Shown here: one piece after another, positions 1 to 64,000 of the stretch
Layout of the letters: every line of letters starts with the position of its first letter
Numbering within the stretch: position 1 is the stretch's first letter
NCBI GenBank assembly: GCA_009829735.1
Contig: CM020620.1
Span: 28,614,951-28,678,950, forward strand
Origin: Pyropia yezoensis
Lineage: Eukaryota; Rhodophyta; Bangiophyceae; Bangiales; Bangiaceae
Reading direction: 5' to 3'
DNA length: 64,000 nt
The notes under the pieces: model-generated
Databases searched by the model: none
Told to the model about the DNA's origin: nothing
Seen by the model: only the letters and a program-made list of their open reading frames with translations
Translations under genes and position numbers: made by a program

Positions 1-2015
1 TGAAGCCCCCTATCCTGGCTATTCCCAGGTTGGGAGGCCACTACATCCTGGATGTGGACGCTAGCTACGACCAACTTGGTTGTGTGTTGCTTCAGCAACA
101 GCCGGACAAGGAGTACTTGCCGGTGGGATACTTCAGCAAGGGGCTAAACTCGGCCGAGAAGAACTACGGAGTCACCGAGTTGGAAGGACTCGCAGTGGTA
201 TGGGCGGTGACGTCACTTCGTCACTACCTAGAGGGTGAGAAGTTCCTCATCCGCTGTGACCACCGCGCGTTGCAGTTCATCTTCAAGACGGACTGTACGA
301 ACACTCGTCTCAACCGGTGGAGGGTGCGACTTGCACCCTTCAACTTTGATATTGAGTACCGACCTGGCAGGCAACATGCCCTTGCCGACGGCCTCTCTCG
401 GGTACCTACCGAGGGACTGGACACCACCCCAGTCGATGAGGACATCCCCATCGTGGGGGTAGTCACGCGCTCGGGTCAGGCGTTGAATCCCGAGGCGCCA
501 GGGAACAAGAAGTACTTGCCCCTGTCCCTGGACGAAGTAGTGAAGGCCCAGGCCGAGGATCCCTTCTGCAAGTCGCAGAGGGATACCCTGGATACAGTGG
601 CGGAGACGCGGTTCTTCCTGGGAGACGATGGCCTCCTCATGAGGAGGGGGGTATTCCAGGGGACCGAACAACTTGTCGTCCCCGCATCCCTCAAGGACAG
701 TATCCTTGAGAGGGAGCACAACGCTCCCACGGGTGGACACCTGGGGTCTAGTAAACTATACCAGACCCTGAGGACCAGGTACTACTGGCCGTCCATGGTG
801 GTGGACATCTACAGTTGGGTGGCTGCCTGCACAAGTTGTGCACAGAACCGTCTGATGGAACGGCGGCCTACTACGGCTATGCTATTGTTCCCGGCCAAGG
901 AGCCTTTCGCCGCGTTGGCGATGGACATCCTTGGGCCGCTGCCAGTGACCGAGGAGGGCAACCAGTACCTCCTGGTCATCTGTGACCGCTTCACGAAACT
1001 TACGCGAGCGATCCCACTGGCAGAGATCACGGCCATGTCGGTCGTGTCAGCCTTCCTAGATCACTGGGTTGCCGCGTATGGCATTCCGGATAGTACACTA
1101 TCGGACAATGGACCGCAATTTGCGTCTGTACTGTTTCAAGGAGTGCTGGATATGTTGGGGGTTAAGGCAAACTATGCCACCCCCTACCACCCACAAACTA
1201 ATGGGCAGGTGGAGCGCTTCAACAAAACTATTGTTAGGCAGCTGCGCCATTATGTGAGTGAGCACGTGAAGACGTGGGACCAATACATTTCTATTCTTAC
1301 GACTGCCTACAATTCGCAGGTTCACTCATCTACAGGGGAAGTACCCCTCGCTTTTGTGACCCCCCGTCGCGTGCGGTCTATTGCCGTGCGGCGGCCGCTC
1401 CCAACTAGGGAGGATGGTGGCAGTACGCCCACTCCTACTGAGAGTAAGGCGGAGTTCGCTGCTAGGCTTGAAAACCTCATCCCTAAAGTCAGGGCTGAGA
1501 TGGACAAAGCACAAAAGCGCTACAAGCGTACCTTTGACAAAAAGGTGCGCAACGCCAAGCATGTCCCCGAGCAGGGTGACTGGGTATTGGTCCACTCACA
1601 CACCCCAACTGGGGGTAAGTTGGTGTTCCAGACGAAGGGGCCGTACCAGGTCCTTCGTACTGATGGGCGGCGCTTCACCATCGAAAGTGACGATGGGGTC
1701 CGCACAGTGAACGGACAGGACGTGGTCAAAGTTGCACCACCGCCTGCAGGCGACCCAGCTTGGGCGCGTGCTTTGAAAACGTGGCGCCTGCCCTCGCTGC
1801 CTGCAGCCAAACAGGGCCCGCAGGAGTACGTGTTCGACAAGTTCATCGACCACGGCTGGGATGAGGATACTGACCGCCTCATGTTGAGGGTGCGTTGGTT
1901 TGGCTACAAAGCCAAGGATGATACGTGGGAGTATGTGGAGGACCTTCCTGCTGAGAAGGTCCGGGCGTACTGTGCCCGGAACGAGATAGACCCTAACAGC
2001 CCTCCCTCAACGTGA
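1..2015 (+). CDS. Ty3/gypsy Pol, C-terminal part (RNase H, integrase, chromodomain)
   Basis: The frame is open from base 3 to the TGA at 2013-2015 and is truncated by the window edge. It begins in RNase H (ILDVDASYDQLGCVLLQQ, then YFSKGLNSAEKNYGVTELE). Integrase follows, with the N-terminal H-H-C-C zinc site (HNAPTGGH ... CTSC) around 720-840. The catalytic triad is visible as MDILGP (about 920), LSDNGPQF (about 1100) and GQVERFNK (about 1205), with D-D35-E spacing. A GPY module (KGPYQVL, about 1640) precedes a C-terminal chromodomain (RVRWFGYKAKDDTWE, about 1890-1935), which marks it as a chromovirus. No internal stop is present, unlike copy B. Such integrases insert cDNA, and chromodomains usually steer insertion to heterochromatin; that role here is inferred. 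Confidence 0.92.
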   Translation, partial: KPPILAIPRLGGHYILDVDASYDQLGCVLLQQQPDKEYLPVGYFSKGLNSAEKNYGVTELEGLAVVWAVTSLRHYLEGEKFLIRCDHRALQFIFKTDCTNTRLNRWRVRLAPFNFDIEYRPGRQHALADGLSRVPTEGLDTTPVDEDIPIVGVVTRSGQALNPEAPGNKKYLPLSLDEVVKAQAEDPFCKSQRDTLDTVAETRFFLGDDGLLMRRGVFQGTEQLVVPASLKDSILEREHNAPTGGHLGSSKLYQTLRTRYYWPSMVVDIYSWVAACTSCAQNRLMERRPTTAMLLFPAKEPFAALAMDILGPLPVTEEGNQYLLVICDRFTKLTRAIPLAEITAMSVVSAFLDHWVAAYGIPDSTLSDNGPQFASVLFQGVLDMLGVKANYATPYHPQTNGQVERFNKTIVRQLRHYVSEHVKTWDQYISILTTAYNSQVHSSTGEVPLAFVTPRRVRSIAVRRPLPTREDGGSTPTPTESKAEFAARLENLIPKVRAEMDKAQKRYKRTFDKKVRNAKHVPEQGDWVLVHSHTPTGGKLVFQTKGPYQVLRTDGRRFTIESDDGVRTVNGQDVVKVAPPPAGDPAWARALKTWRLPSLPAAKQGPQEYVFDKFIDHGWDEDTDRLMLRVRWFGYKAKDDTWEYVEDLPAEKVRAYCARNEIDPNSPPST

Positions 2016-2126
2016 GGGAAGGCCGAGCAACAGTGCCAAGAGAGTGCTTCAAGTCGAAGTGGTACGCAGAGTGGCTTTAAACTACAGCCCTAACCCTCAC
2101 ACTCTCACAACAAAGGCAGCTGCCAA

Positions 2127-4241
2127 CTAGGCACGCATGCTAGACTCTCCCACTCCACGGCCCTCGCCCTCACGTGGAGGCGAGCGGCGAGACCCACGCC
2201 GATAACGGTCTCCACTCGTTGGAAGGGGCGGCGGCTCCAAGTCGGAACCGTCGCGCCCCTCACGGTCGCGCAAGTGGCGCCGACCGTGGCTACTCTTCTG
2301 CCTGGTCTTGCGCGCAAGTTTGCGACGCAGACGCTGGACAGACTCCGTCTCCGATGGGGTAGAGGACTCCGAGACGGAGTAAGACAACTCGTCTTCCGAC
2401 ACGGAGGGAGAGCGCCGCGAGTGACGGCGACGACGGCGAGGAGGCGAGTATGCCCGGCTCGCACGACGCTTGCCACGCCCAAGTGGGGTTGGCTGGGGCA
2501 TAATAGCCCCAATGCGAGCCAACTCGGCCGTCATAAACTCCGCCACCGACTCGCAACTCGCGGTCGCCACTGCAGTACGAACGCGCTCCTCAAGTTGAGG
2601 AGTCTCGGAACTTTGGAGGGTTGCGGTCGACGCGGCCAACCAGGAAATGGTGCGCACCAACGTGGTGATCATCATCTCTGAGGTTAGAGGCGTGGGCGGT
2701 AACACCAACTTGGGGTATACCGTCAGGAGGGTGGCCCCCAAGTTGGGAGACACCGGTGTGGATGACTCCACGGCCACGCTGATCGGGATGTTCCCGTGAG
2801 GCTGGAAAGGAACAGGAGGAAGCGGAGGGGCACGCCGAGGTGGCGGTACCCGGGTGTAACTGCGACCCCGACTTGGGGCCCCCGCAGTAGGTTGAGTCAT
2901 ATGGTCATCATATGAGGGCACAGCCATAACTATGGGCTTGTCCGGGGGTGGCGCAGTGTGACGATCCACCCCCGGGGCATACGGGTAGTCCCCGATGCCC
3001 AACCCCTCTCGTAGGACCACACGGCCGTCGTGAAGTTCACGAGCGACCCACACGAACTGGCGAAGTGCGCCATCGTCCTTGGGCCCCCGAGTGGGGCGGC
3101 GCAACTTGTGCTCAATGCTCTCCCACTCGATAAACTTGTGGAGGCGGAGCATCTCCTCAAGTAGAGTGAGTTGTCCTGACGAGCACCCCTCAGCAACTAG
3201 CTGAGGGGTGAGCTGTTCCAAACCCTGGATGAGCCGGAGGGGGAGATGCCAGAGCATCCCCTGCCGCTGAACACATGACACCCAGGTCGACATGACCTCG
3301 AGGAGCCACTGGGTGGCCAACATGGCCCACACCAGATGATCAGGGCCAGCCGTCAACATGAAGGAGCCGAAGTGGTCAAGCAACCGTGGCAACAATGCCG
3401 GGAACCCGTAGGGGACCTCAACTTGAGGCCACCACTCGGGCTTCTTCGGGTAGTATTGCTCCTTACTGGCAGCAGACTGCTGAGGAAACTCAAGTTGAGC
3501 CGAGGTCACCAAGTAGGGACCTCGCCGGAAGTCCTTCTCCATCCGCACATCAAAGTGATGAGTGTGCGGATCGGCCTCGTGAAGGTACGGGGGGCGAGTT
3601 GCCACCGCGTCCCAAGTGAAGGTCGGCAAGTCGCCGGGACCCGGGATAGTTCCCCCGCGGTCCACCATGGCCTTGGCCCGCTGCACGCCCTCGACCTCCT
3701 CGTCGTCCAGGAAGGCAAACTGGTCCGTCCTGAAGCCGGCAGGGAACCCGACCCTACGGGGATACTTCTCCCGTAGGCGGTCCCATACCCGACCCATCGC
3801 TGCGCCGAGTCGGCCACAGCGAAGAACAGTCAACCCCTCCTCATACAGAGGCCAAGCGGGGTAAAACCACCGCCCCAAGGCCTCACGCGGGACAACTTGT
3901 CCCGCCTCCGGGGGAGATCCTGCCGTCAACCCAAAGCCGGGTGACGCGGGAGTCCCACCCCCCGGAGCGATCGCGGAGCCCCCGCCGGAAGTCCCGGCAG
4001 GCGCTGCACCGTAGGAGGTGTCCTCCATACGCTCATCGAGAGAGTCCGTCTCCACTCCCGGAGTCGCCATGGCTCTCCCCAAGTTGGGGAGAGACGTCCT
4101 GGCTATCGCGGCACGAGACCCGCCTCGAGTTGAGGGGGACTCGGATCGTGGGTAAACGGGTGGCCTCCCCAGCGTGGGGTGGCCCCGTGTAAGGTGAAGG
4201 AGAAGTGGTGGTGGTGGTGAGGTGTGAACCGAGGAGAGCAA
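2127..4241 (-). CDS. Antisense ORF of element A (conserved opposite-strand protein)
   Basis: This frame of about 700 codons lies on the strand opposite to pol, between the pol stop and the 3' LTR, where the + strand has no comparable ORF. The first ATG is at 4241. A second at 4070 (MATPGVETDS) has a better context and may be the true start. The N-terminal part is Pro/Gly/Ser-rich. A central globular part carries WPLYEEG, MGRVWDRLREKY, WLLEVMSTW, RQGMLWHLP and FIEWESIEHKLRR. The C-terminal third is Arg/Ser-rich (RRRRRHSRRSPSVSEDELS), suggesting a nucleic-acid-binding or nuclear tail. No signal peptide or membrane segment stands out, so an envelope role is unlikely. The central blocks recur in the antisense ORFs of B, Z, D and E. 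Function is unknown. Confidence 0.7.
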   Translation of the reverse strand: MLSSVHTSPPPPLLLHLTRGHPTLGRPPVYPRSESPSTRGGSRAAIARTSLPNLGRAMATPGVETDSLDERMEDTSYGAAPAGTSGGGSAIAPGGGTPASPGFGLTAGSPPEAGQVVPREALGRWFYPAWPLYEEGLTVLRCGRLGAAMGRVWDRLREKYPRRVGFPAGFRTDQFAFLDDEEVEGVQRAKAMVDRGGTIPGPGDLPTFTWDAVATRPPYLHEADPHTHHFDVRMEKDFRRGPYLVTSAQLEFPQQSAASKEQYYPKKPEWWPQVEVPYGFPALLPRLLDHFGSFMLTAGPDHLVWAMLATQWLLEVMSTWVSCVQRQGMLWHLPLRLIQGLEQLTPQLVAEGCSSGQLTLLEEMLRLHKFIEWESIEHKLRRPTRGPKDDGALRQFVWVARELHDGRVVLREGLGIGDYPYAPGVDRHTAPPPDKPIVMAVPSYDDHMTQPTAGAPSRGRSYTRVPPPRRAPPLPPVPFQPHGNIPISVAVESSTPVSPNLGATLLTVYPKLVLPPTPLTSEMMITTLVRTISWLAASTATLQSSETPQLEERVRTAVATASCESVAEFMTAELARIGAIMPQPTPLGRGKRRASRAYSPPRRRRRHSRRSPSVSEDELSYSVSESSTPSETESVQRLRRKLARKTRQKSSHGRRHLRDREGRDGSDLEPPPLPTSGDRYRRGSRRSPPREGEGRGVGESSMRA

Positions 4242-4399
4242 GCTGCCAAGTGGGCAAGCTTGAGGAGAGGGGCGGCCAACGTGACCGCCTCCACATCCGC
4301 GTTACGTACTCAAGGGGGGACAGCAAGTCGCGTCCCCCCCCAACGCCGAGACGTGCGTTTACGCACCCCCTCACAGGGCCGACCGGGTCGGTCGGAACT

Positions 4400-4412
4400 G
4401 AGGAGAGGGGAG
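4400..4412 (+). other. Polypurine tract of element A
   Basis: The 13-base purine run GAGGAGAGGGGAG directly abuts the LTR start (TGTGGCAG). This is the expected plus-strand primer position. The same run precedes the 3' LTR of element B at 28818-28830. Confidence 0.75.
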
Positions 4413-4880
4413 TGTGGCAGTATTGACCCCCAGGTAGGGGGCAACACGTGCCATGCAAGGGGCGGCAGGCCACTAGCCTGATCCGTTCCTCCCCCTGCAT
4501 TTGGGTCCATATTCCCTAAGTTCGGGATAGTTAGCTTAGTAGTAAATCCAACTTGGATTTGAGGGTTTTCTGCATTTATCGTCTTGAATTTTCGTGTGGC
4601 CCGGTGGGCAGGTGCTGGGGTGGGAGATTCTGAGTGGCGAGATTCTGAGTGGACCCTGGGGGGATAAGGGGAGGGACAGCGGGGCTTGGCCCTGCGTCCC
4701 CGTCCCGACCAAGAAACTGTTGGACCACACACCATCTTCTTGTTTGTCCGTGGGGGGATTGCCCCACAACAGGGATAGAGTGTGTGCGACTTGCACTTCT
4801 TCCGGTTCCCCCGACACGGGAGGCAGCCCTCGCACACCGCCCCAACTTGGGTACTGTGTGTGCGAGTGGTTTTTGCCACA
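4413..4880 (+). repeat. 3' LTR of element A
   Basis: A 468-bp repeat begins TGTGGCAG and ends TTGCCACA, giving TG...CA ends with short inverted termini. It is highly similar to the B LTRs at 11878-12346 and 28831-29299. Confidence 0.88.
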
Positions 4881-5990
4881 AGAAGGGCGATCGGGACAAG
4901 CCAAGCATGTCCATAATACAACCCCGAGAAAAGCAGGACATCGGCTACCTCCACCGGCCAGCAGGCGTTTAGGGCTTCCGTGGCCGCCGAGTCCGGACCG
5001 TTGGCCATGAGCCTACTCCCACGTTCGGGGACTAAGTTGCCGATGCGCGCGGCCATGCCGCGTCGAACCTCGTATTCGTCCCACGAAGAGGAAATGACCG
5101 GGTACAACTTGAGGCCCTCTCAGTGGGAGAAGCACTCGACCTCCCGTTGCTCTGCGCAGGCGAAGGCGCCATGTTGCCGGCGGTGCCGATGCTCCGCCAA
5201 CGCTGGGCGCAAGAAGTAACCGCGAGCGCGTCGCCCAATGACCGGCAGCGGACCCGGGTAATACGCCAAGTCGAAGACCGGCATTGACCACGGTGGTAAC
5301 GGGGGCCGAGAGCATGCATCGTCCAGCTGCCGAGCGAGCTTCCAATCTTCCGCAAAGCCGAGCACGAGGCAGTCCGTCGGAGTCCCAATCGGGACCCCGT
5401 AGATGTCCGGGTAGAGATGGCTGTGGAATAACGAAAAAGCAGATATTCGAGAGTCGGAATCGAACCCGGGCCTTTGAGAAGTAAGCGGAATGGCGCGCTC
5501 AAACCACTAGGAAGCCGGGCAAAATCCCTGACATCTCGGGCCAGATTTGGGGATTCAGGCCTATCTCATTACGATTATCTACCTTTTAGATGAGCCGATC
5601 GGTGATTATATACATGCTACAATGGCGAAATGTTGTCCACACCCCCGCCATGCGGCGTGGATCCACCTGAACCCACCGGTCGGTAACCGCGCCAGAATGT
5701 GAATGGGGATAAGGCCACTCCTCGTGGAAGTGGATATTCTCCCCGAAGAGGCCAGGCCCCTCCGAAGCCGCAAACGGCGGAGCAGGTACCTCGGCCGGCG
5801 AAGCTCGACCGGCATCACCCAAACCACTCCCGGTGTCGTCCATCAGGACGTCGCCTGGGGCGGTGGGTGGCATCCGCGTGGTAGAAAGGCCACGCGGGTA
5901 AGAAGAAGCAGGCGGGGACCAGCCCTCGCCATCGTCACCCATGGTGGCGTCTTTGCCCGGTTGCCCCGTCGGGGTAGTCATGTCTGACAT
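4881..5990 (-). pseudogene. Remnant antisense ORF of element Z
   Basis: A broken minus-strand reading frame runs from about 5990 (MSDMTTPTGQPG) down to 4881, where element A truncates it. The 5' piece (to about 5586) contains FHEEWPYP and MAGVWTTFR, resembling the WPLYEEG and MGRVWDRLR blocks of the A antisense protein. The 3' piece (about 5420 to 4881) includes WDEYEVRRGM, like WPQVEVPYGF in A. One in-frame TGA lies near 5118-5120 where Trp is plausible. The two pieces are in different frames and are separated by a tRNA-like segment at about 5440-5520. Identification rests on position next to an LTR and on these short similarities. Confidence 0.45.
5440..5520 (-). other. tRNA-like / SINE-like Pol III segment
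   Basis: On the minus strand there is an A-box-like TAGTGGTTTGAGCG (about 5509-5496), a perfect B box GGTTCGATTCC (5466-5456), and a T5 run (about 5440-5436) that could serve as a Pol III terminator. The flanks do not form an acceptor stem and the T-stem pairs for only two bases, so it is not a functional tRNA gene. A tRNA-derived SINE fragment or pseudo-tRNA inserted into the Z antisense ORF is the simplest reading. Confidence 0.4.
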
Positions 5991-6015
5991 CTCTCCGAGG
6001 GAGACGAGGGGGGAA

Positions 6016-7090
6016 TGTGTGTGAGTGTCACCTCTACCCATCGCTCCCGGCCACGCCAGGAGACCCAGTCCCCTGACGTCCCCTTTCTGTGGGGCCAGGG
6101 CCGTGGGAGGCGACGGGTCCTAAACTTGCTGTGTCCCCCACCTCTCGGGTGGTGCTTTTGTGAAGGTTTCCATACGTGTCCCCCCATTTTGTCCAACGGG
6201 GGCGGCCATGAATGTCTCCTCAAGGGGAAAGACCATGGGGTGTGTTGACCCAGTCTCATTCACCCCCCATGGGGATGGCGACACTCGGTGGTGAGGACGA
6301 TAGGCTGCCAAGTGGCACTGCCTCCACCGCCCGTCGGGCATCGGGGAGTTTGCCCCAGTGTCTGGGTCGCGGTTCGCAGCCCCCTAGAGGTATGAGAAGT
6401 GTACGGACCCTATGGGCCCTCCACGCGGGGGGACCACGTAGAGATCGCATGGTACCCTTGTGCCCACCTTCCTTGTGAGAAGAACAGGGGCGTTTTGGCC
6501 CCTCGGGATTTTACTGGCTTCCGATAGGTCCCGTCATATGGGGGCGGGACCAGGACGCCATTCGTTCTGGGGCTCATATTGGGACATCCAGTTTATGAGA
6601 TTTTCCCCTGACCGGAATTGGCCTTTGGTCAATAATCCGGGATGGGATGCATTTGGGGTTTGGGTTGAGATTGAGCATTTTGCGTGGTCCAGATTGGGGA
6701 GATATTAAGTGTTGGCACTGATGTCCGGCGGGGCCCTTCTCCCCCGTGTGTCGGAGATTCCTGCCGCGCTGGCAGGGATGATCCGTGGGGGAGGGGGCCC
6801 TCCGGACAAGTTGGAGGGTTTCGATTGGCCCGAACGTGGCCCGGTGTGCAGGGTTGCTGGATGCTGGTGAAAGAGGGTAAGAGTGTGCGTGGGGGTGCGC
6901 GTTGCTTCCCCCTTCGAAAAAAACAGACTTGCGTGTGCTTGAACACTGTCGTCCTGGTCGCGGATCCCCGCGTGAACCAGCCAGGCGGTCGGCGGTTCTG
7001 TATCTCTCCGGTCTCCCCGCGTTCTTAGTGGGTTGTTTCTCTGTGTATTCTGGGTGCTACGCGCCTTAGTTACGTGAAACCGCTACAACA
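6016..7090 (+). repeat. Probable 3' LTR of element Z
   Basis: A purine-rich tract (GGGAGACGAGGGGGGAA, about 5999-6015) is followed by TGTGTGAG. About 1.07 kb later the sequence ends CTACAACA at 7090, exactly where A/B-type pol sequence resumes (matching about 23030 in B). No second copy is in the window, so the ends are inferred from the polypurine tract and the junction. No credible gene is seen inside. Confidence 0.5.
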
Positions 7091-8300
7091 GTATAACAGT
7101 CGAAGCCTGCTTGTTCTGTGAGAAAAGGGTTTACTGCTACCTTGCGTTCAGCCCGCAAAGTCACGTTGCCTCCCCACTCGGTGGCACACGTTGACGTTGT
7201 AACTGATTATACGGGGAACGGGCTAGTGCAACCTAACCCCCATCTTGCTCGTGAGCACCAAGTGCATGTTGCCCTTGGCACGATGGACTCCAAAGCCGGT
7301 GTCCCGTGGAAGGTCCATGTGATGAACCTGATTTTTTAGCCAAAGTACTTCAGGTCGGGAGCCACGTTTGGCTACATCGACCACCATGGAGGGCGCGTGA
7401 TAGCGGTCACTCTTCAATCGCCTGTGACCGACGGCAAGAAGCCAGCAGAGAAGACGGACAAAGCCAATTCGGCAGCCCCTCCTCGACCCTATGTGGACAT
7501 GGAGAATGTTCCGCCCAAGTTGCGGGTTCAAGTTGAACGCCTCTTGGACCAATATCACAAGTTGTGGGATGGACAATTGGGACTCATGAATGCCACGATA
7601 GACCAGATCGAGTTGAAACCCGGTGTGGCCCCTGTACGTCAAAAACCGTATAGGGGAGGACCCCGTTCAAGGGCCCTCGTCAAAGAGCAAGATGCTCACA
7701 TGAAAGCCCTAGACGGAATAAAAGCCTGGAATGCCGAGTGGGCGAGCCCGGTGGTGATTGTCCCTCAACCAGATGGGACCCCAAGGATTTGTATGGACTA
7801 TCGTAAGCTGAGCGACAGCACGGTGAAGGACAGTTTTTCTTTCCCGAGGATGGATGACTGTCTGGACGCGTTGGGGGGGGCAAACGTGTTCTCCACCCTG
7901 GACTGTAACGCGGGGTACTGACAAATTCCTATTCCTACGGAGGACTGGCACAAACCTACCTTTACCTGTCAAAGCGGTACCTACCAGTGCAAACGACTAC
8001 ATTTTGGGCTGTGCAATGCGCCAGCAGCTTTCCAGCGCGCCATGGACATGATTCTGGCCAGAGTACGGTGGCAGATCTGTCTTGTGTACCTAGACGACAT
8101 TATTGTGTTCTCCCGAAGTCCGGAAGAGCACATCAACCATCTTGATCAGGTGCTCAAGCTACTTGCTGATGCTGACGTGTCACTGAAGGCGAGTAAGTGC
8201 CACCTCTTCGCCGAAGAGGTGGAGTACTTGGGACATGCTGTCCGTCCGGGGCGCCTCAGTGTCAGTGAGAAGAACTTGAAAGCTAGCCGTAAGGCCCATC
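7091..8300 (+). pseudogene. B-type pol fragment B' (end of protease region to reverse transcriptase)
   Basis: The fragment matches element B from about 23030 to 24235. It runs from the region after the protease (RKGFTATL, GTMDSKAGVPW) into RT (VIVPQPDGTPRICMDYRKL, NVFSTLDCNAGY, VYLDDIIVFS, CHLFAEEVEYLGH). Stops occur at about 7337 (after MNLIF) and at 7919-7921, a TGA replacing the Trp of the GYWQIP motif. The same TGA is present in B at 23856-23858. The left end is cut by the Z LTR and the right end joins copia sequence at about 8300. It cannot encode a working enzyme. Confidence 0.8.
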
Positions 8301-9500
8301 CGCGCGCACACGCGCGCCCCGGCTCTGCCGGCACAACTGCTCGCGGCGGCCCGCGTGTTCTCGACGCACTCCGTCGACCCAAGCTCCCATCACCACCCCC
8401 GCTTGGACACAGCGAAGAAGACGGAGATCGACGTCTCCCGCTCCATGGGCTGCATGCGCGCTGTGCCCGCAACGGAGGTGCCCAAAGGCACCCAGATACT
8501 CGACTACGTCTGGCGCGTTACCTACAAGAAGAACCGTGGAAACGGCAAGCCGCCCGCCCGCGCCCACTTCTGCATCGCCGGCAACCGCGACTGGAACAAG
8601 GAGAGCAACGTGCCAACGTCGCCCGTCACCCCACAACGCGCTATCCGCACCCGCATCGCCGCAGCAGCTACCCTCGGCTTCACCCTCCACACGGAGGACG
8701 TCCTTCGAGCCTACCTCCAGTCCGACGAGCTCCCCGAGCCGGTCTACGTGCGCATCCCCCCCGAGGCTGGCGAGCCCTTCCCCTTCGTGTGGGCCCTCTT
8801 CCGCACCATCTACGGCAAGGACGACGCCGGCCGCCACTTCCACTTCTTCCTGCAGAAGCGGTTTCCCAACATCCCCAACGTCACCTTCTGCATGGCGTTC
8901 GAGACGATCTACATCTGGGCCCTCCACGGCGCTAAGGTGGCCTACGTGGACGACACCCTCTTCGTGGGCGACAAGCTGTTCGACGCCGCCATCTGCACCG
9001 TCATGGAGCAGTACAAGACCCACCGCCCGGACCACGGCACGATCCAGTTCGCGAGCATCTCAGCAACGACGGACGACTACGGCGTGCACTGCAACGGGGG
9101 TCTGTACGCCTCCTCGGTCGTGCCCATCACCGAGCCTGAGCGCATGAACGACCCCTGGCCCGACCCCCGGGCGCTAAGCGCCCTCGCCGCCAAGCAGCTA
9201 TGGGTCGGCCGATGCAGGCGGCCGGACGTCCTAACCAACGCGACGCGGCTGGCCAACCTCGTGGCTCCGACGGGCGCGGACGCCCACCACGCCAACGACG
9301 CCCTGGCACTGCTCACCAAGGAACTGCTGTCGCTGCAATACCCCAAACTGGACCGGGCATCCCTCCGCATCGTCGTCTACGCCGACTACTCGGGCTCCGC
9401 GCTCTCCAACGTCGACAAGCGACATGGCCGCGCTCAAAGACGACATCAACCGATCCTCCCTGCTCAGCTGGGCGTCCCACAAGCCCTCCCGCGTCTGCCG
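8301..9500 (+). pseudogene. Divergent Ty1/copia Pol, RT and start of RNase H (split by element D)
   Basis: The reading frame resembles Ty1/copia reverse transcriptase. It has an N-terminal block (MGCMRAVPATEVPKGTQILD, about 8445-8505), a catalytic-Asp region TEDVLRAYLQSDELPEPVYV (about 8692-8751) in the place of the copia QxDVxxAFLxGxLxExVYV block, YGKDDAGRHFHFF in place of YGLKQ, and YVDDTLFVGD (about 8942-8970). The start of RNase H follows (VVYADYSGSAL, about 9375). A frameshift occurs near 9415, after which another frame reads SSLLSWASHKPSRVC up to the D LTR. The RNase H remainder resumes after D at 36835. The 5' part is absent or joined to the B' fragment at about 8300. Confidence 0.75.
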
Positions 9501-10070
9501 GTAGCATCCCTGGCCCCGACTTGGCGCCGACGCGGGATTGCGACCAGAGAGCACCAGGTGCCAGAACACGCCCGCCGTGTGGTGATGCTTGGCGTCCGTG
9601 GCCCGTGTCCGGCAGTGGGATGCGGTGGTCTACGATGCCCACACGGAAAGAGGGACTTCCGATGGGTTATTGCGTATTTGTGAGGGACTTGATTTGAGAG
9701 AATTTCAGTGTGAGATTAGTGAGTGGGAATAGAATTAGTAGTGATAGTGGCCCCCGACTTGACGAGGTTAGACTCGGGTCGGGGCCACTCGGAGGTATGG
9801 GGGGGGCTACCTAGCCAACGTTCCGAGGCTCCCCCAGATGTACGTTAAGAGGAACAGCGAGGCGCCCTTGGCCCGCGCCCTCAGGAAAAAGACAACTGCG
9901 CGTCTGCTTTCCTCTTCCTCGTGTGCACTACCGTGCGTATCTGTTTGCTCTGCGAGCAGGCACGTGAGGCAACAGGCATACCACTCTCGTAGTTCCCCTT
10001 TCTGTGTTACCTGCCCCTTGCCCTCGAGGGACATTGACACGTGTCTGAGAGGATCGAGTTCTATGACACA
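9501..10070 (+). repeat. 5' LTR of element D
   Basis: A 570-bp repeat aligns with 36264-36834 throughout. Its first base is mutated (GGTAGCATCC against TGTAGCATCC) and it ends GACACA against ACCACA in the right copy. The 5 bp before it (CTGCC) equal the 5 bp after the right LTR. Confidence 0.88.
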
Positions 10071-10224
10071 CTGCCGAGGGTCCACGGCCGGCGATCTGCT
10101 GGCGAGCAGGCACGTGAGGCAACAGGCGTACCACTCTCGTAGTTCCCCTTTCTTTGTTACCTGTCCCTTTCCCCCGAGGGATAGTGACACGTGTCAGAAA
10201 CGATCGAATTTAATACCACATATT
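10071..10224 (+). repeat. Rearranged junction: copia flank plus second partial D LTR
   Basis: The 5' LTR is followed not by the primer-binding site but by about 33 bp (CTGCCGAGGGTCCACGG...) identical to the copia flank that follows the 3' LTR at 36835. A second partial copy of the LTR's 3' part (about 10103-10220, starting GAGCAGGCACGTGAGG) comes next, and only then the primer site. This looks like a template-switch or unequal-recombination product involving the 3' LTR junction, with a short CTGC/CTGG microhomology at the join. Confidence 0.75.
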
Positions 10225-10241
10225 TGGTGGACGAGCAGGGG
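10225..10241 (+). other. Primer-binding site of element D
   Basis: TGGTGGACGAGCAGGGG begins a few bases after the end of the partial LTR. It differs at two positions from the TGGTGGAGCAGCAGGGG found in elements B, N and E, so it uses the same tRNA primer or a degraded version of it. Confidence 0.75.
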
Positions 10242-10429
10242 ATGGGAGTGTTTGAGAAGAGACATTTTGGAGCAGCGGTTGGGTTGTTCCTGTTCTGCCC
10301 TCTTTTGTGGTTTGGGAATTATTTGCACCCGTTCACGGGAATCCCATTCCTGCCTCCCCGACCCCTCTCTTGTGGTCTTGCGATCTTTGGACACGCAGGC
10401 AACTGGACTGTGGCTGTCAAGAGACCAGC

Positions 10430-11877
10430 ATGGCTACCCTCCCTGGCACGACGGTGCCCAAAGGGGTTGACCCCGCGTGCCTTGACGCATCACTGGTCAC
10501 CGCCGGGGACGGTGCCCAACCCGGCGTTCTCCCTACGGGCGAAGCAGACCTGGGCGTGACACCCGGTAGCGAACTGAAACCTACAGGCGGCCAAGTGCCT
10601 CCTGCAACCGTTCTTTCGGCTGTTCCTCCTGTGGGAGCCACCCCGGGGTCAACGGCGTTTGAGTCCACTCGCCGCAAACGTCTCCGTCCTGTCCGTTCTA
10701 CTCCTGAACTTCCAGGGATTGCCTCTGGTGTGTTTACTCCTGGACCTGCACATGGCAGCTCGGTGTATTCACCTCTTCCTGTGGGCACTAGCAGTGCCAG
10801 AGGCACCGCTGTGACTGGTTCTACGGATCCCCCTGAGATCTCGACTCCTGGGACCGGTAAAGCTTTTCCTCCCCTTGCGTCCTCCGGGGCGGGGAGCTCC
10901 AAGACCGGTAACCGGAGCAGCCGACGGCGGCGGCGTCGTCGTCGACGCTCGAGCACCAGCGAGACCAGTTCCTCCAGCTCTGAGGATAGATACGACTGGG
11001 ACGCATCCCCTGGTCGCACCCGACGCAGGCTAGTCGAGTTTGACTTCCCTGCCCACCACGTGGGGGATGCCACCCTGAACAAGGTCACGTATTGGGGCAA
11101 CTACCGGCTGGAGAACCAAGACAAAGGTTACACCCGGAAAATGGCCCTAGAAGATGGCATCCCTGAGCCGGCGCATGCAGCCGAGCCTCGGGGGACATCC
11201 TAAGTTTTCCGTAAAGAGGCCGGGGCTTATCTTTGCCTTCCTGCGCCGGTTCGTCAAGGCATGCAACGACAACGATGTGTCTGAGGGACAGGCACTCTAC
11301 CTCCTGGTGAACTTCATGACCGGAGAAGCGGAACAGCGGTTCGCACAGGTTCTACCAGACTCATCCGGACACATTGTCGGGCGTACCGTTGGAAGCTACC
11401 CGGAAGCGGTCAACTGGCTCCTGTCCAACTACGCTAACGCGGACTCCCTGCGCAAGGCAGTGGGCAAGTTGAACCGGGCAACCATGGAACGACGAGAGAC
11501 TCCAGAGGCCTTCGCCCGTCGTGTCCGGGAGATGAGCGAAGCTTGTGGCAACGTTTACCCTGAGGACAGCCTCAAGATGATCTTCTCGGAAGGGCTTCCT
11601 GAATACCTTCAAGTGAACGCTGAGAACTACAACCAGGAACATTAAGAACATACCTTCCAGCAGCTGATGGCCTACACCCAGTACACGTACCAGCAAGCCA
11701 AGGCCCTCCGAGCTCCCATGGTCTCGACTCTCAAGCCGTTGTCGCGAGTTCGTCCCGGACCCGACAAGTATAAGGGAGGTGACAGCCCTGTACCGGTACT
11801 GGCAGTTGGTGAGACCACACCCGTGGTATCAGGAGACAAGTGGGGCAGCTTTGTCTCTGAGGAGCAACCTTCCTTGG
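10430..11877 (+). pseudogene. Gag of element D, 5' part
   Basis: The likely start is ATG 10430 (MATLPGTTVPKG). About 250 residues of Pro/Ser/Thr-rich sequence with an Arg run (RRRRRRRRR near 10925) are followed by a frameshift near 11160-11200. The next frame is the capsid-like region (FAFLRRFVKACNDNDVSEG, then MIFSEGLPEYLQVNAENYN), with a TAA at 11643-11645. The same frame continues (MAYTQYTYQQAKALRAP) to the B insertion point at 11877, and gag resumes after B at 29305 with its zinc knuckle. The capsid layout parallels B gag (FEFLRRFTQACDDNAICEG). The gene is inactive in this copy. Confidence 0.8.
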
Positions 11878-12346
11878 TGTGGCAGTATTGACCCCCAGGT
11901 AGGGGGACAATACGTGCCATGCAAGGGGCGGCAGGCCACCAGCCTGACCCGTTCCTCCCCCTGCATTTGGGTGCATATTCCCTAAGTTTGGGATAGTTAG
12001 CTTAGTAGTAAATCCAACTTGGATTTGAGGGTTTTCTGCATTTATCGTCTTGAATTTTCGTGTGGCCCGGTGGGCAGGTGCTGGGGTGGGAGGTTCTGAG
12101 TGGCGAGATTCTGAGGGGACCCTGGGGGGATAAGGGGAGGGACAACGGGGCTTGGCCCTGCGTCCCCGTCCCGACCAAGAAACTGTTGGACCACACACCA
12201 TCTTCTTGTTTGTCAGTGGGGGGATTGCCCCACAACAGAGATAGAGTGTGTGCGACTTGCGCTTCTTCCGGTTCCCCCGACACGGAAGGCAGCCCTTGTA
12301 CACCGCCCCAACTTGGGTGCTGCGTGTGCGAGAGGTTTTTGCCACA
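11878..12346 (+). repeat. 5' LTR of element B
   Basis: TGTGGCAG...TTGCCACA, 469 bp. It pairs with 28831-29299 and is homologous to the A LTR at 4413-4880. Confidence 0.93.
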
Positions 12347-12348
12347 TT

Positions 12349-12365
12349 TGGTGGAGCAGCAGGGG
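12349..12365 (+). other. Primer-binding site of element B
   Basis: TGGTGGAGCAGCAGGGG starts 2 bases after the 5' LTR. The primer tRNA would end CCCCTGCTGCTCCACCA. A73 and U70 in that end would suit a tRNA-Ala carrying the G3-U70 pair, but this assignment is only inference. Confidence 0.85.
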
Positions 12366-12465
12366 ACGGAGGTAAACTTTACCTCCGGGTGCACCTGGGT
12401 GTAGGGGGCCCTCTGTCTCAGAGGAACGGTGGACTTGGACCGTGTCATACGGATCGTCAGCCAAC

Positions 12466-13870
12466 ATGGCTAGTTCGGACCCCCCGTCGTCCGGGGAGTA
12501 CACGGGTGACGCACGTACCTCAGTGCCTTCGAATACTGGTTAGACACAGGTAGATTTACCTGGGGTCGCAGAGGGACTAGAGGTCCCTCAAGCCAGCAGG
12601 ACTGGAAGTGCAGGCGGGCAACAGGCCACCCCGGCTCAGTCGGGAGTCCATTCGGGTGACACTTCTGATGTGGGTGGGCCGAAGTCTGGCCACCGTGTGG
12701 TACACTCAACGGGAACGTCCCAAGGTGAGAGGACTGTCCCCGCGGGTTCCACTCGGGTTGGAGCCAACTTTGGCTTGAAGCCGTCGCCATCTAGGTTTTC
12801 GGAGGACGGCGGACCTCCGTTAGTCGGCGATGGGCTCGCGCCCATGCCCCCGTTTGAGACCCCTGAGGACCGTGCTTACCCCTCAGGTGGACTCCCGGAG
12901 GCGGACCGAGACTCAACTGGAGTCGACAGTCCACTCCTCGCGGAAACTGTACGTCGGGAGGCGACCAATGTGTTACGGCAGACTTTGCCGGACCTGGTGG
13001 TCACGACGACGAATACAATTCTGAATCAGATTGTGGCGAGTTTGCCAGATGGCCTTAATGTCCAAACCGGATTGGGGCTTTCGAGCCCGCAGGCGCAGAG
13101 GAAATCCCTCCTCACGCCTGTTTCGGGTCGCCCCGAACAGGAGGCGACACCTGTGACTCCCAACGAGGGAGCCACACCATTTCCGGTGGGGCGTACGCCC
13201 TTCATGCGGGAGTATCCCCCGGAAACGCCGGCGGCTACACCAAGCTCGCCGCGGCAGACAGCAGGCACTGCGGGTCAACTTACCCAATTGCCTCAGCGGC
13301 TTTTTCCTCAACGTGAGGTGCCGCCCAAGATCCAGGTAGCCAACCCGGTCTACCAGAGGATCTTTGATTGTGAGACCTACGCCCTCCACAACAAGTTGGT
13401 GGCGTATGGTCCTGTCCAGGCCCGAGCCATGGTCCGTGCCGAGAAGAATGCACTTCGCTCTTTTGGGCACAAAGCAGAGTGGGATGGAACTCCCCCCCTC
13501 CGTGTCTTTGAGTTCCTACGTCGTTTCACCCAAGCCTGTGACGACAATGCCATATGTGAAGGCATGGATTTCTATATGCTACAGGAGTTTACGAAGGGCG
13601 ACCTGCGGACAGAACTTCTGTCGGTCATGCCCAGTTCCTCAAGTGGAGGTGCTGGTGAGGTGACGTCCTATTTGGAGCTCGTCAACTGGTTGTTGAGAGC
13701 CATGGTGGATGAAGCAGCGTTGGCTTCTCAAGTTGACGAGCTTAACCAAGCTCACCAGGAAGAGGCTGAGGACGAGTTGTCCTTTGCGGAGCAAGTTCGT
13801 AAGCTCAACAATCTTTGTGGGTTTCTTCATCCTCAAGCTGTGGTAAGAAGTCGGTTTGTGGACGGACTCC
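12466..13870 (+). pseudogene. Gag of element B, 5' part (split by element N)
   Basis: The likely start is ATG 12466 (MASSDPPSSGEYTG). An in-frame TAG at 12541-12543 breaks it early. The frame is then open through a Pro/Ser/Thr-rich leader into the capsid-like region (AEWDGTPPLRVFEFLRRF, LELVNWLLRAMVDEAAL, SFAEQVRKLNNLCGF). At 13870, inside the capsid C-terminus (RSRFVDGL), element N is inserted. After removing N and one copy of its ACTCC duplication, the frame continues at 21916. Confidence 0.82.
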
Positions 13871-14515
13871 TGTCGCGTTATGACCACCGCGTGCCCACAG
13901 AGAACCCAATCCACCCCAGAGGGACCACGGGTCACCACTAGAAGGAACGGGCCAGGGAACCCCACGCGCGCTTGCCCACCTCAAGGTCCGAGGTAAAGGT
14001 AAAAGGCTTTTGCCCAAGGGGAAGGAGAAACGCAAAGCAACGTTGTTTTACAAGAGGGACCTCGTTGGGACCCCGGGCCAAGCCCCCAAGAACCCTCCAA
14101 AGAGCTCCTCAGGTGAACCTCCCAGGCGCCCTCCCCAGCGGGCCAAGTGCCAGCATGCACCCGGCCTACACCGGAGCGCACCGGGGCACCCGCGCCAACA
14201 ATAATCTCTCGAAAGAAAAGCACGTGAAAACCCCCCACACACTGATGCAATCCGCCCGAAAAACCCAATGGGAGAAAAAGGGCGAAAAGCACGAAAATAC
14301 GCAAGGAAAATCGAGAAGAGACAAATGCATAGAGAAACAATCAAATCCCAGGCCACCAAGTACAGGGGGGTACAACCGCCTCCCTTGGTCAGTCCACAAC
14401 GGGCGGCCAGCAAGGCCCGCCATCCCGCGACGGCCGACCAAGGATCCGCTGACGCCCCAACGTAGGCCAGCACTCCGCTGTCCCCGGAGGAGGAACGAGG
14501 GCCACAAACGCCACA
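13871..14515 (-). repeat. 3' LTR of element N
   Basis: A 645-bp repeat with TGTCGCG and CGCCACA at its + strand ends, paired with 21266-21910. The open frames inside it are duplicated exactly in the other LTR and carry no recognisable protein features. Confidence 0.93.
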
Positions 14516-14838
14516 TGGTGCCTCCGCCAAGGCCGAGCGTCCCCGCCGGCCGCATACACAGGTCAGGTTCGGGGGCCTCGAGAGACAGTGAGGAGAGGGT
14601 GGCCGTTCACGCCCAACCATGACGTCGACCGGGCGGACCGTTGCGTGTCGCTCGGCCCACGTAGTAGCAGCACCACAAGATGGAGGCCCTGACGTGTTGG
14701 TGGGCCGTCCGCTAGCAACAGGGGGTGCATGCGGGGTACGCTCGGGCCACACTAAGTGTGCCGGAGGGGAGCGAAGGCCACAGGGAGCGAAGGTGAGGGA
14801 CCAGGTATCAGGGATAAGAAGGCCGTCGGTCGGGGAGT

Positions 14839-15492
14839 GTGGGTTTGCCGGTCCTTGTCGTCGGCCAACCACCACCTCCAGGGGGAAGCTCCCCCTTCAC
14901 CTCTCCTGTCCCCTTGTCGGCCATCTCGTCAGCGCCCCTCTTCCCCTGTCACCTTATTGTCGGCTACCTCCCCGTCGGGTGCTTGGCCGACAACGTCCAC
15001 CTTTTTGTTGTGGGCCTCGACGTCGGCATGGAGGGCCCGGTGGCGGCGGAGGGGCAGGAGGCGGTCCCGTGCGAGTCGGCGGTGGGTGCCCTACCGGCCG
15101 ACGAGCACGGAATGGCGGGATGGGCCCAAGCGTGGGAGCGGGAGCGCGGCCGCGGGTGGACTGCCTCGACGTTGGCCCACCGCACCATGTCGGCCATGGA
15201 CGGTGGCAGTCGCGGGAACTCTTTCCGCAAGCAGATGGTGGCCATGAAGGACGCCTACGTCCCGGGGGCCGACGATCGCAGCGAGGCCATCACGGTTGTG
15301 CGTCATGAAGCGGAGCTGGGCTACACCAAGGCGGCCAGGTCGATGTTGGCGACGGTCGTGATGGCCCAGATGCCCCCCTCCCCGTTGGCCGAGTACGTGG
15401 TGATGGCCACCCCCTTCATCGGTCGCCCCGGGTTTCGGCCTCCATGGATGAGGACTCAGCTCCCTTCCCGCTGCGGTACAGTAGGGACGTGA
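14839..15492 (+). CDS. Possible antisense ORF of element N
   Basis: This + strand frame of 218 codons lies opposite to N's pol, between the pol end and the 3' LTR, the position of the antisense ORFs in A, B, D and E. Its best-looking part is the C-terminal half (MSAMDGGSRGNSFRKQM, then SEAITVVRHEAELGYTKAAR and MLATVVMAQM). I cannot align it convincingly with the other antisense proteins, and overlapping frames at 14619-15308 complicate the choice. From 15493 to about 16110 no gene is visible on either strand. Treat it as a likely remnant; function is unknown. Confidence 0.42.
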   Translation: MGLPVLVVGQPPPPGGSSPFTSPVPLSAISSAPLFPCHLIVGYLPVGCLADNVHLFVVGLDVGMEGPVAAEGQEAVPCESAVGALPADEHGMAGWAQAWERERGRGWTASTLAHRTMSAMDGGSRGNSFRKQMVAMKDAYVPGADDRSEAITVVRHEAELGYTKAARSMLATVVMAQMPPSPLAEYVVMATPFIGRPGFRPPWMRTQLPSRCGTVGT

Positions 15493-16109
15493 TGGAGGCC
15501 CGAGAAATGGTTGGGGACCAGGGGGGGGGGATGATGGTCAACCCGCCCGCTAATCCCGCTGCTGCCGTTCCACCTCTCCCGCCGCCAGCCGTCGAGGGAA
15601 GTGATGGGGGGAAGTAGGTGAGCATGATTTGGTGTAAGCACCCGACATGACATGGGTGTTGCAAGCCCATATAAACTCAAATCTTGATCCGACGATCTTG
15701 CAGCGCCTTCAATCCGGTCTTACCGCGCGGGAAGAAGACAAAACTAGGTCGATTCCGACCACGGGGAAGAGGATGGGCGTGAGAACGGCCACGTGTCAGC
15801 TGCCACGTGTCAAGTGGTAGGCTCCCTTTCCGCACCCCGTTTGAAATTTCATCGTCTTGCCTCGTGTCACGGTCAATATCCCCATGGATAACGTGTACAA
15901 CATGGGCGACTCGAACCCCTGACCACCGTGTTGGGCCGCAATGTTGGCTTCGTAGAGGATGACCCGGCCGAGAGTGGAGGAGACACGTCAGGCCAACAAG
16001 GGGTGCTGGTCCAGCGTGAGCGCCTCCACCAGGCCCACGTAGTCATCCACCTCGGGCTCCTCCTCCAGCTCCACGTCTGGATCACAAAGGTCTTGGAGGG
16101 GACCCCACA

Positions 16110-19100
16110 GCGCCCTAATTTCGGCCGACGTTGGGGGCACAGAAACGCCCACTCAGCGACAGTACTCGGCCACTTCGCGCTCGTCCTGACTGTCCTGCGG
16201 CTCCCAAGTGTCCTCCTCGGCTGCGTAGCCCCACCAACGTACGAGTAGGCACAATTTGCCCTCCACGTCGTACGTGTGGTCCACGAAGCGCTCCCATGTA
16301 AATTGTTGGCCTGTTCCCCATGGTCCCACGGCACCGCCACGCCTTGCGGCCCACGTAGGATGGTCGAAGAGTCTGCTTGGTCTGTGGGGGTAGGGGCGCG
16401 GGCCACGTTGTCCCCACTAACCCGCTCCGGATGGCCATCCATCATGACCGTGAAGGTGTGGTCGTCGCGTCCCACAATCTGGTAGGGCCCCAGGACCGTC
16501 TCTTCCAGCTTCTTGGGGTTCTGGATGTTGTCATCAATGTAGGCCAAATCCCCTACCCGGAGGGTCTTGTTCACCGGTCTGACCCGTTTGTCGTAGGCCC
16601 GCTTGTACCTTCGTTGGGCGGATGCCAAAGCCTTGCGTTCCCAATGGACCAGATTACGTAGGCGGGCCCGATGATACTCGCGGGCCGCTGTACCACAAAC
16701 TCGAGGGGGGCCACACCCGTACTCTGCTGCGGCCGTGAGTCGTAGGCCAACGTAAAGACAGAGACAAAGTCGTCCCACGACTCTTGATGTTCCGATACGT
16801 AGGCCTTCAACTGCGCCACGATCGTCCGGTTGTAGCGTTCCACCTGGCCCTGCGTCTGCGGATGGTAGGTCGTCGAGGTGAGGTGGTGGATGCCCAGCAT
16901 CCCGCAAAACCCGCGGAAGTAGGCGGAGGGTAGCTGCGGCCCATTGTCCGTCAAGAGAGTGTCCGGTGAGCCGTAAGAGGCCACCCACGTGTCACAAAAC
17001 GCCGAGGCCACCGTTTCCGCGTCCTCCCTCGGGATAGGGACCACGCAGGTCAGCTTGGAAAAGCGGTCAACGATGACCAACAGGAATCAATTGCCGCTGG
17101 CCGACACGGGGAAGGGGCCGAGCAAGTCCAAGCATACGTCCGTGAAGGGCTTCGACGCAGGAAATAGGCGGAGGGGCGCGGTCCGTCTTCGGCCCCTCAC
17201 CTTGTCCTTGGCACAGGCGTTGCAATTGGTCACAAAGCTGTAGACATCGGCCACCATAGACTCCCAATAGTAGGCCAGCCGCATGGAAGTGTACATCTTA
17301 TTCACCCCCGGGTGGCCAGCGTGGGCCGGGTTGTGCTCCAACGTCAGGACCTCTTGGCGTAGGCCCTCGGGCACGTACACTTGGACGGCCTTTTCAAGGG
17401 GGCTCAGCCGCACGAGTAGGCCGTCGGGAGTCTCCCCAAACATTGAGTGAGTATTGTTGTCCATCTCGGCCCGGACTTCGACGCAGCGTGCGTCCGTAGA
17501 TTGGGCCCTAATCAGACCTTCCACAGTGAGGGGGGGGAAGCCCTTGTTAGTCTGAGGATCGGGGGCCACCCAGCCATGAGCATATTTGGCCAACGTGAGT
17601 AGACAGGGGATTTCCTCTGGGATGGGCTTCGTGTTGACCCCCGTCGTCTTCAGCATGAACATGGTGTCAGCTGCATGATGGGCCGTGCCGGTCCGCGTCT
17701 CCGCGATGTAGTCAAACTCGGCCAATCCCTTTCGTTTCTCGCTGGTTATTTCCTTCTTGGGCGCCCGCGTGAGGGGGTAGGTAGTAGTAGGCCAGAATGC
17801 ACGGACACCTTGAGGATTGGGCTGGCTCCCGATCCTCCCCCCCCCCCCTTGCCAGCGCCTCGTCCAGGCCCCGAAATGTTCCAATATTTCGGGCCAGCTG
17901 TCACGAGACAGCCCCGCCCCCGGCGCTGCGCGTCGGCGGCAAGGGGGGACGACGGCGGGGTCAAGAGCAGGCGTTGCCGCGCCGCTCCCACCCCGCCCAC
18001 TCGCTCGGCACGTCCGCTGTTTTTCGCTCCCACCCGCCACCCTGTGTATAGAGCGCTCCCGGAGCACATCCATCGGTTTTCGGACGGCTTATCTGTCTGA
18101 GAATCGTTGTTTATGACTTCTCTTTAAATGTTTTCAAGTGGCTCTACGAATAAATTTCGATTGTCTTCTTGGCTTGCGGTTTTCCTCTCTCTGTAACCGT
18201 AGCCGCCACTGGGCCAACCGGCCATGTGCTCCGTCCATGTGAAGCATCCACTTGAGGGCTGTATGGTCCGTCCTCACGATGAAACGTGTGCCCAAGAGGT
18301 AGGGCCGCAGGAGGAAGAGGGCCCACGTTACGGCCAGACATTCGCGCTCGGTGGTACTGTAGTTCCTCTCGGCCTGCGACAGGGGCCGCCTCCAGTACCC
18401 ATCAGGTTTGAAGCCACCCTCTGGCTGCTCTTGGAGTAGGACACAGCCAACTTGGGTAGCACTGGCGTCCGTGTCGACCGTGTACTGCCTCTTTCTTCGC
18501 GGGAGGGCCAAAATGGGTGTGTGGGTCAGCCTCCATTTAAGATCCTCGAAGGCCCTCAGCTGCTCCTTCGTAAACTCGGGCAGCGGGTCGGAGATCTTCG
18601 TACTGGTGAGGGCCGTCAAAGGCCGAGCCACCTCCGCGTAGTCCTTCACAAACCTCCTATAGACATTACACATGCCTAGGAAGCTGCGCAGACCCTTCTC
18701 GGTCTTGGGCGGCTCCGCGTGCCTAAGGCCCACAAGATTCTTCTCGTTCACTCGGACCTGGCCCTTGCCGACAACATGGCCTATGTACTCGACCTACTTT
18801 TGAAAGAGGAAGCACTTGCTGGCCTTTAGGGATTCGCCGGCCTTGGCTAACAGGGAAAAGACCTCTTCGAGGTGGCCCAGGTGCTCTTGGGCCGTCCGGG
18901 AAAAAAAAATAACATCGTCCAGGTAAACCAGCACCGTCTTCCACTTGAGGCCCGCTAGTAGCATGTCGATGGCCCTTTGGAAGGTAGCAGGTGCGTTGGT
19001 CAGGCCAAATGGAAGCCGTACGTATTTGTAGGTTCCCCCATGGCAGGTGAACGTCGTCTTGTCTTGGTCCTCGACGGCCACAGGGATCTGCCAGTAGCCC

Positions 19101-20260
19101 ATATTGCAGTCCAACATTGAAAAGACGGTGGCCTGCCCCAGGAAGTCAATGCAGTCGTCCATCCGTGGGAGGGGGTAGGTATCTTTGACCGTCATATCGT
19201 TGAGCCGTCTGTAGTCCACGCAAAACCTCGGAGTGCCGTCGGATTTTGGCACGATGACCACCGGGAAGGACCACTCGGCCGGCGAGGGCTCTATAACCTC
19301 CAACTTGAGCTGCTTGGCGACCTGCTCCACTATCAACTGGCGGTGGTAAAGACCCGTCCGGTAGAGCTGCGACCTTACCGGCTGGGCCCCCGGCGTCAAC
19401 GTTATACGATGGGGCGTGATGTCCATACGGCCTCGCTGGCCATCCCATAATCCCCCGTAGCGGGCCACCAAATCTCGTACGGACTCGTGCAATTCGGGTG
19501 GGATCAACTCGTAGGCAATCCGCGGCATCTTAGGGCCGTCTTGATTTCGAGCCTCCGCTTCACTGTTCGTATGAGAAGCGTCGTTGGCCTGCCCTGAGTC
19601 CAGTTTGGGCCCTTGCGCTTCACCGGCTTCGACTCTTGGACCTTCAGCCAGCGTCCTGATTGGGGCGGCCCCATCGCCAGGGGGTGAGCACGGCCCTTCG
19701 TAGGTCTTGTAGACAGGCTCATCGTAGGGCTCAACTAGGCCAACCGCATAACCCTTGGGGAGATTAACAGGCCGGCTGGTGATGTTGGTGAGGAAGAACT
19801 TAAAGTCCCGCCGGGTCTTGACGTTGGCCAGCACGTTGTGCCACAAGACGCACCTCGGCCATCTTAACAGGTCTCTCCAACAGCAGGCACCGCCCCGTAG
19901 TCCCGGATCGACCGTAAACGGCCTGAATCGAGTAGGGCTCAATCGTGACGGACTTGGAGAGGCACAGGGCCGCCGGGTCGATCCGCGCAGAGTTGCCATG
20001 CTTGTTGGGGGCCGGTAGTACATGCAATCATCGTAGGCGTGCAGGTTCAATCCCTTGAACGAGGAGTAGGTGAAGGCCCACTCCCCGCTACGCTTCCCCC
20101 GAAGGCGGAGGGGGTCCAGCCGACATGGCCCGTAGAGACATGGCCGACCGACGGACATCCTCCTCTTCTTCCGACTGTTCAGTCCCATCGCAGAGGGCCT
20201 GTACCACCGCAATTCCAGTCCGACGGTTGATGTCCCGCTGCTCACGGTACTTGGCCTCAT
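16110..20260 (-). pseudogene. Pol of element N (RT, RNase H, integrase, chromodomain; broken)
   Basis: Reading down the minus strand, RT contains VVIVPKSDGTPRFCVDYRRL (about 19250), GYWQIPVAVEDQDK (about 19090) and VYLDDVIFFSRT (about 18920). An in-frame TAG lies at about 18796, after LFQK and before VEYIGHVVG. RNase H follows (VDTDASATQVGCVLLQEQ, ERNYSTTERECLAVTWALF) and stops at an insertion spanning 18194-17726. Beyond it the tether (AEFDYIAETRTGTAHHAADT) and integrase resume (HNPAHAGH...CNAC, LDLLGPFPV, LTDNGPQL, GQVERYNRT), with a TGA near 17089. A frame change near 16300 places the chromodomain (LLVRWWGYAAEEDTWEPQ) in another frame. No functional polyprotein can be made from this copy. 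Confidence 0.85.
17726..18194. repeat. 469-bp insertion inside N pol
   Basis: This segment interrupts the RNase H to integrase tether of N. The expected reading frame reconnects between about 18195 and 17725 once it is removed. No GT/AG boundaries in the right phase were found, so it is not a clean intron. Possible 2-base TT duplications flank it. It holds a C13 run (about 17838-17850) and the small inverted repeat CCCGAAAT...ATTTCGGG (about 17872-17896). No gene or clear terminal inverted repeat is seen. Confidence 0.65.
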
Positions 20261-21240
20261 CGTTGATCTTCTTGTGGCCCCGTGTAGACTGCAGGAGCGC
20301 CTCGCGGGCCCTGATCATATTCTCCCGCTGGGCCTCCGATAGCTTGGGCCATTGGTGGGCCATATGGCCTGCCTCCCAGCATACGTAGCAGCGCAGCGGT
20401 CCACGTCCCGCTTGTGTCCGGCTGGCCAGATAGCGACGAGTGGCGGGCTCGTAGGCCCATGGCGAGGGGGTAGCCTTGTCAACGGCCTGATGGTTGGCCG
20501 TCATGTCTGTTGCCTCCGTGGCCTTCACCTCACCGATTGCCATCGCAGGAAGCCGCGGCCGTGGCGTAGGGGGACGTGGGATAAATGAGGCCCTTCGACC
20601 CCCGTCCTCCCCCTTGGAGCCCCCCTTGGCCAACTCGATGACATCCTTGGCCGCCTTGAACTTGCCGGCCGTGTAGGTAACCAACTATTGGTACGTACAG
20701 ACAGGGTCGTTGTAGACGAAGGCGTCCGTACGCAGGAATTCTGGTAGGCCTTGAATGAGTTGTTGTTTCATAGTCCCTTCAGAATGGAACCCGGTTGGCC
20801 CGCTTGATCCTCAACGACCGTCGGAGTGCTGGCCGTCTGGCTGGCCGTCACAGCCCGGGACACCTCGGCCAAGGTGTCCGTTCGAAAGTCGTTTAGGACA
20901 GACCGTAAATCAGTTGGCCCCAGGGTTGGTAGGCCACGGCCAGGCCCACCAAAAGGGCGGAGTAAGAGAACGGGGCGGGGGTAGTCTCGAGGGCCCACCG
21001 CGACCACGGCCACGGCCAGCCCCTGAGCCTTCACCTCCGCCCGCCGGCGTAATTTGGGACACGTCCGAAGGCGCACCGCGGCCCCGGCCCCAACCGTCAG
21101 GGGGTAGGTCCGCCATGTTGGCCGTCGACACTCGACTACCAGGCCGTCAGGCCCCGCTAGGAAGAAACAGGAACCACGAGAGCACGGCGATCCGCTACCA
21201 AAGAGGGAGAGAGACGTCCTGATACAGGAGAAAGTTTGCC
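20088..21240 (-). pseudogene. Gag of element N, internally deleted
   Basis: After the primer site the minus strand reads a Pro/Arg-rich leader (ending QPGSILKGL). It then jumps directly to what looks like the very end of a capsid (QGLPEFLRTDAFVYNDP, about 20745), equivalent to EGLPEYLQVNAENYN in D. The main capsid body seen in B and D is missing. The tail (20684-20088) carries a zinc knuckle CYVCWEAGHMAHQWP in which the last ligand Cys is Trp. It ends at 20088 with PPPPSGEA. The pol frame is +1 relative to this tail. Confidence 0.65.
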
Positions 21241-21244
21241 CCAT

Positions 21245-21261
21245 CCCCTGCTGCTCCACCA
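21245..21261 (-). other. Primer-binding site of element N
   Basis: On the minus strand TGGTGGAGCAGCAGGGG lies 4 bases inside the 5' LTR end, identical to the sites of B and E. Confidence 0.88.
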
Positions 21262-21265
21262 TTAA

Positions 21266-21910
21266 TGTCGCGTTATGACCACCGCGTGCCCACAGAGAAC
21301 CCAATCCACCCCAGAGGGACCACGGGTCACCACTAGAAGGAACGGGCCAGGGAACCCCACGCGCGCTTGCCCACCTCAAGGTCCGAGGTAAAGGTAAAAG
21401 GCTTTTGCCCAAGGGGAAGGAGAAACGCAAAGCAACGTTGTTTTACAAGAGGGACCTCGTTGGGACCCCGGGCCAAGCCCCCAAGAACCCTCCAAAGAGC
21501 TCCTCAGGTGAACCTCCCAGGCGCCCTCCCCAGCGGGCCAAGTGCCAGCATGCACCCGGCCTACACCGGAGCGCACCGGGGCACCCGCGCCAACAATAAT
21601 CTCTCGAAAGAAAAGCACGTGAAAACCCCCCACACACTGATGCAATCCGCCCGAAAAACCCAATGGGAGAAAAAGGGCGAAAAGCACGAAAATACGCAAG
21701 GAAAATCGAGAAGAGACAAATGCATAGAGAAACAATCAAATCCCAGGCCACCAAGTACAGGGGGGTACAACCGCCTCCCTTGGTCAGTCCACAACGGGCG
21801 GCCAGCAAGGCCCGCCATCCCGCGACGGCCGACCAAGGATCCGCTGACGCCCCAACGTAGGCCAGCACTCCGCTGTCCCCGGAGGAGGAACGTGGGCCAC
21901 AAGCGCCACA
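21266..21910 (-). repeat. 5' LTR of element N
   Basis: The 645-bp partner of 13871-14515, nearly identical to it. It is followed by ACTCC, the target duplication. Confidence 0.93.
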
Positions 21911-21915
21911 ACTCC

Positions 21916-22457
21916 ATTGGTCAGTCCGGATGGAGATCCGGGAGCATATTAATGCCCGGGCGACCCTGGCCGAGTTGGCTAGGTTCGCCTACCGCAGATG
22001 TGAGGCCTACCGCAAGTTGCGGGAGGAACAACGCCAGGAGCGTCAGGCCGAGTTGGCCCAGGAACGCGAGGAGGCGCGCCAGGCCAGAGAGCTGAGAAAG
22101 GCACGCCTAATCCGCAAGGAAAGGGTAGTAGCTGCCGTAAGAACTTCTTAGGGTACCTCTTCGTCTTTCTCAGTCGGGAAGACCCCTCCTGGAACTGACA
22201 ATCGGTGTTGGAACTGCAACTCCGATGGACACTGGGCATATGATTGCCCCAAGTTGAGTAAACGCATTCAACAACTTGTTAAGAATGCGATTAAGCAGTC
22301 GGCTACGAACAAAGTACGTTCACGACGCGAGGGTGGACCCCGACCGGTTGTGGCGCTCGCCACACCCTCGGCGGAGGGGGCGGACACGTCGTCCTCGGAC
22401 TCGTCGTCTTCCCCTTCGCCCTCAGATTCAGACGCCAAGTCGGCGGGAAGCGAATGA
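21916..22457 (+). pseudogene. Gag of element B, 3' part with zinc knuckle
   Basis: The B gag frame continues after N as a highly charged helix (REHINARATLAELARFAYR, then EEQRQERQAELAQEREEAR), probably coiled-coil. A TAG at 22149-22151 precedes the nucleocapsid knuckle CWNCNSDGHWAYDC (C-x2-C-x4-H-x4-C, about 22204-22245). A Ser/Asp-rich tail ends AGSE at a TGA (22455-22457). This stop overlaps a pol-frame ATG as ATGA. Confidence 0.82.
22445..22451 (+). promoter_or_regulatory. Degenerate -1 frameshift heptamer, element B
   Basis: GGGAAGC lies in gag phase (G GGA AGC) two codons before the gag stop. It is one base from the G GGA AAC of element E, and pol is in the -1 frame here as in E. Confidence 0.5.
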
Positions 22458-25400
22458 CCGTTGGAGCTGGCCGTCCTAAGCTCACAACGGCAGCCTCGGC
22501 CAAGAGGACCAAGAGGACAAACCAACCGTGCCGGATACTGCGGCGACCTAAGGGAGTCCGCCCACCTCGGGTAGGACTCCCCAAGAACGGAAACCCACGT
22601 CGGGTCATCGCGGTGCTGACGGGCGAGAACTTCCAGGTGGCTGGACGGGTGCAACTTGCCCCCGGCCGTGCCTGTTGTGCCCGTATCGTACTGGATACCG
22701 GCTAAGAAGCCTCCTTGATACGCAAGTCGCTATTACCAAAGGAGATGAAGCTCCAACGCTGGAAGTCTAAAGCTGACCATCTGATCGACATCAATGGTGG
22801 GGTACTTCCCATTGTTGATGCCGAGACCCAACCAACTAGGTTGGGAACCCATGAGGTCGACGTGACCTATGGAGTAGTTGAGAATATATCGGTACCCCTG
22901 CTTCTGGGTACCCCTTATGTTGGAACACAAGTGCCTTTGATTTGTGGCTCTGAGTATTGGGTCAAGTTGATGAATGGGGAGACTATCCCCATCCTTGGTA
23001 AGGGAAAGTCTGTGGCTCCTGTGACAGTCTCACAGTCGACGCCCGTATGCTCTGTGCGAGAAGGGTTTACTGCTACCCTGCGTTTAGCCCGTAAAGTCAC
23101 GTTGCCCCCCAACTCGGTGGCGCACGTTGACGTTGTAACTGATTACACGGGGAACGGGTTGGTGCACCCTCACCCCCGTCTTGCTCGCAAGCACCAAGTG
23201 CATGTTTCCCTTGGCACGATGGACTCCAAAGCCGGGGTTCCGTGGAGGATCCCGGTTATGAACCTCAGCTCGTCGCCCAAGTACTTTAAGTCGGGAGCCA
23301 AGTTCGGCTATATCGACCAACATGAGGGTCCGGTAGTAGCGGTCACCCTCAATGCGGGCGCTAGTAGCGACCCGAAGTCCGGAAAGGAGAAGCGTCAAGC
23401 CAAGTCGGCCGCCTCTCCTCGGCCCCATGTGAACATGGAGAGTGTTCCACCCAGGTTGAGGGCTCAAGTTGAACGCCTCTTGGACCAATATCACAAGTTG
23501 TGGAATGGTCAATTGGGACTCAGGAGAGCCACCCAACACCGGATCGAGTTGAAACCCGGTGCACCCCCTATACGCCAAACAACCGTATAGGGGAGAGCCC
23601 CTTTCAAGGGCCCTCGTCAAAGAGCAAGATGCTCACATGAAAGCCCTCGATGTGATCGAGGCCAGCAACGCCGAGTCGGCGAGTCCGGTCGTTATAGTCC
23701 CCAAAGTTGATAAGACCCCCCGGTTCTGTATCGACTACCGTAAGCTCAACGACAGCACGGTAAAGGACAGTTTTTCTCTCCCGAGGATGGATGACTTTCT
23801 GGACGCGTTGGGGGGGGCAAACGTGTTCTCCACCCTGGACTGTAACGCGGGGTACTGACAAATTCCTATTCCTCCGGAGGACTGGCACAAACCTACCTTT
23901 ACCTGTCAAAGCGGTACCTACCAGTGCAAACGACTACATTTTGGGCTGTGCAATGCGCCAGCAGCTTTCCAGCGCGCCATTGACACGATTCTGGCCGGAG
24001 TACGGTGGCAGATCTGTCTTGTGTACCTAGACGACACTACTGTGTTCTCCCGAAGTCCGGAAGAGCACATCAACCATCATGATCAGGTGCTCAAGCTACT
24101 TGCTGATGCTGATGTGTCACTGAAGGCGAATAAGTGCCACCTCTTCGCCCAAGTGGTGGAGTACATGGGACATGTTGTCCGTCCGGAACGCCTCAGTGTC
24201 AACGAGGAGAATTTGAGGGCCATTCGTAAGGCTCAGTACCCCCGGACCTAGACCAAGAAGAGGAGCTTCCTCGGGATGTGTAACGTGTACCGACGGTTCA
24301 CCAAGGGCTTCGCCAAGGTAGCGAAGCCGCTGAATAAGCAAGTTAGACCAACGCTACCGGATCACCTGCCTCCCTCAAGACGGGTGGAGCAGGAATCCTT
24401 TGAGACTTTTCGGGACCTCCTGCTGAAGCCCTCTATCTTGGCAATTCCCACGTTGGGAGGCCTCTACATCCTGGATGTGGACGCTAGCTACGACCAACTT
24501 GGTTGTGTGTTGCTTCAGCAGCAGCCGGACAAGGAGTACTTGCCGGTTGGATACTTCAGCAAGGGGCTGAACTCGGCTGAGAAGAACTACGGAGTCAGCG
24601 AGTTGGAAAGACTCGCAGTGGTGTGGGCGGTGACGTCACTTCGTCACTACATAGAGGGTGAGAAGTTCCTCATCCGCTGTGACCACCGCGCGTTGCAGTT
24701 CATCTTCAAGACGGACTGCACGAACACTTGTCTCAACCGGTGGAGGGTGCGACTGGCACCCTTCAACTTTGATATTGAGTACGGACCTGGCAGGGAACAT
24801 GCCCTTGCTTGCGGCCTTTCTCGGGTACCTTCGCAGGGGCTGGACGCTAACCCAGTCGATGAGGACATCCCCATCGTGGGGGTCGTCACGCGCTCGGGTC
24901 AGGCGTTGATCCCCGAGGCGCCAGGGAACAGGAAGTACTTGCCCCTGTCCCTGGACGCGGTGGTGAAAGCCCAGGCCGAGGACTCCTTCTGCAAGTCGCA
25001 GAGGAAAACGCTGGATACAGTGGCGGAGACGCGGTCCTTTATCGGAGACGATGGCCTCCTCTTGAGGAGGGGGGTATTCCAGGGGACCGAACAACTTGTC
25101 GTCCCCGCATCCCTCAAGGACAGTATCCTTGAGAGGGAGCATAACGCTCCCACAGGTGGACACCTGGGGTCTAGTAAACTCTACCAGACCCTGAGGACCA
25201 GGTACTACTGGCCGTCCATGGTGGTGGACATCTATAGTTGGGTGGCTGCCTGCACAATTTGTGCGCAGATCCGTTTGATGGAACGGCGGCCTACTACGGC
25301 TATGTTACTGTTCCCGGCCAAGGAGCTCTTTGCCGCGTTGGCAATGGACATCCTTGGGCCACTGCCAGTGACCGAGAAGGGCAACCAGTACCCCCTGTTC

Positions 25401-26438
25401 ATCTGCGATCGCTTCACGAAACTTACGCGAGCGATCCCTCTGGCAGAGATCACGGCCACGTCGGTCGTGTCAGCCTTCCTAGATCACTGGGCTGCTGCGT
25501 ATGGCACCCCGGACAGTACACTATCGGACAATGGACCGCAATTTGCGCCCGTACTGTTTCAGGGAGTGCTGGATATGTCGGGGGTTAAGGCAAACTATGC
25601 CCTCCCCCTACCACCCACAAGCTGATGGGCAGGTGGAGCGCTTCAACAAAACTATAGTTCGGCAGCTGCGCCACTATGCGAGTGAGCACGTGAAAACGTG
25701 GGACCATTACATTTCTATTTTTACGACTGCCTACAATTCGCAGGTTCACTCATCTTCCGGGGAAGTACCCCTCGCTTTTGTGACCTCCCGTCGCGTGCGG
25801 TCTATCGCCGTGCGGCGGCCGCTCCCAACTAGGGAGGATGGTGGCAGTACAGCTACTCCTACTGAGAGTAAGGCGGAGTTCGCTGCTAGGCTTGAAAAAC
25901 TCATCCCTAAAGTCAGGCCTGAGATGGACAAAGCGCAAAAGTGCTACAAGCGTACTTTTGACAAAAGGGTGCGCAATGCTAAGCATGTCCCCGAGCAGGG
26001 TGACTGGGTACTGGTTTACTCACACATCCCAACTGGGGGTAAGTTGGTATTCCAGACGAAGGGCCGTACAAGGTCCTTCGTACTGATGGGCGGCGCTTCA
26101 CCATGGAAAGTGACGATGGGGTCCGCACAGTAAACAGACAGGATGTGGTTAAAGTTGCACCACCGCCTGCATACGACCCAGCTTGGGCGCCTGCGCTGGA
26201 AGCGTGGCGACTGCCCTCGCTGCCTGCGGCCAAACAGGGCCCGCAGGAGTTCGTGTTCGATAAGTTCATCGACCACGGATGGGATGAGGACACTAACCGC
26301 CTCATGTTGAGGCTGCGTTGGTTCGGCTATATGGCCAAGGATGATGCGTGGGAATATGTGGAGGACCTTCACGCTGAGAAGGTCCGGGCATACTGTGCCC
26401 GGAATGATAAAGACCCTAACAGCCCCCCCTCAACGTGA
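22454..26438 (+). pseudogene. Pol of element B (protease, RT, RNase H, integrase, chromodomain; broken)
   Basis: The protease carries its active-site DTG directly before a TAA (22703-22705). The frame continues (GTMDSKAGVPW) to a TAG/frameshift at about 23588. RT has VVIVPKVDKTPRFCIDYRKL, then a TGA at 23856-23858 in GYWQIP, then VYLDDTTVFS and a TAG at 24249-24251. RNase H and integrase are open from 24276 to 25625 (VDASYDQLGCVLLQQQ, MDILGPLPV, LSDNGPQF). Frameshifts near 25600 and 26065 displace the integrase C-terminus and the chromodomain (RLRWFGYMAKDDAWEYVE, about 26300-26355). At least four stops and three frame changes make it inactive. Element A is nearly identical over the shared part but unbroken. 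Confidence 0.88.
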
Positions 26439-26603
26439 GGGAAGGCCGAGTAACAGTGCCAAGGGAGTGCTTCAAGTCGAAGTGGTACGCAGAGTGGCTT
26501 TTAAAAAGAGCCCTAACCCTCATACTCTCACAACAAAGGCAGCTGCCAACTACGCATGCATGCTAGACTCTCCAACCCCACGGCCCTCGCCCTCACGTAG
26601 AGG

Positions 26604-28663
26604 CTAGCGGCGAGACCCATGCCGATAACGTTCCCCACCAGGCGGCGGGGCCGGCGGCTCCAAGTCGGAACCGTCGCGCCCCTCACGGTCGTGCGAGTGG
26701 CGACGACCGCGGCGACCCTTCTGCTTGGTCTTGCGCGCAAGTTGGCGACGCAGACGCCGGACCGACTCCGTCTCTGACGGGGTAGAGGACTCCGAGACGG
26801 AATAAGACAACTCGTCTTCCGACACGGAGGGAGAGCGCCGTGAGCTTCGGCGACGACGGCGAGGAGGCGAGTATGCCCGGCTCGCCCGACGATTGCCACG
26901 CCCAAGTGGGGCTGGCTGGGGCATAATAGCCCCGATGCGAGCCAACTCGGCCGTCATAAACTCCGCCACCGACTCGCAACTCGCGGTCGCCACCGTAGTA
27001 CGGACGCGCTCCTCAAGTTGAGGAGTCTCGGAAACTTGAAGGGTTGCGGTCGACGCGGCCAACCAGGAAATGGTGCGCACCAACGTGGTGATCATCATCT
27101 CTGAGGTCAGAGGCGTGGCCGGTAACACCAACTTGGGATAAACCGTCAGAAGAGTGGCCCCCAAGTTGGGGGACACCGGGGTGGACGACTCAACGGCCAC
27201 GCTTATTGGGATGTCCCGGTGCGGCTGGTAGGGGACAGGAGGAAGCGGAGGGGTACGCCGAGGTGGCGGTGCCCGAGTGTAACTGCGACCCCTACTTGGG
27301 GCCCCCGCAGTGGGTTGAGTCATATAGTCATCGTGAAAGGGCACGGCCATCACGATGGCCTTGTCCGGGGGCGGGGCAATGTGGCGATCCACCCCCGGGG
27401 CATACGGGTAGTCCCCGATGCCCAACCCCTCTCGTAGTACCACACGGCCGTCGTGTAGTTCACGAGCGACCCACACGAACGGGCGAAGTGCGCCATCGTC
27501 CTTGGGCCCGCGGGTGACGCGGCGCAACTTGTGCTCGATGCTCTCCCACTCGATGAACTTGTGGAGACGGAGCATCTCCTCAAGTAGAGTTAGTTGTCCT
27601 GATGAGCATCCCTCAGCAACTAGCTGAGGGGTGAGCTGTTCCAAACATTGGATAAGCTGGAGGGGAAGATGCTCGAGTATCCCCCGCCGCTGGACACAAA
27701 ACACCCAGGTCGACATGACCTCGAGGAGCCACTGGGTTGCCAACATGGCCCAAACCAGGTGATCCGGGCTAGCCGTCAACATGACGGAGCCGAAGTGGTC
27801 GAGCAACCGTGGTAGCATCGCAGGGAACCCGTAGGGGACCTCAACTTGAGGCCACCACTCGGGCTTCTTGTGGTAGTATTGCTCCTTACTAGCAGCGGAC
27901 TGCTGCGGAACTCAATTTGAGCCGAGGTCACCAAGTAGGGACCTCGCCGGAAGTCCTTCTCCATCCGCACATCAAAGTGATGAGTGTGCGGATCGGCCTC
28001 GTGAAGGTACGGGGGGCGAGTTGCCACCGCGTCCCAAGTAAAGGTGGGCAAGTCGCCGGGACCCGGGATAGCTCCCCCGCGGTCCACCATGGCCTTGGCC
28101 CGCTGTACGTCTTCGACATCGTCATCGTCCAGGAAGGCAACCTGGTCCGTCCTGAAGCCGGCAGGGAACCCGACCCTACGGGGATACTTCTCCCGTAGGC
28201 GGTCCCATACCCGACTCATCGCTGAGCCAAGTCGGCCACAGCGAAGAACAGTCAACCCCTCCTCGTATAGAGGCCAAGCGGGGTAAAACCACCGCCCCAA
28301 GGCCTCACGTGGGATGACGCGGCCCGCCTCCGGGGGAGATCCCGCCGCCCACAGAAAGCCGGGTGACGCGGGAGTCCCATCCCCCGGAGCAACCGCGGAG
28401 CCCCCGCCGGAGGTCCCGGCGGGTGCTAAACCGTAGGAGGTGTCCTCCATACGTTTATAAAGAGAGTCAGTCTCCACCTCCGGGGTCACCATGGCACTCC
28501 CCAAGTTAGGGATAGACGCCCTGGCTGCAGCGGCACGAGACCCGCCTCGAGTTGAGGGGGGCTCGGATCGTGGGTAGATGGGTGGCCTCCCCAGCGGGGG
28601 GCGGCCAAGGGAAAGGTGAAGGGGATGTGGTGGTGGTGGCGAAGTGAGAATCGGGGAAAGCAA
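26604..28663 (-). pseudogene. Antisense ORF of element B (one frameshift)
   Basis: Homologous over its whole length to the antisense ORF of A (4241-2127) and in the same place, between pol and the 3' LTR. It reads from 28663 (or an ATG near 28490, MVTPEVETDS) to about 27905. A 1-base deletion there (CTGCGGAACTC against CTGAGGAAACTC in A) shifts the frame, and the rest reads in another frame to 26604. The same blocks are kept (WPLYEEG, WLLEVMSTW, LHKFIEWESIEHKLRR) and the tail is Arg/Ser-rich. Conservation of the protein in two copies argues that the frame was real. Confidence 0.7.
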
Positions 28664-28830
28664 GCTGCCGAGTGGGCAATCTTGAGGAGAAGGGCGGTCA
28701 ACGTGACTGCCTCCACATCTGCGTTACGTACTCGAGGGGGGACAGCAAGTCGCGCCCCCAACGCCGAGACGTGCGTTTACGCGCCCCCTCACAGGGCCGA
28801 CCGGGTCGGTCGGAACTGAGGAGAGGGGAG

Positions 28831-29299
28831 TGTGGCAGTAATAACCCCGAGGTAAAGGGGCAACACGTACCATGCAAGGGGCGGCAGGCCACTAGCCTGA
28901 CCCGTTCCTCCCCCTGCATTTGGGTCCACATTCCCTAAGTTTGGGATAGTTAGCTTACTAGTAAATCCAACTTGGATTTGAGGGTTTTCTGCATTTATCG
29001 TCTTGAATTTTCGTGTGGCCCGGTGGGCAGGTGCTGGGGTGGGAGATTCTGAGTGGCGAGATTCTGAGGGGACCCTGGGGGGATAAGGGGAGGGACAACG
29101 GGGCTTGGCCCTGCTTCCCCGTCCCGACCATGAAACTGTTGGACCACACACCATCTTCTTGTTTGTCAGTGGGGGGATTGCCCCACAACAGAGATAGAGT
29201 GTGTGCGACTTGCGCTTCTTCCGGTTCCCCCGACACGGAAGGCAGCCCTTCTACACCGCTTCAACTTGGGTGCCGCGTGTGCAAGAGGTTTTTGCCACA
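28831..29299 (+). repeat. 3' LTR of element B
   Basis: A 469-bp partner of 11878-12346, preceded by the polypurine tract GAGGAGAGGGGAG (28818-28830) and followed by the target duplication CTTGG. Confidence 0.93.
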
Positions 29300-29304
29300 C
29301 TTGG

Positions 29305-29617
29305 TCGCCCCCAAGCAGGTCAAGAACCAGCGGTTCCGGTCTTGTTGGCTGTGCCAGAAAGAGGACCACATGTCCTACCAGTGCCCGACCATCCCCATGG
29401 ACCTCCAGAGGACGCTCAAGCGTCAAGGACTGGTGTTTGTGAAGGCAGTCAACTGGGCTGACCGCCGAGCACCCTCCAAGATGGACAAGGCACAGGTACA
29501 AGCAATCCGGGTGGAATCTTGCAGAGCATCACGGAGGCTCTGGCCGAGGAAGCTCCTACGGACTTTGAACTGGAGACCGAGACCTCCAAGGAATCCTCGG
29601 ACCCGGGAAATGAGTAG
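29305..29617 (+). pseudogene. Gag of element D, 3' part with zinc knuckle
   Basis: In the frame reaching 11877, D gag resumes with APKQVKNQRF and the knuckle CWLCQKEDHMSYQC (C-x2-C-x4-H-x4-C, about 29342-29383). A frame change is needed near 29500 to reach the acidic tail (SITEALAEEAPTDFELETET), which ends PGNE at TAG 29615-29617. The PGNE/AGNE/AGSE endings of D, E and B gag are alike. Confidence 0.7.
29605..29611 (+). promoter_or_regulatory. Degenerate -1 frameshift heptamer, element D
   Basis: GGGAAAT sits in gag phase (G GGA AAT) just before the gag stop and fits the slippery pattern. In this copy the -1 frame meets TGA immediately. A C at the last base, as in E, would give CGA instead, so a CpG transition probably damaged the site. 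Confidence 0.5.
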
Positions 29618-32600
29618 GTCAGGCGCTCTCCCCAAGAGTCTTCCCGAATCTCCGACGGCAGGGTACTTCTACCCGTTCTCCCCTTGCGTACCGGGAGAAA
29701 GGACGGCAGTAACCTGCTCAACTGGTAGCTGCCTGGACACCCTGTTTGTTCAAGGGGACCTTGCTTGTGCTGCGTAAGGATAACCTCAAGAACAATGCCC
29801 GTATGCGTCTGGGAGATAGCCTCCCCCAAGCTTTTACTCCGGTGGTTGACACAGGAGCCGGACCAAGCATCATCACTGAAAACCTGCTACCTCCGGGCTG
29901 GCGTCGCCATGCCTGTAGAGCTCCTACCAAGACCCGGATTGTAGGCGCTTCGGGTCAAACCCTACGATCGCTTGGCCGCCTTCCTGTCGCCATCTACGTC
30001 AACAATGAACCAATGCTTTTTCCCTTCCTAGTAGTCAAGAATCTCTCAGTCCCCCTCATCCTAGGCTGGGACTTCTAGAAGCAGCACGTCAAGAGCAAAC
30101 TACCCGGGTAAGGAAACGTGCAGTTCAATCATGGGTTTTTGTCGCCGGTGCTGGAGCATCTGGACGCGAAGGTTCGTGTAGTCAAGAACAAGAAGGATCG
30201 CATCCCACCCTCTACCTTGACCCTCTTCAAACCGGCGCTCCTACCTCCCCGTTCGGAGACCAAGGTTCAAGTGACCACTCGGACTACGGGTCAATGTCTG
30301 ATCTACGGACGTAAGGAGCTTCTGGCGAAACACTGTTTATACTTGGCCCACGGACATCACAAGAACGTGGAGAGGCACACCCCATTCTCGGTGCTAATCG
30401 TCAACGTGAGCCGGAAGCCGATAACTCTCGCCAAGGGCACTCGAGTTGGAACAGCAGAGCCTTACCGGGGGTCTGCCCGTGCCATGAGAAAGGAGGACCT
30501 CTTGAACCTGCAACAAGAAATGGCATCCAACCTAACGGCCCTAGACGTACCTCCGGAACAAGAGCAGGCTGGCTGCGTTACCCCGAAGCCCGATCAAGCA
30601 CCACCCGGGATGCCGAAAGTCAACCAAGAAAGTGTCCCTCCCGACTTCAAGGAGGCACTGGAGAAGCTTCTCCAGGAGTATCGGCACCTGAGGTCTGGAG
30701 AGCTGGGCAAGACAGACGCCACCCTACACCGGATTCAACTCAAGCCGGATGCCAAGCCAGCGCACCTGCAACCGTACCGGGCTGGACAACATCGACGGGA
30801 TGAGATTGAGAAGCAGGTTAACAAGATGCTCAAGATGGATGTCATCGAGCCGTCTGATGGCGAGTGGGCCTTCCCGGTGGTAGTTGTCCCGAAACCTGGC
30901 AGTCACTTCCGTTTCTGCGTTGACTACAGGCGCCTGAACGAGATGACATTCAAGGATGTATACCCGATACCCCGGATGGACGATTGCATTGACTTCCTTG
31001 GTGATGCCACCCTATTCTCGACGATGGATTGTAATGCTGGTTACTGGCAGATCCCTCTGGCCGACGAGGATAAGGACAAGACCATCTTCACGTGCCATAT
31101 GGGGCTATTCCGGTGCAAGCGTCTTCCTTTTGGTCTCACCAATGCTCCGGCGACCTTCCAGAGAGCCGTTGACATCATCCTGTCGGGGCTAAGTTGGAGA
31201 ACATGTTTGGTCTACTTGGACGACATTATCGTTTTATCTAAGACCCCGGCGGAATACCTGGAGCACCTGCGAGCGGTCCTGGCTCTCCTGTCCAAAGCTG
31301 GAGTCACCCTGAAGGCCGAGTACTTGGACGACGTTATCGTTTTATCTAAGACCCCGGCGGAACACCTGGAGCACCTTCGAGCGGTCCTGGCTCTCCTGTC
31401 CAAAGCTGGAGTTACCCTGAAGGCCGAGAAGTGTCACCTGTTTTAGACTGAAGTGGAGGACCTGGGGCACGTGCTGAGTCCGGGGGCGCTCCGGGTCAAC
31501 GAAAAGAATATTTAGGCTCTCCGGCATGCCCGGCAACCTAAGACCCAGACGGAACTCAAGAGCTTTCTGGACATGTGCAACGTCTACCGCCGGCTCGTAC
31601 GAGACTATGCCCTGATTGCGCGGACATTAACGAAGCTCACCAGCAAGAAACTCCCCGCACAACTCCCGGTGTTCGACGAGAAGCAGACCTCTGCCCTTGA
31701 GGAGCTCAAGAAGCGCCTGAACGAAACTCCGGTACTGGCGTTACCCAAGCGGGAAGGCCAGTTCTTTCTAGAGACTGATGCCTGTGGCATCCAGGTGGGG
31801 TGCTCTCTACACCAGCAGCAATCTTATGGGCGCTTCCTCCCGATAGGCTACTACAGTCGCGTCCTGACTCCAGCCAAGAAGAACTATTCCACCACGAAGT
31901 GCGAATGCTCGGCGGTCGTCTGGGCTTGCTTCCTGTTACGCTCCTATCTTGAAGGACAAGAGTTCCTCATCCCGACAGACTACGTTAGCCTAAGGTGGCC
32001 GCTATGCATGGACAGCAGCCAAGGAAGGGTCGCCCGGTGGCGCCTACGCCTCTCGGAATTCAATTACAAGGTGTACACCAGAGCAGGGAGGGAGCGAGCA
32101 CCACTGCGCCGACACCATGTCCCGGTTGGAGACTCCTGCAGCCGACACCGGCCCTATCCCGGAGGAAATACCTTGTTTCATCCTCCCGCATGTCGGACGT
32201 GGCTCCCATGCTCCCCTGTATGAGACACCTGAAGCTCATCAACCGGTGACCATTCACCGGATGCTGGGGGCACAACTGACGGATCCTCAATGCTTGTTGC
32301 TTCGCCACCAGATGGACCTGAACCGGAACAGTCGCTTCTTCGAGTCTACGGATGGACTCCTGATACGGGTGTCACCCTGCGATGGGGTAACTCAAGTCTA
32401 CGTAGCCCGGAGTCTACGAGCTGACATCCTCCGCCTGGAACACTCGCCTCCCCGGGCCGGACATCCTGGGATTAACCGGATGTGTGCCTCAATGCGGCGG
32501 CACTACTACTGGGAATCCATGGCAAGTGACGTCCACAAGCATCTAGAGGCTTGTGTCTCCTGTGCAAGGAACCAGTCGTCCCAGAGGAAAAAGACTTTTA

Positions 32601-33817
32601 AGCTACGCCTGTTCCATGCGGCGGAACCTTTCGCAAGCTTGTGCATGGACATCCTGGGGCCCCTACCTGAGACATCCAGTGGCAACATATACCTGCTCAT
32701 CATTTGTGACCGGTTCTCCAAATTCATCCGAGCGATCCCGCTGAGGACCATAACGGCCCTGGATGTCACGTCAGCCTTCTGCGAGTACTGATTAGCCGCC
32801 TATGGCCCTCCAGACTCCGTCTCAACCGACAACGGTCCCCTGTTTGCATCCCTGTTCTTCCAAGGAGTCTGTGACCTGATGAGTATCAAGAACTTGTTCA
32901 CTACGACGTATCACACAAAAACAAACATCCAGGTGGAACGATCCTACCGGACCCTGGTGGACATGCTACGGCACTACGTTGAGGAGCATCAAGAAGACTG
33001 GGACGAGCTCCTTGCCGTCCTCACGCTAGCCTACAACTTTCGAGTTCACCGGACAACGGGGGTCGCTCCACTCGTCTTTGTCACCCCAAGGCGGCTGACC
33101 AACTTCTCCCTGGAAAGAGTACCAGAAGGCCCCCAGCCTGCCCTGAAGTCGGGTCCCAAGGCAAAGGATGAGTTCCTGGAAAAACTGAAGCTCCTGATCC
33201 CAAGATTCGTGGAGTCAATCGCGAAGACCCAGGAACGATACAAGCGGGACTATGACAAGGGTGTCCGGGAGAAGAACAAGGAACTGAGTGGTGGCGACTG
33301 GGTTTTTGTGGACAATCATAGCAAGACCCGAGGGAAGCTGGACTCCAAGACGGATGGGCCCTATGAGATCCTGAGTACGGACGGCTGGATATTCCTCCTA
33401 GACGTGGATGGCTCTCCGTACCGGGTGAGCAGCGACCATGTCACCCGAGCTCGACCACTAAGCAAACGGGACCTGACCCGGTGCAAGCGTACCGCAGTAC
33501 TCTGGTTATCCCAAGAAGAAGGCCGAGAATATGTCTACGTCAAGTTCGTTGACCATGCCTGGAGGGACGGGCGCTTGCACCTGCGAGTACGCTGGTTCGG
33601 TTTCAACCCGGCTGATGATACCTGGGAACCCTCCAACTGGTTGCCCACTGCGGACGTCTGCGCCTGCACGCGTCGGAGCGGGATTGAGAACACCCCGGTG
33701 GCCAGAGCCGGCAAGATCCTGGAATCGGACTCGGAGGATGACGAGAAGGAAGGAGCTGATCAAGACCCGCGGGAAGAGCTGAGCTCACCCGCAACAGACG
33801 TGGAACAAGAAGATTGA
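29614..33817 (+). pseudogene. Pol of element D (protease to chromodomain; broken)
   Basis: The -1 frame leads (one TAA near 29706) into protease (VVDTGAGPSIITENLLP, about 29848) with a stop after LGWDF (30076-30078). RT is open from 30118 to 31446 (VVVPKPGSHFRFCVDYRRL, GYWQIPLADEDKDK, VYLDDIIVLSKTP) but contains a 108-bp tandem duplication. Stops follow at 31444 and about 31513. RNase H is at about 31765-32060. A frameshift near 32090 leads to integrase (HSPPRAGH...CVSC, MDILGPLP, a TGA at 32789 where Trp is expected, STDNGPLF). A chromodomain (LRVRWFGFNPADDTWEPS) and an acidic C-terminus end at 33817. Inactive. Confidence 0.87.
31213..31428 (+). repeat. 108-bp tandem duplication spanning the RT YxDD motif
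   Basis: Two head-to-tail 108-bp copies (31213-31320 and 31321-31428) each encode YLDD(I/V)IVLSKTPAE and the following helix to GVTLKAE. They differ at only a few bases. Because 108 is a multiple of 3 the frame is kept, so the RT would carry its catalytic motif twice. Confidence 0.92.
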
Positions 33818-33963
33818 GAAAAGGGAACGCGTGTATCAAGGAAAACAAGCAATACAAGCATGGAACTACTAGAAAACAAGCAACCACCCGCTCGAGCAAC
33901 CCTTCTCTCCGCCTCTTCCCTCCTCACTTCTCCCCAGACTGTAACCCTCCTTGCCTCCAAGTA

Positions 33964-36333
33964 CTACTCCCGGCGCGGACGCTGCGCCGCGGGAGCGTCC
34001 TCCAGCACCGCCTCCGCAGCACGACGGGACCCAGAGTAAGGCGGGATGACGTAGTGCGGTGGGCGAGGCGCTGCCAGGTACCCCGCCACCGGAGCAGCAC
34101 CCGTAGGCGCCGGGCGCTCCCGCTCATCCAGATACACCTGACGGCGCCCCTGGAAGCTTGAGAAGAACCCCGACCACTGCTGGGCCAATCCATTCCGGGT
34201 CAAGGTCGCTAGAAGCTCACCAACCACCGGGCTGTCAGACATCTGGCCGCTGTCCGAACAAGCAAACACCCGGTCGACTACGTCGTTCAATACGCTGGCA
34301 TATGTACCCAGCACCAAGGAAGACCCGACGCCTTCGACCTGCACCGGAAGACGACCCAGCTGGTCCTCAATCATGCCGACGTCGTATTGGTCGCACATCG
34401 GGCCACCCTGGGTCAGGTACCAGTCGGGCACCCGAAAGCGGGAAAGGCGCTGAGTCGGCGCCGGGATCTCGAACCGACCCGAGCTTGCCACGCCCGGGCG
34501 GTCAGCAGCGTCGCCGGAAACCGGAGTCCCCAACTCGAGGGTGGGCACTGGGCCACCACTAGGTATAGAAGGCGCCCGAGGAGGAACGGCCGGAGTAGCC
34601 GGCGACCGGATAGCAACGCCAAGAGCCGCCGCAGACAAGCGCGGTGCCGGAGGAGCTTGAAGCACCGGCACAGGTAGAGCTGGGCGCAGACGCGCCGGCG
34701 ACGGTACAGGCGAAGCAACCTGGGCGACAGGCGCAACTGGAGGAAGTGGAGCCGCCGTAGACGCCCGACCGACCGCCGCGGCCCACCCCGACTCTTGTAC
34801 CGGCGGCGCAGTCGGCGAAAGATCAAGGGCGACTTGAGCAGGAAGACTGCCCAACTGCGGCCACGCTGGTAGCGGCGTCGCCAGCTGCACCTTGGCCGGA
34901 GAAGACTGGTAGAGCACCTGCACCCAACCCGAGCCATCCCGACGCGGGCTGTTCTGGTCGGCGATCATGTTCAACAAGCTCCGGTCATGCACCGGGAGTT
35001 GACGCCGGAAGTCGATCATCGCCTGGACAAGCTCCTTGTACTCCTCGTCCTGGCTGCACAGGAAGTCGACGGTCAACTTGTCGACGATCCAGACCATCAG
35101 GAGGTCGGGGAGAAGCCAGAGCCGGTTGGAAACCAAGACCTCGCGGAGCCAGTAGTTGGCAGCCAAGACCGTCATCTCGGAGGTGTACATCATGAACGTG
35201 ATGGAATGGAAGAAGCCCTTGATCGACGCCTGGGACAAGGCGTCCAGAAAGTCCCACGCAAAGGGGACGCTGGACGGAGAAATCCCGACCGGGATCTCGA
35301 CTTCCTGCTGCTGCGGGATGACGTTGGGGTAGTACGCCGCCCGGTTGGCCTTGTCCAGCTTCCAGAATTCTTCATAGTTGCAGCTCACGATGTAGTCACG
35401 CTGGCGCCCACGCCGCTCGCCTTGCTCCCGCGCCGGCGACAACATGGAGTACTTCCGGGTCAAAAAAGAGGGCTCCAGAGCAACCATGCTCGGACGGGGA
35501 TCACACGTCAAGCTCCTCGACCCCTTGAGCGCCTCGTTCCAGACCTTGAGCGCCCGCTGGACGTGCCCTTCCTCCTCCGGCCACCGGAGAACGGGCGCAG
35601 ACACGTGACCCTCGGTCAAGGGAAGATCCAGTACCAGCGCGAAGGGGAGATCCTCCAGACGAGCAACCCAAGAGGAACCCGAAAAGCTTTGGGAGCGGTC
35701 TTGAGCCAGGCGCATCTGCACCGCCGCGTGGAAACGCGTTTTATCCATCTCCGTCAAGACCCCGCGCTGGAGTTCCTTGCGCCAGATGAATAGACAATCT
35801 TGCTGGCACTGGGCCGCGCTGGCGTTGCCGACCACCGTAAAGTAGCGCCGGCCCGCCAAAGGATCCTGCCCAAGAAGCATCTCCGGGAGACCCGCCGGGG
35901 GGGTCCCGACCGGGCGCGACGCAAAAGCCGGGGGAACTCGATCCGCCTCCGCCTTGGCGACCGACGCCGGCACCGACATTCGAGGAACCGGAGGCAGTAG
36001 AAGGGCACGACTGCCCGAGCCCTCCTCCGCAACGCTCGCCGCCAGAGCCGCGGGCCCAGCCAGGATCTCGGGGCTGGAGATGACGTCCAGAATCCGGGGG
36101 AACGGGAAGGTCAAGGTGAAGGAGGGGGGGGGGGCAGGGTTGGAGAAGGTGAACGCGCTCTGGGTGAACACGCTCGACCTCGGCACCGGTATGGACGTGT
36201 TCGAGGCTGTGCATGGTGGCACCTGGTACGGCCCGAGGACGTGCCGGACTAGGGAGGGAGCTATGTAGCATCCCTCGCCCCGACTTGGCGCCGACCCGGG
36301 ATTGCGACCAGAGGGCACCAGGTGCCAGAACAC
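33964..36333 (-). CDS. Antisense ORF of element D (conserved opposite-strand protein)
   Basis: An uninterrupted frame of about 790 codons runs on the strand opposite to pol, starting near the 3' LTR and stopping 146 bp past the pol stop. The first ATG (36333) lies inside the LTR; the first beyond it is 35979 (MSVPASVAKAE). The LTR carries TATAAAA in this orientation (36829-36823), so a start inside the LTR is possible. Shared blocks with A/B are LRWPEEEG...LKVWNEAL (A: WPLYEEG...MGRVWDRL), YYPNVIPQQQEVEIPVG (A: YYPKKPEWWPQVEVPYG), LAANYWLREVL (A: LATQWLLEVM) and RDGSGWVQVLY. A Pro/Ala-rich linker precedes an acidic, aromatic C-terminus. It is intact although the element's gag and pol are dead. 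Function is unknown. Confidence 0.7.
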   Translation of the reverse strand: MFWHLVPSGRNPGSAPSRGEGCYIAPSLVRHVLGPYQVPPCTASNTSIPVPRSSVFTQSAFTFSNPAPPPSFTLTFPFPRILDVISSPEILAGPAALAASVAEEGSGSRALLLPPVPRMSVPASVAKAEADRVPPAFASRPVGTPPAGLPEMLLGQDPLAGRRYFTVVGNASAAQCQQDCLFIWRKELQRGVLTEMDKTRFHAAVQMRLAQDRSQSFSGSSWVARLEDLPFALVLDLPLTEGHVSAPVLRWPEEEGHVQRALKVWNEALKGSRSLTCDPRPSMVALEPSFLTRKYSMLSPAREQGERRGRQRDYIVSCNYEEFWKLDKANRAAYYPNVIPQQQEVEIPVGISPSSVPFAWDFLDALSQASIKGFFHSITFMMYTSEMTVLAANYWLREVLVSNRLWLLPDLLMVWIVDKLTVDFLCSQDEEYKELVQAMIDFRRQLPVHDRSLLNMIADQNSPRRDGSGWVQVLYQSSPAKVQLATPLPAWPQLGSLPAQVALDLSPTAPPVQESGWAAAVGRASTAAPLPPVAPVAQVASPVPSPARLRPALPVPVLQAPPAPRLSAAALGVAIRSPATPAVPPRAPSIPSGGPVPTLELGTPVSGDAADRPGVASSGRFEIPAPTQRLSRFRVPDWYLTQGGPMCDQYDVGMIEDQLGRLPVQVEGVGSSLVLGTYASVLNDVVDRVFACSDSGQMSDSPVVGELLATLTRNGLAQQWSGFFSSFQGRRQVYLDERERPAPTGAAPVAGYLAAPRPPHYVIPPYSGSRRAAEAVLEDAPAAQRPRRE

Positions 36334-36834
36334 GCCCTCTGTGTGGTGATGGTTGGCGGCCGTGGCCCGTGCCCGGCATTGGGATGCGGTGGACTACGCT
36401 ACCCACACGGAAAGAGGGACTTCCGATGGGTTATTGCGTATTTGTGAGGGACTTGATTTGAGAGAATTTCAGTGTGAGATTAGTGAGTGGGAATAGAATT
36501 AGTAGTGATAGTGGCCCCCGACTTGACGAGGTTAGACTCGGGTCGGGGCCACTCGGGGGTATGGGGGGGGCTACCTGGCCAACGTGCCGAGGCTCCCCCA
36601 GATGCACGTTAAGAGGGACAGCGAGGCGCCCTTGGCCCGCGCCCTCAGGAAAAAGACAACTGCTCGTTTACTTTTCTCTTCCCCGTGTGCACTCCCGTGC
36701 GTATCTGTTTGCTCTGCGAGCAGGCACGTGAGGCAACAGGCATACCACTCTCGTAGTTCCCCTTTCTGTGTTACCTGTCCCTTTCCCCCGAGGGATATTG
36801 ACACGTGTCTGAGAGGATCGAGTTTTATACCACA
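36264..36834 (+). repeat. 3' LTR of element D
   Basis: A 571-bp repeat TGTAGCATCC...ATACCACA, preceded by the purine tract AGGGAGGGAG (36251-36260) and followed by the target duplication CTGCC. Confidence 0.9.
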
Positions 36835-37255
36835 CTGCCGAGGGTCCACGGCCGGCGCGCTGCTGGCCCTGGCCGACGGATACGCGGCCGCCCTCGACGG
36901 CCGCCAACTCCTACAAGAACTACTCGACCAGCGCATCCCTGTCGAGACCTATACGGACTCCGCCACGGCGTACGACCTAATCACGTCCTTCAAGGGCCCG
37001 GCGGACCTGACCGGCAAGAGCGACCTGTTCACCCTGCGGCGGGCGCTCCTCGACGGCTCCATTCCGGCCATCCACCACGTCCACGGCGAGCACAACCCGG
37101 CCGACCCGCTCTCCAGGCCGACGTGGTCAAGGCCCAAGCCCAACAACGTGCTCAATGTGGCCCTGCACACGGGCGTGCTCGACACGCTTACGACATCGCA
37201 GACGACCTCCGACGCGTACCGCAACTCCCCAAGGGCCGGCAAACCCAAGGCCTAG
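36835..37255 (+). pseudogene. Ty1/copia RNase H C-terminal part (continues 8301-9500)
   Basis: Directly after the D LTR the sequence reads GSTAGALLALADGYAAALDG, QLLQELLDQRIPVETYTDSA and VHGEHNPADPLSRPTW, ending at a TAG (37253-37255). With SSLLSWASHKPSRVC on the other side of D this is the usual copia RNase H arrangement (W-S-x-K, then S-x-E/A-x-E-Y-x-A, LL-x-EL, D-S/N, HVRxxxNxAD). The split is caused purely by the D insertion. Confidence 0.75.
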
Positions 37256-37596
37256 GACTCCAACGGGCGGGCAGTGTTGGCAGTAAGCGCAACACCGCCA
37301 CAGGGCACCAAGGCAAACGCGCGACGCCGCCACTAAGCCAAGACCAAGCGACACACGGCACCCGGCGGACGGTCCGCACCATCGGGGAGTGTGGACGATA
37401 TGATTAGCATGCCTTCTTATCTGCATTGGATTTGGATATCTGCATCTCCCGGGCAGCGATAAAGCCCTAGCGCGACGGCGCCCGGGTCAACCCGGGCGTC
37501 ACGCGCCAACCTTCCTCGACACATTCACAGTATGAGACGGAGTACGACTAGGCCTTCCCTCTGCTGGAGAGTGGCCAGGTATCTCGAGCCCATCGC
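37256..37596. other. Non-coding stretch after copia RNase H
   Basis: No credible gene on either strand. It would hold the copia 3' untranslated region and LTR, but no second LTR copy is in the window to define them. Confidence 0.4.
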
Positions 37597-38537
37597 ATGG
37601 GCGGGCCGCACACGCGATCGCTCGACTGGGGGCCCCCAAATGCGCCAGGGCACAATTTGGCGGCCGACTCGGCCGCATCTGATCAGGTATCCAGTGGTGG
37701 GGGAATCGCTCTCGAGACTAGGATATTGACGGGCGATTCGGGATCAAACGCTTCCGGCGAGAGTGCGCCGCACGCCGCACCTGGTCCTGGCCCCACAGCC
37801 ATTGTTGCTGCGCCGCCCTGTGGACCTGCTGAGCGCCCGCTCCCCAGTCACGTGACTGCGACGTCGCCATCACCCGGTCCGGAATCGCGGCGGGCCGAGC
37901 GCGATGGGGCTGGCGCTGACGACCGGTATCATGTGGCCCCGCCTTGAGCGACTCCGCTGTACACGACGTCCGACTCTGCCTCTTCACCATCAATGCTCGT
38001 CAGCGCCCGCTTGCAAATCTCAGGCCGCCATGAATGACGCGGACTCATCCGGGCGGGCGGCGGGCGCCGTGGCGGCCATTCCGGAAGCTGGGGCACCTTT
38101 AGTCCATGTTGACGCACCCCGCTTAGTTGGGAACTTTTCGTTCACTCCCAACTACGTCATGAGATTGCCGCGGCCAACTCCTGCCGAAGAGGCCTTGCGT
38201 GCGAGACCCAACGTATGGGAGCACCCTGCCATCCCCCCCCCTGCTGTACGAGAAAGTGGGAGGTCGTCACGCGCGCAACCCCCGCGGCCCATCAACGGTG
38301 TCCGAGACGGGGCCCCTTCCCACCTCCAGATTGTGGCAGAGATCATCTTGGAAGAGTGGGCGGCCGTCCCACCGGCCGTGATTGCCCATTGCTGGGCAAA
38401 GGCCTGTATCCTACTGTCGGGAATGGAGACACGCGTAATTGCTGACCACGGCGACTACCGCAAGTCTGACTGGGCTATTAGGGAGGTTCTTAAACTGATG
38501 GGAGCTCGTGCCGTTGCACAGAGCTGCTTTGGAGACG
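37597..38537 (+). pseudogene. Transposase-like remnant (possible pogo/Tigger DDE type), split by element E
   Basis: Two overlapping + strand frames (37597-37947 and 37904-38537) together look coding. The second contains IVAEIILEEWAAVPPAVIAHCWAKACIL, which resembles the C-terminal W-x-x-V-x(4)-I-x-x-C-W/F-x-K-A segment of pogo/Tigger-type transposases (given here in a gapped sense, about 38331-38412). Element E is inserted at 38537. After E one frame reads AGWLDLEDDPHAIEDTVDEE (about 49068), an acidic tail typical of such proteins. Catalytic DDE residues are not identifiable, so the family call is weak; the protein could be another domesticated or decayed gene. Confidence 0.35.
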
Positions 38538-38900
38538 TATAGCACAATAGGAATCCGTCGCACGTCCACTCTCAGGGAACACTCACCAAGGGGGATCGGC
38601 ACCAACGTCACCGGGAGGCCAAGGTTGCTGTCCTTGGAGCGCAAGCCACGGGACCAAGATGGGAGCCCAAATGGGAGGGGTTTGTTGTTCTGCCTTGGCC
38701 GGCGGTGGATTCGCCGCCGGCCCCCACGTTATAAACCCTCGGAGACACTACTAACTACCCTCCACCCCAAGATGCAAGTCCCTCTGGTCATACGTAACTT
38801 GTAGATACCGTGACCAGTACGGACTCTCAAATTGAAAGCCAAGGATTAGAAGTAACCCCCCTAACATTAGGGTCACAATACGGCCAACCATATTGCTACA
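38538..38900 (-). repeat. 3' LTR of element E
   Basis: 363 bp, beginning TATAGCAC (TGTAGCAC in the partner) and ending TTGCTACA. In the + orientation, pointing toward the antisense ORF, it contains TTATAAA at 38729-38735. The other LTR has TCATAAA there. Confidence 0.95.
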
Positions 38901-38912
38901 TATCCCCCCCTT
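38901..38912 (-). other. Polypurine tract of element E
   Basis: On the minus strand AAGGGGGGGATA directly precedes the 3' LTR start TGTAGC/TATAGC. Confidence 0.75.
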
Positions 38913-39355
38913 AGATTCGGCCCGTCCTCGGGTCGAGTTGCATTCGGGTTACCGAATGTAAGTGGGTCACGTGACCGTTTACCAGTCGGGTGGGGCTTTG
39001 CGCCCTGTCGCGACAGACACCCCTTTTCGAGGTTGCCTGAGGGGGGTGCCCCCCTTTGTGTGGTACACACACGATCCGTTTTCCGGACCGTTAACTTCCC
39101 GATGCGGGTTTCTGTTCACGACCCCTCTTTCCGAGGGGTGTGCAAGCGGATCCGCCACCAGGTGTCTGGTGGTAGGGGAGCCCCTCTCGTGAGACGATTG
39201 AGTGGGTGGCGGGGTTGCCCGCGTTGCGTGGGGGCGGTTGGGGGTGACCCCCCTGGTTACCCCGTGTGGAGGGGGCGTGGCTCCGGTCCAGGTGCCTGGG
39301 TGGAGCGCCCTCGTAGCCCGGCTGGCGCGGGTCGTCCCGCGCTGCCGTATCGCTC
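38913..39355. other. Leader of the E antisense ORF
   Basis: No gene visible. Short open frames occur but none has coding features. The stretch would be the 5' leader of an antisense transcript and at the same time the 3' untranslated region of the sense transcript. Confidence 0.4.
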
Positions 39356-41689
39356 GTGCTGAACTGTGTGGTTATAAGCGCGGGTGCCCGCGCTTCCCTG
39401 GCTCGTCCGTGCGAGCGTTCTCTGTACCGGGTCGAGCCGGCCTCGGCTTCCGTGTGCAGCGGCACGACGGCTCCGTCGGGTGGCGGGCAACCGCGGGTAG
39501 CTGCTGCGTCTACCCCTACTCCTCCGGCGGCCCGGATGGCTCCTGTCGCCGGTGCCGGCGCGGCTCAACCTCAAGACGGCGTCGCCGGCGTGTCGGGCGG
39601 TTATGGTGGCACCCCGACCGGGACGGCGGGTCAAGACGGCGCGGGTGCCCGCCCGGGTGGTTCATCTGCGGCTGCGGGTGACGGGTCTACCCCTCCTGCC
39701 CCCGAGGTGCCCCCGTCGGGCTCGGGTGGCGGCGTTGCTCTGCCCGCGGTGCCGCGGGCGTCTGGTGGTCAAGGTGGGTCTACACCGATGGCAGTGGACT
39801 CTGGTAGTTACTCCGGGCGGGCGCCCGCCCTTCTTCTTCCTCCTCGGCCCCGTGCCCCTCCGGCACCTGCTCATCTGCCGGTGGGGCATCCCCCGGCGCC
39901 CCCGATTCTTCCTGGTCCTGCCCGGGTTGCCCCGTTGGGTGGCGGCGTCGCCGTGGCGGCGGGTCAACCCGCCATGTCGATGTCCGACTTGGTGGCTCGG
40001 GTCCGCGGCCTGACTGGGCAAGAGTCAATGGAGTCCGATGGGCGGATGCGGGTGGACTTCCACCTGCCGCATCCCCGTGGAGAGTCCTCCCGGCGCGTCA
40101 AGGTGGACCCGAGTTGGGAGCGGGAGTTGGTGCGGCTGGTCAACCAGCCGAACGCGGTGCGGGTGGAACACCATTGGATCCTGAGTCAGCCGGACGACCG
40201 GCATGCGCAGCTCTGGCGCACTCGGGTGGGACGGGGTGAGGTCTACCTCGACCCCGCCTTCGGGGTATGCGACCTGATTGCTCCCGCGTTACCGCGGGAG
40301 GTTGACTACCCGGCTAGTGCACGGGGGATTGCGGCGGCGGCGGAGCCGGTTGCGTTTGGGGAGACGGTGGGCGACACCGGTCGGTATCCCGACTTCGATT
40401 ATTACCCGGGGGTATCCCCGTATCTGTCGTTGACGGCTCCCTACCCGCCTATGGCGGGTTTGAAGTCGGCGTCGAGCTGGCGACGTAACCATGGTGTCAT
40501 GGCGGATGCGTTCCGCACCGATATAACGTGTGCGTTGCAGACCGGCAATGGTCGTGCGCCGGTACACACTCCCGTGCGCCCGCCTCTGTGGCAGGAGGGG
40601 TGGTAACCCGCCCCTGCTTTCCGGTTTGACACCGGCTCCTGTCTCCGATACTTCGGGAGTGTGTTGGCCTCCCGGCCGGTCCACCCGTTGCAGGGTACCT
40701 TCACCCTTGAGGTTACCCTCGGGCAGGCGTCCTCCTTCTTGCTGTCCGTCCGCCGGCAGGGGCGCCTGTTTCATCTTCCGACGGGTGTCCGTCGGCACAT
40801 CGCGCAGTTGGGCGTGGACCTGATAGCTGCCAAGACAGGGTTGGCCCGGGAGTTCGAGGCCCTGCTGGCTGTTCACGATGCCGTGAACTGGGCCGGGGTG
40901 TTGTCCCGTCCCCCGTACCGGGATCCGCAGGCTGGAGCTTCCCCCTTGCCTCGTCACTCGTTGCGTATCCGGCGTACTCAGCCGGGTGAGCCTAGTTGCC
41001 ATGAGTGGGCGTCCACCGAGGCTGTTGCTGACTTGGGTATTCCCATGGTGATCCATGACCCTCTTCAGGTCCTTGCCCCGTGGTTCGGTAACCCGATACC
41101 GGCGGCGGTTGGCCGTCGTCCCCGAGAGTGGGGCTCTGCGGGTGGGGAGCGTGAGGTGTCCCGTCGTCGGGCGGAGCCCCGCCGGGGTTACGGTGGAGCC
41201 CCTTCGGTGGGGTCCTACCGGGCCTCATATCAGGCGCCACCGTCTCCGGTGGTGGCCGTGTCGGCTCCTCTGGCTCCTCTGGCTGCGCCAGTGTCCCCTC
41301 CCGCCCCTGTCATACAAGACGGGAGTCCCTGTCTCTGGTATGAGGGCGTTGACGCCCTTGTTGCCCGCGCAATGCGGGAGGGTCTCTCTGTTAGCTGGGG
41401 GGATATTCCCCCAGGTGCTGCGCTGGTTGGGTCAGCGCGTTGCTTTGGTGGCGTGCTTGACCGCCTTCAGAGAGCTCTGGAGGACGTGGAGGCTGGCCGC
41501 AGCACCCTCGTTCAGCTATGCACCGAGGTAACTCGGGTGATTGACCGTCGTGAGATTGCCGACCGGTGGAGCACGGAGGTATACGCGCTTACGCGTGAGT
41601 GGCCTCCTTCGGGCAGTGGGTCTACCCACTATGGAGGGCTATTGTTTGTGAGGGAGATGGCCCCGGTAACCCGTATGGTGGCCGGGTAG
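39356..41689 (+). CDS. Antisense ORF of element E (one in-frame stop)
   Basis: A + strand frame of 778 codons opposite to gag-pol, open except for one TAA at 40604-40606. The reading frame on both sides of that stop is the same. The N-terminal 200 residues are Gly/Pro/Ala-rich. The middle has WERELVRLV and HAQLWRTRV. After the stop it has LEVTLGQASSFLLSVRRQG, RQGRLFHLP and FEALLAVHDAVNWAGVLSR, which match RQGMLWHLP and LEEMLRLHKFIEWESIEHKL of the A antisense protein in the same order. The C-terminus is Arg/Pro-rich, then helical (CFGGVLDRLQRALEDVEAGR). Alternative starts occur downstream (for example MSMSDLVARVRGL near 39974). The stop may be a mutation or may separate two products. Function is unknown. 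Confidence 0.7.
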
Positions 41690-41786
41690 TAGTGAGTATA
41701 AACTCATCCCCCGCTGGGGCGTTTGCATGATACCATGCCTGCCATTGGGAAGTACCCCGTCCGACTTCTTCCGGTTGGTTCATGCT

Positions 41787-42045
41787 TGGGGAGGTCATCC
41801 TCCCTCACTTTGTGTCTTCGCCTGGGGAGGTCATCCTCCCGTGTAAGCCCCCTAGTTACTTCGATATTATCGAAGTTAGCCTTTACCTTTAAGTTAACTT
41901 ATTAAGGTTCAGGTTTTACTTAGTTATCTAAGCTTGACTCTACTTAGTTGCCTAAGCTTGGTTCGACTTAGAAACCTAAGTCTGACTTGACTTAGAAGCC
42001 TAAGTCTGCCGTAACCATGTCACACCCTACTTAGTAGGTATAAGC
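41787..42045. repeat. Hairpin array between convergent ORFs of element E
   Basis: Located between the antisense ORF stop (41689) and the pol stop (42085). It holds two GGGGAGGTCATCCTCC hairpins about 34 bp apart (about 41788 and 41824) and one near-perfect palindrome ACTTCGATATTATCGAAGT (41859-41877). Four tandem units of exactly 24 bp, starting at 41919, 41943, 41967 and 41991, each contain CTTAG-N4-CTAAG. A further CTTAGTAGGTATAAG follows near 42029. The stretch is AT-rich compared with its surroundings. A two-way terminator or 3'-end signal is a reasonable guess. Confidence 0.85.
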
Positions 42046-42084
42046 CTCACCCCCCAACAGCCGAAGTCGGTGTCGGTTGGGTTG

Positions 42085-45000
42085 TTACAGTAGGCGTCGT
42101 CGCCTCATGTAAGGCATGAGGAGTTGGCGGGGTATATTTGCCGCCTGTTCCCAGGTGGGTGAGTCGTATCCGACCCTCATAACCTTGACGTACCAGGGTC
42201 CTGGTAGGTCCGGGTCGGTGTGTCCGACCACGCTCTCTACTTGGTATGGAATCCCATCCGGTCCCACCGGGTCCTCTGACCGGTGGGTTGTAAGAGCTTC
42301 ATGTAGCAACCCAGCCGGTACCGGCTGAGGCTGTTCCGGCTTCGGAGCAGGTGTGACATCATTCACACTGATGCGTTGGATCTCCGTATCGGAGTGTAAG
42401 ATGACAGAGTGGTCATCTCTGTGGAGAATTTGGTACGGTCCCTTGACCGGTTGCATGAGCTTGTTCCCCCGGAACTTCTGGTGTCTGATGTAGACCCAGT
42501 CACCTGTCAACAGGGTAGCGTTGCGCACCCGTAGCCGGGTGTCAAAGTTCTTCTTGTATCGAAGTTGTGTTCTGTCAAGGGCACCCTTGAGCTTCGGTAT
42601 CATCCATGATAGCTTGGCCAACCAAGCTAAGTGGATCCGTTCGGCCGGTCGGTCCTTCGGTGTATCATACCGAGTGCACCTGCCGGGTGGCAGCGTCAGG
42701 TTACCGACGCCCATCGGCATGACCCACTCCAGTGGGGCGATGTTTGTGCTCCGATGTGGCCTGGCATTGTATGCCAGGGTGAGTACGGACAGAAGCCTGT
42801 CCCACGTGTTCGTGTGCTCGGCCACGTAGCACTGTAGCATCTTAACGAGGATGCGGTTTAACCGCTCCACTTGCCCGTTGGACTGCGGGTGGTAGTCGGA
42901 TGCCCGACGGGGTTCGATACCGAACATGCCCAGGACCTTAGTGCAGAATGCTGACGTAAGGTTTGCTCCGTTATCGGAGAGGAGTTGCTTCATGACTCCG
43001 TATGCACTGATCCAGTGGTCAACCACTGCGTTCATGATGGTATATGCCGTATCATTCGGGATGGCTGCCGCTCGTGACAGCTTAGTGAATCGGTCAGACA
43101 TGACCAGGATGTACCTGTTCCCTTGTTCCGTTACCGGAAGTGGCCCGAGTATGTCGATAGCGACCTGCTCGTTGGGCCCATCCGGTGGGAACAGTTTCAT
43201 GGCAGACGCCTGCCTATGTAGGCTCATGCGGTTACGTGCACAGGGGTGGCATCCCCTTACGTGGTCGACCACGTCGACGGCCATTGCTGGCCAGTAGAAG
43301 AACCTTCGCATTGCTGCGAACATACGTGAACCCCCCGGGTGTCCGGCTGTGGGGTTCTCGTGTTCTCGTTCCATGACGGCTTGCCGTAAGGACACGGGAA
43401 CCACGACTTGATGTCGTCCATCGGCGGGTGCCCGCCGGTATATGAGTCCGTCTTCATTCTCGGCGAAGATGCCGGCCGTGCCGGCCGGGAGGTTAGCGCG
43501 ATGACGTCTACAGTCGTCGTCATTGGCTTGTGCCTCGCGGAAGTCCGCGAGGGTCAATGGGCACGCAAGGTGTGCCATGTTATGGTCAACCATACCCTGG
43601 GTAGCATTACCCACCATGCAGACCGGTACCACCGGGATGTCCTCGTCCACCGGGCGGGTATCCCCGCTCGGGGTGTCGAGTCGAGACAGCGCGTCTCCGA
43701 GGTGGTGGGTTGACCCAGCCTTATACACGGTGCGGTAGTCGTGCTCGGCCATCTTCAACCTCCATCGGGCTAGCCTCCCATGGCTATCGGAATCCTTGTC
43801 GCCAAGGTTGAGGAGCCATCGTAGGGGTTCGTGGTCGGACCTCACGATGAACCTGGAGCCCTCCAGGTATGGACGGAGCAGTTGCACTGCCCATATAACC
43901 CCGAGGCACTCACGCTCGGTGGCACTATAGTTACGCTCAGCCGGGTTGAGTGTCCGGCTGAAGTACCCTACCGGACGTAGGTCCGGGATAACGTTATCGG
44001 AACCGATCAACGTCTCCCCCTGTAACAGGGTGCATCCCACTTGTGTATCGCACGCATCGACGTCGATGACGAAGGTCCCCCGTCTATGCGGTAACACAAG
44101 GACGGTTGGGGACAGTAGGGCTCGCTTCAGCGACTCGAATGCCTTCTCTTCGCTAGGCGAAGGGGGTTGGAGTACCTTGGGTAAGGTACTGCTCGTAAGA
44201 ACCGTCAACGGTTTAGCTATCCGAGCGAAGTCCTTGACGAACCGTCGGTATACGTTGCACATTCCCAGGAAGCTCTTGAGCTGCGTCTGGGTGTTAGGGA
44301 ACCGGGCATCCCGGAGTGCCCGGGTATTGGCTTCGAGTACCCCTAGTTTACCAGGGGTTATCTGGTGGCCCAGATACTCGACCGTCTGTTGGAAGAAGGC
44401 GCACTTCTTCAGACGCAGGGTTACCCCGGCGTTCCGCAAGAGGGTGAGTACCTCGTCCACATGTTGCACATGGTCATCCATGTTACGCGAGAAGACGATA
44501 ACGTCATCGAGGTACACTAGGCAGTTACGCCACTTCACCCCCGACAGTATAATGTCGATAGCCCGCTGGAATGTAGCGGGGGCGTTGGACAATCCGAAGG
44601 GCATCCTTAGGAACTCGTACACTCCACTGTGACAGACGAACGCCGTCTTGGGGATATCCTCGTCCGCCACTGGGATCTGCCAGTATCCGGCATTGCAATC
44701 GATGGTGGTAAACACCGTAGCTTCCCCCAGGGAGTCGATGCATTCATCCATCCTTGGTAAAGGGTATGAGTCTTTCTTGGTAACCAAGTTGAGGCGTCGA
44801 TAATCGATGCAAAACCGAGGGGTTTGATCCTTCTTCGGTACGATAACGACTGGGGCACCCCACTCCGACATCGAAGGTCGTATCACCTTCGCTTCGCTCA
44901 TCCTCTTCACTTCTCCATCAACGATCTCTCGTTGCATAGGTCCCGCTCGGTGCGGTTGTGACCGGGCGGGGCGTGCGCCTGGTACCAGGTCAATACGATG

Positions 45001-46254
45001 TTGGGTTGCCCCAATGGTACCCAAGGCCCCGCCTGTCCACATGACGTCATGCTTTCTTAGCATCCGTCGTACCCCTTCGGCTACCGAAGGGGGAAGGTGT
45101 TCGAGGTCAGCCTCGGCCAGTGCCTTCAAGGCTTCTTGGTCCTTTGGCGGCATGTCCGCCGGAGCCGCCGATGGGCTAGGCTTCCCGTCATCGGGTTGCT
45201 GTCGCTCGGTGGTCTCGGAGGCCGCCAGTACCTCAAGTGGTTCCACTTGACCTTCCTTGTCAGGGGTAAGGATATCTCCTTCGTAGAGCTCGGCAATCCC
45301 GAGGATAGTTCCCTTCGGGAGGGTGACTGCCTTACGGCGATAGTTCGCCATCACCAGGAGGGACGACCCTCCTGCTGGGAGTTCTATGAGACCGTTGGCC
45401 ATGGTCAACCCATGGCGCTTGTACGTCCGCAGGTTGGACCGGACTCTGCAGATGCCTGCGAGGTCGCAGTTAACCGGGAGGACTGTCTCCGACAACGGCT
45501 CAAAGCGAGTTCGCTTGGCCAAACGAAGTGTCTTCGGCTCGACGCTTGCGTACACCTCAGCCACGTTAACGTGGCTCCCTTGTAGCGTCAGGTCCCTGAC
45601 GATAGCCGTATGTCCTCGCTTGGTCCCGTCGGCCTCTTGCAGCTCGACGGTCCTCCGGCCCGGCCGGATTGCATCAACGTGAACGTTGATGAAGGTGCAT
45701 CTCAATATGCAGGGCACCGATAGGGTCTCACACGCCAGGAACTCGACTTCCGTGGTGAGTTCCCCGATGGTAACCTGCAGCGACATTGCTGCGGTCGTAC
45801 GAATGAGGCGACCATTCGCGTCCTTGATGGTGGGCCCCCGAGTCACTCTGACTCGCGGAAGCCACTTGTCCGGGAGGGTGTCCTTCCGGATAAGGTTGGG
45901 TCCAGCCCCTGTATCCAGTACAGGGTAGTACGATCGTGTCGACTGGGGGTCAACCCCCAGTGTAGCTGATACCTTGAAGTTCTCCAAGGTGAACAGTACG
46001 TGGCCTACACCGATATCCGGTGTAGCTCGGGCATCCTGAACAGGGCGCTTGTCTGGTTCCATGTGACGGGGCTTCCCGTCCTCTCCTCCCGTTATCGGTG
46101 GGTTCTCGTCATTCCCCTGACTCCGTGTCGTCGGGGCCGGAAGGTGTACCCGGGGGTTGATGCGGCGTCGGCTCAACCGCGCTCTCCGTGGGGCTTTCCC
46201 CGCGGTACTCCGGGGTGGCTTGCTTGGGTTACCCCAGCGCCCCCCGGTCATCAT
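42085..46254 (-). CDS. Pol polyprotein of element E (intact, chromodomain)
   Basis: A single unbroken frame of 1,389 codons from the first ATG; the frame stays open upstream into gag, consistent with synthesis by -1 frameshifting. A basic N-terminus precedes protease with VLDTGAG at residues 112-118. RT follows (APVVIVPKKDQTPRFCIDYR, GYWQIPVADEDIPKTAF, VYLDDVIVFSRN), then RNase H (IDVDACDTQVGCTLLQGE, ERNYSATERECLGVIWAVQ). Integrase has HENPTAGH...CHPC, AIDILGPLPV, LLSDNGANL and GQVERLNRI. The C-terminal chromodomain-like tail (WYVKVMRVGYDSPTWEQAA) ends at 42085. All catalytic motifs are present, so this is the best candidate for an active polyprotein in the window. Confidence 0.95.
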   Translation of the reverse strand: MMTGGRWGNPSKPPRSTAGKAPRRARLSRRRINPRVHLPAPTTRSQGNDENPPITGGEDGKPRHMEPDKRPVQDARATPDIGVGHVLFTLENFKVSATLGVDPQSTRSYYPVLDTGAGPNLIRKDTLPDKWLPRVRVTRGPTIKDANGRLIRTTAAMSLQVTIGELTTEVEFLACETLSVPCILRCTFINVHVDAIRPGRRTVELQEADGTKRGHTAIVRDLTLQGSHVNVAEVYASVEPKTLRLAKRTRFEPLSETVLPVNCDLAGICRVRSNLRTYKRHGLTMANGLIELPAGGSSLLVMANYRRKAVTLPKGTILGIAELYEGDILTPDKEGQVEPLEVLAASETTERQQPDDGKPSPSAAPADMPPKDQEALKALAEADLEHLPPSVAEGVRRMLRKHDVMWTGGALGTIGATQHRIDLVPGARPARSQPHRAGPMQREIVDGEVKRMSEAKVIRPSMSEWGAPVVIVPKKDQTPRFCIDYRRLNLVTKKDSYPLPRMDECIDSLGEATVFTTIDCNAGYWQIPVADEDIPKTAFVCHSGVYEFLRMPFGLSNAPATFQRAIDIILSGVKWRNCLVYLDDVIVFSRNMDDHVQHVDEVLTLLRNAGVTLRLKKCAFFQQTVEYLGHQITPGKLGVLEANTRALRDARFPNTQTQLKSFLGMCNVYRRFVKDFARIAKPLTVLTSSTLPKVLQPPSPSEEKAFESLKRALLSPTVLVLPHRRGTFVIDVDACDTQVGCTLLQGETLIGSDNVIPDLRPVGYFSRTLNPAERNYSATERECLGVIWAVQLLRPYLEGSRFIVRSDHEPLRWLLNLGDKDSDSHGRLARWRLKMAEHDYRTVYKAGSTHHLGDALSRLDTPSGDTRPVDEDIPVVPVCMVGNATQGMVDHNMAHLACPLTLADFREAQANDDDCRRHRANLPAGTAGIFAENEDGLIYRRAPADGRHQVVVPVSLRQAVMEREHENPTAGHPGGSRMFAAMRRFFYWPAMAVDVVDHVRGCHPCARNRMSLHRQASAMKLFPPDGPNEQVAIDILGPLPVTEQGNRYILVMSDRFTKLSRAAAIPNDTAYTIMNAVVDHWISAYGVMKQLLSDNGANLTSAFCTKVLGMFGIEPRRASDYHPQSNGQVERLNRILVKMLQCYVAEHTNTWDRLLSVLTLAYNARPHRSTNIAPLEWVMPMGVGNLTLPPGRCTRYDTPKDRPAERIHLAWLAKLSWMIPKLKGALDRTQLRYKKNFDTRLRVRNATLLTGDWVYIRHQKFRGNKLMQPVKGPYQILHRDDHSVILHSDTEIQRISVNDVTPAPKPEQPQPVPAGLLHEALTTHRSEDPVGPDGIPYQVESVVGHTDPDLPGPWYVKVMRVGYDSPTWEQAANIPRQLLMPYMRRRRLL

Positions 46255-46259
46255 TCCTC

Positions 46260-48449
46260 TTACTCGTTTCCCGCCCTTGGTAGGGTGCTGTCCGCCGGGA
46301 CCTCCGGCTGAGGAGGTGCCTCCTCGACGGCCAGTACTCCACCTGGAGCTGGCTGCCTACCCGGTGCGGGTCCGGGTGCTCTGGCGGGATACCCCCCGGT
46401 GGATGCCTTGCGTTGTGCCGCTGCCCGCCGAGACTCCTCGGGGATGAGTGGGCAGGAAGACACCCAGTGTTGGGGATCCCCACACAACATACATCCGGAC
46501 GTGCCGGTCCCCCCTTGAGTTCGCATCGGGGTAGCCCCGTAGCTGCGGTTGCCTCCCTCAGGCGCCCGAGTGCCTGCTCCCTGGTAGGCCTTGGGTCCTT
46601 CGGTCAACCGGAACATGGACTCCCCCAACTGGTTGGGTCGGCCCGCAATCTGCGGGGGTGCCTCCGTGCGCACCGCCCATGTTGGCAAGGGTTGGTGAGG
46701 GTTACTTGTCACCGGGGAGTACCCCGTAGTCCGTACGTACGGGACGCGACGTCCCGTGCCCTCGCTGACCTGGAACTGGGTCCCCGCCGGAGCAATGTAC
46801 GCTGCCGTACCGTGCTCATCAATCACCGGCGTCGCCGGTAGCAACAGGTGGCCTTGTTGGTCAACTAGAGGTTCATCCTCGCCCGTAGGGGTATGTTCGG
46901 TCGCCACCAGTACTGGTGCGGCCTTACGTTCCACCTTCTCTTGCCTCGGTACCGGGGTAAGACTGGGCTTGCCTCCCTCACCCTTGGGCTTCGGGGCCAA
47001 GGCACATTCCGGGTGTAGAACCCGGTAGGCGTCCCCTAGGGACTTGCACATATGCATCAGTCTACTGAAGTTCGTCCGGGCCGTATTGGCTCCCCGTGCG
47101 GATATCCGCACGTAGTTGGGTACTCCTGCGAACAGGATGGCCCGTAGTTCCCCTTCACCGAGGAGCTTCCCCAGCTCGTAGTCGAGCTCTTGGATCCGGC
47201 GTCCAAACATCTCTTCATCCTCCCAGCTCTGGGCGGTGGCAGTGCGCAGGGCCCGGTAGTGGTCCTCGCACTTGTCCTCACTGAGGTAACTGCTCAGCAG
47301 CTCCTTGAGAATCCCACGGTAATCCATGGGGGTGGCCGCGACCCTCATTCCCGGCATCGGGGATGCCTGGCGAAGAATGCCTCGCACCCGTTCATCAACA
47401 AAGAACGGGAGGATCTCCAGGGCCAGCCCCTCGTTGACGAGCGCCTTGTCCGCGGCTGCCTTGAAGCTAGTCAAGAATCCGATGACTGCCAACGGGCGTC
47501 CGTTGGGGCCCCCGAACATGGGGACTCCCTTCATAAGGGTCTGCATAGAGCGAATCGCTCGGTGCGACGTATTACGCATCGATTCCGATACGGTGGTAGA
47601 TCGGTCCTCCAAACGATAACGTTCCGGAGTAAGAACCGACCGGAAGACCTCGTTAACGATCTCCGTGTCAGCGTCCTGGGTATCCAGTCGCTTAGCCAGT
47701 TGGTGAGCAAACTCATCGGACTCCATCCGCTTCAGTAGGCTCGCCGTTACCTGCGCGGTCATAGCTTCCACCACTGAAGATGGTACTTCAGGCGTCGGCA
47801 CCTCGGGAACCCGAGTTGCCTGGCCTCCTTCGTCGTGGGGATACTGTGAGAGGGTACCCCCTCCCCCAATAACCGACTCTCCACCGGCGTAAGTATCCGC
47901 CGGGTCGTGTCCGCGGAGTCCGCATCAGGTGCTCCGAGCGTATCGCTCCGTGTGACTCCGTTCCAACTCTGCCGACGAGTCGGATCCATACCCCATTGTG
48001 TCCGGGGGCTGTCCGGGAGTTGCTGCGCCGGGGTCGACCCCGGTGGACTCCGAAAGTAGTCCGGCCGGTTCAAACCGTACCGGTGTGGGAGGAACACGAC
48101 GGGGTCCCGTCGTGTGGCGTGTTGACATCAACACGGCCATTGCGTCCTCCGTCCGCTCTTGACGAGCGTCGAGTCCGGAAAACCGGGCCTCGATGCGGGC
48201 CAATGATGCCATCAGGGAATCCCCTGGTGAAGGAGGCGGCGGAGTGAGGTCGGTCGATGACAGTTGAGGCGGGCCCCCGCCTCCGGCCGTCCGAGCCGTG
48301 CCAAACGTCGATCCGGCACCGGAAAGCATTGGCGTCTCAATGTTGTCGATTGGGTTCCCGATCCCGGTTCCCGTAGTCACCTCCGGAGTCGGCGTCGACG
48401 CCGATCCGTCATCTTGAACGTTCCCCGTCTCTTGGGTAGACATAGTCAC
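46260..48449 (-). CDS. Gag of element E (one in-frame TGA)
   Basis: The first ATG is 48449 (MTMSTQETGNVQDD), a Pro/Ser/Gly-rich N-terminus. An in-frame TGA lies at 47925-47927, and the same frame then continues through the capsid region (GFLTSFKAAADKALVNEGLALE, MFGRRIQELDYELGKLLGEG, each read in parts) to a zinc knuckle CMLCGDPQHWVSSC (about 46490-46450). It ends AGNE at the TAA 46262-46260. An alternative frame across 47930-47800 also looks coding, so the break may be a pair of compensating frameshifts. If the TGA is real, an ATG at 47801 (MPTPEVPSSVVEAM) could start a shorter Gag that keeps the capsid. Confidence 0.85.
46266..46272 (-). promoter_or_regulatory. -1 programmed frameshift heptamer, element E gag/pol
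   Basis: On the minus strand GGGAAAC is in gag phase as G GGA AAC, followed by GAG and the TAA stop. Slipping back one base gives GGG AAA CGA GTA..., exactly the open pol frame. G-GGA-AAC fits the X XXY YYZ rule of known retroviral -1 sites. GC-rich sequence able to pair (CCGGGG with CCCCGG) begins about 18 nt downstream. Confidence 0.8.
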
Positions 48450-48650
48450 AATCAGTCAACCGACGTAACAATCACCACGAATAAGAGAGCGAGGGGGTAG
48501 ATTGGGGAGAGTAACAGTAGATCCCAGTCAAAGGTAAAAACTCAACACAATCGATCAGGTCGCAACACCACGAGTACAAGAAAAGGACCGGATCCCTATC
48601 CGTGTGCCAGGGCCGAAGACGGCGTCACCACAAGGGTGACGGAAACCCGT

Positions 48651-48667
48651 CCCCTGCTGCTCCACCA
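48651..48667 (-). other. Primer-binding site of element E
   Basis: On the minus strand TGGTGGAGCAGCAGGGG lies 1 base after the 5' LTR end. It is identical to the sites in B and N. Confidence 0.9.
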
Positions 48668-48668
48668 A

Positions 48669-49031
48669 TGTAGCACAATAGGAATCCGTCGCACGTCCAC
48701 TCTCAGGGAACACTCACCAAGGGGGATCGGCACCAACGTCACCGGGAGGCCAAGGTTGCTGTCCTTGGAGCGCAAGCCACGGGACCAAGATGGGAGCCCA
48801 AATGGGAGGGGTTTGTTGTTCTGCCTTGGCCGGCGGTGGATTCGCCGCCGGCCCCCTCGTCATAAACCCTCGGAGACACTACTAACTACCCTCCACCCCA
48901 AGATGCAAGTCCCTCTGGTCATACGTAACTTGTAGATACCGTGACCAGTACGGACTCTCAAATTGAAAGCCAAGGATTAGAAGTAACCCCCCTTACATTA
49001 GGGTCACAATACGGCCAACCATATTGCTACA
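48669..49031 (-). repeat. 5' LTR of element E
   Basis: 363 bp, TGTAGCAC...TTGCTACA, paired with 38538-38900 and followed by the target duplication AGACG. Confidence 0.95.
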
Positions 49032-49036
49032 AGACG

Positions 49037-49742
49037 GCAACCGTGGTTAGCCAGAGATGGCGGTTGCAGGCTGGTTGGATCTGGAGGATGACCCCCATGC
49101 AATTGAAGATACTGTGGACGAGGAGTGCAGAGCGGCTGGTAGTGGAAAAGAACAACTAAAGATAACAGGACCATTTTGGAAGGGCACAAGCTGCTCGCAC
49201 GCACCGTGAGAGAAAAGCGGCCAAGTGCTCGGCGCAGTACCGGGTCGTCTGGTAAGGCAAGGCCGCGTGGCAGACTCAGCGGTCGCTGCGTCAATCATCG
49301 ACGATCGACTGCCACGCGTCTCGACGATCGCCAAAAATCATGCCACTTGTCGCTTTAATCGACGATCGCACGCCGTTTGTGAGTGGGTTTGGGGTCGCTG
49401 ATAAGAGCAGACTCTCGCCAAGTAGAGGGCTACTTCACGACGCACCTACCAGATGGTCGAATAATGACTGTAGAAGGAGTATTCGTGGCTCTCAACGAAT
49501 ACCATGTGCCACGTTGCGATGCAGTTAACCACGTGGCAGATGCCGCCGAGGCCAGCACCAGCGGAATATCCAAGCTGCGTTCTTGAACCTGCGTAAATAC
49601 TTGCACGAGCAGCGGCTTGTTCGTGGGGGGAACGTGTGCATGAACCTCCCGAGATGGCCATGGGTTGCATGGTCTCTGTCTTCTAGTGGCTCTTCCCGCT
49701 GGCTGCCCCGCTGGTCCAGTTCCCCCCCTTTGCGTCTTTACC
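49037..49742. other. Transposase tail and spacer upstream of the RRM gene
   Basis: The first 150 bp hold the presumed acidic tail of the remnant interrupted by E. The rest has no convincing gene. Three copies of TCGACGATCG (49298-49307, 49321-49330, 49359-49368) lie within 71 bp. The last 90 bp before the next gene are pyrimidine-rich. Confidence 0.45.
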
Positions 49743-50440
49743 ATGCCCTCTACCACGGACGCGATAGCTAGGCGCAATGAAGCGGAGCTCCGTTCCGGCG
49801 CCGCCTTCCATCCCCCCGCCTCGTGGCACGCAGAGTTTGCCACCTCACCGTGGGTCTACGTTGGAAACCTGCCCTCTGCCGCCACCGAGGGCGACGTCCT
49901 GGCCGTCGTGGAACAGGTAGGCACCGCCGCCGCTATCCGCCTCGCCCGGGACCCGTCGACGGGCTGCCGCCGCGGCTTTGGCTGGCTGCGATACGTGGAC
50001 CCGCGCAGCTGCGTACTGGCGGTGGACAACCTGGGCGGCGTGCACATAGGCGGGCGCCCGCTGGTGGTGGACCACGTCAAGGAATACCGCCCGGGGCCGG
50101 TGGGAGAGGATGGGAGCCCTGCCGAGATGGACCTGCTGCGAGGCCGAGAGGAGGGACCGCATAGGGATGCGGCCTCGCTTCCAGGGAGCCCCCCGTCGCG
50201 GCGGAAGCACAAGCGGCGGCAGCGCCAACGTTCTCGGGAGCCTGCCGAGGACCCAGATGAGCGCCGGCAGCGGCGGGTACTGCGTCGTCTGGAGCGAATG
50301 CGTCAGGCAGAACGCGACGCGGACGCCGCGGCGAGGGGTGGGGAGAGACACACAGTGGAGGACGGGGCGGCGAGCGGTGGCGGCGGCGGCGCTAGCAGTG
50401 GCGGTGACGGAGCGGGCAGCAGCGGTGGTGGCGATGGCGA

Positions 50441-50476
<36 letters not shown>

Positions 50477-50504
50477 TGGCGGTGGCAGTGGCGGTGACGG
50501 TGGT

Positions 50505-50539
<35 letters not shown>

Positions 50540-50876
50540 GGACGGCGACGGCGGCGGCCGTGACGCTCATGGTGGTGGCGCCGCTGATGGCGCCTCTGCG
50601 CGCGGCGCGGCGGCGGCCGTGGGTGGCCGTCTACCGGTGGGGGAACCGTCTGACCGCGTGGAGCGACGCCCATTGGAGGGCCAGGCGGCAGACCCGCTCG
50701 CCGGCCGGGGAGGGCCATCCGCCGTGCCGTCGTCAGCGGCGTTGGCGGCGACGACAGAAGCGGCGGCCAGGCGAGAGCGCAAGGCGTCGCGCGCGGCCAT
50801 CCGCGCGGCGCGGGAGGCGCGGCGGGCCAACGGAGAACGGGGGGGAGGCGGGGGGCGCCCCGCCGCCGCTTCGTGA
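49743..50876 (+). CDS. RBMX2: RBMX2/IST3(Snu17)-like spliceosomal RRM protein
   Basis: Family members belong to the RES (retention and splicing) complex of the U2 snRNP/activated spliceosome in the nucleus. The start at 49743 (MPSTTDAIARRNEAEL) gives 377 residues and aligns with the conserved N-terminus, in which SWH-x-E/D precedes the RRM (here SWHAEF, residues 27-32). The RRM (about 36-111) has RNP2 VYVGNL (38-43) and RNP1 RGFGWLRY (77-84). The diagnostic VDHVKEYRP (109-117) follows it. Next come a basic Arg-rich helix (KHKRRQRQRSREP), a long Gly-rich tract (about 205-290) and a basic Ala/Arg C-terminus ending GGGGGRPAAAS. No intron is needed. It converges on eEF3 with about 400 bp between stops. 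Confidence 0.88.
50374..50580 (+). repeat. GGT/GGC low-complexity tract coding poly-Gly
   Basis: About 200 bp of near-pure GGY codons, interrupted by GAT/GAC and AGC codons, within the RRM gene. It is prone to replication slippage, but the frame is kept. Confidence 0.9.
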
Positions 50877-51270
50877 CCCACGGGTTGTGTGGGTATACGT
50901 ACGCGCGGGGGGGGGGGGCAGGGGGGGGGTGCCGCGAGAGTGGGTTGCGGTCGCGGTGTGGACGTGGCCGCCATCCCTAAATGTTAGGCGTTGCGCCCGC
51001 TGTGCCCGTGCCCCCCTTGGCGGCAACACACACGCGCGGCGTGGGAGTGGCGCACAGAGAAGATGGGAAGAAGAAAGAAAAACGTATAAACACAAAACTA
51101 ACAGCCGAGAGGGAAGGAACGGTCATCGACACCAACAAAAAAGAGAAGCAAAGGGAAATAGTACACCAGCGGCCACGCCTACGCGGCCAGGAGCCGCGAG
51201 CCGCCACAAAAAACAGTCGCCAAGCAAAAAAAAAAAAGGCAACGTCATCTACGGTGGCCGGCGACGCCGA
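50877..51270. other. Convergent 3' spacer between RRM gene and eEF3
   Basis: No gene. It contains G runs (about 50909-50930) and A-rich stretches (about 51060-51240, including an A13 run near 51224) that may hold the 3' ends of both transcripts. Confidence 0.5.
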
Positions 51271-54200
51271 CTAGGCGTCCCACTCGTCCTCATCCGTGCC
51301 ATTACAGCCGGGGTAGTATTCTCCGCAGGCCTTCTGTGCAGCGCGCTTGCGCTCCCGTGCCTTGATCTGCTTCCGCGAGAGCTTCTTGGTCGACTTGGGC
51401 GCCGCAACCTTGATGGTGTTGCCCTGCCCGTCCTGGATCTCCTCCACAATCTTAAAGTCGACCGTCTGGCTCATGGCCTCCTTCATCCACTCGGCGTCGC
51501 CCTGGAGGTCCAGCTTGGCCGGCTCCGTCTCAGTGGCGGGCGACAGCACCCACGTCTCGGGGCACACCGCAGAGGTGAACTCGCTGTTGTGAGAGATGAT
51601 GACCACACCACCGTCAAACTCCTTGATGGCCCCCGCCAGGGCGCCCAGCGAGTCGCGGTCGAGGTAGTTGGTCGGCTCGTCGAGGATGACAATGTGGGGC
51701 TGGTTCCACATGGCCGCGGCCAGCACGACCTTGACCTTTTGCCCGCCCGACAGCGCGCCAATGCGGCAGTGGGTGCCAAACTCGCGGTCGAGGCCGACAT
51801 TCTCCAGGTGCTTTTCCACGTTGGAAGAGGTCAGCGCCATCGTCGAGCCCGCACGGGACGCCACCTTCTCGTCCACCGCCTTCATGGTCTTGTCCCAGCC
51901 CATGGCCCGCAGCTTGTCACCGCGCAGCCACGAGGTAAAGGTCTGTGGCTTCTTCTCCCAGATGACCTCGTACTCAAACTCCGTGTTGGAGCCCTTCTCG
52001 TTGCGCCGGTGGGTGGTGAGGCGGTCAATGACGAGCTTCTCGCGGAACTCGCGCGTCTTCTCCTCATTCTGCCACACGTGCATCACAGGCTGCTTCATCT
52101 GCTTCATCTCCTCGTCCGACACCACCATCGTCGCCTTGGCCAGCGTCTCGCGATCGTCGCCATACTGGTACCGCCACTGAATGTACTGGTTGGGCGTCTT
52201 CTCCAGGTGGCTCTCAATGTGGTGGAACGCGTGCTGCGCAATGTAGCCCACACGCAGGTTGGGGTGCTTCCACACATCGCCCGAGTCGGGTTCCAGCTCG
52301 CCGGTAAGCAACTTGATGATGGTCGACTTGCCCGCCCCGTTGGGCCCAATGCACGCCACACGGGACGACAGGGAGCAGCGGATGGTGATGCCCGCCACCT
52401 GCGGCCGGCTGGCCGTCGGGTATGTAAACTGCACCTTGTCCATCTTGATGACGGCCTTACCCTTGGACTTGACGCCCTCAAGGAAGCCCGGCTGCGGGAA
52501 GTTAAACTTGAACTTGTCGCTCTTCAGCTCAAAGTAGGCCTTGGCCTGCGGCACCTTCTTGACAAACTCAGACAGGTTGCCCTTGTGCAGCCACAGCTTG
52601 AGCGACTCGATCTGGATAATGTGCGTGCACACCCGCTCCAGCAGCCCCGAGTCGTGAGACACAATGATGCTCGTCACGTCCGACAGGCCGTTGAGATAGT
52701 CCTCAACCCACTTGACGTTGACAGCGTCGAGATGGTTGGTCGGCTCGTCCAGCAGCAGAATGTCTGCCTTCTGGAGCATGGCCCGCGACAGGGCCAGCTT
52801 CATGCGCCAACCACCCGACAGATGGCTGACACCACCCGTCTGCATGCCTGGTGTAAAGCCCACAGCCGTCAGCACCGTGCAGATGTCCTCCTTGGACACC
52901 TTGTACTTGACAATGTTGGGGTCCGCCACAATGTAGTCGACGACCGACAGATGGGAAAGCTCTCCCAGAATGTCAGCCTCCACAAACACCGTCCGCACCT
53001 CGTCGGCTGGGGGGAAGCCCTCCACCTGGTCATTGGCGATGGCGCGCATGAGCGTCGTCTTGCCACACTCGTTGGGGCCCAGCAGCCCGTACCGGAATCC
53101 TCTCTTGAGGTTGAGCTTGGTGTTGTTGAGCAGCACCTTGGAGCCGTACGCGAGAGAGAACTTACAGCGGCAAAGCTCCTCGGCGTCGGCATCCTCCTCC
53201 TCCTCCTCAATCGTCACGAAGCCCTCGCACTTCGCGAGCACGGCAGCCGCAAAGTCCGAGGCGGTGGTGCCCTCGGCAAAGTAGGGCGCCAGGACGGGGC
53301 CAGACACCAGCTGCCACTCAGACTTGCTCATGGCAAGCGCGTCCATGAGGGCGCAGAAGCACGAGGCCGTGAAATCAAGAGCCGTGGTGTACAGGGGGCC
53401 CGCCGACGGGGTGACTGACGACACGGCAGCAATGACCTGGTCCTTGGACGCGCGTGGTGGCTCGGGCGCCAGGCCCACGCCCTTGCTCTTCTGGTCCAGC
53501 ACGTTGGTAGCAGCCGTGCACACTGCGCGGGCCTCGGGGTCGGAAATCTCGTCCGAAGCGCGCTGCAGGGCCGGCAGGAGGGTAGGCAGGAAGGGCGCCA
53601 GGTCAGAAGGCCGCTCCACCAGCTTCGCCATGTTCTCAATGATCTTGGCGCACATCCGCTTCACCGCGGTGTTGCGGCCCTGGAAGCCGCGTTTCAGCAG
53701 CGGCACAAAGATGGCCAGCGCGTTGCACTCCACCTGCTGCACAAACACAATGGCGGCCAGCTTGAAGATGCACTCGTCGGCTTCGGTTGGCGACTTGAGC
53801 GCGCTGATCACGTCGGGTACCACCGGCTGGATGTCCGAGTTCTCAATCACGCTGCAAAGGTCCTGCATGGACTTGAGTGCCGGCCCGCTTACCTGCGCCT
53901 TGGCGTGGCACATAAGCGGGGAGATGGCGCTGACCAGGTCGGGCATGGAGGTGCCCATTTCTTGCGGGGCGTCGCGGGCAATCTGGATGATAAGCTCGAG
54001 GGCGCCAGCCTGCGTCTGCCACTTCATGTCCTGGCCCAAGGCGGTCACCAGCTGCGGGAGGATGACCATCTTCTTGGCCTGCGCGCTGCACGGGGTCGTC
54101 AGGTCCTCGCACGCCTTGGTGGCCGCGGCAATGACGCCCTTGCCACCCTTGTCAGCCAGCAGCTGGATCATGTCGGTCACCAGGCCAGCCAGGAAGGGCA

Positions 54201-54573
54201 GCGACGGAGCGCCCAGCTTGGCCACGAGGGCCGACACAAGAAGGCAGGTTGCCTCGCGGGCAGGGCCCTTGCTCTTGGCCGAGTCCGCCAGGGTCGCCTT
54301 CAGGGTGGCGACCAGCGAGTCACCGGCAAAGACACCCACCGTCGTCGCCTCCTCCGCCACCGCCTTCGCGTCGGCAGCGCGGTCGGTCGACGCGGCGGCG
54401 CCAGCAAGCAGGGCCTTGACCTTCTCGCTCAGGTCAATGGGGGCGGGGTCCGCCACCGCCATGGTGCCGGCCGCAGACGGCTCGGCGGGGGCAGCCTTGG
54501 CCGGGGCCGCGGCCACGTCCGTCGCCGCAGCGCCGGCACCGACCAGGGTCGACTGCTCGCCAGTGGCCACCAT
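51271..54573 (-). CDS. eEF3: Translation elongation factor 3 (eEF3, ABC-F type ATPase)
   Basis: eEF3 binds the ribosome, promotes E-site tRNA release and can recycle ribosomes in the cytosol. The ATG at 54573 (MVATGEQSTLVG) gives 1,100 residues against about 1,040 in yeast; an upstream in-frame ATG at 54627 has a less typical protein context. An Ala-rich N-terminal extension precedes HEAT-type repeats (about 70-400) and a helical bundle. ABC1 has GPNECGKTT (about residue 496), LSGGWRMKLALSRAML and LLLDEPTNHLDA. ABC2 has GPNGAGKST (about 741), an inserted chromodomain-like region typical of eEF3 (about 800-900), LSGGQKVKVVLAAAMW and VILDEPTNYLD. The C-terminus is Lys/Arg-rich and ends acidic (GTDEDEWDA). 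The first Walker A has Glu where Gly is usual. No introns. Confidence 0.97.
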   Translation of the reverse strand: MVATGEQSTLVGAGAAATDVAAAPAKAAPAEPSAAGTMAVADPAPIDLSEKVKALLAGAAASTDRAADAKAVAEEATTVGVFAGDSLVATLKATLADSAKSKGPAREATCLLVSALVAKLGAPSLPFLAGLVTDMIQLLADKGGKGVIAAATKACEDLTTPCSAQAKKMVILPQLVTALGQDMKWQTQAGALELIIQIARDAPQEMGTSMPDLVSAISPLMCHAKAQVSGPALKSMQDLCSVIENSDIQPVVPDVISALKSPTEADECIFKLAAIVFVQQVECNALAIFVPLLKRGFQGRNTAVKRMCAKIIENMAKLVERPSDLAPFLPTLLPALQRASDEISDPEARAVCTAATNVLDQKSKGVGLAPEPPRASKDQVIAAVSSVTPSAGPLYTTALDFTASCFCALMDALAMSKSEWQLVSGPVLAPYFAEGTTASDFAAAVLAKCEGFVTIEEEEEDADAEELCRCKFSLAYGSKVLLNNTKLNLKRGFRYGLLGPNECGKTTLMRAIANDQVEGFPPADEVRTVFVEADILGELSHLSVVDYIVADPNIVKYKVSKEDICTVLTAVGFTPGMQTGGVSHLSGGWRMKLALSRAMLQKADILLLDEPTNHLDAVNVKWVEDYLNGLSDVTSIIVSHDSGLLERVCTHIIQIESLKLWLHKGNLSEFVKKVPQAKAYFELKSDKFKFNFPQPGFLEGVKSKGKAVIKMDKVQFTYPTASRPQVAGITIRCSLSSRVACIGPNGAGKSTIIKLLTGELEPDSGDVWKHPNLRVGYIAQHAFHHIESHLEKTPNQYIQWRYQYGDDRETLAKATMVVSDEEMKQMKQPVMHVWQNEEKTREFREKLVIDRLTTHRRNEKGSNTEFEYEVIWEKKPQTFTSWLRGDKLRAMGWDKTMKAVDEKVASRAGSTMALTSSNVEKHLENVGLDREFGTHCRIGALSGGQKVKVVLAAAMWNQPHIVILDEPTNYLDRDSLGALAGAIKEFDGGVVIISHNSEFTSAVCPETWVLSPATETEPAKLDLQGDAEWMKEAMSQTVDFKIVEEIQDGQGNTIKVAAPKSTKKLSRKQIKARERKRAAQKACGEYYPGCNGTDEDEWDA

Positions 54574-55559
54574 GGTGAGTGAAACGGGGAGGGGAGGAGC
54601 GAGGGGTCTGAGAAGGTAGACGGTCAAACGCCTTCACCACCGCCCTGAGGAGGGAGTAGTGAGTGCGCTGGCCTGATGAAAGGGACGGGGGCGGCGGAGA
54701 CGACGACGGGACGAGAGCCAGTGCGTGTGCGAAACGGCCCCCGCCGGCGCACTCTTATTCCCCGCCGCTTCTGTGCTTTCACGCCCCCCCCCCCCCAGAC
54801 ACCCGCCCCTGCCACACCCGCCGCCGCCGTCGCCCGCCGGCGGCGCACACGCCCCCGCAAAACCGCCACCGGCCGCTGCCAGCCACGCATTCGCAAAGCC
54901 CTCCCCCCCCCTGTCATGCACTCTCAGCCCCTCGTCGCGTCGGCGGCGCACCGCTGGCCACCAATTCCGGCCGTCGTCACCGTTGCGTGGCGGGGAGGCG
55001 GCGACAGGGCAGACGACGGCGGCGGCAGCGCCGCGCTGCGCCATCCGTGTTGGCCCCCCCACCCCGCCTCCGGCGATTGGGTGGCCAACGCGACACTGGT
55101 TTTCTTTTCTCGTTTTGGATGGGTGGCGCGGCGGCCGCCGCGAGCGATTGCTGTCAGTGGCGGCGGCTGTGCGCCGCCCGTTTTGGTAATATGGGGGCAA
55201 GGGGGAATTTTGGTCCACGCGGGGCGGCGCCACGCGGTGTCGCCTGTCCAGGGCCGCTGTGAGCCACGAATTCAAGTAGCCTACGCCTCATGACCTGCAG
55301 ACAACACAATGAAGTACTTTTTTTAAACTAAAACTCTTGACATTTGTCAAGTAATTGTGATCCGTTGTCACTACTTGTAAGTCGTGTACAGTACTGTACT
55401 GTACAGTGCAGATGAGAAGGACGTTCCCCGTACACTCACCCATGACCGACAGTTCGGTACACATCCATGATCTCTCCTCTCACCAGCACTGCCTAGCGAG
55501 CTTCTTCCTCACCCTGTAACCCCATCTTCCTCCCTGTGTCTTCCTACACAGTCGTTGCC
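54574..55559. other. Divergent promoter region between eEF3 and the saccharopine-dehydrogenase-like gene
   Basis: No gene: long GC-rich frames occur on both strands from 54660 to 55290 but have no protein features. The 250 bp before 55560 are distinctly less GC-rich and carry the GTACAGTAC cluster. A candidate short leader intron (GTAACC at 55516 to CACAG at 55550) is possible but untested. Confidence 0.5.
55385..55408. promoter_or_regulatory. GTACAGTAC / GTACTGTAC palindromic cluster
   Basis: GTACAGTAC at 55386-55394 overlaps two copies of its reverse complement GTACTGTAC (55391-55399, 55396-55404). It lies about 155 bp before the ATG at 55560. The same 9-mer occurs twice about 190 bp before the gene at 60146. 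Confidence 0.5.
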
Positions 55560-57269
55560 ATGGCGTCTCCCCCGCCCCACGATCAACGCACCTCATCCGC
55601 CTCATCACTGCCACTGGGCTTTGCCCTGCCCGCCACGCTCCCCTCTCACCGCCTCCGTGGCGCCTTAAGGCCTTGGCCGCCGCTCCCAGGAGCCCCCCCC
55701 CCCCTGACCCCGTCCCTCTCGCCTCGTCACCGCCGCGAGTCGGCGCTGCGCCTGCGCCGCCGCTGTGCAGGGGGGTTGGTACCGCCGCCCCCCTCCCGGC
55801 GGCTCACACCCCCACTGGCGACGGCCGAGACGGGTTCCCCCCCCCCCAGCCCGCGCTCGACCGTCCTCATCCTTGGCGGCACAGGCCGTGTGGGCGTTGC
55901 CACCGCCACCGCCCTCATCCGCCGCTCCCCCCACCCACTTCGAATTCTTCTCGGTGGCCGCTCTGCCCGTCGCGGCGCGGCGGCTGAAGCCGAGGTGGCC
56001 GCCGTAGCCACTGCTGCCGTCGATGCCGCCGCTGCCGCCGTGGCCGCCAATGCCAAGGACCGCTATGGCGATGCCCCCCTCGCCACCGTCGTTGCCTACA
56101 CGCCCGTGGATATCCGTGACGCGGCGTCGCTGGCGGCCGCCATCCCCGCTGCCGACGTGGTGCTCCACGTGGCGGGTCCGTTCCAGGGCGCCCCTGACCC
56201 GACCGCCGTCCTCGCCGCCGCCGCCGCAGCGGGTGTGCCGTACGTGGACATTTGTGACGACACTGATGCGGCAGCGGCGGTGGCGGGGATGGACGGCGCG
56301 GTGGCGCAGGCGGGGGGGGTGGCGCTCATCACTACGGGCATCTACCCGGGGGTATCCAACCTGCTTGCCGCGGTTGTGGCCGAGCGCCTGGCCGCCACCA
56401 CTACCACCCCGCTCGCGGAGGCCGGGGCCCCTTTCCCCCCACCCGCGCACCTGCGCTACTGGTACTACACAGCCGGCTCTGGGGGCGTCGGCCGCACCGT
56501 CCTCGAGTCGACCTTTCACCTGCTCGCCGAGCCCGTGTCGGTCCTCGTCGATGGCTCATGGACGACCGTCCCGCCCGCGTCGTCTCCCGCCCCCGCCGAC
56601 TACCGTGGGGCGGTGGGCTTCAAGGAGGCCTACGCGCTGCACCTGCCCGAGGTGGCGTCGACTGCCGCCGGGCTGGGCGTGGCCGCCTCGGCGTCCGCCG
56701 CCTTTGGCACTGACCCGCCGTTGTGGAATGCGCTGCTTCGGGGGGTGGCGGTGGTGGTACCGCCCCGCCTCCTCCGCAACACTGCCGCCATGCGGTGGGC
56801 GGCGGCCGCGTCCTTGCCGGCAGTGCGGGCGGTGGATGCGCTGGTGGGGGGGGCAACGGCGATGCGGGTGGCGGCGACCGCCGACGATGGGCGGGGGGCG
56901 GTAGCGGTGTACCGGACACCCGCACTGACGGTAGGGGTGGGCGCCGCGACGGCTGCGTTTGTGCTCGCCGTCCTCCGCAGTGAGTGTTGGGCGGATGACG
57001 CCGCGCGCCCCGTCGACGACACTGCGGGCTCCGCGGGCGCTGCCGCCGCTGCCGCTGCCGCCGGCGCAGCCGGCCGCCTGCCACGGGGGGTGGTGTACCC
57101 CGAGGCGCTCCCGCCCGGCGTGCGGGCGGCGGTGCTGGCCGACGCCCTCGGCGGGGGGGTGGCGGATGCCGAAGCGTTTGACGTGGTAGGGCCGCCGGGC
57201 GCCGCGGGCGCCGCCGCCGCCGCGACCGCGCCTCCGGTTGGCGGCGCCGGGGGGGTCGTGCCGCTCTGA
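55560..57269 (+). CDS. Saccharopine-dehydrogenase-like NAD(P)-binding protein, probably plastid
   Basis: ATG 55560 has a strong context (GCCATGG) and gives 569 residues. Residues 1 to about 95 are Ser/Pro/Arg-rich without acidic residues until near the end, consistent with a plastid transit peptide. A Rossmann dinucleotide motif follows (TVLILGGTGRVGVATATALI, 101-120). The family pattern then appears as DVVLHVAGPFQG, AGVPYVDICDDT and ITTGIYPGVSNLLAAVV. These features match the saccharopine dehydrogenase-like family (plant chloroplast members of unknown substrate), not the lysine-pathway enzyme itself. The Ala/Gly-rich C-terminal part is poorly conserved. The substrate is unknown. Confidence 0.85.
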   Translation: MASPPPHDQRTSSASSLPLGFALPATLPSHRLRGALRPWPPLPGAPPPLTPSLSPRHRRESALRLRRRCAGGLVPPPPSRRLTPPLATAETGSPPPSPRSTVLILGGTGRVGVATATALIRRSPHPLRILLGGRSARRGAAAEAEVAAVATAAVDAAAAAVAANAKDRYGDAPLATVVAYTPVDIRDAASLAAAIPAADVVLHVAGPFQGAPDPTAVLAAAAAAGVPYVDICDDTDAAAAVAGMDGAVAQAGGVALITTGIYPGVSNLLAAVVAERLAATTTTPLAEAGAPFPPPAHLRYWYYTAGSGGVGRTVLESTFHLLAEPVSVLVDGSWTTVPPASSPAPADYRGAVGFKEAYALHLPEVASTAAGLGVAASASAAFGTDPPLWNALLRGVAVVVPPRLLRNTAAMRWAAAASLPAVRAVDALVGGATAMRVAATADDGRGAVAVYRTPALTVGVGAATAAFVLAVLRSECWADDAARPVDDTAGSAGAAAAAAAAGAAGRLPRGVVYPEALPPGVRAAVLADALGGGVADAEAFDVVGPPGAAGAAAAATAPPVGGAGGVVPL

Positions 57270-58087
57270 GCACCCTTCGCAGGGCGCGCCGGCAAGACGT
57301 CCAGCCAAGCGAGATAGGCTGCTACTTGCACCCGCACCCTCCGAAAAGGGGCGGGGGGCGGCGTCGCCACCCCTCCGCCCGCCCTCCGAGCGCTGGAACG
57401 TCTATCGAAAGCGAAAAACGGTAATGGATATGCCACTGAAAATGGTAATATTTTTCTTGTTGGGGCAACGAGATGAAATTGGGAACCTGGGCCACTCCCA
57501 CGTATGCAAGCGGTGGCGGTCGGTCGGTGGCGTGGTGAAGTGACGTGCAGGAAAAAGAGGCGGGTTGTCTTCTACCAGTTGCCGCGCCCGGCGGTCCTCT
57601 TCACCTCCCCCGCCGCGTCCGGCAGCGGCCATTAGCTTGTTCGGACCGTGGGACGCTCGTGCCCCCGCCCCCCCGTACGTCCTGGTCGTGCCCGCCCCAG
57701 GCGCGGTGGGCTCCAAGTTGCTGCTGCTGTTGCTGAGTTCCGGGCCGCAGTCCCTCTCCCTGTCATCGCTGTCATCCTTGTCGTCCTGCTTTGGCTGCGT
57801 CCGCCCTGCACCTCTTCGCCCGCTTTCCTTCAACCACCCTACCACTTCCCACTATACCTCTTCGCCCCCCCTACCTCTCCCCTCCCCCTACTTCTTCCCC
57901 CCCTACCTCTTCTTCCCCCTCCCTCTTCTTCCCCCTCCCTCTTCCCCCCCCAGCTCTTCCCTTCCCACGGCCTTGCCCTATCGGATAATTCCTCACTCCT
58001 CCTCGTCTCCACGCCCTCGCCCCCGCTCTCGCCCCCGCTCTCGCCCCTTCCCTTCCACTTTCCCTATTTTTCGTGGTTTCCCTTTCC
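57270..58087. other. Spacer with long pyrimidine-rich leader
   Basis: No gene seen. From about 57840 to 58085 the + strand is almost pure C/T (CCTCCC and CTTC repeats), ending directly at the ATG of the next gene. Similar C/T-rich leaders precede the gene at 63927 and, on the minus strand, eEF3. Confidence 0.5.
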
Positions 58088-58872
58088 ATGGAAGAAGAGG
58101 AAGCCATCAGGAAGGAGAACTCCCTGACCGCCGTCCAGTTCCTCACCGAGGTGGCACGACAGCTAACGCTCTACCGCAAGGTGTACGAGAATCCCACGAC
58201 CTGGCTGTCGGCCAAGCAGCTGGCCCACATCAAGTCGTGGCTGCCCCGCCTTCGGCATATCGGCATGGACGGGAGCGCCAAGGTCAACATCCGGGAGGTG
58301 GCGGTGCGGCTAGGCCACGCCGTCCGCAAGACGCTAGGTGACCACCACCTAGGCCTAGACGAGCTGTGGGTTCCCCCTGAGGCGGGCGCCATTGAGGCAG
58401 CAGTCAAGTCGGCCGCCACCGCTGCAGCGTCTCCCGTATCTGTACCTGGAGGGGGTGGGCCGGGGGGAGCGGGACCGGGCGGGGGGGGGGGGGGGGGGGG
58501 GGGGCGGCTGCCCCCACCGGCGGCTCCGCCGGCAGCTTTGGTACGGACCCCACGTTGGCGTCTTTAGGTCTTCTGTCCGGCGCGACCGTTTATTCTGATG
58601 CCACCCCGTCTGCGGCGGGCGCTTCTGGCGGTAGTAGTGGTGGTGGCGGCGGTGGTGGGGCGGCGACGCGGTTTGGTTTCGGGGGACCTCTGACTCTTGT
58701 GCAGCAGTTTGGCGGAGACAACCACAGCACGCGGCTGCTCAAGGTGTGCAAGATGATCCAGCGGGTGGACGGTGCGGGTGACGCCGAGATGGCGTCCCGG
58801 GCGGTGGTGGAGAACTGGCAGTCGTACGTGTCGGTGGTGCCGCCACGGGCGTCGTACCACCGGCCGCGGTGA
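58088..58872 (+). CDS. Unrecognised protein, frame broken at a G24 run
   Basis: ATG 58088 (MEEEEAIRKENSLTAVQF) follows a pyrimidine-rich leader in good context (TTCCATGG). The first part is helical and looks folded (EVARQLTLYRKVYENPTTW, SWLPRLRHIGMDGSAKVN, HHLGLDELWVPPE). It runs into a Gly-rich segment coded by the G run 58481-58504, and the frame then ends at 58567. In the -1 frame coding resumes (LASLGLLSGATVYSDATP) and ends with a conserved-looking domain (LTLVQQFGGDNHSTRLLKVC, DAEMASRAVVENWQSYVS) at 58872. One gene with a homopolymer-length discrepancy is the simplest explanation. The last part faintly resembles TFIIS N-terminal/LW helical domains, but I do not recognise the family. Confidence 0.6.
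58481..58504 (+). repeat. Homopolymer G24
   Basis: 24 consecutive G bases between C58480 and C58505, inside a coding region. It is a likely site of length polymorphism or sequencing error. Confidence 0.95.
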
Positions 58873-60145
58873 ACCGCAGGGGAGGGGAGAGGGGTGGGAT
58901 GGGGGGGGCGTGGGGGGCAGAGGGGAGCGTGAAGGGCGGAGGGTTGACAGGCTTTCTTCTTTTTTTGTGATTCGTCGTGGGGCCGCCGCCCGCCACGTTG
59001 TTGCGCTTGTACAGTGGACAGCTCTCTTGTCCCCCTGACTCCGCCCCCTTGGCCTGTGCCCATTGTATGTGCGCTCTCACGCGTGAGCGGGCGCTGCCGT
59101 TTGCGACGCGATGACCGGGGCCTTGTGGGCTGGCCGGACCTTTCCCTTGGTTCAGCCTGTTGCTCGCAGTTGTCAGACCCACAGCGTGCGCTCTTGGAGG
59201 GGGGGGGGCGGGGGGCAGCTGTGCTGATTCTGCACAGCGGGCTCAAGCCACTGCCGCCCAGCAGACGCCCCCGCGGCAGCGACGGGTAAAGAGGTTCGTG
59301 GCCACGACAAAGGGTGGTGGACGATGAACGAAGCAACGCGCGCAGATGCGCCGTGTACTAGACACGGCGGTACTGCTGGCTGTGTCACTGGCTGTTGGGC
59401 ACGTTTCCACAGTCCGTGAGCCCGCTGCACCAAAGACGTCGCCCTCACCATCCCGGCCAGGGACTCCTGTAACGCCCAGAATGTCGTTCACGTCATCATG
59501 GGGACGACCGTGTACGTGTCCTGTAATTCACCAGGCATGCACAACACTTCGCACAGACAACAGGTACGGAAGACAAGAAAGCAATAAAATGAGCACAACA
59601 AGCAGACACAACCGCGCATCTACGATTACGATCAGCACGTGCTCCGCCTCGACAGGCAACGCCGCCAGAAGCAGGAGTAGTATGTAGTGGCCGCCGTCGC
59701 CGTCGCACTGGCCCCAACCGCCGCACTCGCCCCAACCGCGCTACCCACCACCCACACGCCGGCCACCGGCTGCCCGTCATGGGCTGCGGTGTTCCAGCCT
59801 ATGTTTTTAAAAAAGCGGGCTGGCGTCACGGAGAGCACATACGAGAGCGGCCGCGGGCGGCGGCGGTCCCTCGCGTAAGGGGGGTCGCGAGGGCGTTCTT
59901 CCGGTCTTGCTGATGCAATGAAGTCTCCGTAAGTATGTACAGTACATGTGTACAGTACAAGTGTCCGAATCATACTTGAGACATGAACTGCTTCAACCTC
60001 CCGTGATCATCCTTCCTTTCCAGACGCCCGCTCGTGCCGCCGTCGTCGACACCGAGGCGCCTTCGTCAATCCTCTTTCCCGTCCTTGCCTACAACGCCGC
60101 CCGTCTCCTTTCTCCCCCCGCTCAACCCCGCTCAACCCCCCGGCC
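58873..60145. other. Intergenic region
   Basis: No gene I can support. A short frame from 59346 begins with a hydrophobic run (MRRVLDTAVLLAVSLAVGHV) but then becomes featureless. The last 250 bp are less GC-rich and carry two GTACAGTAC copies. Confidence 0.45.
59937..59958. promoter_or_regulatory. Two GTACAGTAC motifs
   Basis: Exact GTACAGTAC at 59937-59945 and 59950-59958, start-to-start 13 bp, about 190 bp before the ATG at 60146. Shared with the cluster at 55385. Confidence 0.5.
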
Positions 60146-61705
60146 ATGGCTTTTCTTTCTCACCCCTTGCTCGGGCGCCTCCGCGGCCGTCCTGCTCCCG
60201 CCTGTCAGCGACAGCGGGCGGCGGGCGTGCGGGCGATGGCGCCCACGCCCCCTGCTGGCACATCCCCCCCGCCGCCCGCGTCGTCGTCGTCTTCGTCGCC
60301 GGCGCCGGCGCCGGCGTCGTCTCCATCGCCGTCGCCAGTGTCCCCTCCCTCCTCCTCCTCCCCGCCGACTGTGGATATTCCCGCCAATGTGGAGCTGACC
60401 GACCTCGACGCGGTGCGGGCCGCGCGCGCGGCCGCGACAGCGGAGGGCGCCCTCCCCATGCAGGGCGACGTCCTCCCCTATGAAGGCGGAGAGTCGCCGG
60501 CGGTGGTCCTTGGCGTCAACCCGGACGCGGACGACGGTGTGGTGCGCATTGCGGCGGTGGTTGAGGTGGTTGACAGGCAAGCGTCGGCGGCGGCGGGTGG
60601 GGAGGCGGCGGTGGAGGTGGGGGCGGTTGCCGCTGACGCGGATGGACCGGCCCCAGACAACGGGAAAGAGCCGTCCTCCCTGCGCTATGCCGACGTGCGC
60701 TTCCCATCTCTCCCCGAGCAGCTCGCCTACATTGACTCCTACACCGCAACCCTCCCCCTTGAGGACGTGTGGCCCGTCTACCTCCGCGCCGCTGCGCTGT
60801 CTGCATGGGACTGCCCCGCCGCCGCGGCGACTGCCTACGCGGCCGCCCTGGAGGTGGCGTTTTCGTCCATTGCCGACGCGCACGAGCGCGTCGCGGCGGT
60901 GCTGCTGGCGACGGGGGATATGGCATCGGCCGCCGCCGCGGCGCGGCGCGCCGCGACCCTGCGGGTGGGAGCGGTGGGCGTGGAGAACGCGGCGGGGGTG
61001 ACATTTGAGGCAGATTTTGGGCCCTTCTTGCCCCCGTCACCGGGGGTGGCCGCCCCGGTGGTGGCAGTGCTTGCCGCGTATGCCGCGGGGGATGACCGGC
61101 AGGCCATGGCGGCTGCGGCCGTTGCGGCCGCCGCACAGACGGACGCCGAGCCAGACTCGGCGAGCGCCTCCACTGCCGGCCTCGGCGTCGCCGAGCTGCG
61201 GCTGTGGCGTGCCGCCGCCTCGGCGCGCGCCGCAGGCGGCTGGCCAGGTGTGGCGGTGGTGGACGACGCCGAGGGGGGGGCGGGGGACACCGCCGCCGAG
61301 GCGGCGGTAGTCGACGCTGCTGCTGGCCCCATCGCGGCGATGGCGGCGCTCGCCGACGGCACCGTCTCCCTCGACAACCTGTCCGCCGCGGCGGGTACGG
61401 TAATGGAGCAGGTGGTGGTAGGCGGCCGGGGCGGCGGCAGCGGCTTTGGGGGGAGTGCCGGCGGCAGCGGCCCGCCGCCGCCCGCGGGGGAGCTCCTCCG
61501 CTGGGCGTTTTACACGGGCCTCGCGCACCACGCTGCGGGCGACGTGGGCGCCGCGGACCGGTGGTGGGCGGCCGCGGCGGGGGTGGCGGGCATTGGTCTG
61601 GAGGACCCAGGGGGAGTGCTCCTCCGCCGGCTCGCTGCGACGCGCCTTGGCGCTGCCCGGGATGGGGCGCTGCCAGACCGGTTTGAGACTAAACAGGCGG
61701 AGTGA
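60146..61705 (+). CDS. Ala-rich helical-repeat protein, probably plastid-targeted
   Basis: ATG 60146 lies in a good context (GGCCATGG) and gives 519 residues. The N-terminus (MAFLSHPLLGRLRGRPAPAC) is basic and Ser/Ala-rich, followed by a Pro/Ser linker, consistent with an organelle transit peptide. A folded core starts near residue 185 (SLRYADVRFPSLPEQLAYID, then LPLEDVWPVYLRAAALSAWD) and continues as Ala-rich paired helices (TAYAAALEVAFSSIADAHER, VAAVLLATGDMASAAAAARR) reminiscent of TPR repeats. Near the C-terminus LLRWAFYTGLAHHAAGDVGA is another such helix pair. No catalytic motif is visible. TPR-like is inference from the pattern; the family is not recognised. Confidence 0.68.
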   Translation: MAFLSHPLLGRLRGRPAPACQRQRAAGVRAMAPTPPAGTSPPPPASSSSSSPAPAPASSPSPSPVSPPSSSSPPTVDIPANVELTDLDAVRAARAAATAEGALPMQGDVLPYEGGESPAVVLGVNPDADDGVVRIAAVVEVVDRQASAAAGGEAAVEVGAVAADADGPAPDNGKEPSSLRYADVRFPSLPEQLAYIDSYTATLPLEDVWPVYLRAAALSAWDCPAAAATAYAAALEVAFSSIADAHERVAAVLLATGDMASAAAAARRAATLRVGAVGVENAAGVTFEADFGPFLPPSPGVAAPVVAVLAAYAAGDDRQAMAAAAVAAAAQTDAEPDSASASTAGLGVAELRLWRAAASARAAGGWPGVAVVDDAEGGAGDTAAEAAVVDAAAGPIAAMAALADGTVSLDNLSAAAGTVMEQVVVGGRGGGSGFGGSAGGSGPPPPAGELLRWAFYTGLAHHAAGDVGAADRWWAAAAGVAGIGLEDPGGVLLRRLAATRLGAARDGALPDRFETKQAE

Positions 61706-62056
61706 GCGACGCGGCTGAGTGGAAGTGATATGAGTACTACTCGTTTTCACCGAGATGTCGGCTGTACGGGTGGTGTCCGCCGCGGGGGCACCCTGGGTCG
61801 GGTGAAGGGTGTGGCCAGCCTCGGCGTTCCCGCGACTGCATGCCGTCAGGGATGTGGTCGCGTTCGGCCACCCCCAGGTCATTATAAATTGTATACCAGC
61901 GACGTGCCATGAGAAGGTATCACCTCACCAGCCCGCCGCAAGATGCGCGGACGCTGCGTTCACGCCGCGGCGTCCACTCCTCGGCATGCCCGTACGGAAC
62001 ATAATCGCAGGCTAAGCGTCCCCCTCACTCGCCCGCCCCCCCCCCCCCATTCCGAC
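61706..62056. other. Convergent spacer
   Basis: Nothing gene-like. It contains the 3' ends of the two converging genes and a C run at about 62036-62048. Confidence 0.5.
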
Positions 62057-62848
62057 CTACGCGTCCTCTTCCACCACCTTCTGCAGCACAAACAGGTGCC
62101 CCTTGTCATCCCGGCCCAGGCGGTAGTCGTCATCGAGGTACGTTACGTCGAGCCAGCCCGTCGGGTCAAAAATCTGCGTCAAGAGACCCACGTTCTCCCC
62201 CAACATCTTTTCCAGCCCGGGAGGCGTCAGCGACGACCCCGTCGCCGCCACCCCCACCCGCCGGTCAGACTGGGGCGTGAACGACGCGGTGATGGCAAAT
62301 GCGCCCTCCACCCGGCCCATCACCCGGAACTGGACGACGCTCTCCGCCACCCCCGTCGCGGCGTCGACGTTTTGGTAGAGCTCCCCGAGCGACACAAAGC
62401 CCGGCTTGGATGCCGTGGATAGGGACAGCCGCGACCGGCGGCGGCCCAGGATGGTGAGGGTGGTGTAGAGCAGCCGCCAGCGGCCGTTGAGGAGGTCGTC
62501 CAGGCGGGCGATGGGGGCGGCGACGGGGGACGCCACCTCGACCGCCGCCGCGAGCGCATCAATGGACGCGCGGGTGTCAGAGTCGAGCCCAAAGATGCCT
62601 CGGTCGGGACCGACGGCGGCGACGGCGTCGAGGAGCGCCTGCCGCTCGGCGGTGGGGACAGGGCCCACCCCCGATAGAGTCGCCCTTGGAGGGAGGGGGG
62701 AGGGGGGGTGGGGAATTGGGGTAGCGGCGGCGCGCCAAAACCGAGAAGGCAGTGCCGACGGGGGAAGCCGCCCTCGTCGGCGGCCGCACGCCCCGTGGCG
62801 CCGGCAGGGCGCGACGGCAATGGTGGGCGCCACAAAGGCTGCAGCCAT
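62057..62848 (-). CDS. Plastid-lipid-associated protein (PAP/fibrillin family)
   Basis: ATG 62848 (MAAAFVAPTIAVAPCRRHG) gives 263 residues; an upstream in-frame ATG at 62989 adds a featureless stretch. Residues 1 to about 55 are Arg/Ala/Pro-rich, as in plastid transit peptides. The PAP domain follows: LLDAVAAVGPDRGIFG, then IARLDDLLNGRWRLLYTT (the typical W-x-L-x-Y-T-T/S block), FVSLGELYQNVDAATGVAES and GRVEGAFAITASFTPQSDRR. The C-terminal signature DPTGWLDVTYLDDDYRLGRD ends GHLFVLQK. Fibrillins are lipid-binding proteins of thylakoids and plastoglobules, linked to photoprotection and plastoquinone metabolism. It is divergent to the gene starting at 63927. Confidence 0.92.
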   Translation of the reverse strand: MAAAFVAPTIAVAPCRRHGACGRRRGRLPPSALPSRFWRAAATPIPHPPSPLPPRATLSGVGPVPTAERQALLDAVAAVGPDRGIFGLDSDTRASIDALAAAVEVASPVAAPIARLDDLLNGRWRLLYTTLTILGRRRSRLSLSTASKPGFVSLGELYQNVDAATGVAESVVQFRVMGRVEGAFAITASFTPQSDRRVGVAATGSSLTPPGLEKMLGENVGLLTQIFDPTGWLDVTYLDDDYRLGRDDKGHLFVLQKVVEEDA

Positions 62849-63926
62849 GACAAAACAAATTGGTAGAGGCAGTGAGGGATGGTGATGAGGTGGGCGGGGA
62901 TAAAGATAAAAACCGGCTCGGCGAGGCCAGGGTGAGGAGGGGGTTGGACTGAAGGTAGACAGGGGCAGACAAGGCAGCCAGGCGGTCAAGCCAGACGCGA
63001 CTGTTCGTGACCACCCGTCACAACGATGCAGCCACAGGGTCTATCGCGTCCACCGCGCGGCTATATATGAGAATGGAGAGAGCACGCCGCACTGAGCTCA
63101 CTCAATCCCAACGCCTCACCTATCCTAACGGATCAAATGCGCCTGGAAATTTCGACAGAGTGCACGCAATTGCTTAGCCAAAAACTAGCCCACCATGGCC
63201 GTTTCAGTATCCTTGCACCAAGGCAACAGTGTGTTATGGCGCGTGGCGCAGTCCACGTGTGCATGCTTGCTCGCCTCGCCGCCACCCGACCCGTCGCTAC
63301 GCGTGGCGCGACGCCACAACAACTCCCTCACGCCTGTACTTGCTGCATCCAATGTTTCCTGCCCAGGGGAAAGGGACTGTTTGCCCTTCGGGCCCGGTGG
63401 CTGTCGGGGGGCGACCCCTCAGGGTCGCGCATCTGGCGGGGGGGGGGGGTTGGGGTGTCGCGGCCGAACCGTTCGGCAGCGCTGCCGCGGGCCAGCACCG
63501 CGCCCGTGCGCCAGCGCGCCGCGCACGCCGTCCCGCCACTTGAGACGGACCGTGGCCAGTCTTGCCCACCCTCCGCTCCCCACCACCACGCCCCCCACCG
63601 GGGTTTTTCGGTCCCCTCATCTCTCTCCTGGCGCTGTTTCGCAATTGGCTTAGCGACCCCCCCCCCCCCTCCCCTCCCCAAGGGCCGTGTCGAGACGTGG
63701 TTTTCCACTCTGCCCACGTGCGGCTTCCCCACCCTCCCTCTTCCACTACGTTTACTACATCCGCGTAGTCATCGCGGTCGCCCCACCCCTCGCTATTTTT
63801 GTCACCTGGCGTTGCGGTGTCGTTGGGACACGCTGCCGTTGGTGTTCCTCCCTCCTCCCCCTTCCCTTCGCCCCTTTTACTGTTTTGTTTTTCCTTTCCC
63901 CACCGTCTCCCGCTCTGTTAGTCATC
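62849..63926. other. Divergent promoter region
   Basis: No supportable gene, although a long frame (63137-63976) runs through it without protein features. A TATA-like CTATATATGAG lies at about 63061-63071. The 80 bp before 63927 are C/T-rich. Confidence 0.5.
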
Positions 63927-64000
63927 ATGTCCCAGGTACTAGCAGCCAACCCGGCCACCAACAAGCGCCCGTTTGACTCGATGATGTCCATCGACGGGGT
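63927..64000 (+). CDS. Start of an unrecognised gene (runs off the window)
   Basis: ATG 63927 begins MSQVLAANPATNKRPFDSMM and stays open to the window end, 24 codons. It is directly preceded by a pyrimidine-rich leader like those of other genes here. Too short to identify; the choice of start rests on the leader and the composition. Confidence 0.45.
   Translation, partial: MSQVLAANPATNKRPFDSMMSIDG

What the first reader, a model, noticed from the sequence alone, without database searches (positions are those of the whole stretch)
33964..36333. A conserved protein family encoded antisense to pol in several Ty3 chromovirus families
In A, B, D and E, and in remnant Z, a long ORF lies on the opposite strand between the pol stop (or, for Z, the 3' LTR) and the element end. 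The proteins share ordered blocks. A has WPLYEEG/MGRVWDRL and D has WPEEEG/LKVWNEAL; A has YYPKKPEWWPQVEVPYG and D has YYPNVIPQQQEVEIPVG; A has RQGMLWHLP then FIEWESIEHKL and E has RQGRLFHLP then VNWAGVLSR. In D it is intact although gag and pol are dead. Antisense extra ORFs are known in a few plant Ty3 elements, but I know of none shared like this across algal families. It could be a regulator, a silencing counter-defence factor or a movement/packaging factor.
Basis: partly seen in the sequence, partly recalled or inferred. Interest (0 to 1): 0.9.

Follow-up and report, generated by a model that had tools for sequence, protein, structure and literature searches.

The report
Conserved backwards gene in algal retrotransposons
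Several related jumping-gene families in what looks like a red alga carry, on the strand opposite to their copying genes, the same extra protein gene of unknown role, and selection kept it working while the families multiplied.

Summary
The frame 33964-36333 (-) is one copy of an antisense gene lying tail-to-tail with pol, just inside the 3' LTR. One homologous protein family is encoded this way in four Ty3-type families (A/B, D, E, Z), by one sibling in a fifth (C), and for the E type has relatives in Pyropia vietnamensis. A profile made only from A and Z, run blind over the window's six frames, finds the D frame (E 1.3e-8) and E type (8e-8 in a full-length copy, 9.7e-5 in the window); the best of 10,125 shuffled sequences is 0.03. 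The gene is under purifying selection: pN/pS of changes shared between copies is 0.23 (E) and 0.16 (D), against 0.09 for the E pol 3' end, while private changes are much less constrained. So selection acted on the multiplying element. D's intact frame needs no special cause: 6 of 8 fetched D copies carry stops. No Pfam match over cut-off; fold comparison inconclusive. The kind is known (plant Grande, RIRE2, Retand; fungal Boty). The protein family, and its place in red algae, appear new. Best guess of role, inferred: a trans-acting nuclear accessory protein.

The parts
33964..36333 (-). D antisense frame as found (789 codons); likely coding part 33964-35979 (671 aa, ATG at codon 119)
   Evidence: relatives
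2127..4241 (-). A antisense frame (704 codons); likely coding from ATG at 4070
   Evidence: P0010, a 96% relative, starts at that ATG
26604..28663 (-). B antisense gene, split by a frameshift into 26604-27818 and 27776-28663
39278..41686 (+). E antisense gene (element lies on the minus strand), broken copy: open stretches 39317-40603 and 40607-41686 in one frame with a stop between; start 39278 only inferred from the open relative L012, whose first 45 codons are not matched here
4881..6041 (-). Z antisense gene remnant, cut off at the A LTR and carrying an insert of about 200 bp
13871..16000 (+). C: 3' part of the element (antisense strand given); the stretch that holds the antisense domain in sibling L047 is missing here
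42085..46254 (-). E pol (RT, RNase H, integrase; weak chromodomain), open
46260..47801 (-). E gag-like frame with one CCHC knuckle, no Pfam match at E 0.01
38540..38900 (-). E 3' LTR (mate 48671-49031, 99.2% identical)
36265..36867 (+). D 3' LTR (94.7% like 9501-10103)
4412..4880 (+). A 3' LTR (like 11877-12346 and 28830-29305)
29644..33445 (+). D pol remnant: 5 and 1 stops in the two matched pieces, 39% identical to E pol

Best explanation
It is an accessory gene of a group of Ty3-type LTR retrotransposons of what looks like a red alga. Shown: it lies between pol and the 3' LTR, on the opposite strand and tail-to-tail with pol (A, D, E); its protein is homologous in A/B, D, E and Z, with one match in C; in A/B, D, E and Z it evolved under purifying selection. 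Inferred: it is transcribed from a promoter in or near the 3' LTR, so only integrated copies express it, apart from the genomic RNA. Inferred: the protein acts in trans in the nucleus. It has low-complexity, proline-rich ends (acidic at the N-terminus in E, slightly in A and not in D; arginine-rich near the C-terminus in A) around a conserved centre predicted, with low confidence, as mostly helical, and would regulate a nuclear step such as element transcription or use of its RNA. My estimate: conserved coding antisense accessory gene 0.95; nuclear regulatory role 0.4.
Against: No transcript, promoter or localisation data. No domain match over cut-off, so the nuclear role rests on composition and analogy. 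D lacks an acidic N-terminus, and a simple basic-cluster scan of five proteins finds clusters in A and one run in P0018 only. Both structure models are poor (mean pLDDT 32 and 48). Over its whole length the E gene is less constrained than pol (0.37 vs 0.14). One sense-strand frame also gives pN/pS below 1 (0.44; 0.38 in the core), though it holds 18-24 stops in the 14 copies checked. Many copies are broken: 8 of 8 fetched A-type pattern loci have stops, 6 of 8 D copies, and 2 of 7 fetched Z loci are open from the likely ATG to the end.
Confidence: 0.7

Rival explanations
1. A structural or packaging factor: the protein joins gag in the particle or the pre-integration complex and is made from the antisense message.
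For: Conserved centre with constraint like that of the pol 3' end (0.146 vs 0.142); arginine-rich tail in A.
Against: No BLASTP hit of E gag to four antisense proteins at E 1 and no gag domain in Pfam. A separate gag-like frame with a CCHC knuckle is present.
Confidence: 0.2
2. A counter-silencing factor: the protein blocks a host RNA or chromatin silencing step.
For: Fast-changing ends with a conserved centre; presence in several families would fit a long contest with the host (inference).
Against: No positive-selection signal: pooled pN/pS is below 1 in every region tested; private changes exceed 1 only in two D copies, L055 and L056 (1.19 and 1.06), which fits decay. No resemblance to a named suppressor came up in the Pfam scans; none was sought directly.
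Confidence: 0.15
3. The antisense RNA, not the protein, is what matters: it pairs with the genomic RNA and limits copy number; the open frame is incidental.
For: The tail-to-tail layout would give overlapping 3' ends; antisense RNAs of LTR elements may do this (PMC7264820).
Against: Codon-level constraint on the antisense frame in four families and protein homology at about 19-29% identity do not come from RNA pairing alone. Both could be true together.
Confidence: 0.08
4. A host gene picked up once, antisense, by the ancestor and kept as a passenger.
For: No viral relative was found in IMG/VR, so the source is open.
Against: Nine hits in three searches of 5.8 billion proteins (about 8,000 candidates scored each time): five P. 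vietnamensis proteins and four from unnamed sources, 83-97% identical to this genome's proteins. None is shown to be a host gene, and none is shown not to be. Selection across copies shows it is no mere passenger.
Confidence: 0.1
5. A chance open frame in GC-rich DNA.
For: GC is 63-65% in these regions, which lengthens frames, and the E copy in the window is within its shuffles.
Against: Shuffles for A and D, homology and selection reject it.
Confidence: 0.01

Closest known systems
Retand-lineage antisense genes of flowering plants (TRP28 / Transposase_28, PF04195)
   Same: Antisense frame between pol and 3' LTR, one protein domain shared by 97% of the clusters of a lineage, role unknown, regulatory role proposed (PMC11963269, passages, some from its abstract).
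   Different: Retand is a non-chromovirus plant lineage. No PF04195 match in seven antisense proteins scanned here.
Maize Grande gene23 and rice RIRE2 antisense genes
   Same: Same place and orientation; conserved in most copies; Grande's is nuclear and has its own promoter (PMC7264820).
   Different: Plant elements; their sequences were not at hand, so no direct comparison was made.
Boty antisense gene of Botrytis and Sclerotinia
   Different: Fungal; sequence not compared here.
HTLV HBZ and APH-2
   Same: Antisense genes of a retrovirus, with an antisense promoter in the 3' LTR; nuclear proteins (PMC11963269 passages; PMC7264820).
   Different: Retroviral proteins; no sequence link sought. 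Likeness of working only.

Membership tests
Antisense additional ORF of LTR retrotransposons (aORF-3R) | Lies between pol and the 3' LTR | tested here: met
   A: pol frame ends 2015, antisense frame 2127-4241, LTR 4412. D: 33817, 33964-36333 (start overlaps the LTR at 36265, likely ATG 35979). E: pol stop 42085, antisense gene to about 41632, LTR end 38900
Antisense additional ORF of LTR retrotransposons (aORF-3R) | Opposite strand to gag-pol | tested here: met
   A, B, D, E; C sibling L047
Antisense additional ORF of LTR retrotransposons (aORF-3R) | Present in most copies of a family, with conservation near that of other element proteins | tested here: met
   E type only: open frame of 789 aa or more at 83 of 118 and 64 of 67 listed places (lists capped and overlapping; full-length status of the elements not checked). 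Core pN/pS 0.146 vs pol 0.142; shared changes in the core 0.134 vs 0.091; whole gene 0.37. In the C family some siblings lack it
Antisense additional ORF of LTR retrotransposons (aORF-3R) | Transcribed from an antisense promoter | not testable with these tools
   No RNA data at hand
Retand TRP28 antisense family | Transposase_28 domain (PF04195) | tested here: not met
   No match in hmmscan of P0001 and P0002 at E 1, P0009, P0010, P0013 and P0018 at E 10 and the Z protein at E 10; HMMER's filters drop most weak matches. The genome search with PF04195 is uninformative because its controls were blank too
Ty3-type LTR retrotransposon | Pol order RT, RNase H, integrase | tested here: met
   RVT_1, RT_RNaseH, Integrase_H2C2, rve in order in E pol
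Chromovirus | Chromodomain at the integrase C-terminus | tested here: inconclusive
   PF00385 at E 0.029, 14.7 bits against a cut-off of 25.1. No RT tree was made
Known protein folds | Structural match to a solved fold | tested here: inconclusive
   The core model has mean pLDDT 47.7, too low to judge

The most novel reading that the evidence does not exclude
A new protein fold family, ancestral to the Ty3-type elements of Bangiales, works as a trans-acting master regulator or anti-silencing factor made only from integrated copies. It arose independently of the plant antisense genes, so antisense accessory genes in this exact slot would be a repeated solution of Ty3 elements.
Probability: 0.25. 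Interest if true: 0.8.

Novelty: new variant of a known kind. Interest (0 to 1): 0.6.

Why it matters
Antisense genes between pol and the 3' LTR are an open puzzle in plants: conserved, but of unknown source and role. A second group, in a lineage far from flowering plants and with a protein that shows no TRP28 domain, says that this slot is used repeatedly and under selection. The E type has many listed copies with open frames in what I take to be a cultivated alga, so expression, localisation and partners of such a protein could be tested directly.

Tried and rejected

Papers: PMC7264820 parts 1-2 of 3 read; PMC11963269 and PMC12477816 passages; others seen only as search listings. None of those five listings showed a paper on antisense genes in red-algal LTR elements; that is the limit of my novelty claim. 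The host name Neopyropia yezoensis is recalled from genome size and three large contigs, not from any call; the only named relatives are Pyropia vietnamensis hypothetical proteins.

Full report
What is there. The window lies in a 107.5 Mb genome of 11 contigs. It holds several Ty3-type LTR elements. Pol of E has reverse transcriptase, RNase H and integrase domains in the usual order. Ten other stretches of the window match E pol, nine of them at 36-50% identity and one at 24%. In A, D and E a gene lies on the strand opposite to pol, between the pol stop and the 3' LTR. The layout is tail-to-tail: about 110 bp between the two stops in A, 150 in D and 450 in E. The likely ATG lies about 290 to 380 bp from the LTR boundary in all three (for E inferred from open relatives); for A a database relative starts at the same ATG.

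More than chance. D's longest open frame is 766 codons where 300 shuffles reach 406 at most; for A it is 724 against 445; the broken E copy in the window, 429, does not beat its shuffles, 461. Its relatives do: among 30 fetched E-type copies, the window copy included, 15 align over all 789 codons with no stop and no gap in the copy. The genome search lists 83 of 118 places with a frame of 789 aa or more; 115 of the 118 also list a stop inside the matched stretch, which I put down to the query: it comes from the window copy, which has lost the usual stop and runs past it. A second search, seeded by a P. vietnamensis protein, lists 64 of 67 places with such a frame, and 45 of 67 with no stop inside the match. 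These lists are capped and overlap, so I do not add them. A DNA pattern for the A-type motif has 45 matches against 1 for the reversed pattern, but the 8 loci fetched from it all carry stops in the gene. The D region has 40 scored places, the window included.

Other species. The E type has five database relatives named as Pyropia vietnamensis hypothetical proteins; identity is 33-59% for the four with a listed figure. Two more E-type, one A-type and one D-type relative come from unnamed sources. Whether the P. vietnamensis proteins sit in elements was not checked.

The D copy. Of eight D copies fetched, the window copy and L056 lack stops in codons 119-789; the other six have one to six. The window copy's private changes are no more constrained than those of its siblings as a set. 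Its open frame is best read as what remains by luck of a once-selected gene.

What it may do. No domain over cut-off was found; PDB sequence matches were not significant; the fold comparison is inconclusive because the models are poor. The protein has long low-complexity ends round a conserved centre predicted as mostly helical with low confidence. E-type N-termini are acidic (net -15 and -17 in 60 residues; P. vietnamensis -10); A's is -6 and D's +1. A has arginine-rich clusters near its C-terminus. By analogy with Grande gene23, which is nuclear and has its own antisense promoter, I favour a nuclear accessory protein acting in trans. That is inference, at about 0.4.

Novelty. Antisense genes in this slot are a known kind, in plants and in fungal Boty. 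New here, as far as five paper searches go, are the protein family and its sharing across several element families of a red alga and, for the E type, a second species. I therefore call it a new variant of a known kind.

Check against the calls. On re-reading I mended one fact: the E copy in the window is broken by an in-frame stop, not by a frameshift. I added the counts of broken A, D and Z copies and the sub-cut-off DUF6214 matches.

Noticed in passing
13871-21910 (C element); L047: C's LTRs are 99.7% identical, so the insertion is recent, yet its pol pieces carry stops and change frame and the antisense domain is missing; siblings L045 and L046 match the same region end to end. It may be a non-autonomous deletion subfamily.
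   Followed up: partly
about 5421-5621, within the Z remnant: An insert of about 200 bp in the Z antisense gene is itself repeated: eight further places at 89-90% identity are listed.
   Followed up: no
8355-9683: A frame that reads like a Ty1/copia-type reverse transcriptase (motif recalled, not searched) beside Ty3-type pieces, so perhaps a nested fragment.
   Followed up: no
50110-54627: Very long frames on both strands (1102 and 1118 aa) with internal repeats at 50321-50578.
   Followed up: no
10307-11203: Frame with an arginine run followed by a serine-rich stretch, a little like the A antisense C-terminus but on the + strand.
   Followed up: no
G000:C2:9880067-9892399: Four E-type antisense matches at about 3.5 kb spacing on one strand: a tandem array of the gene region.
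   Followed up: no
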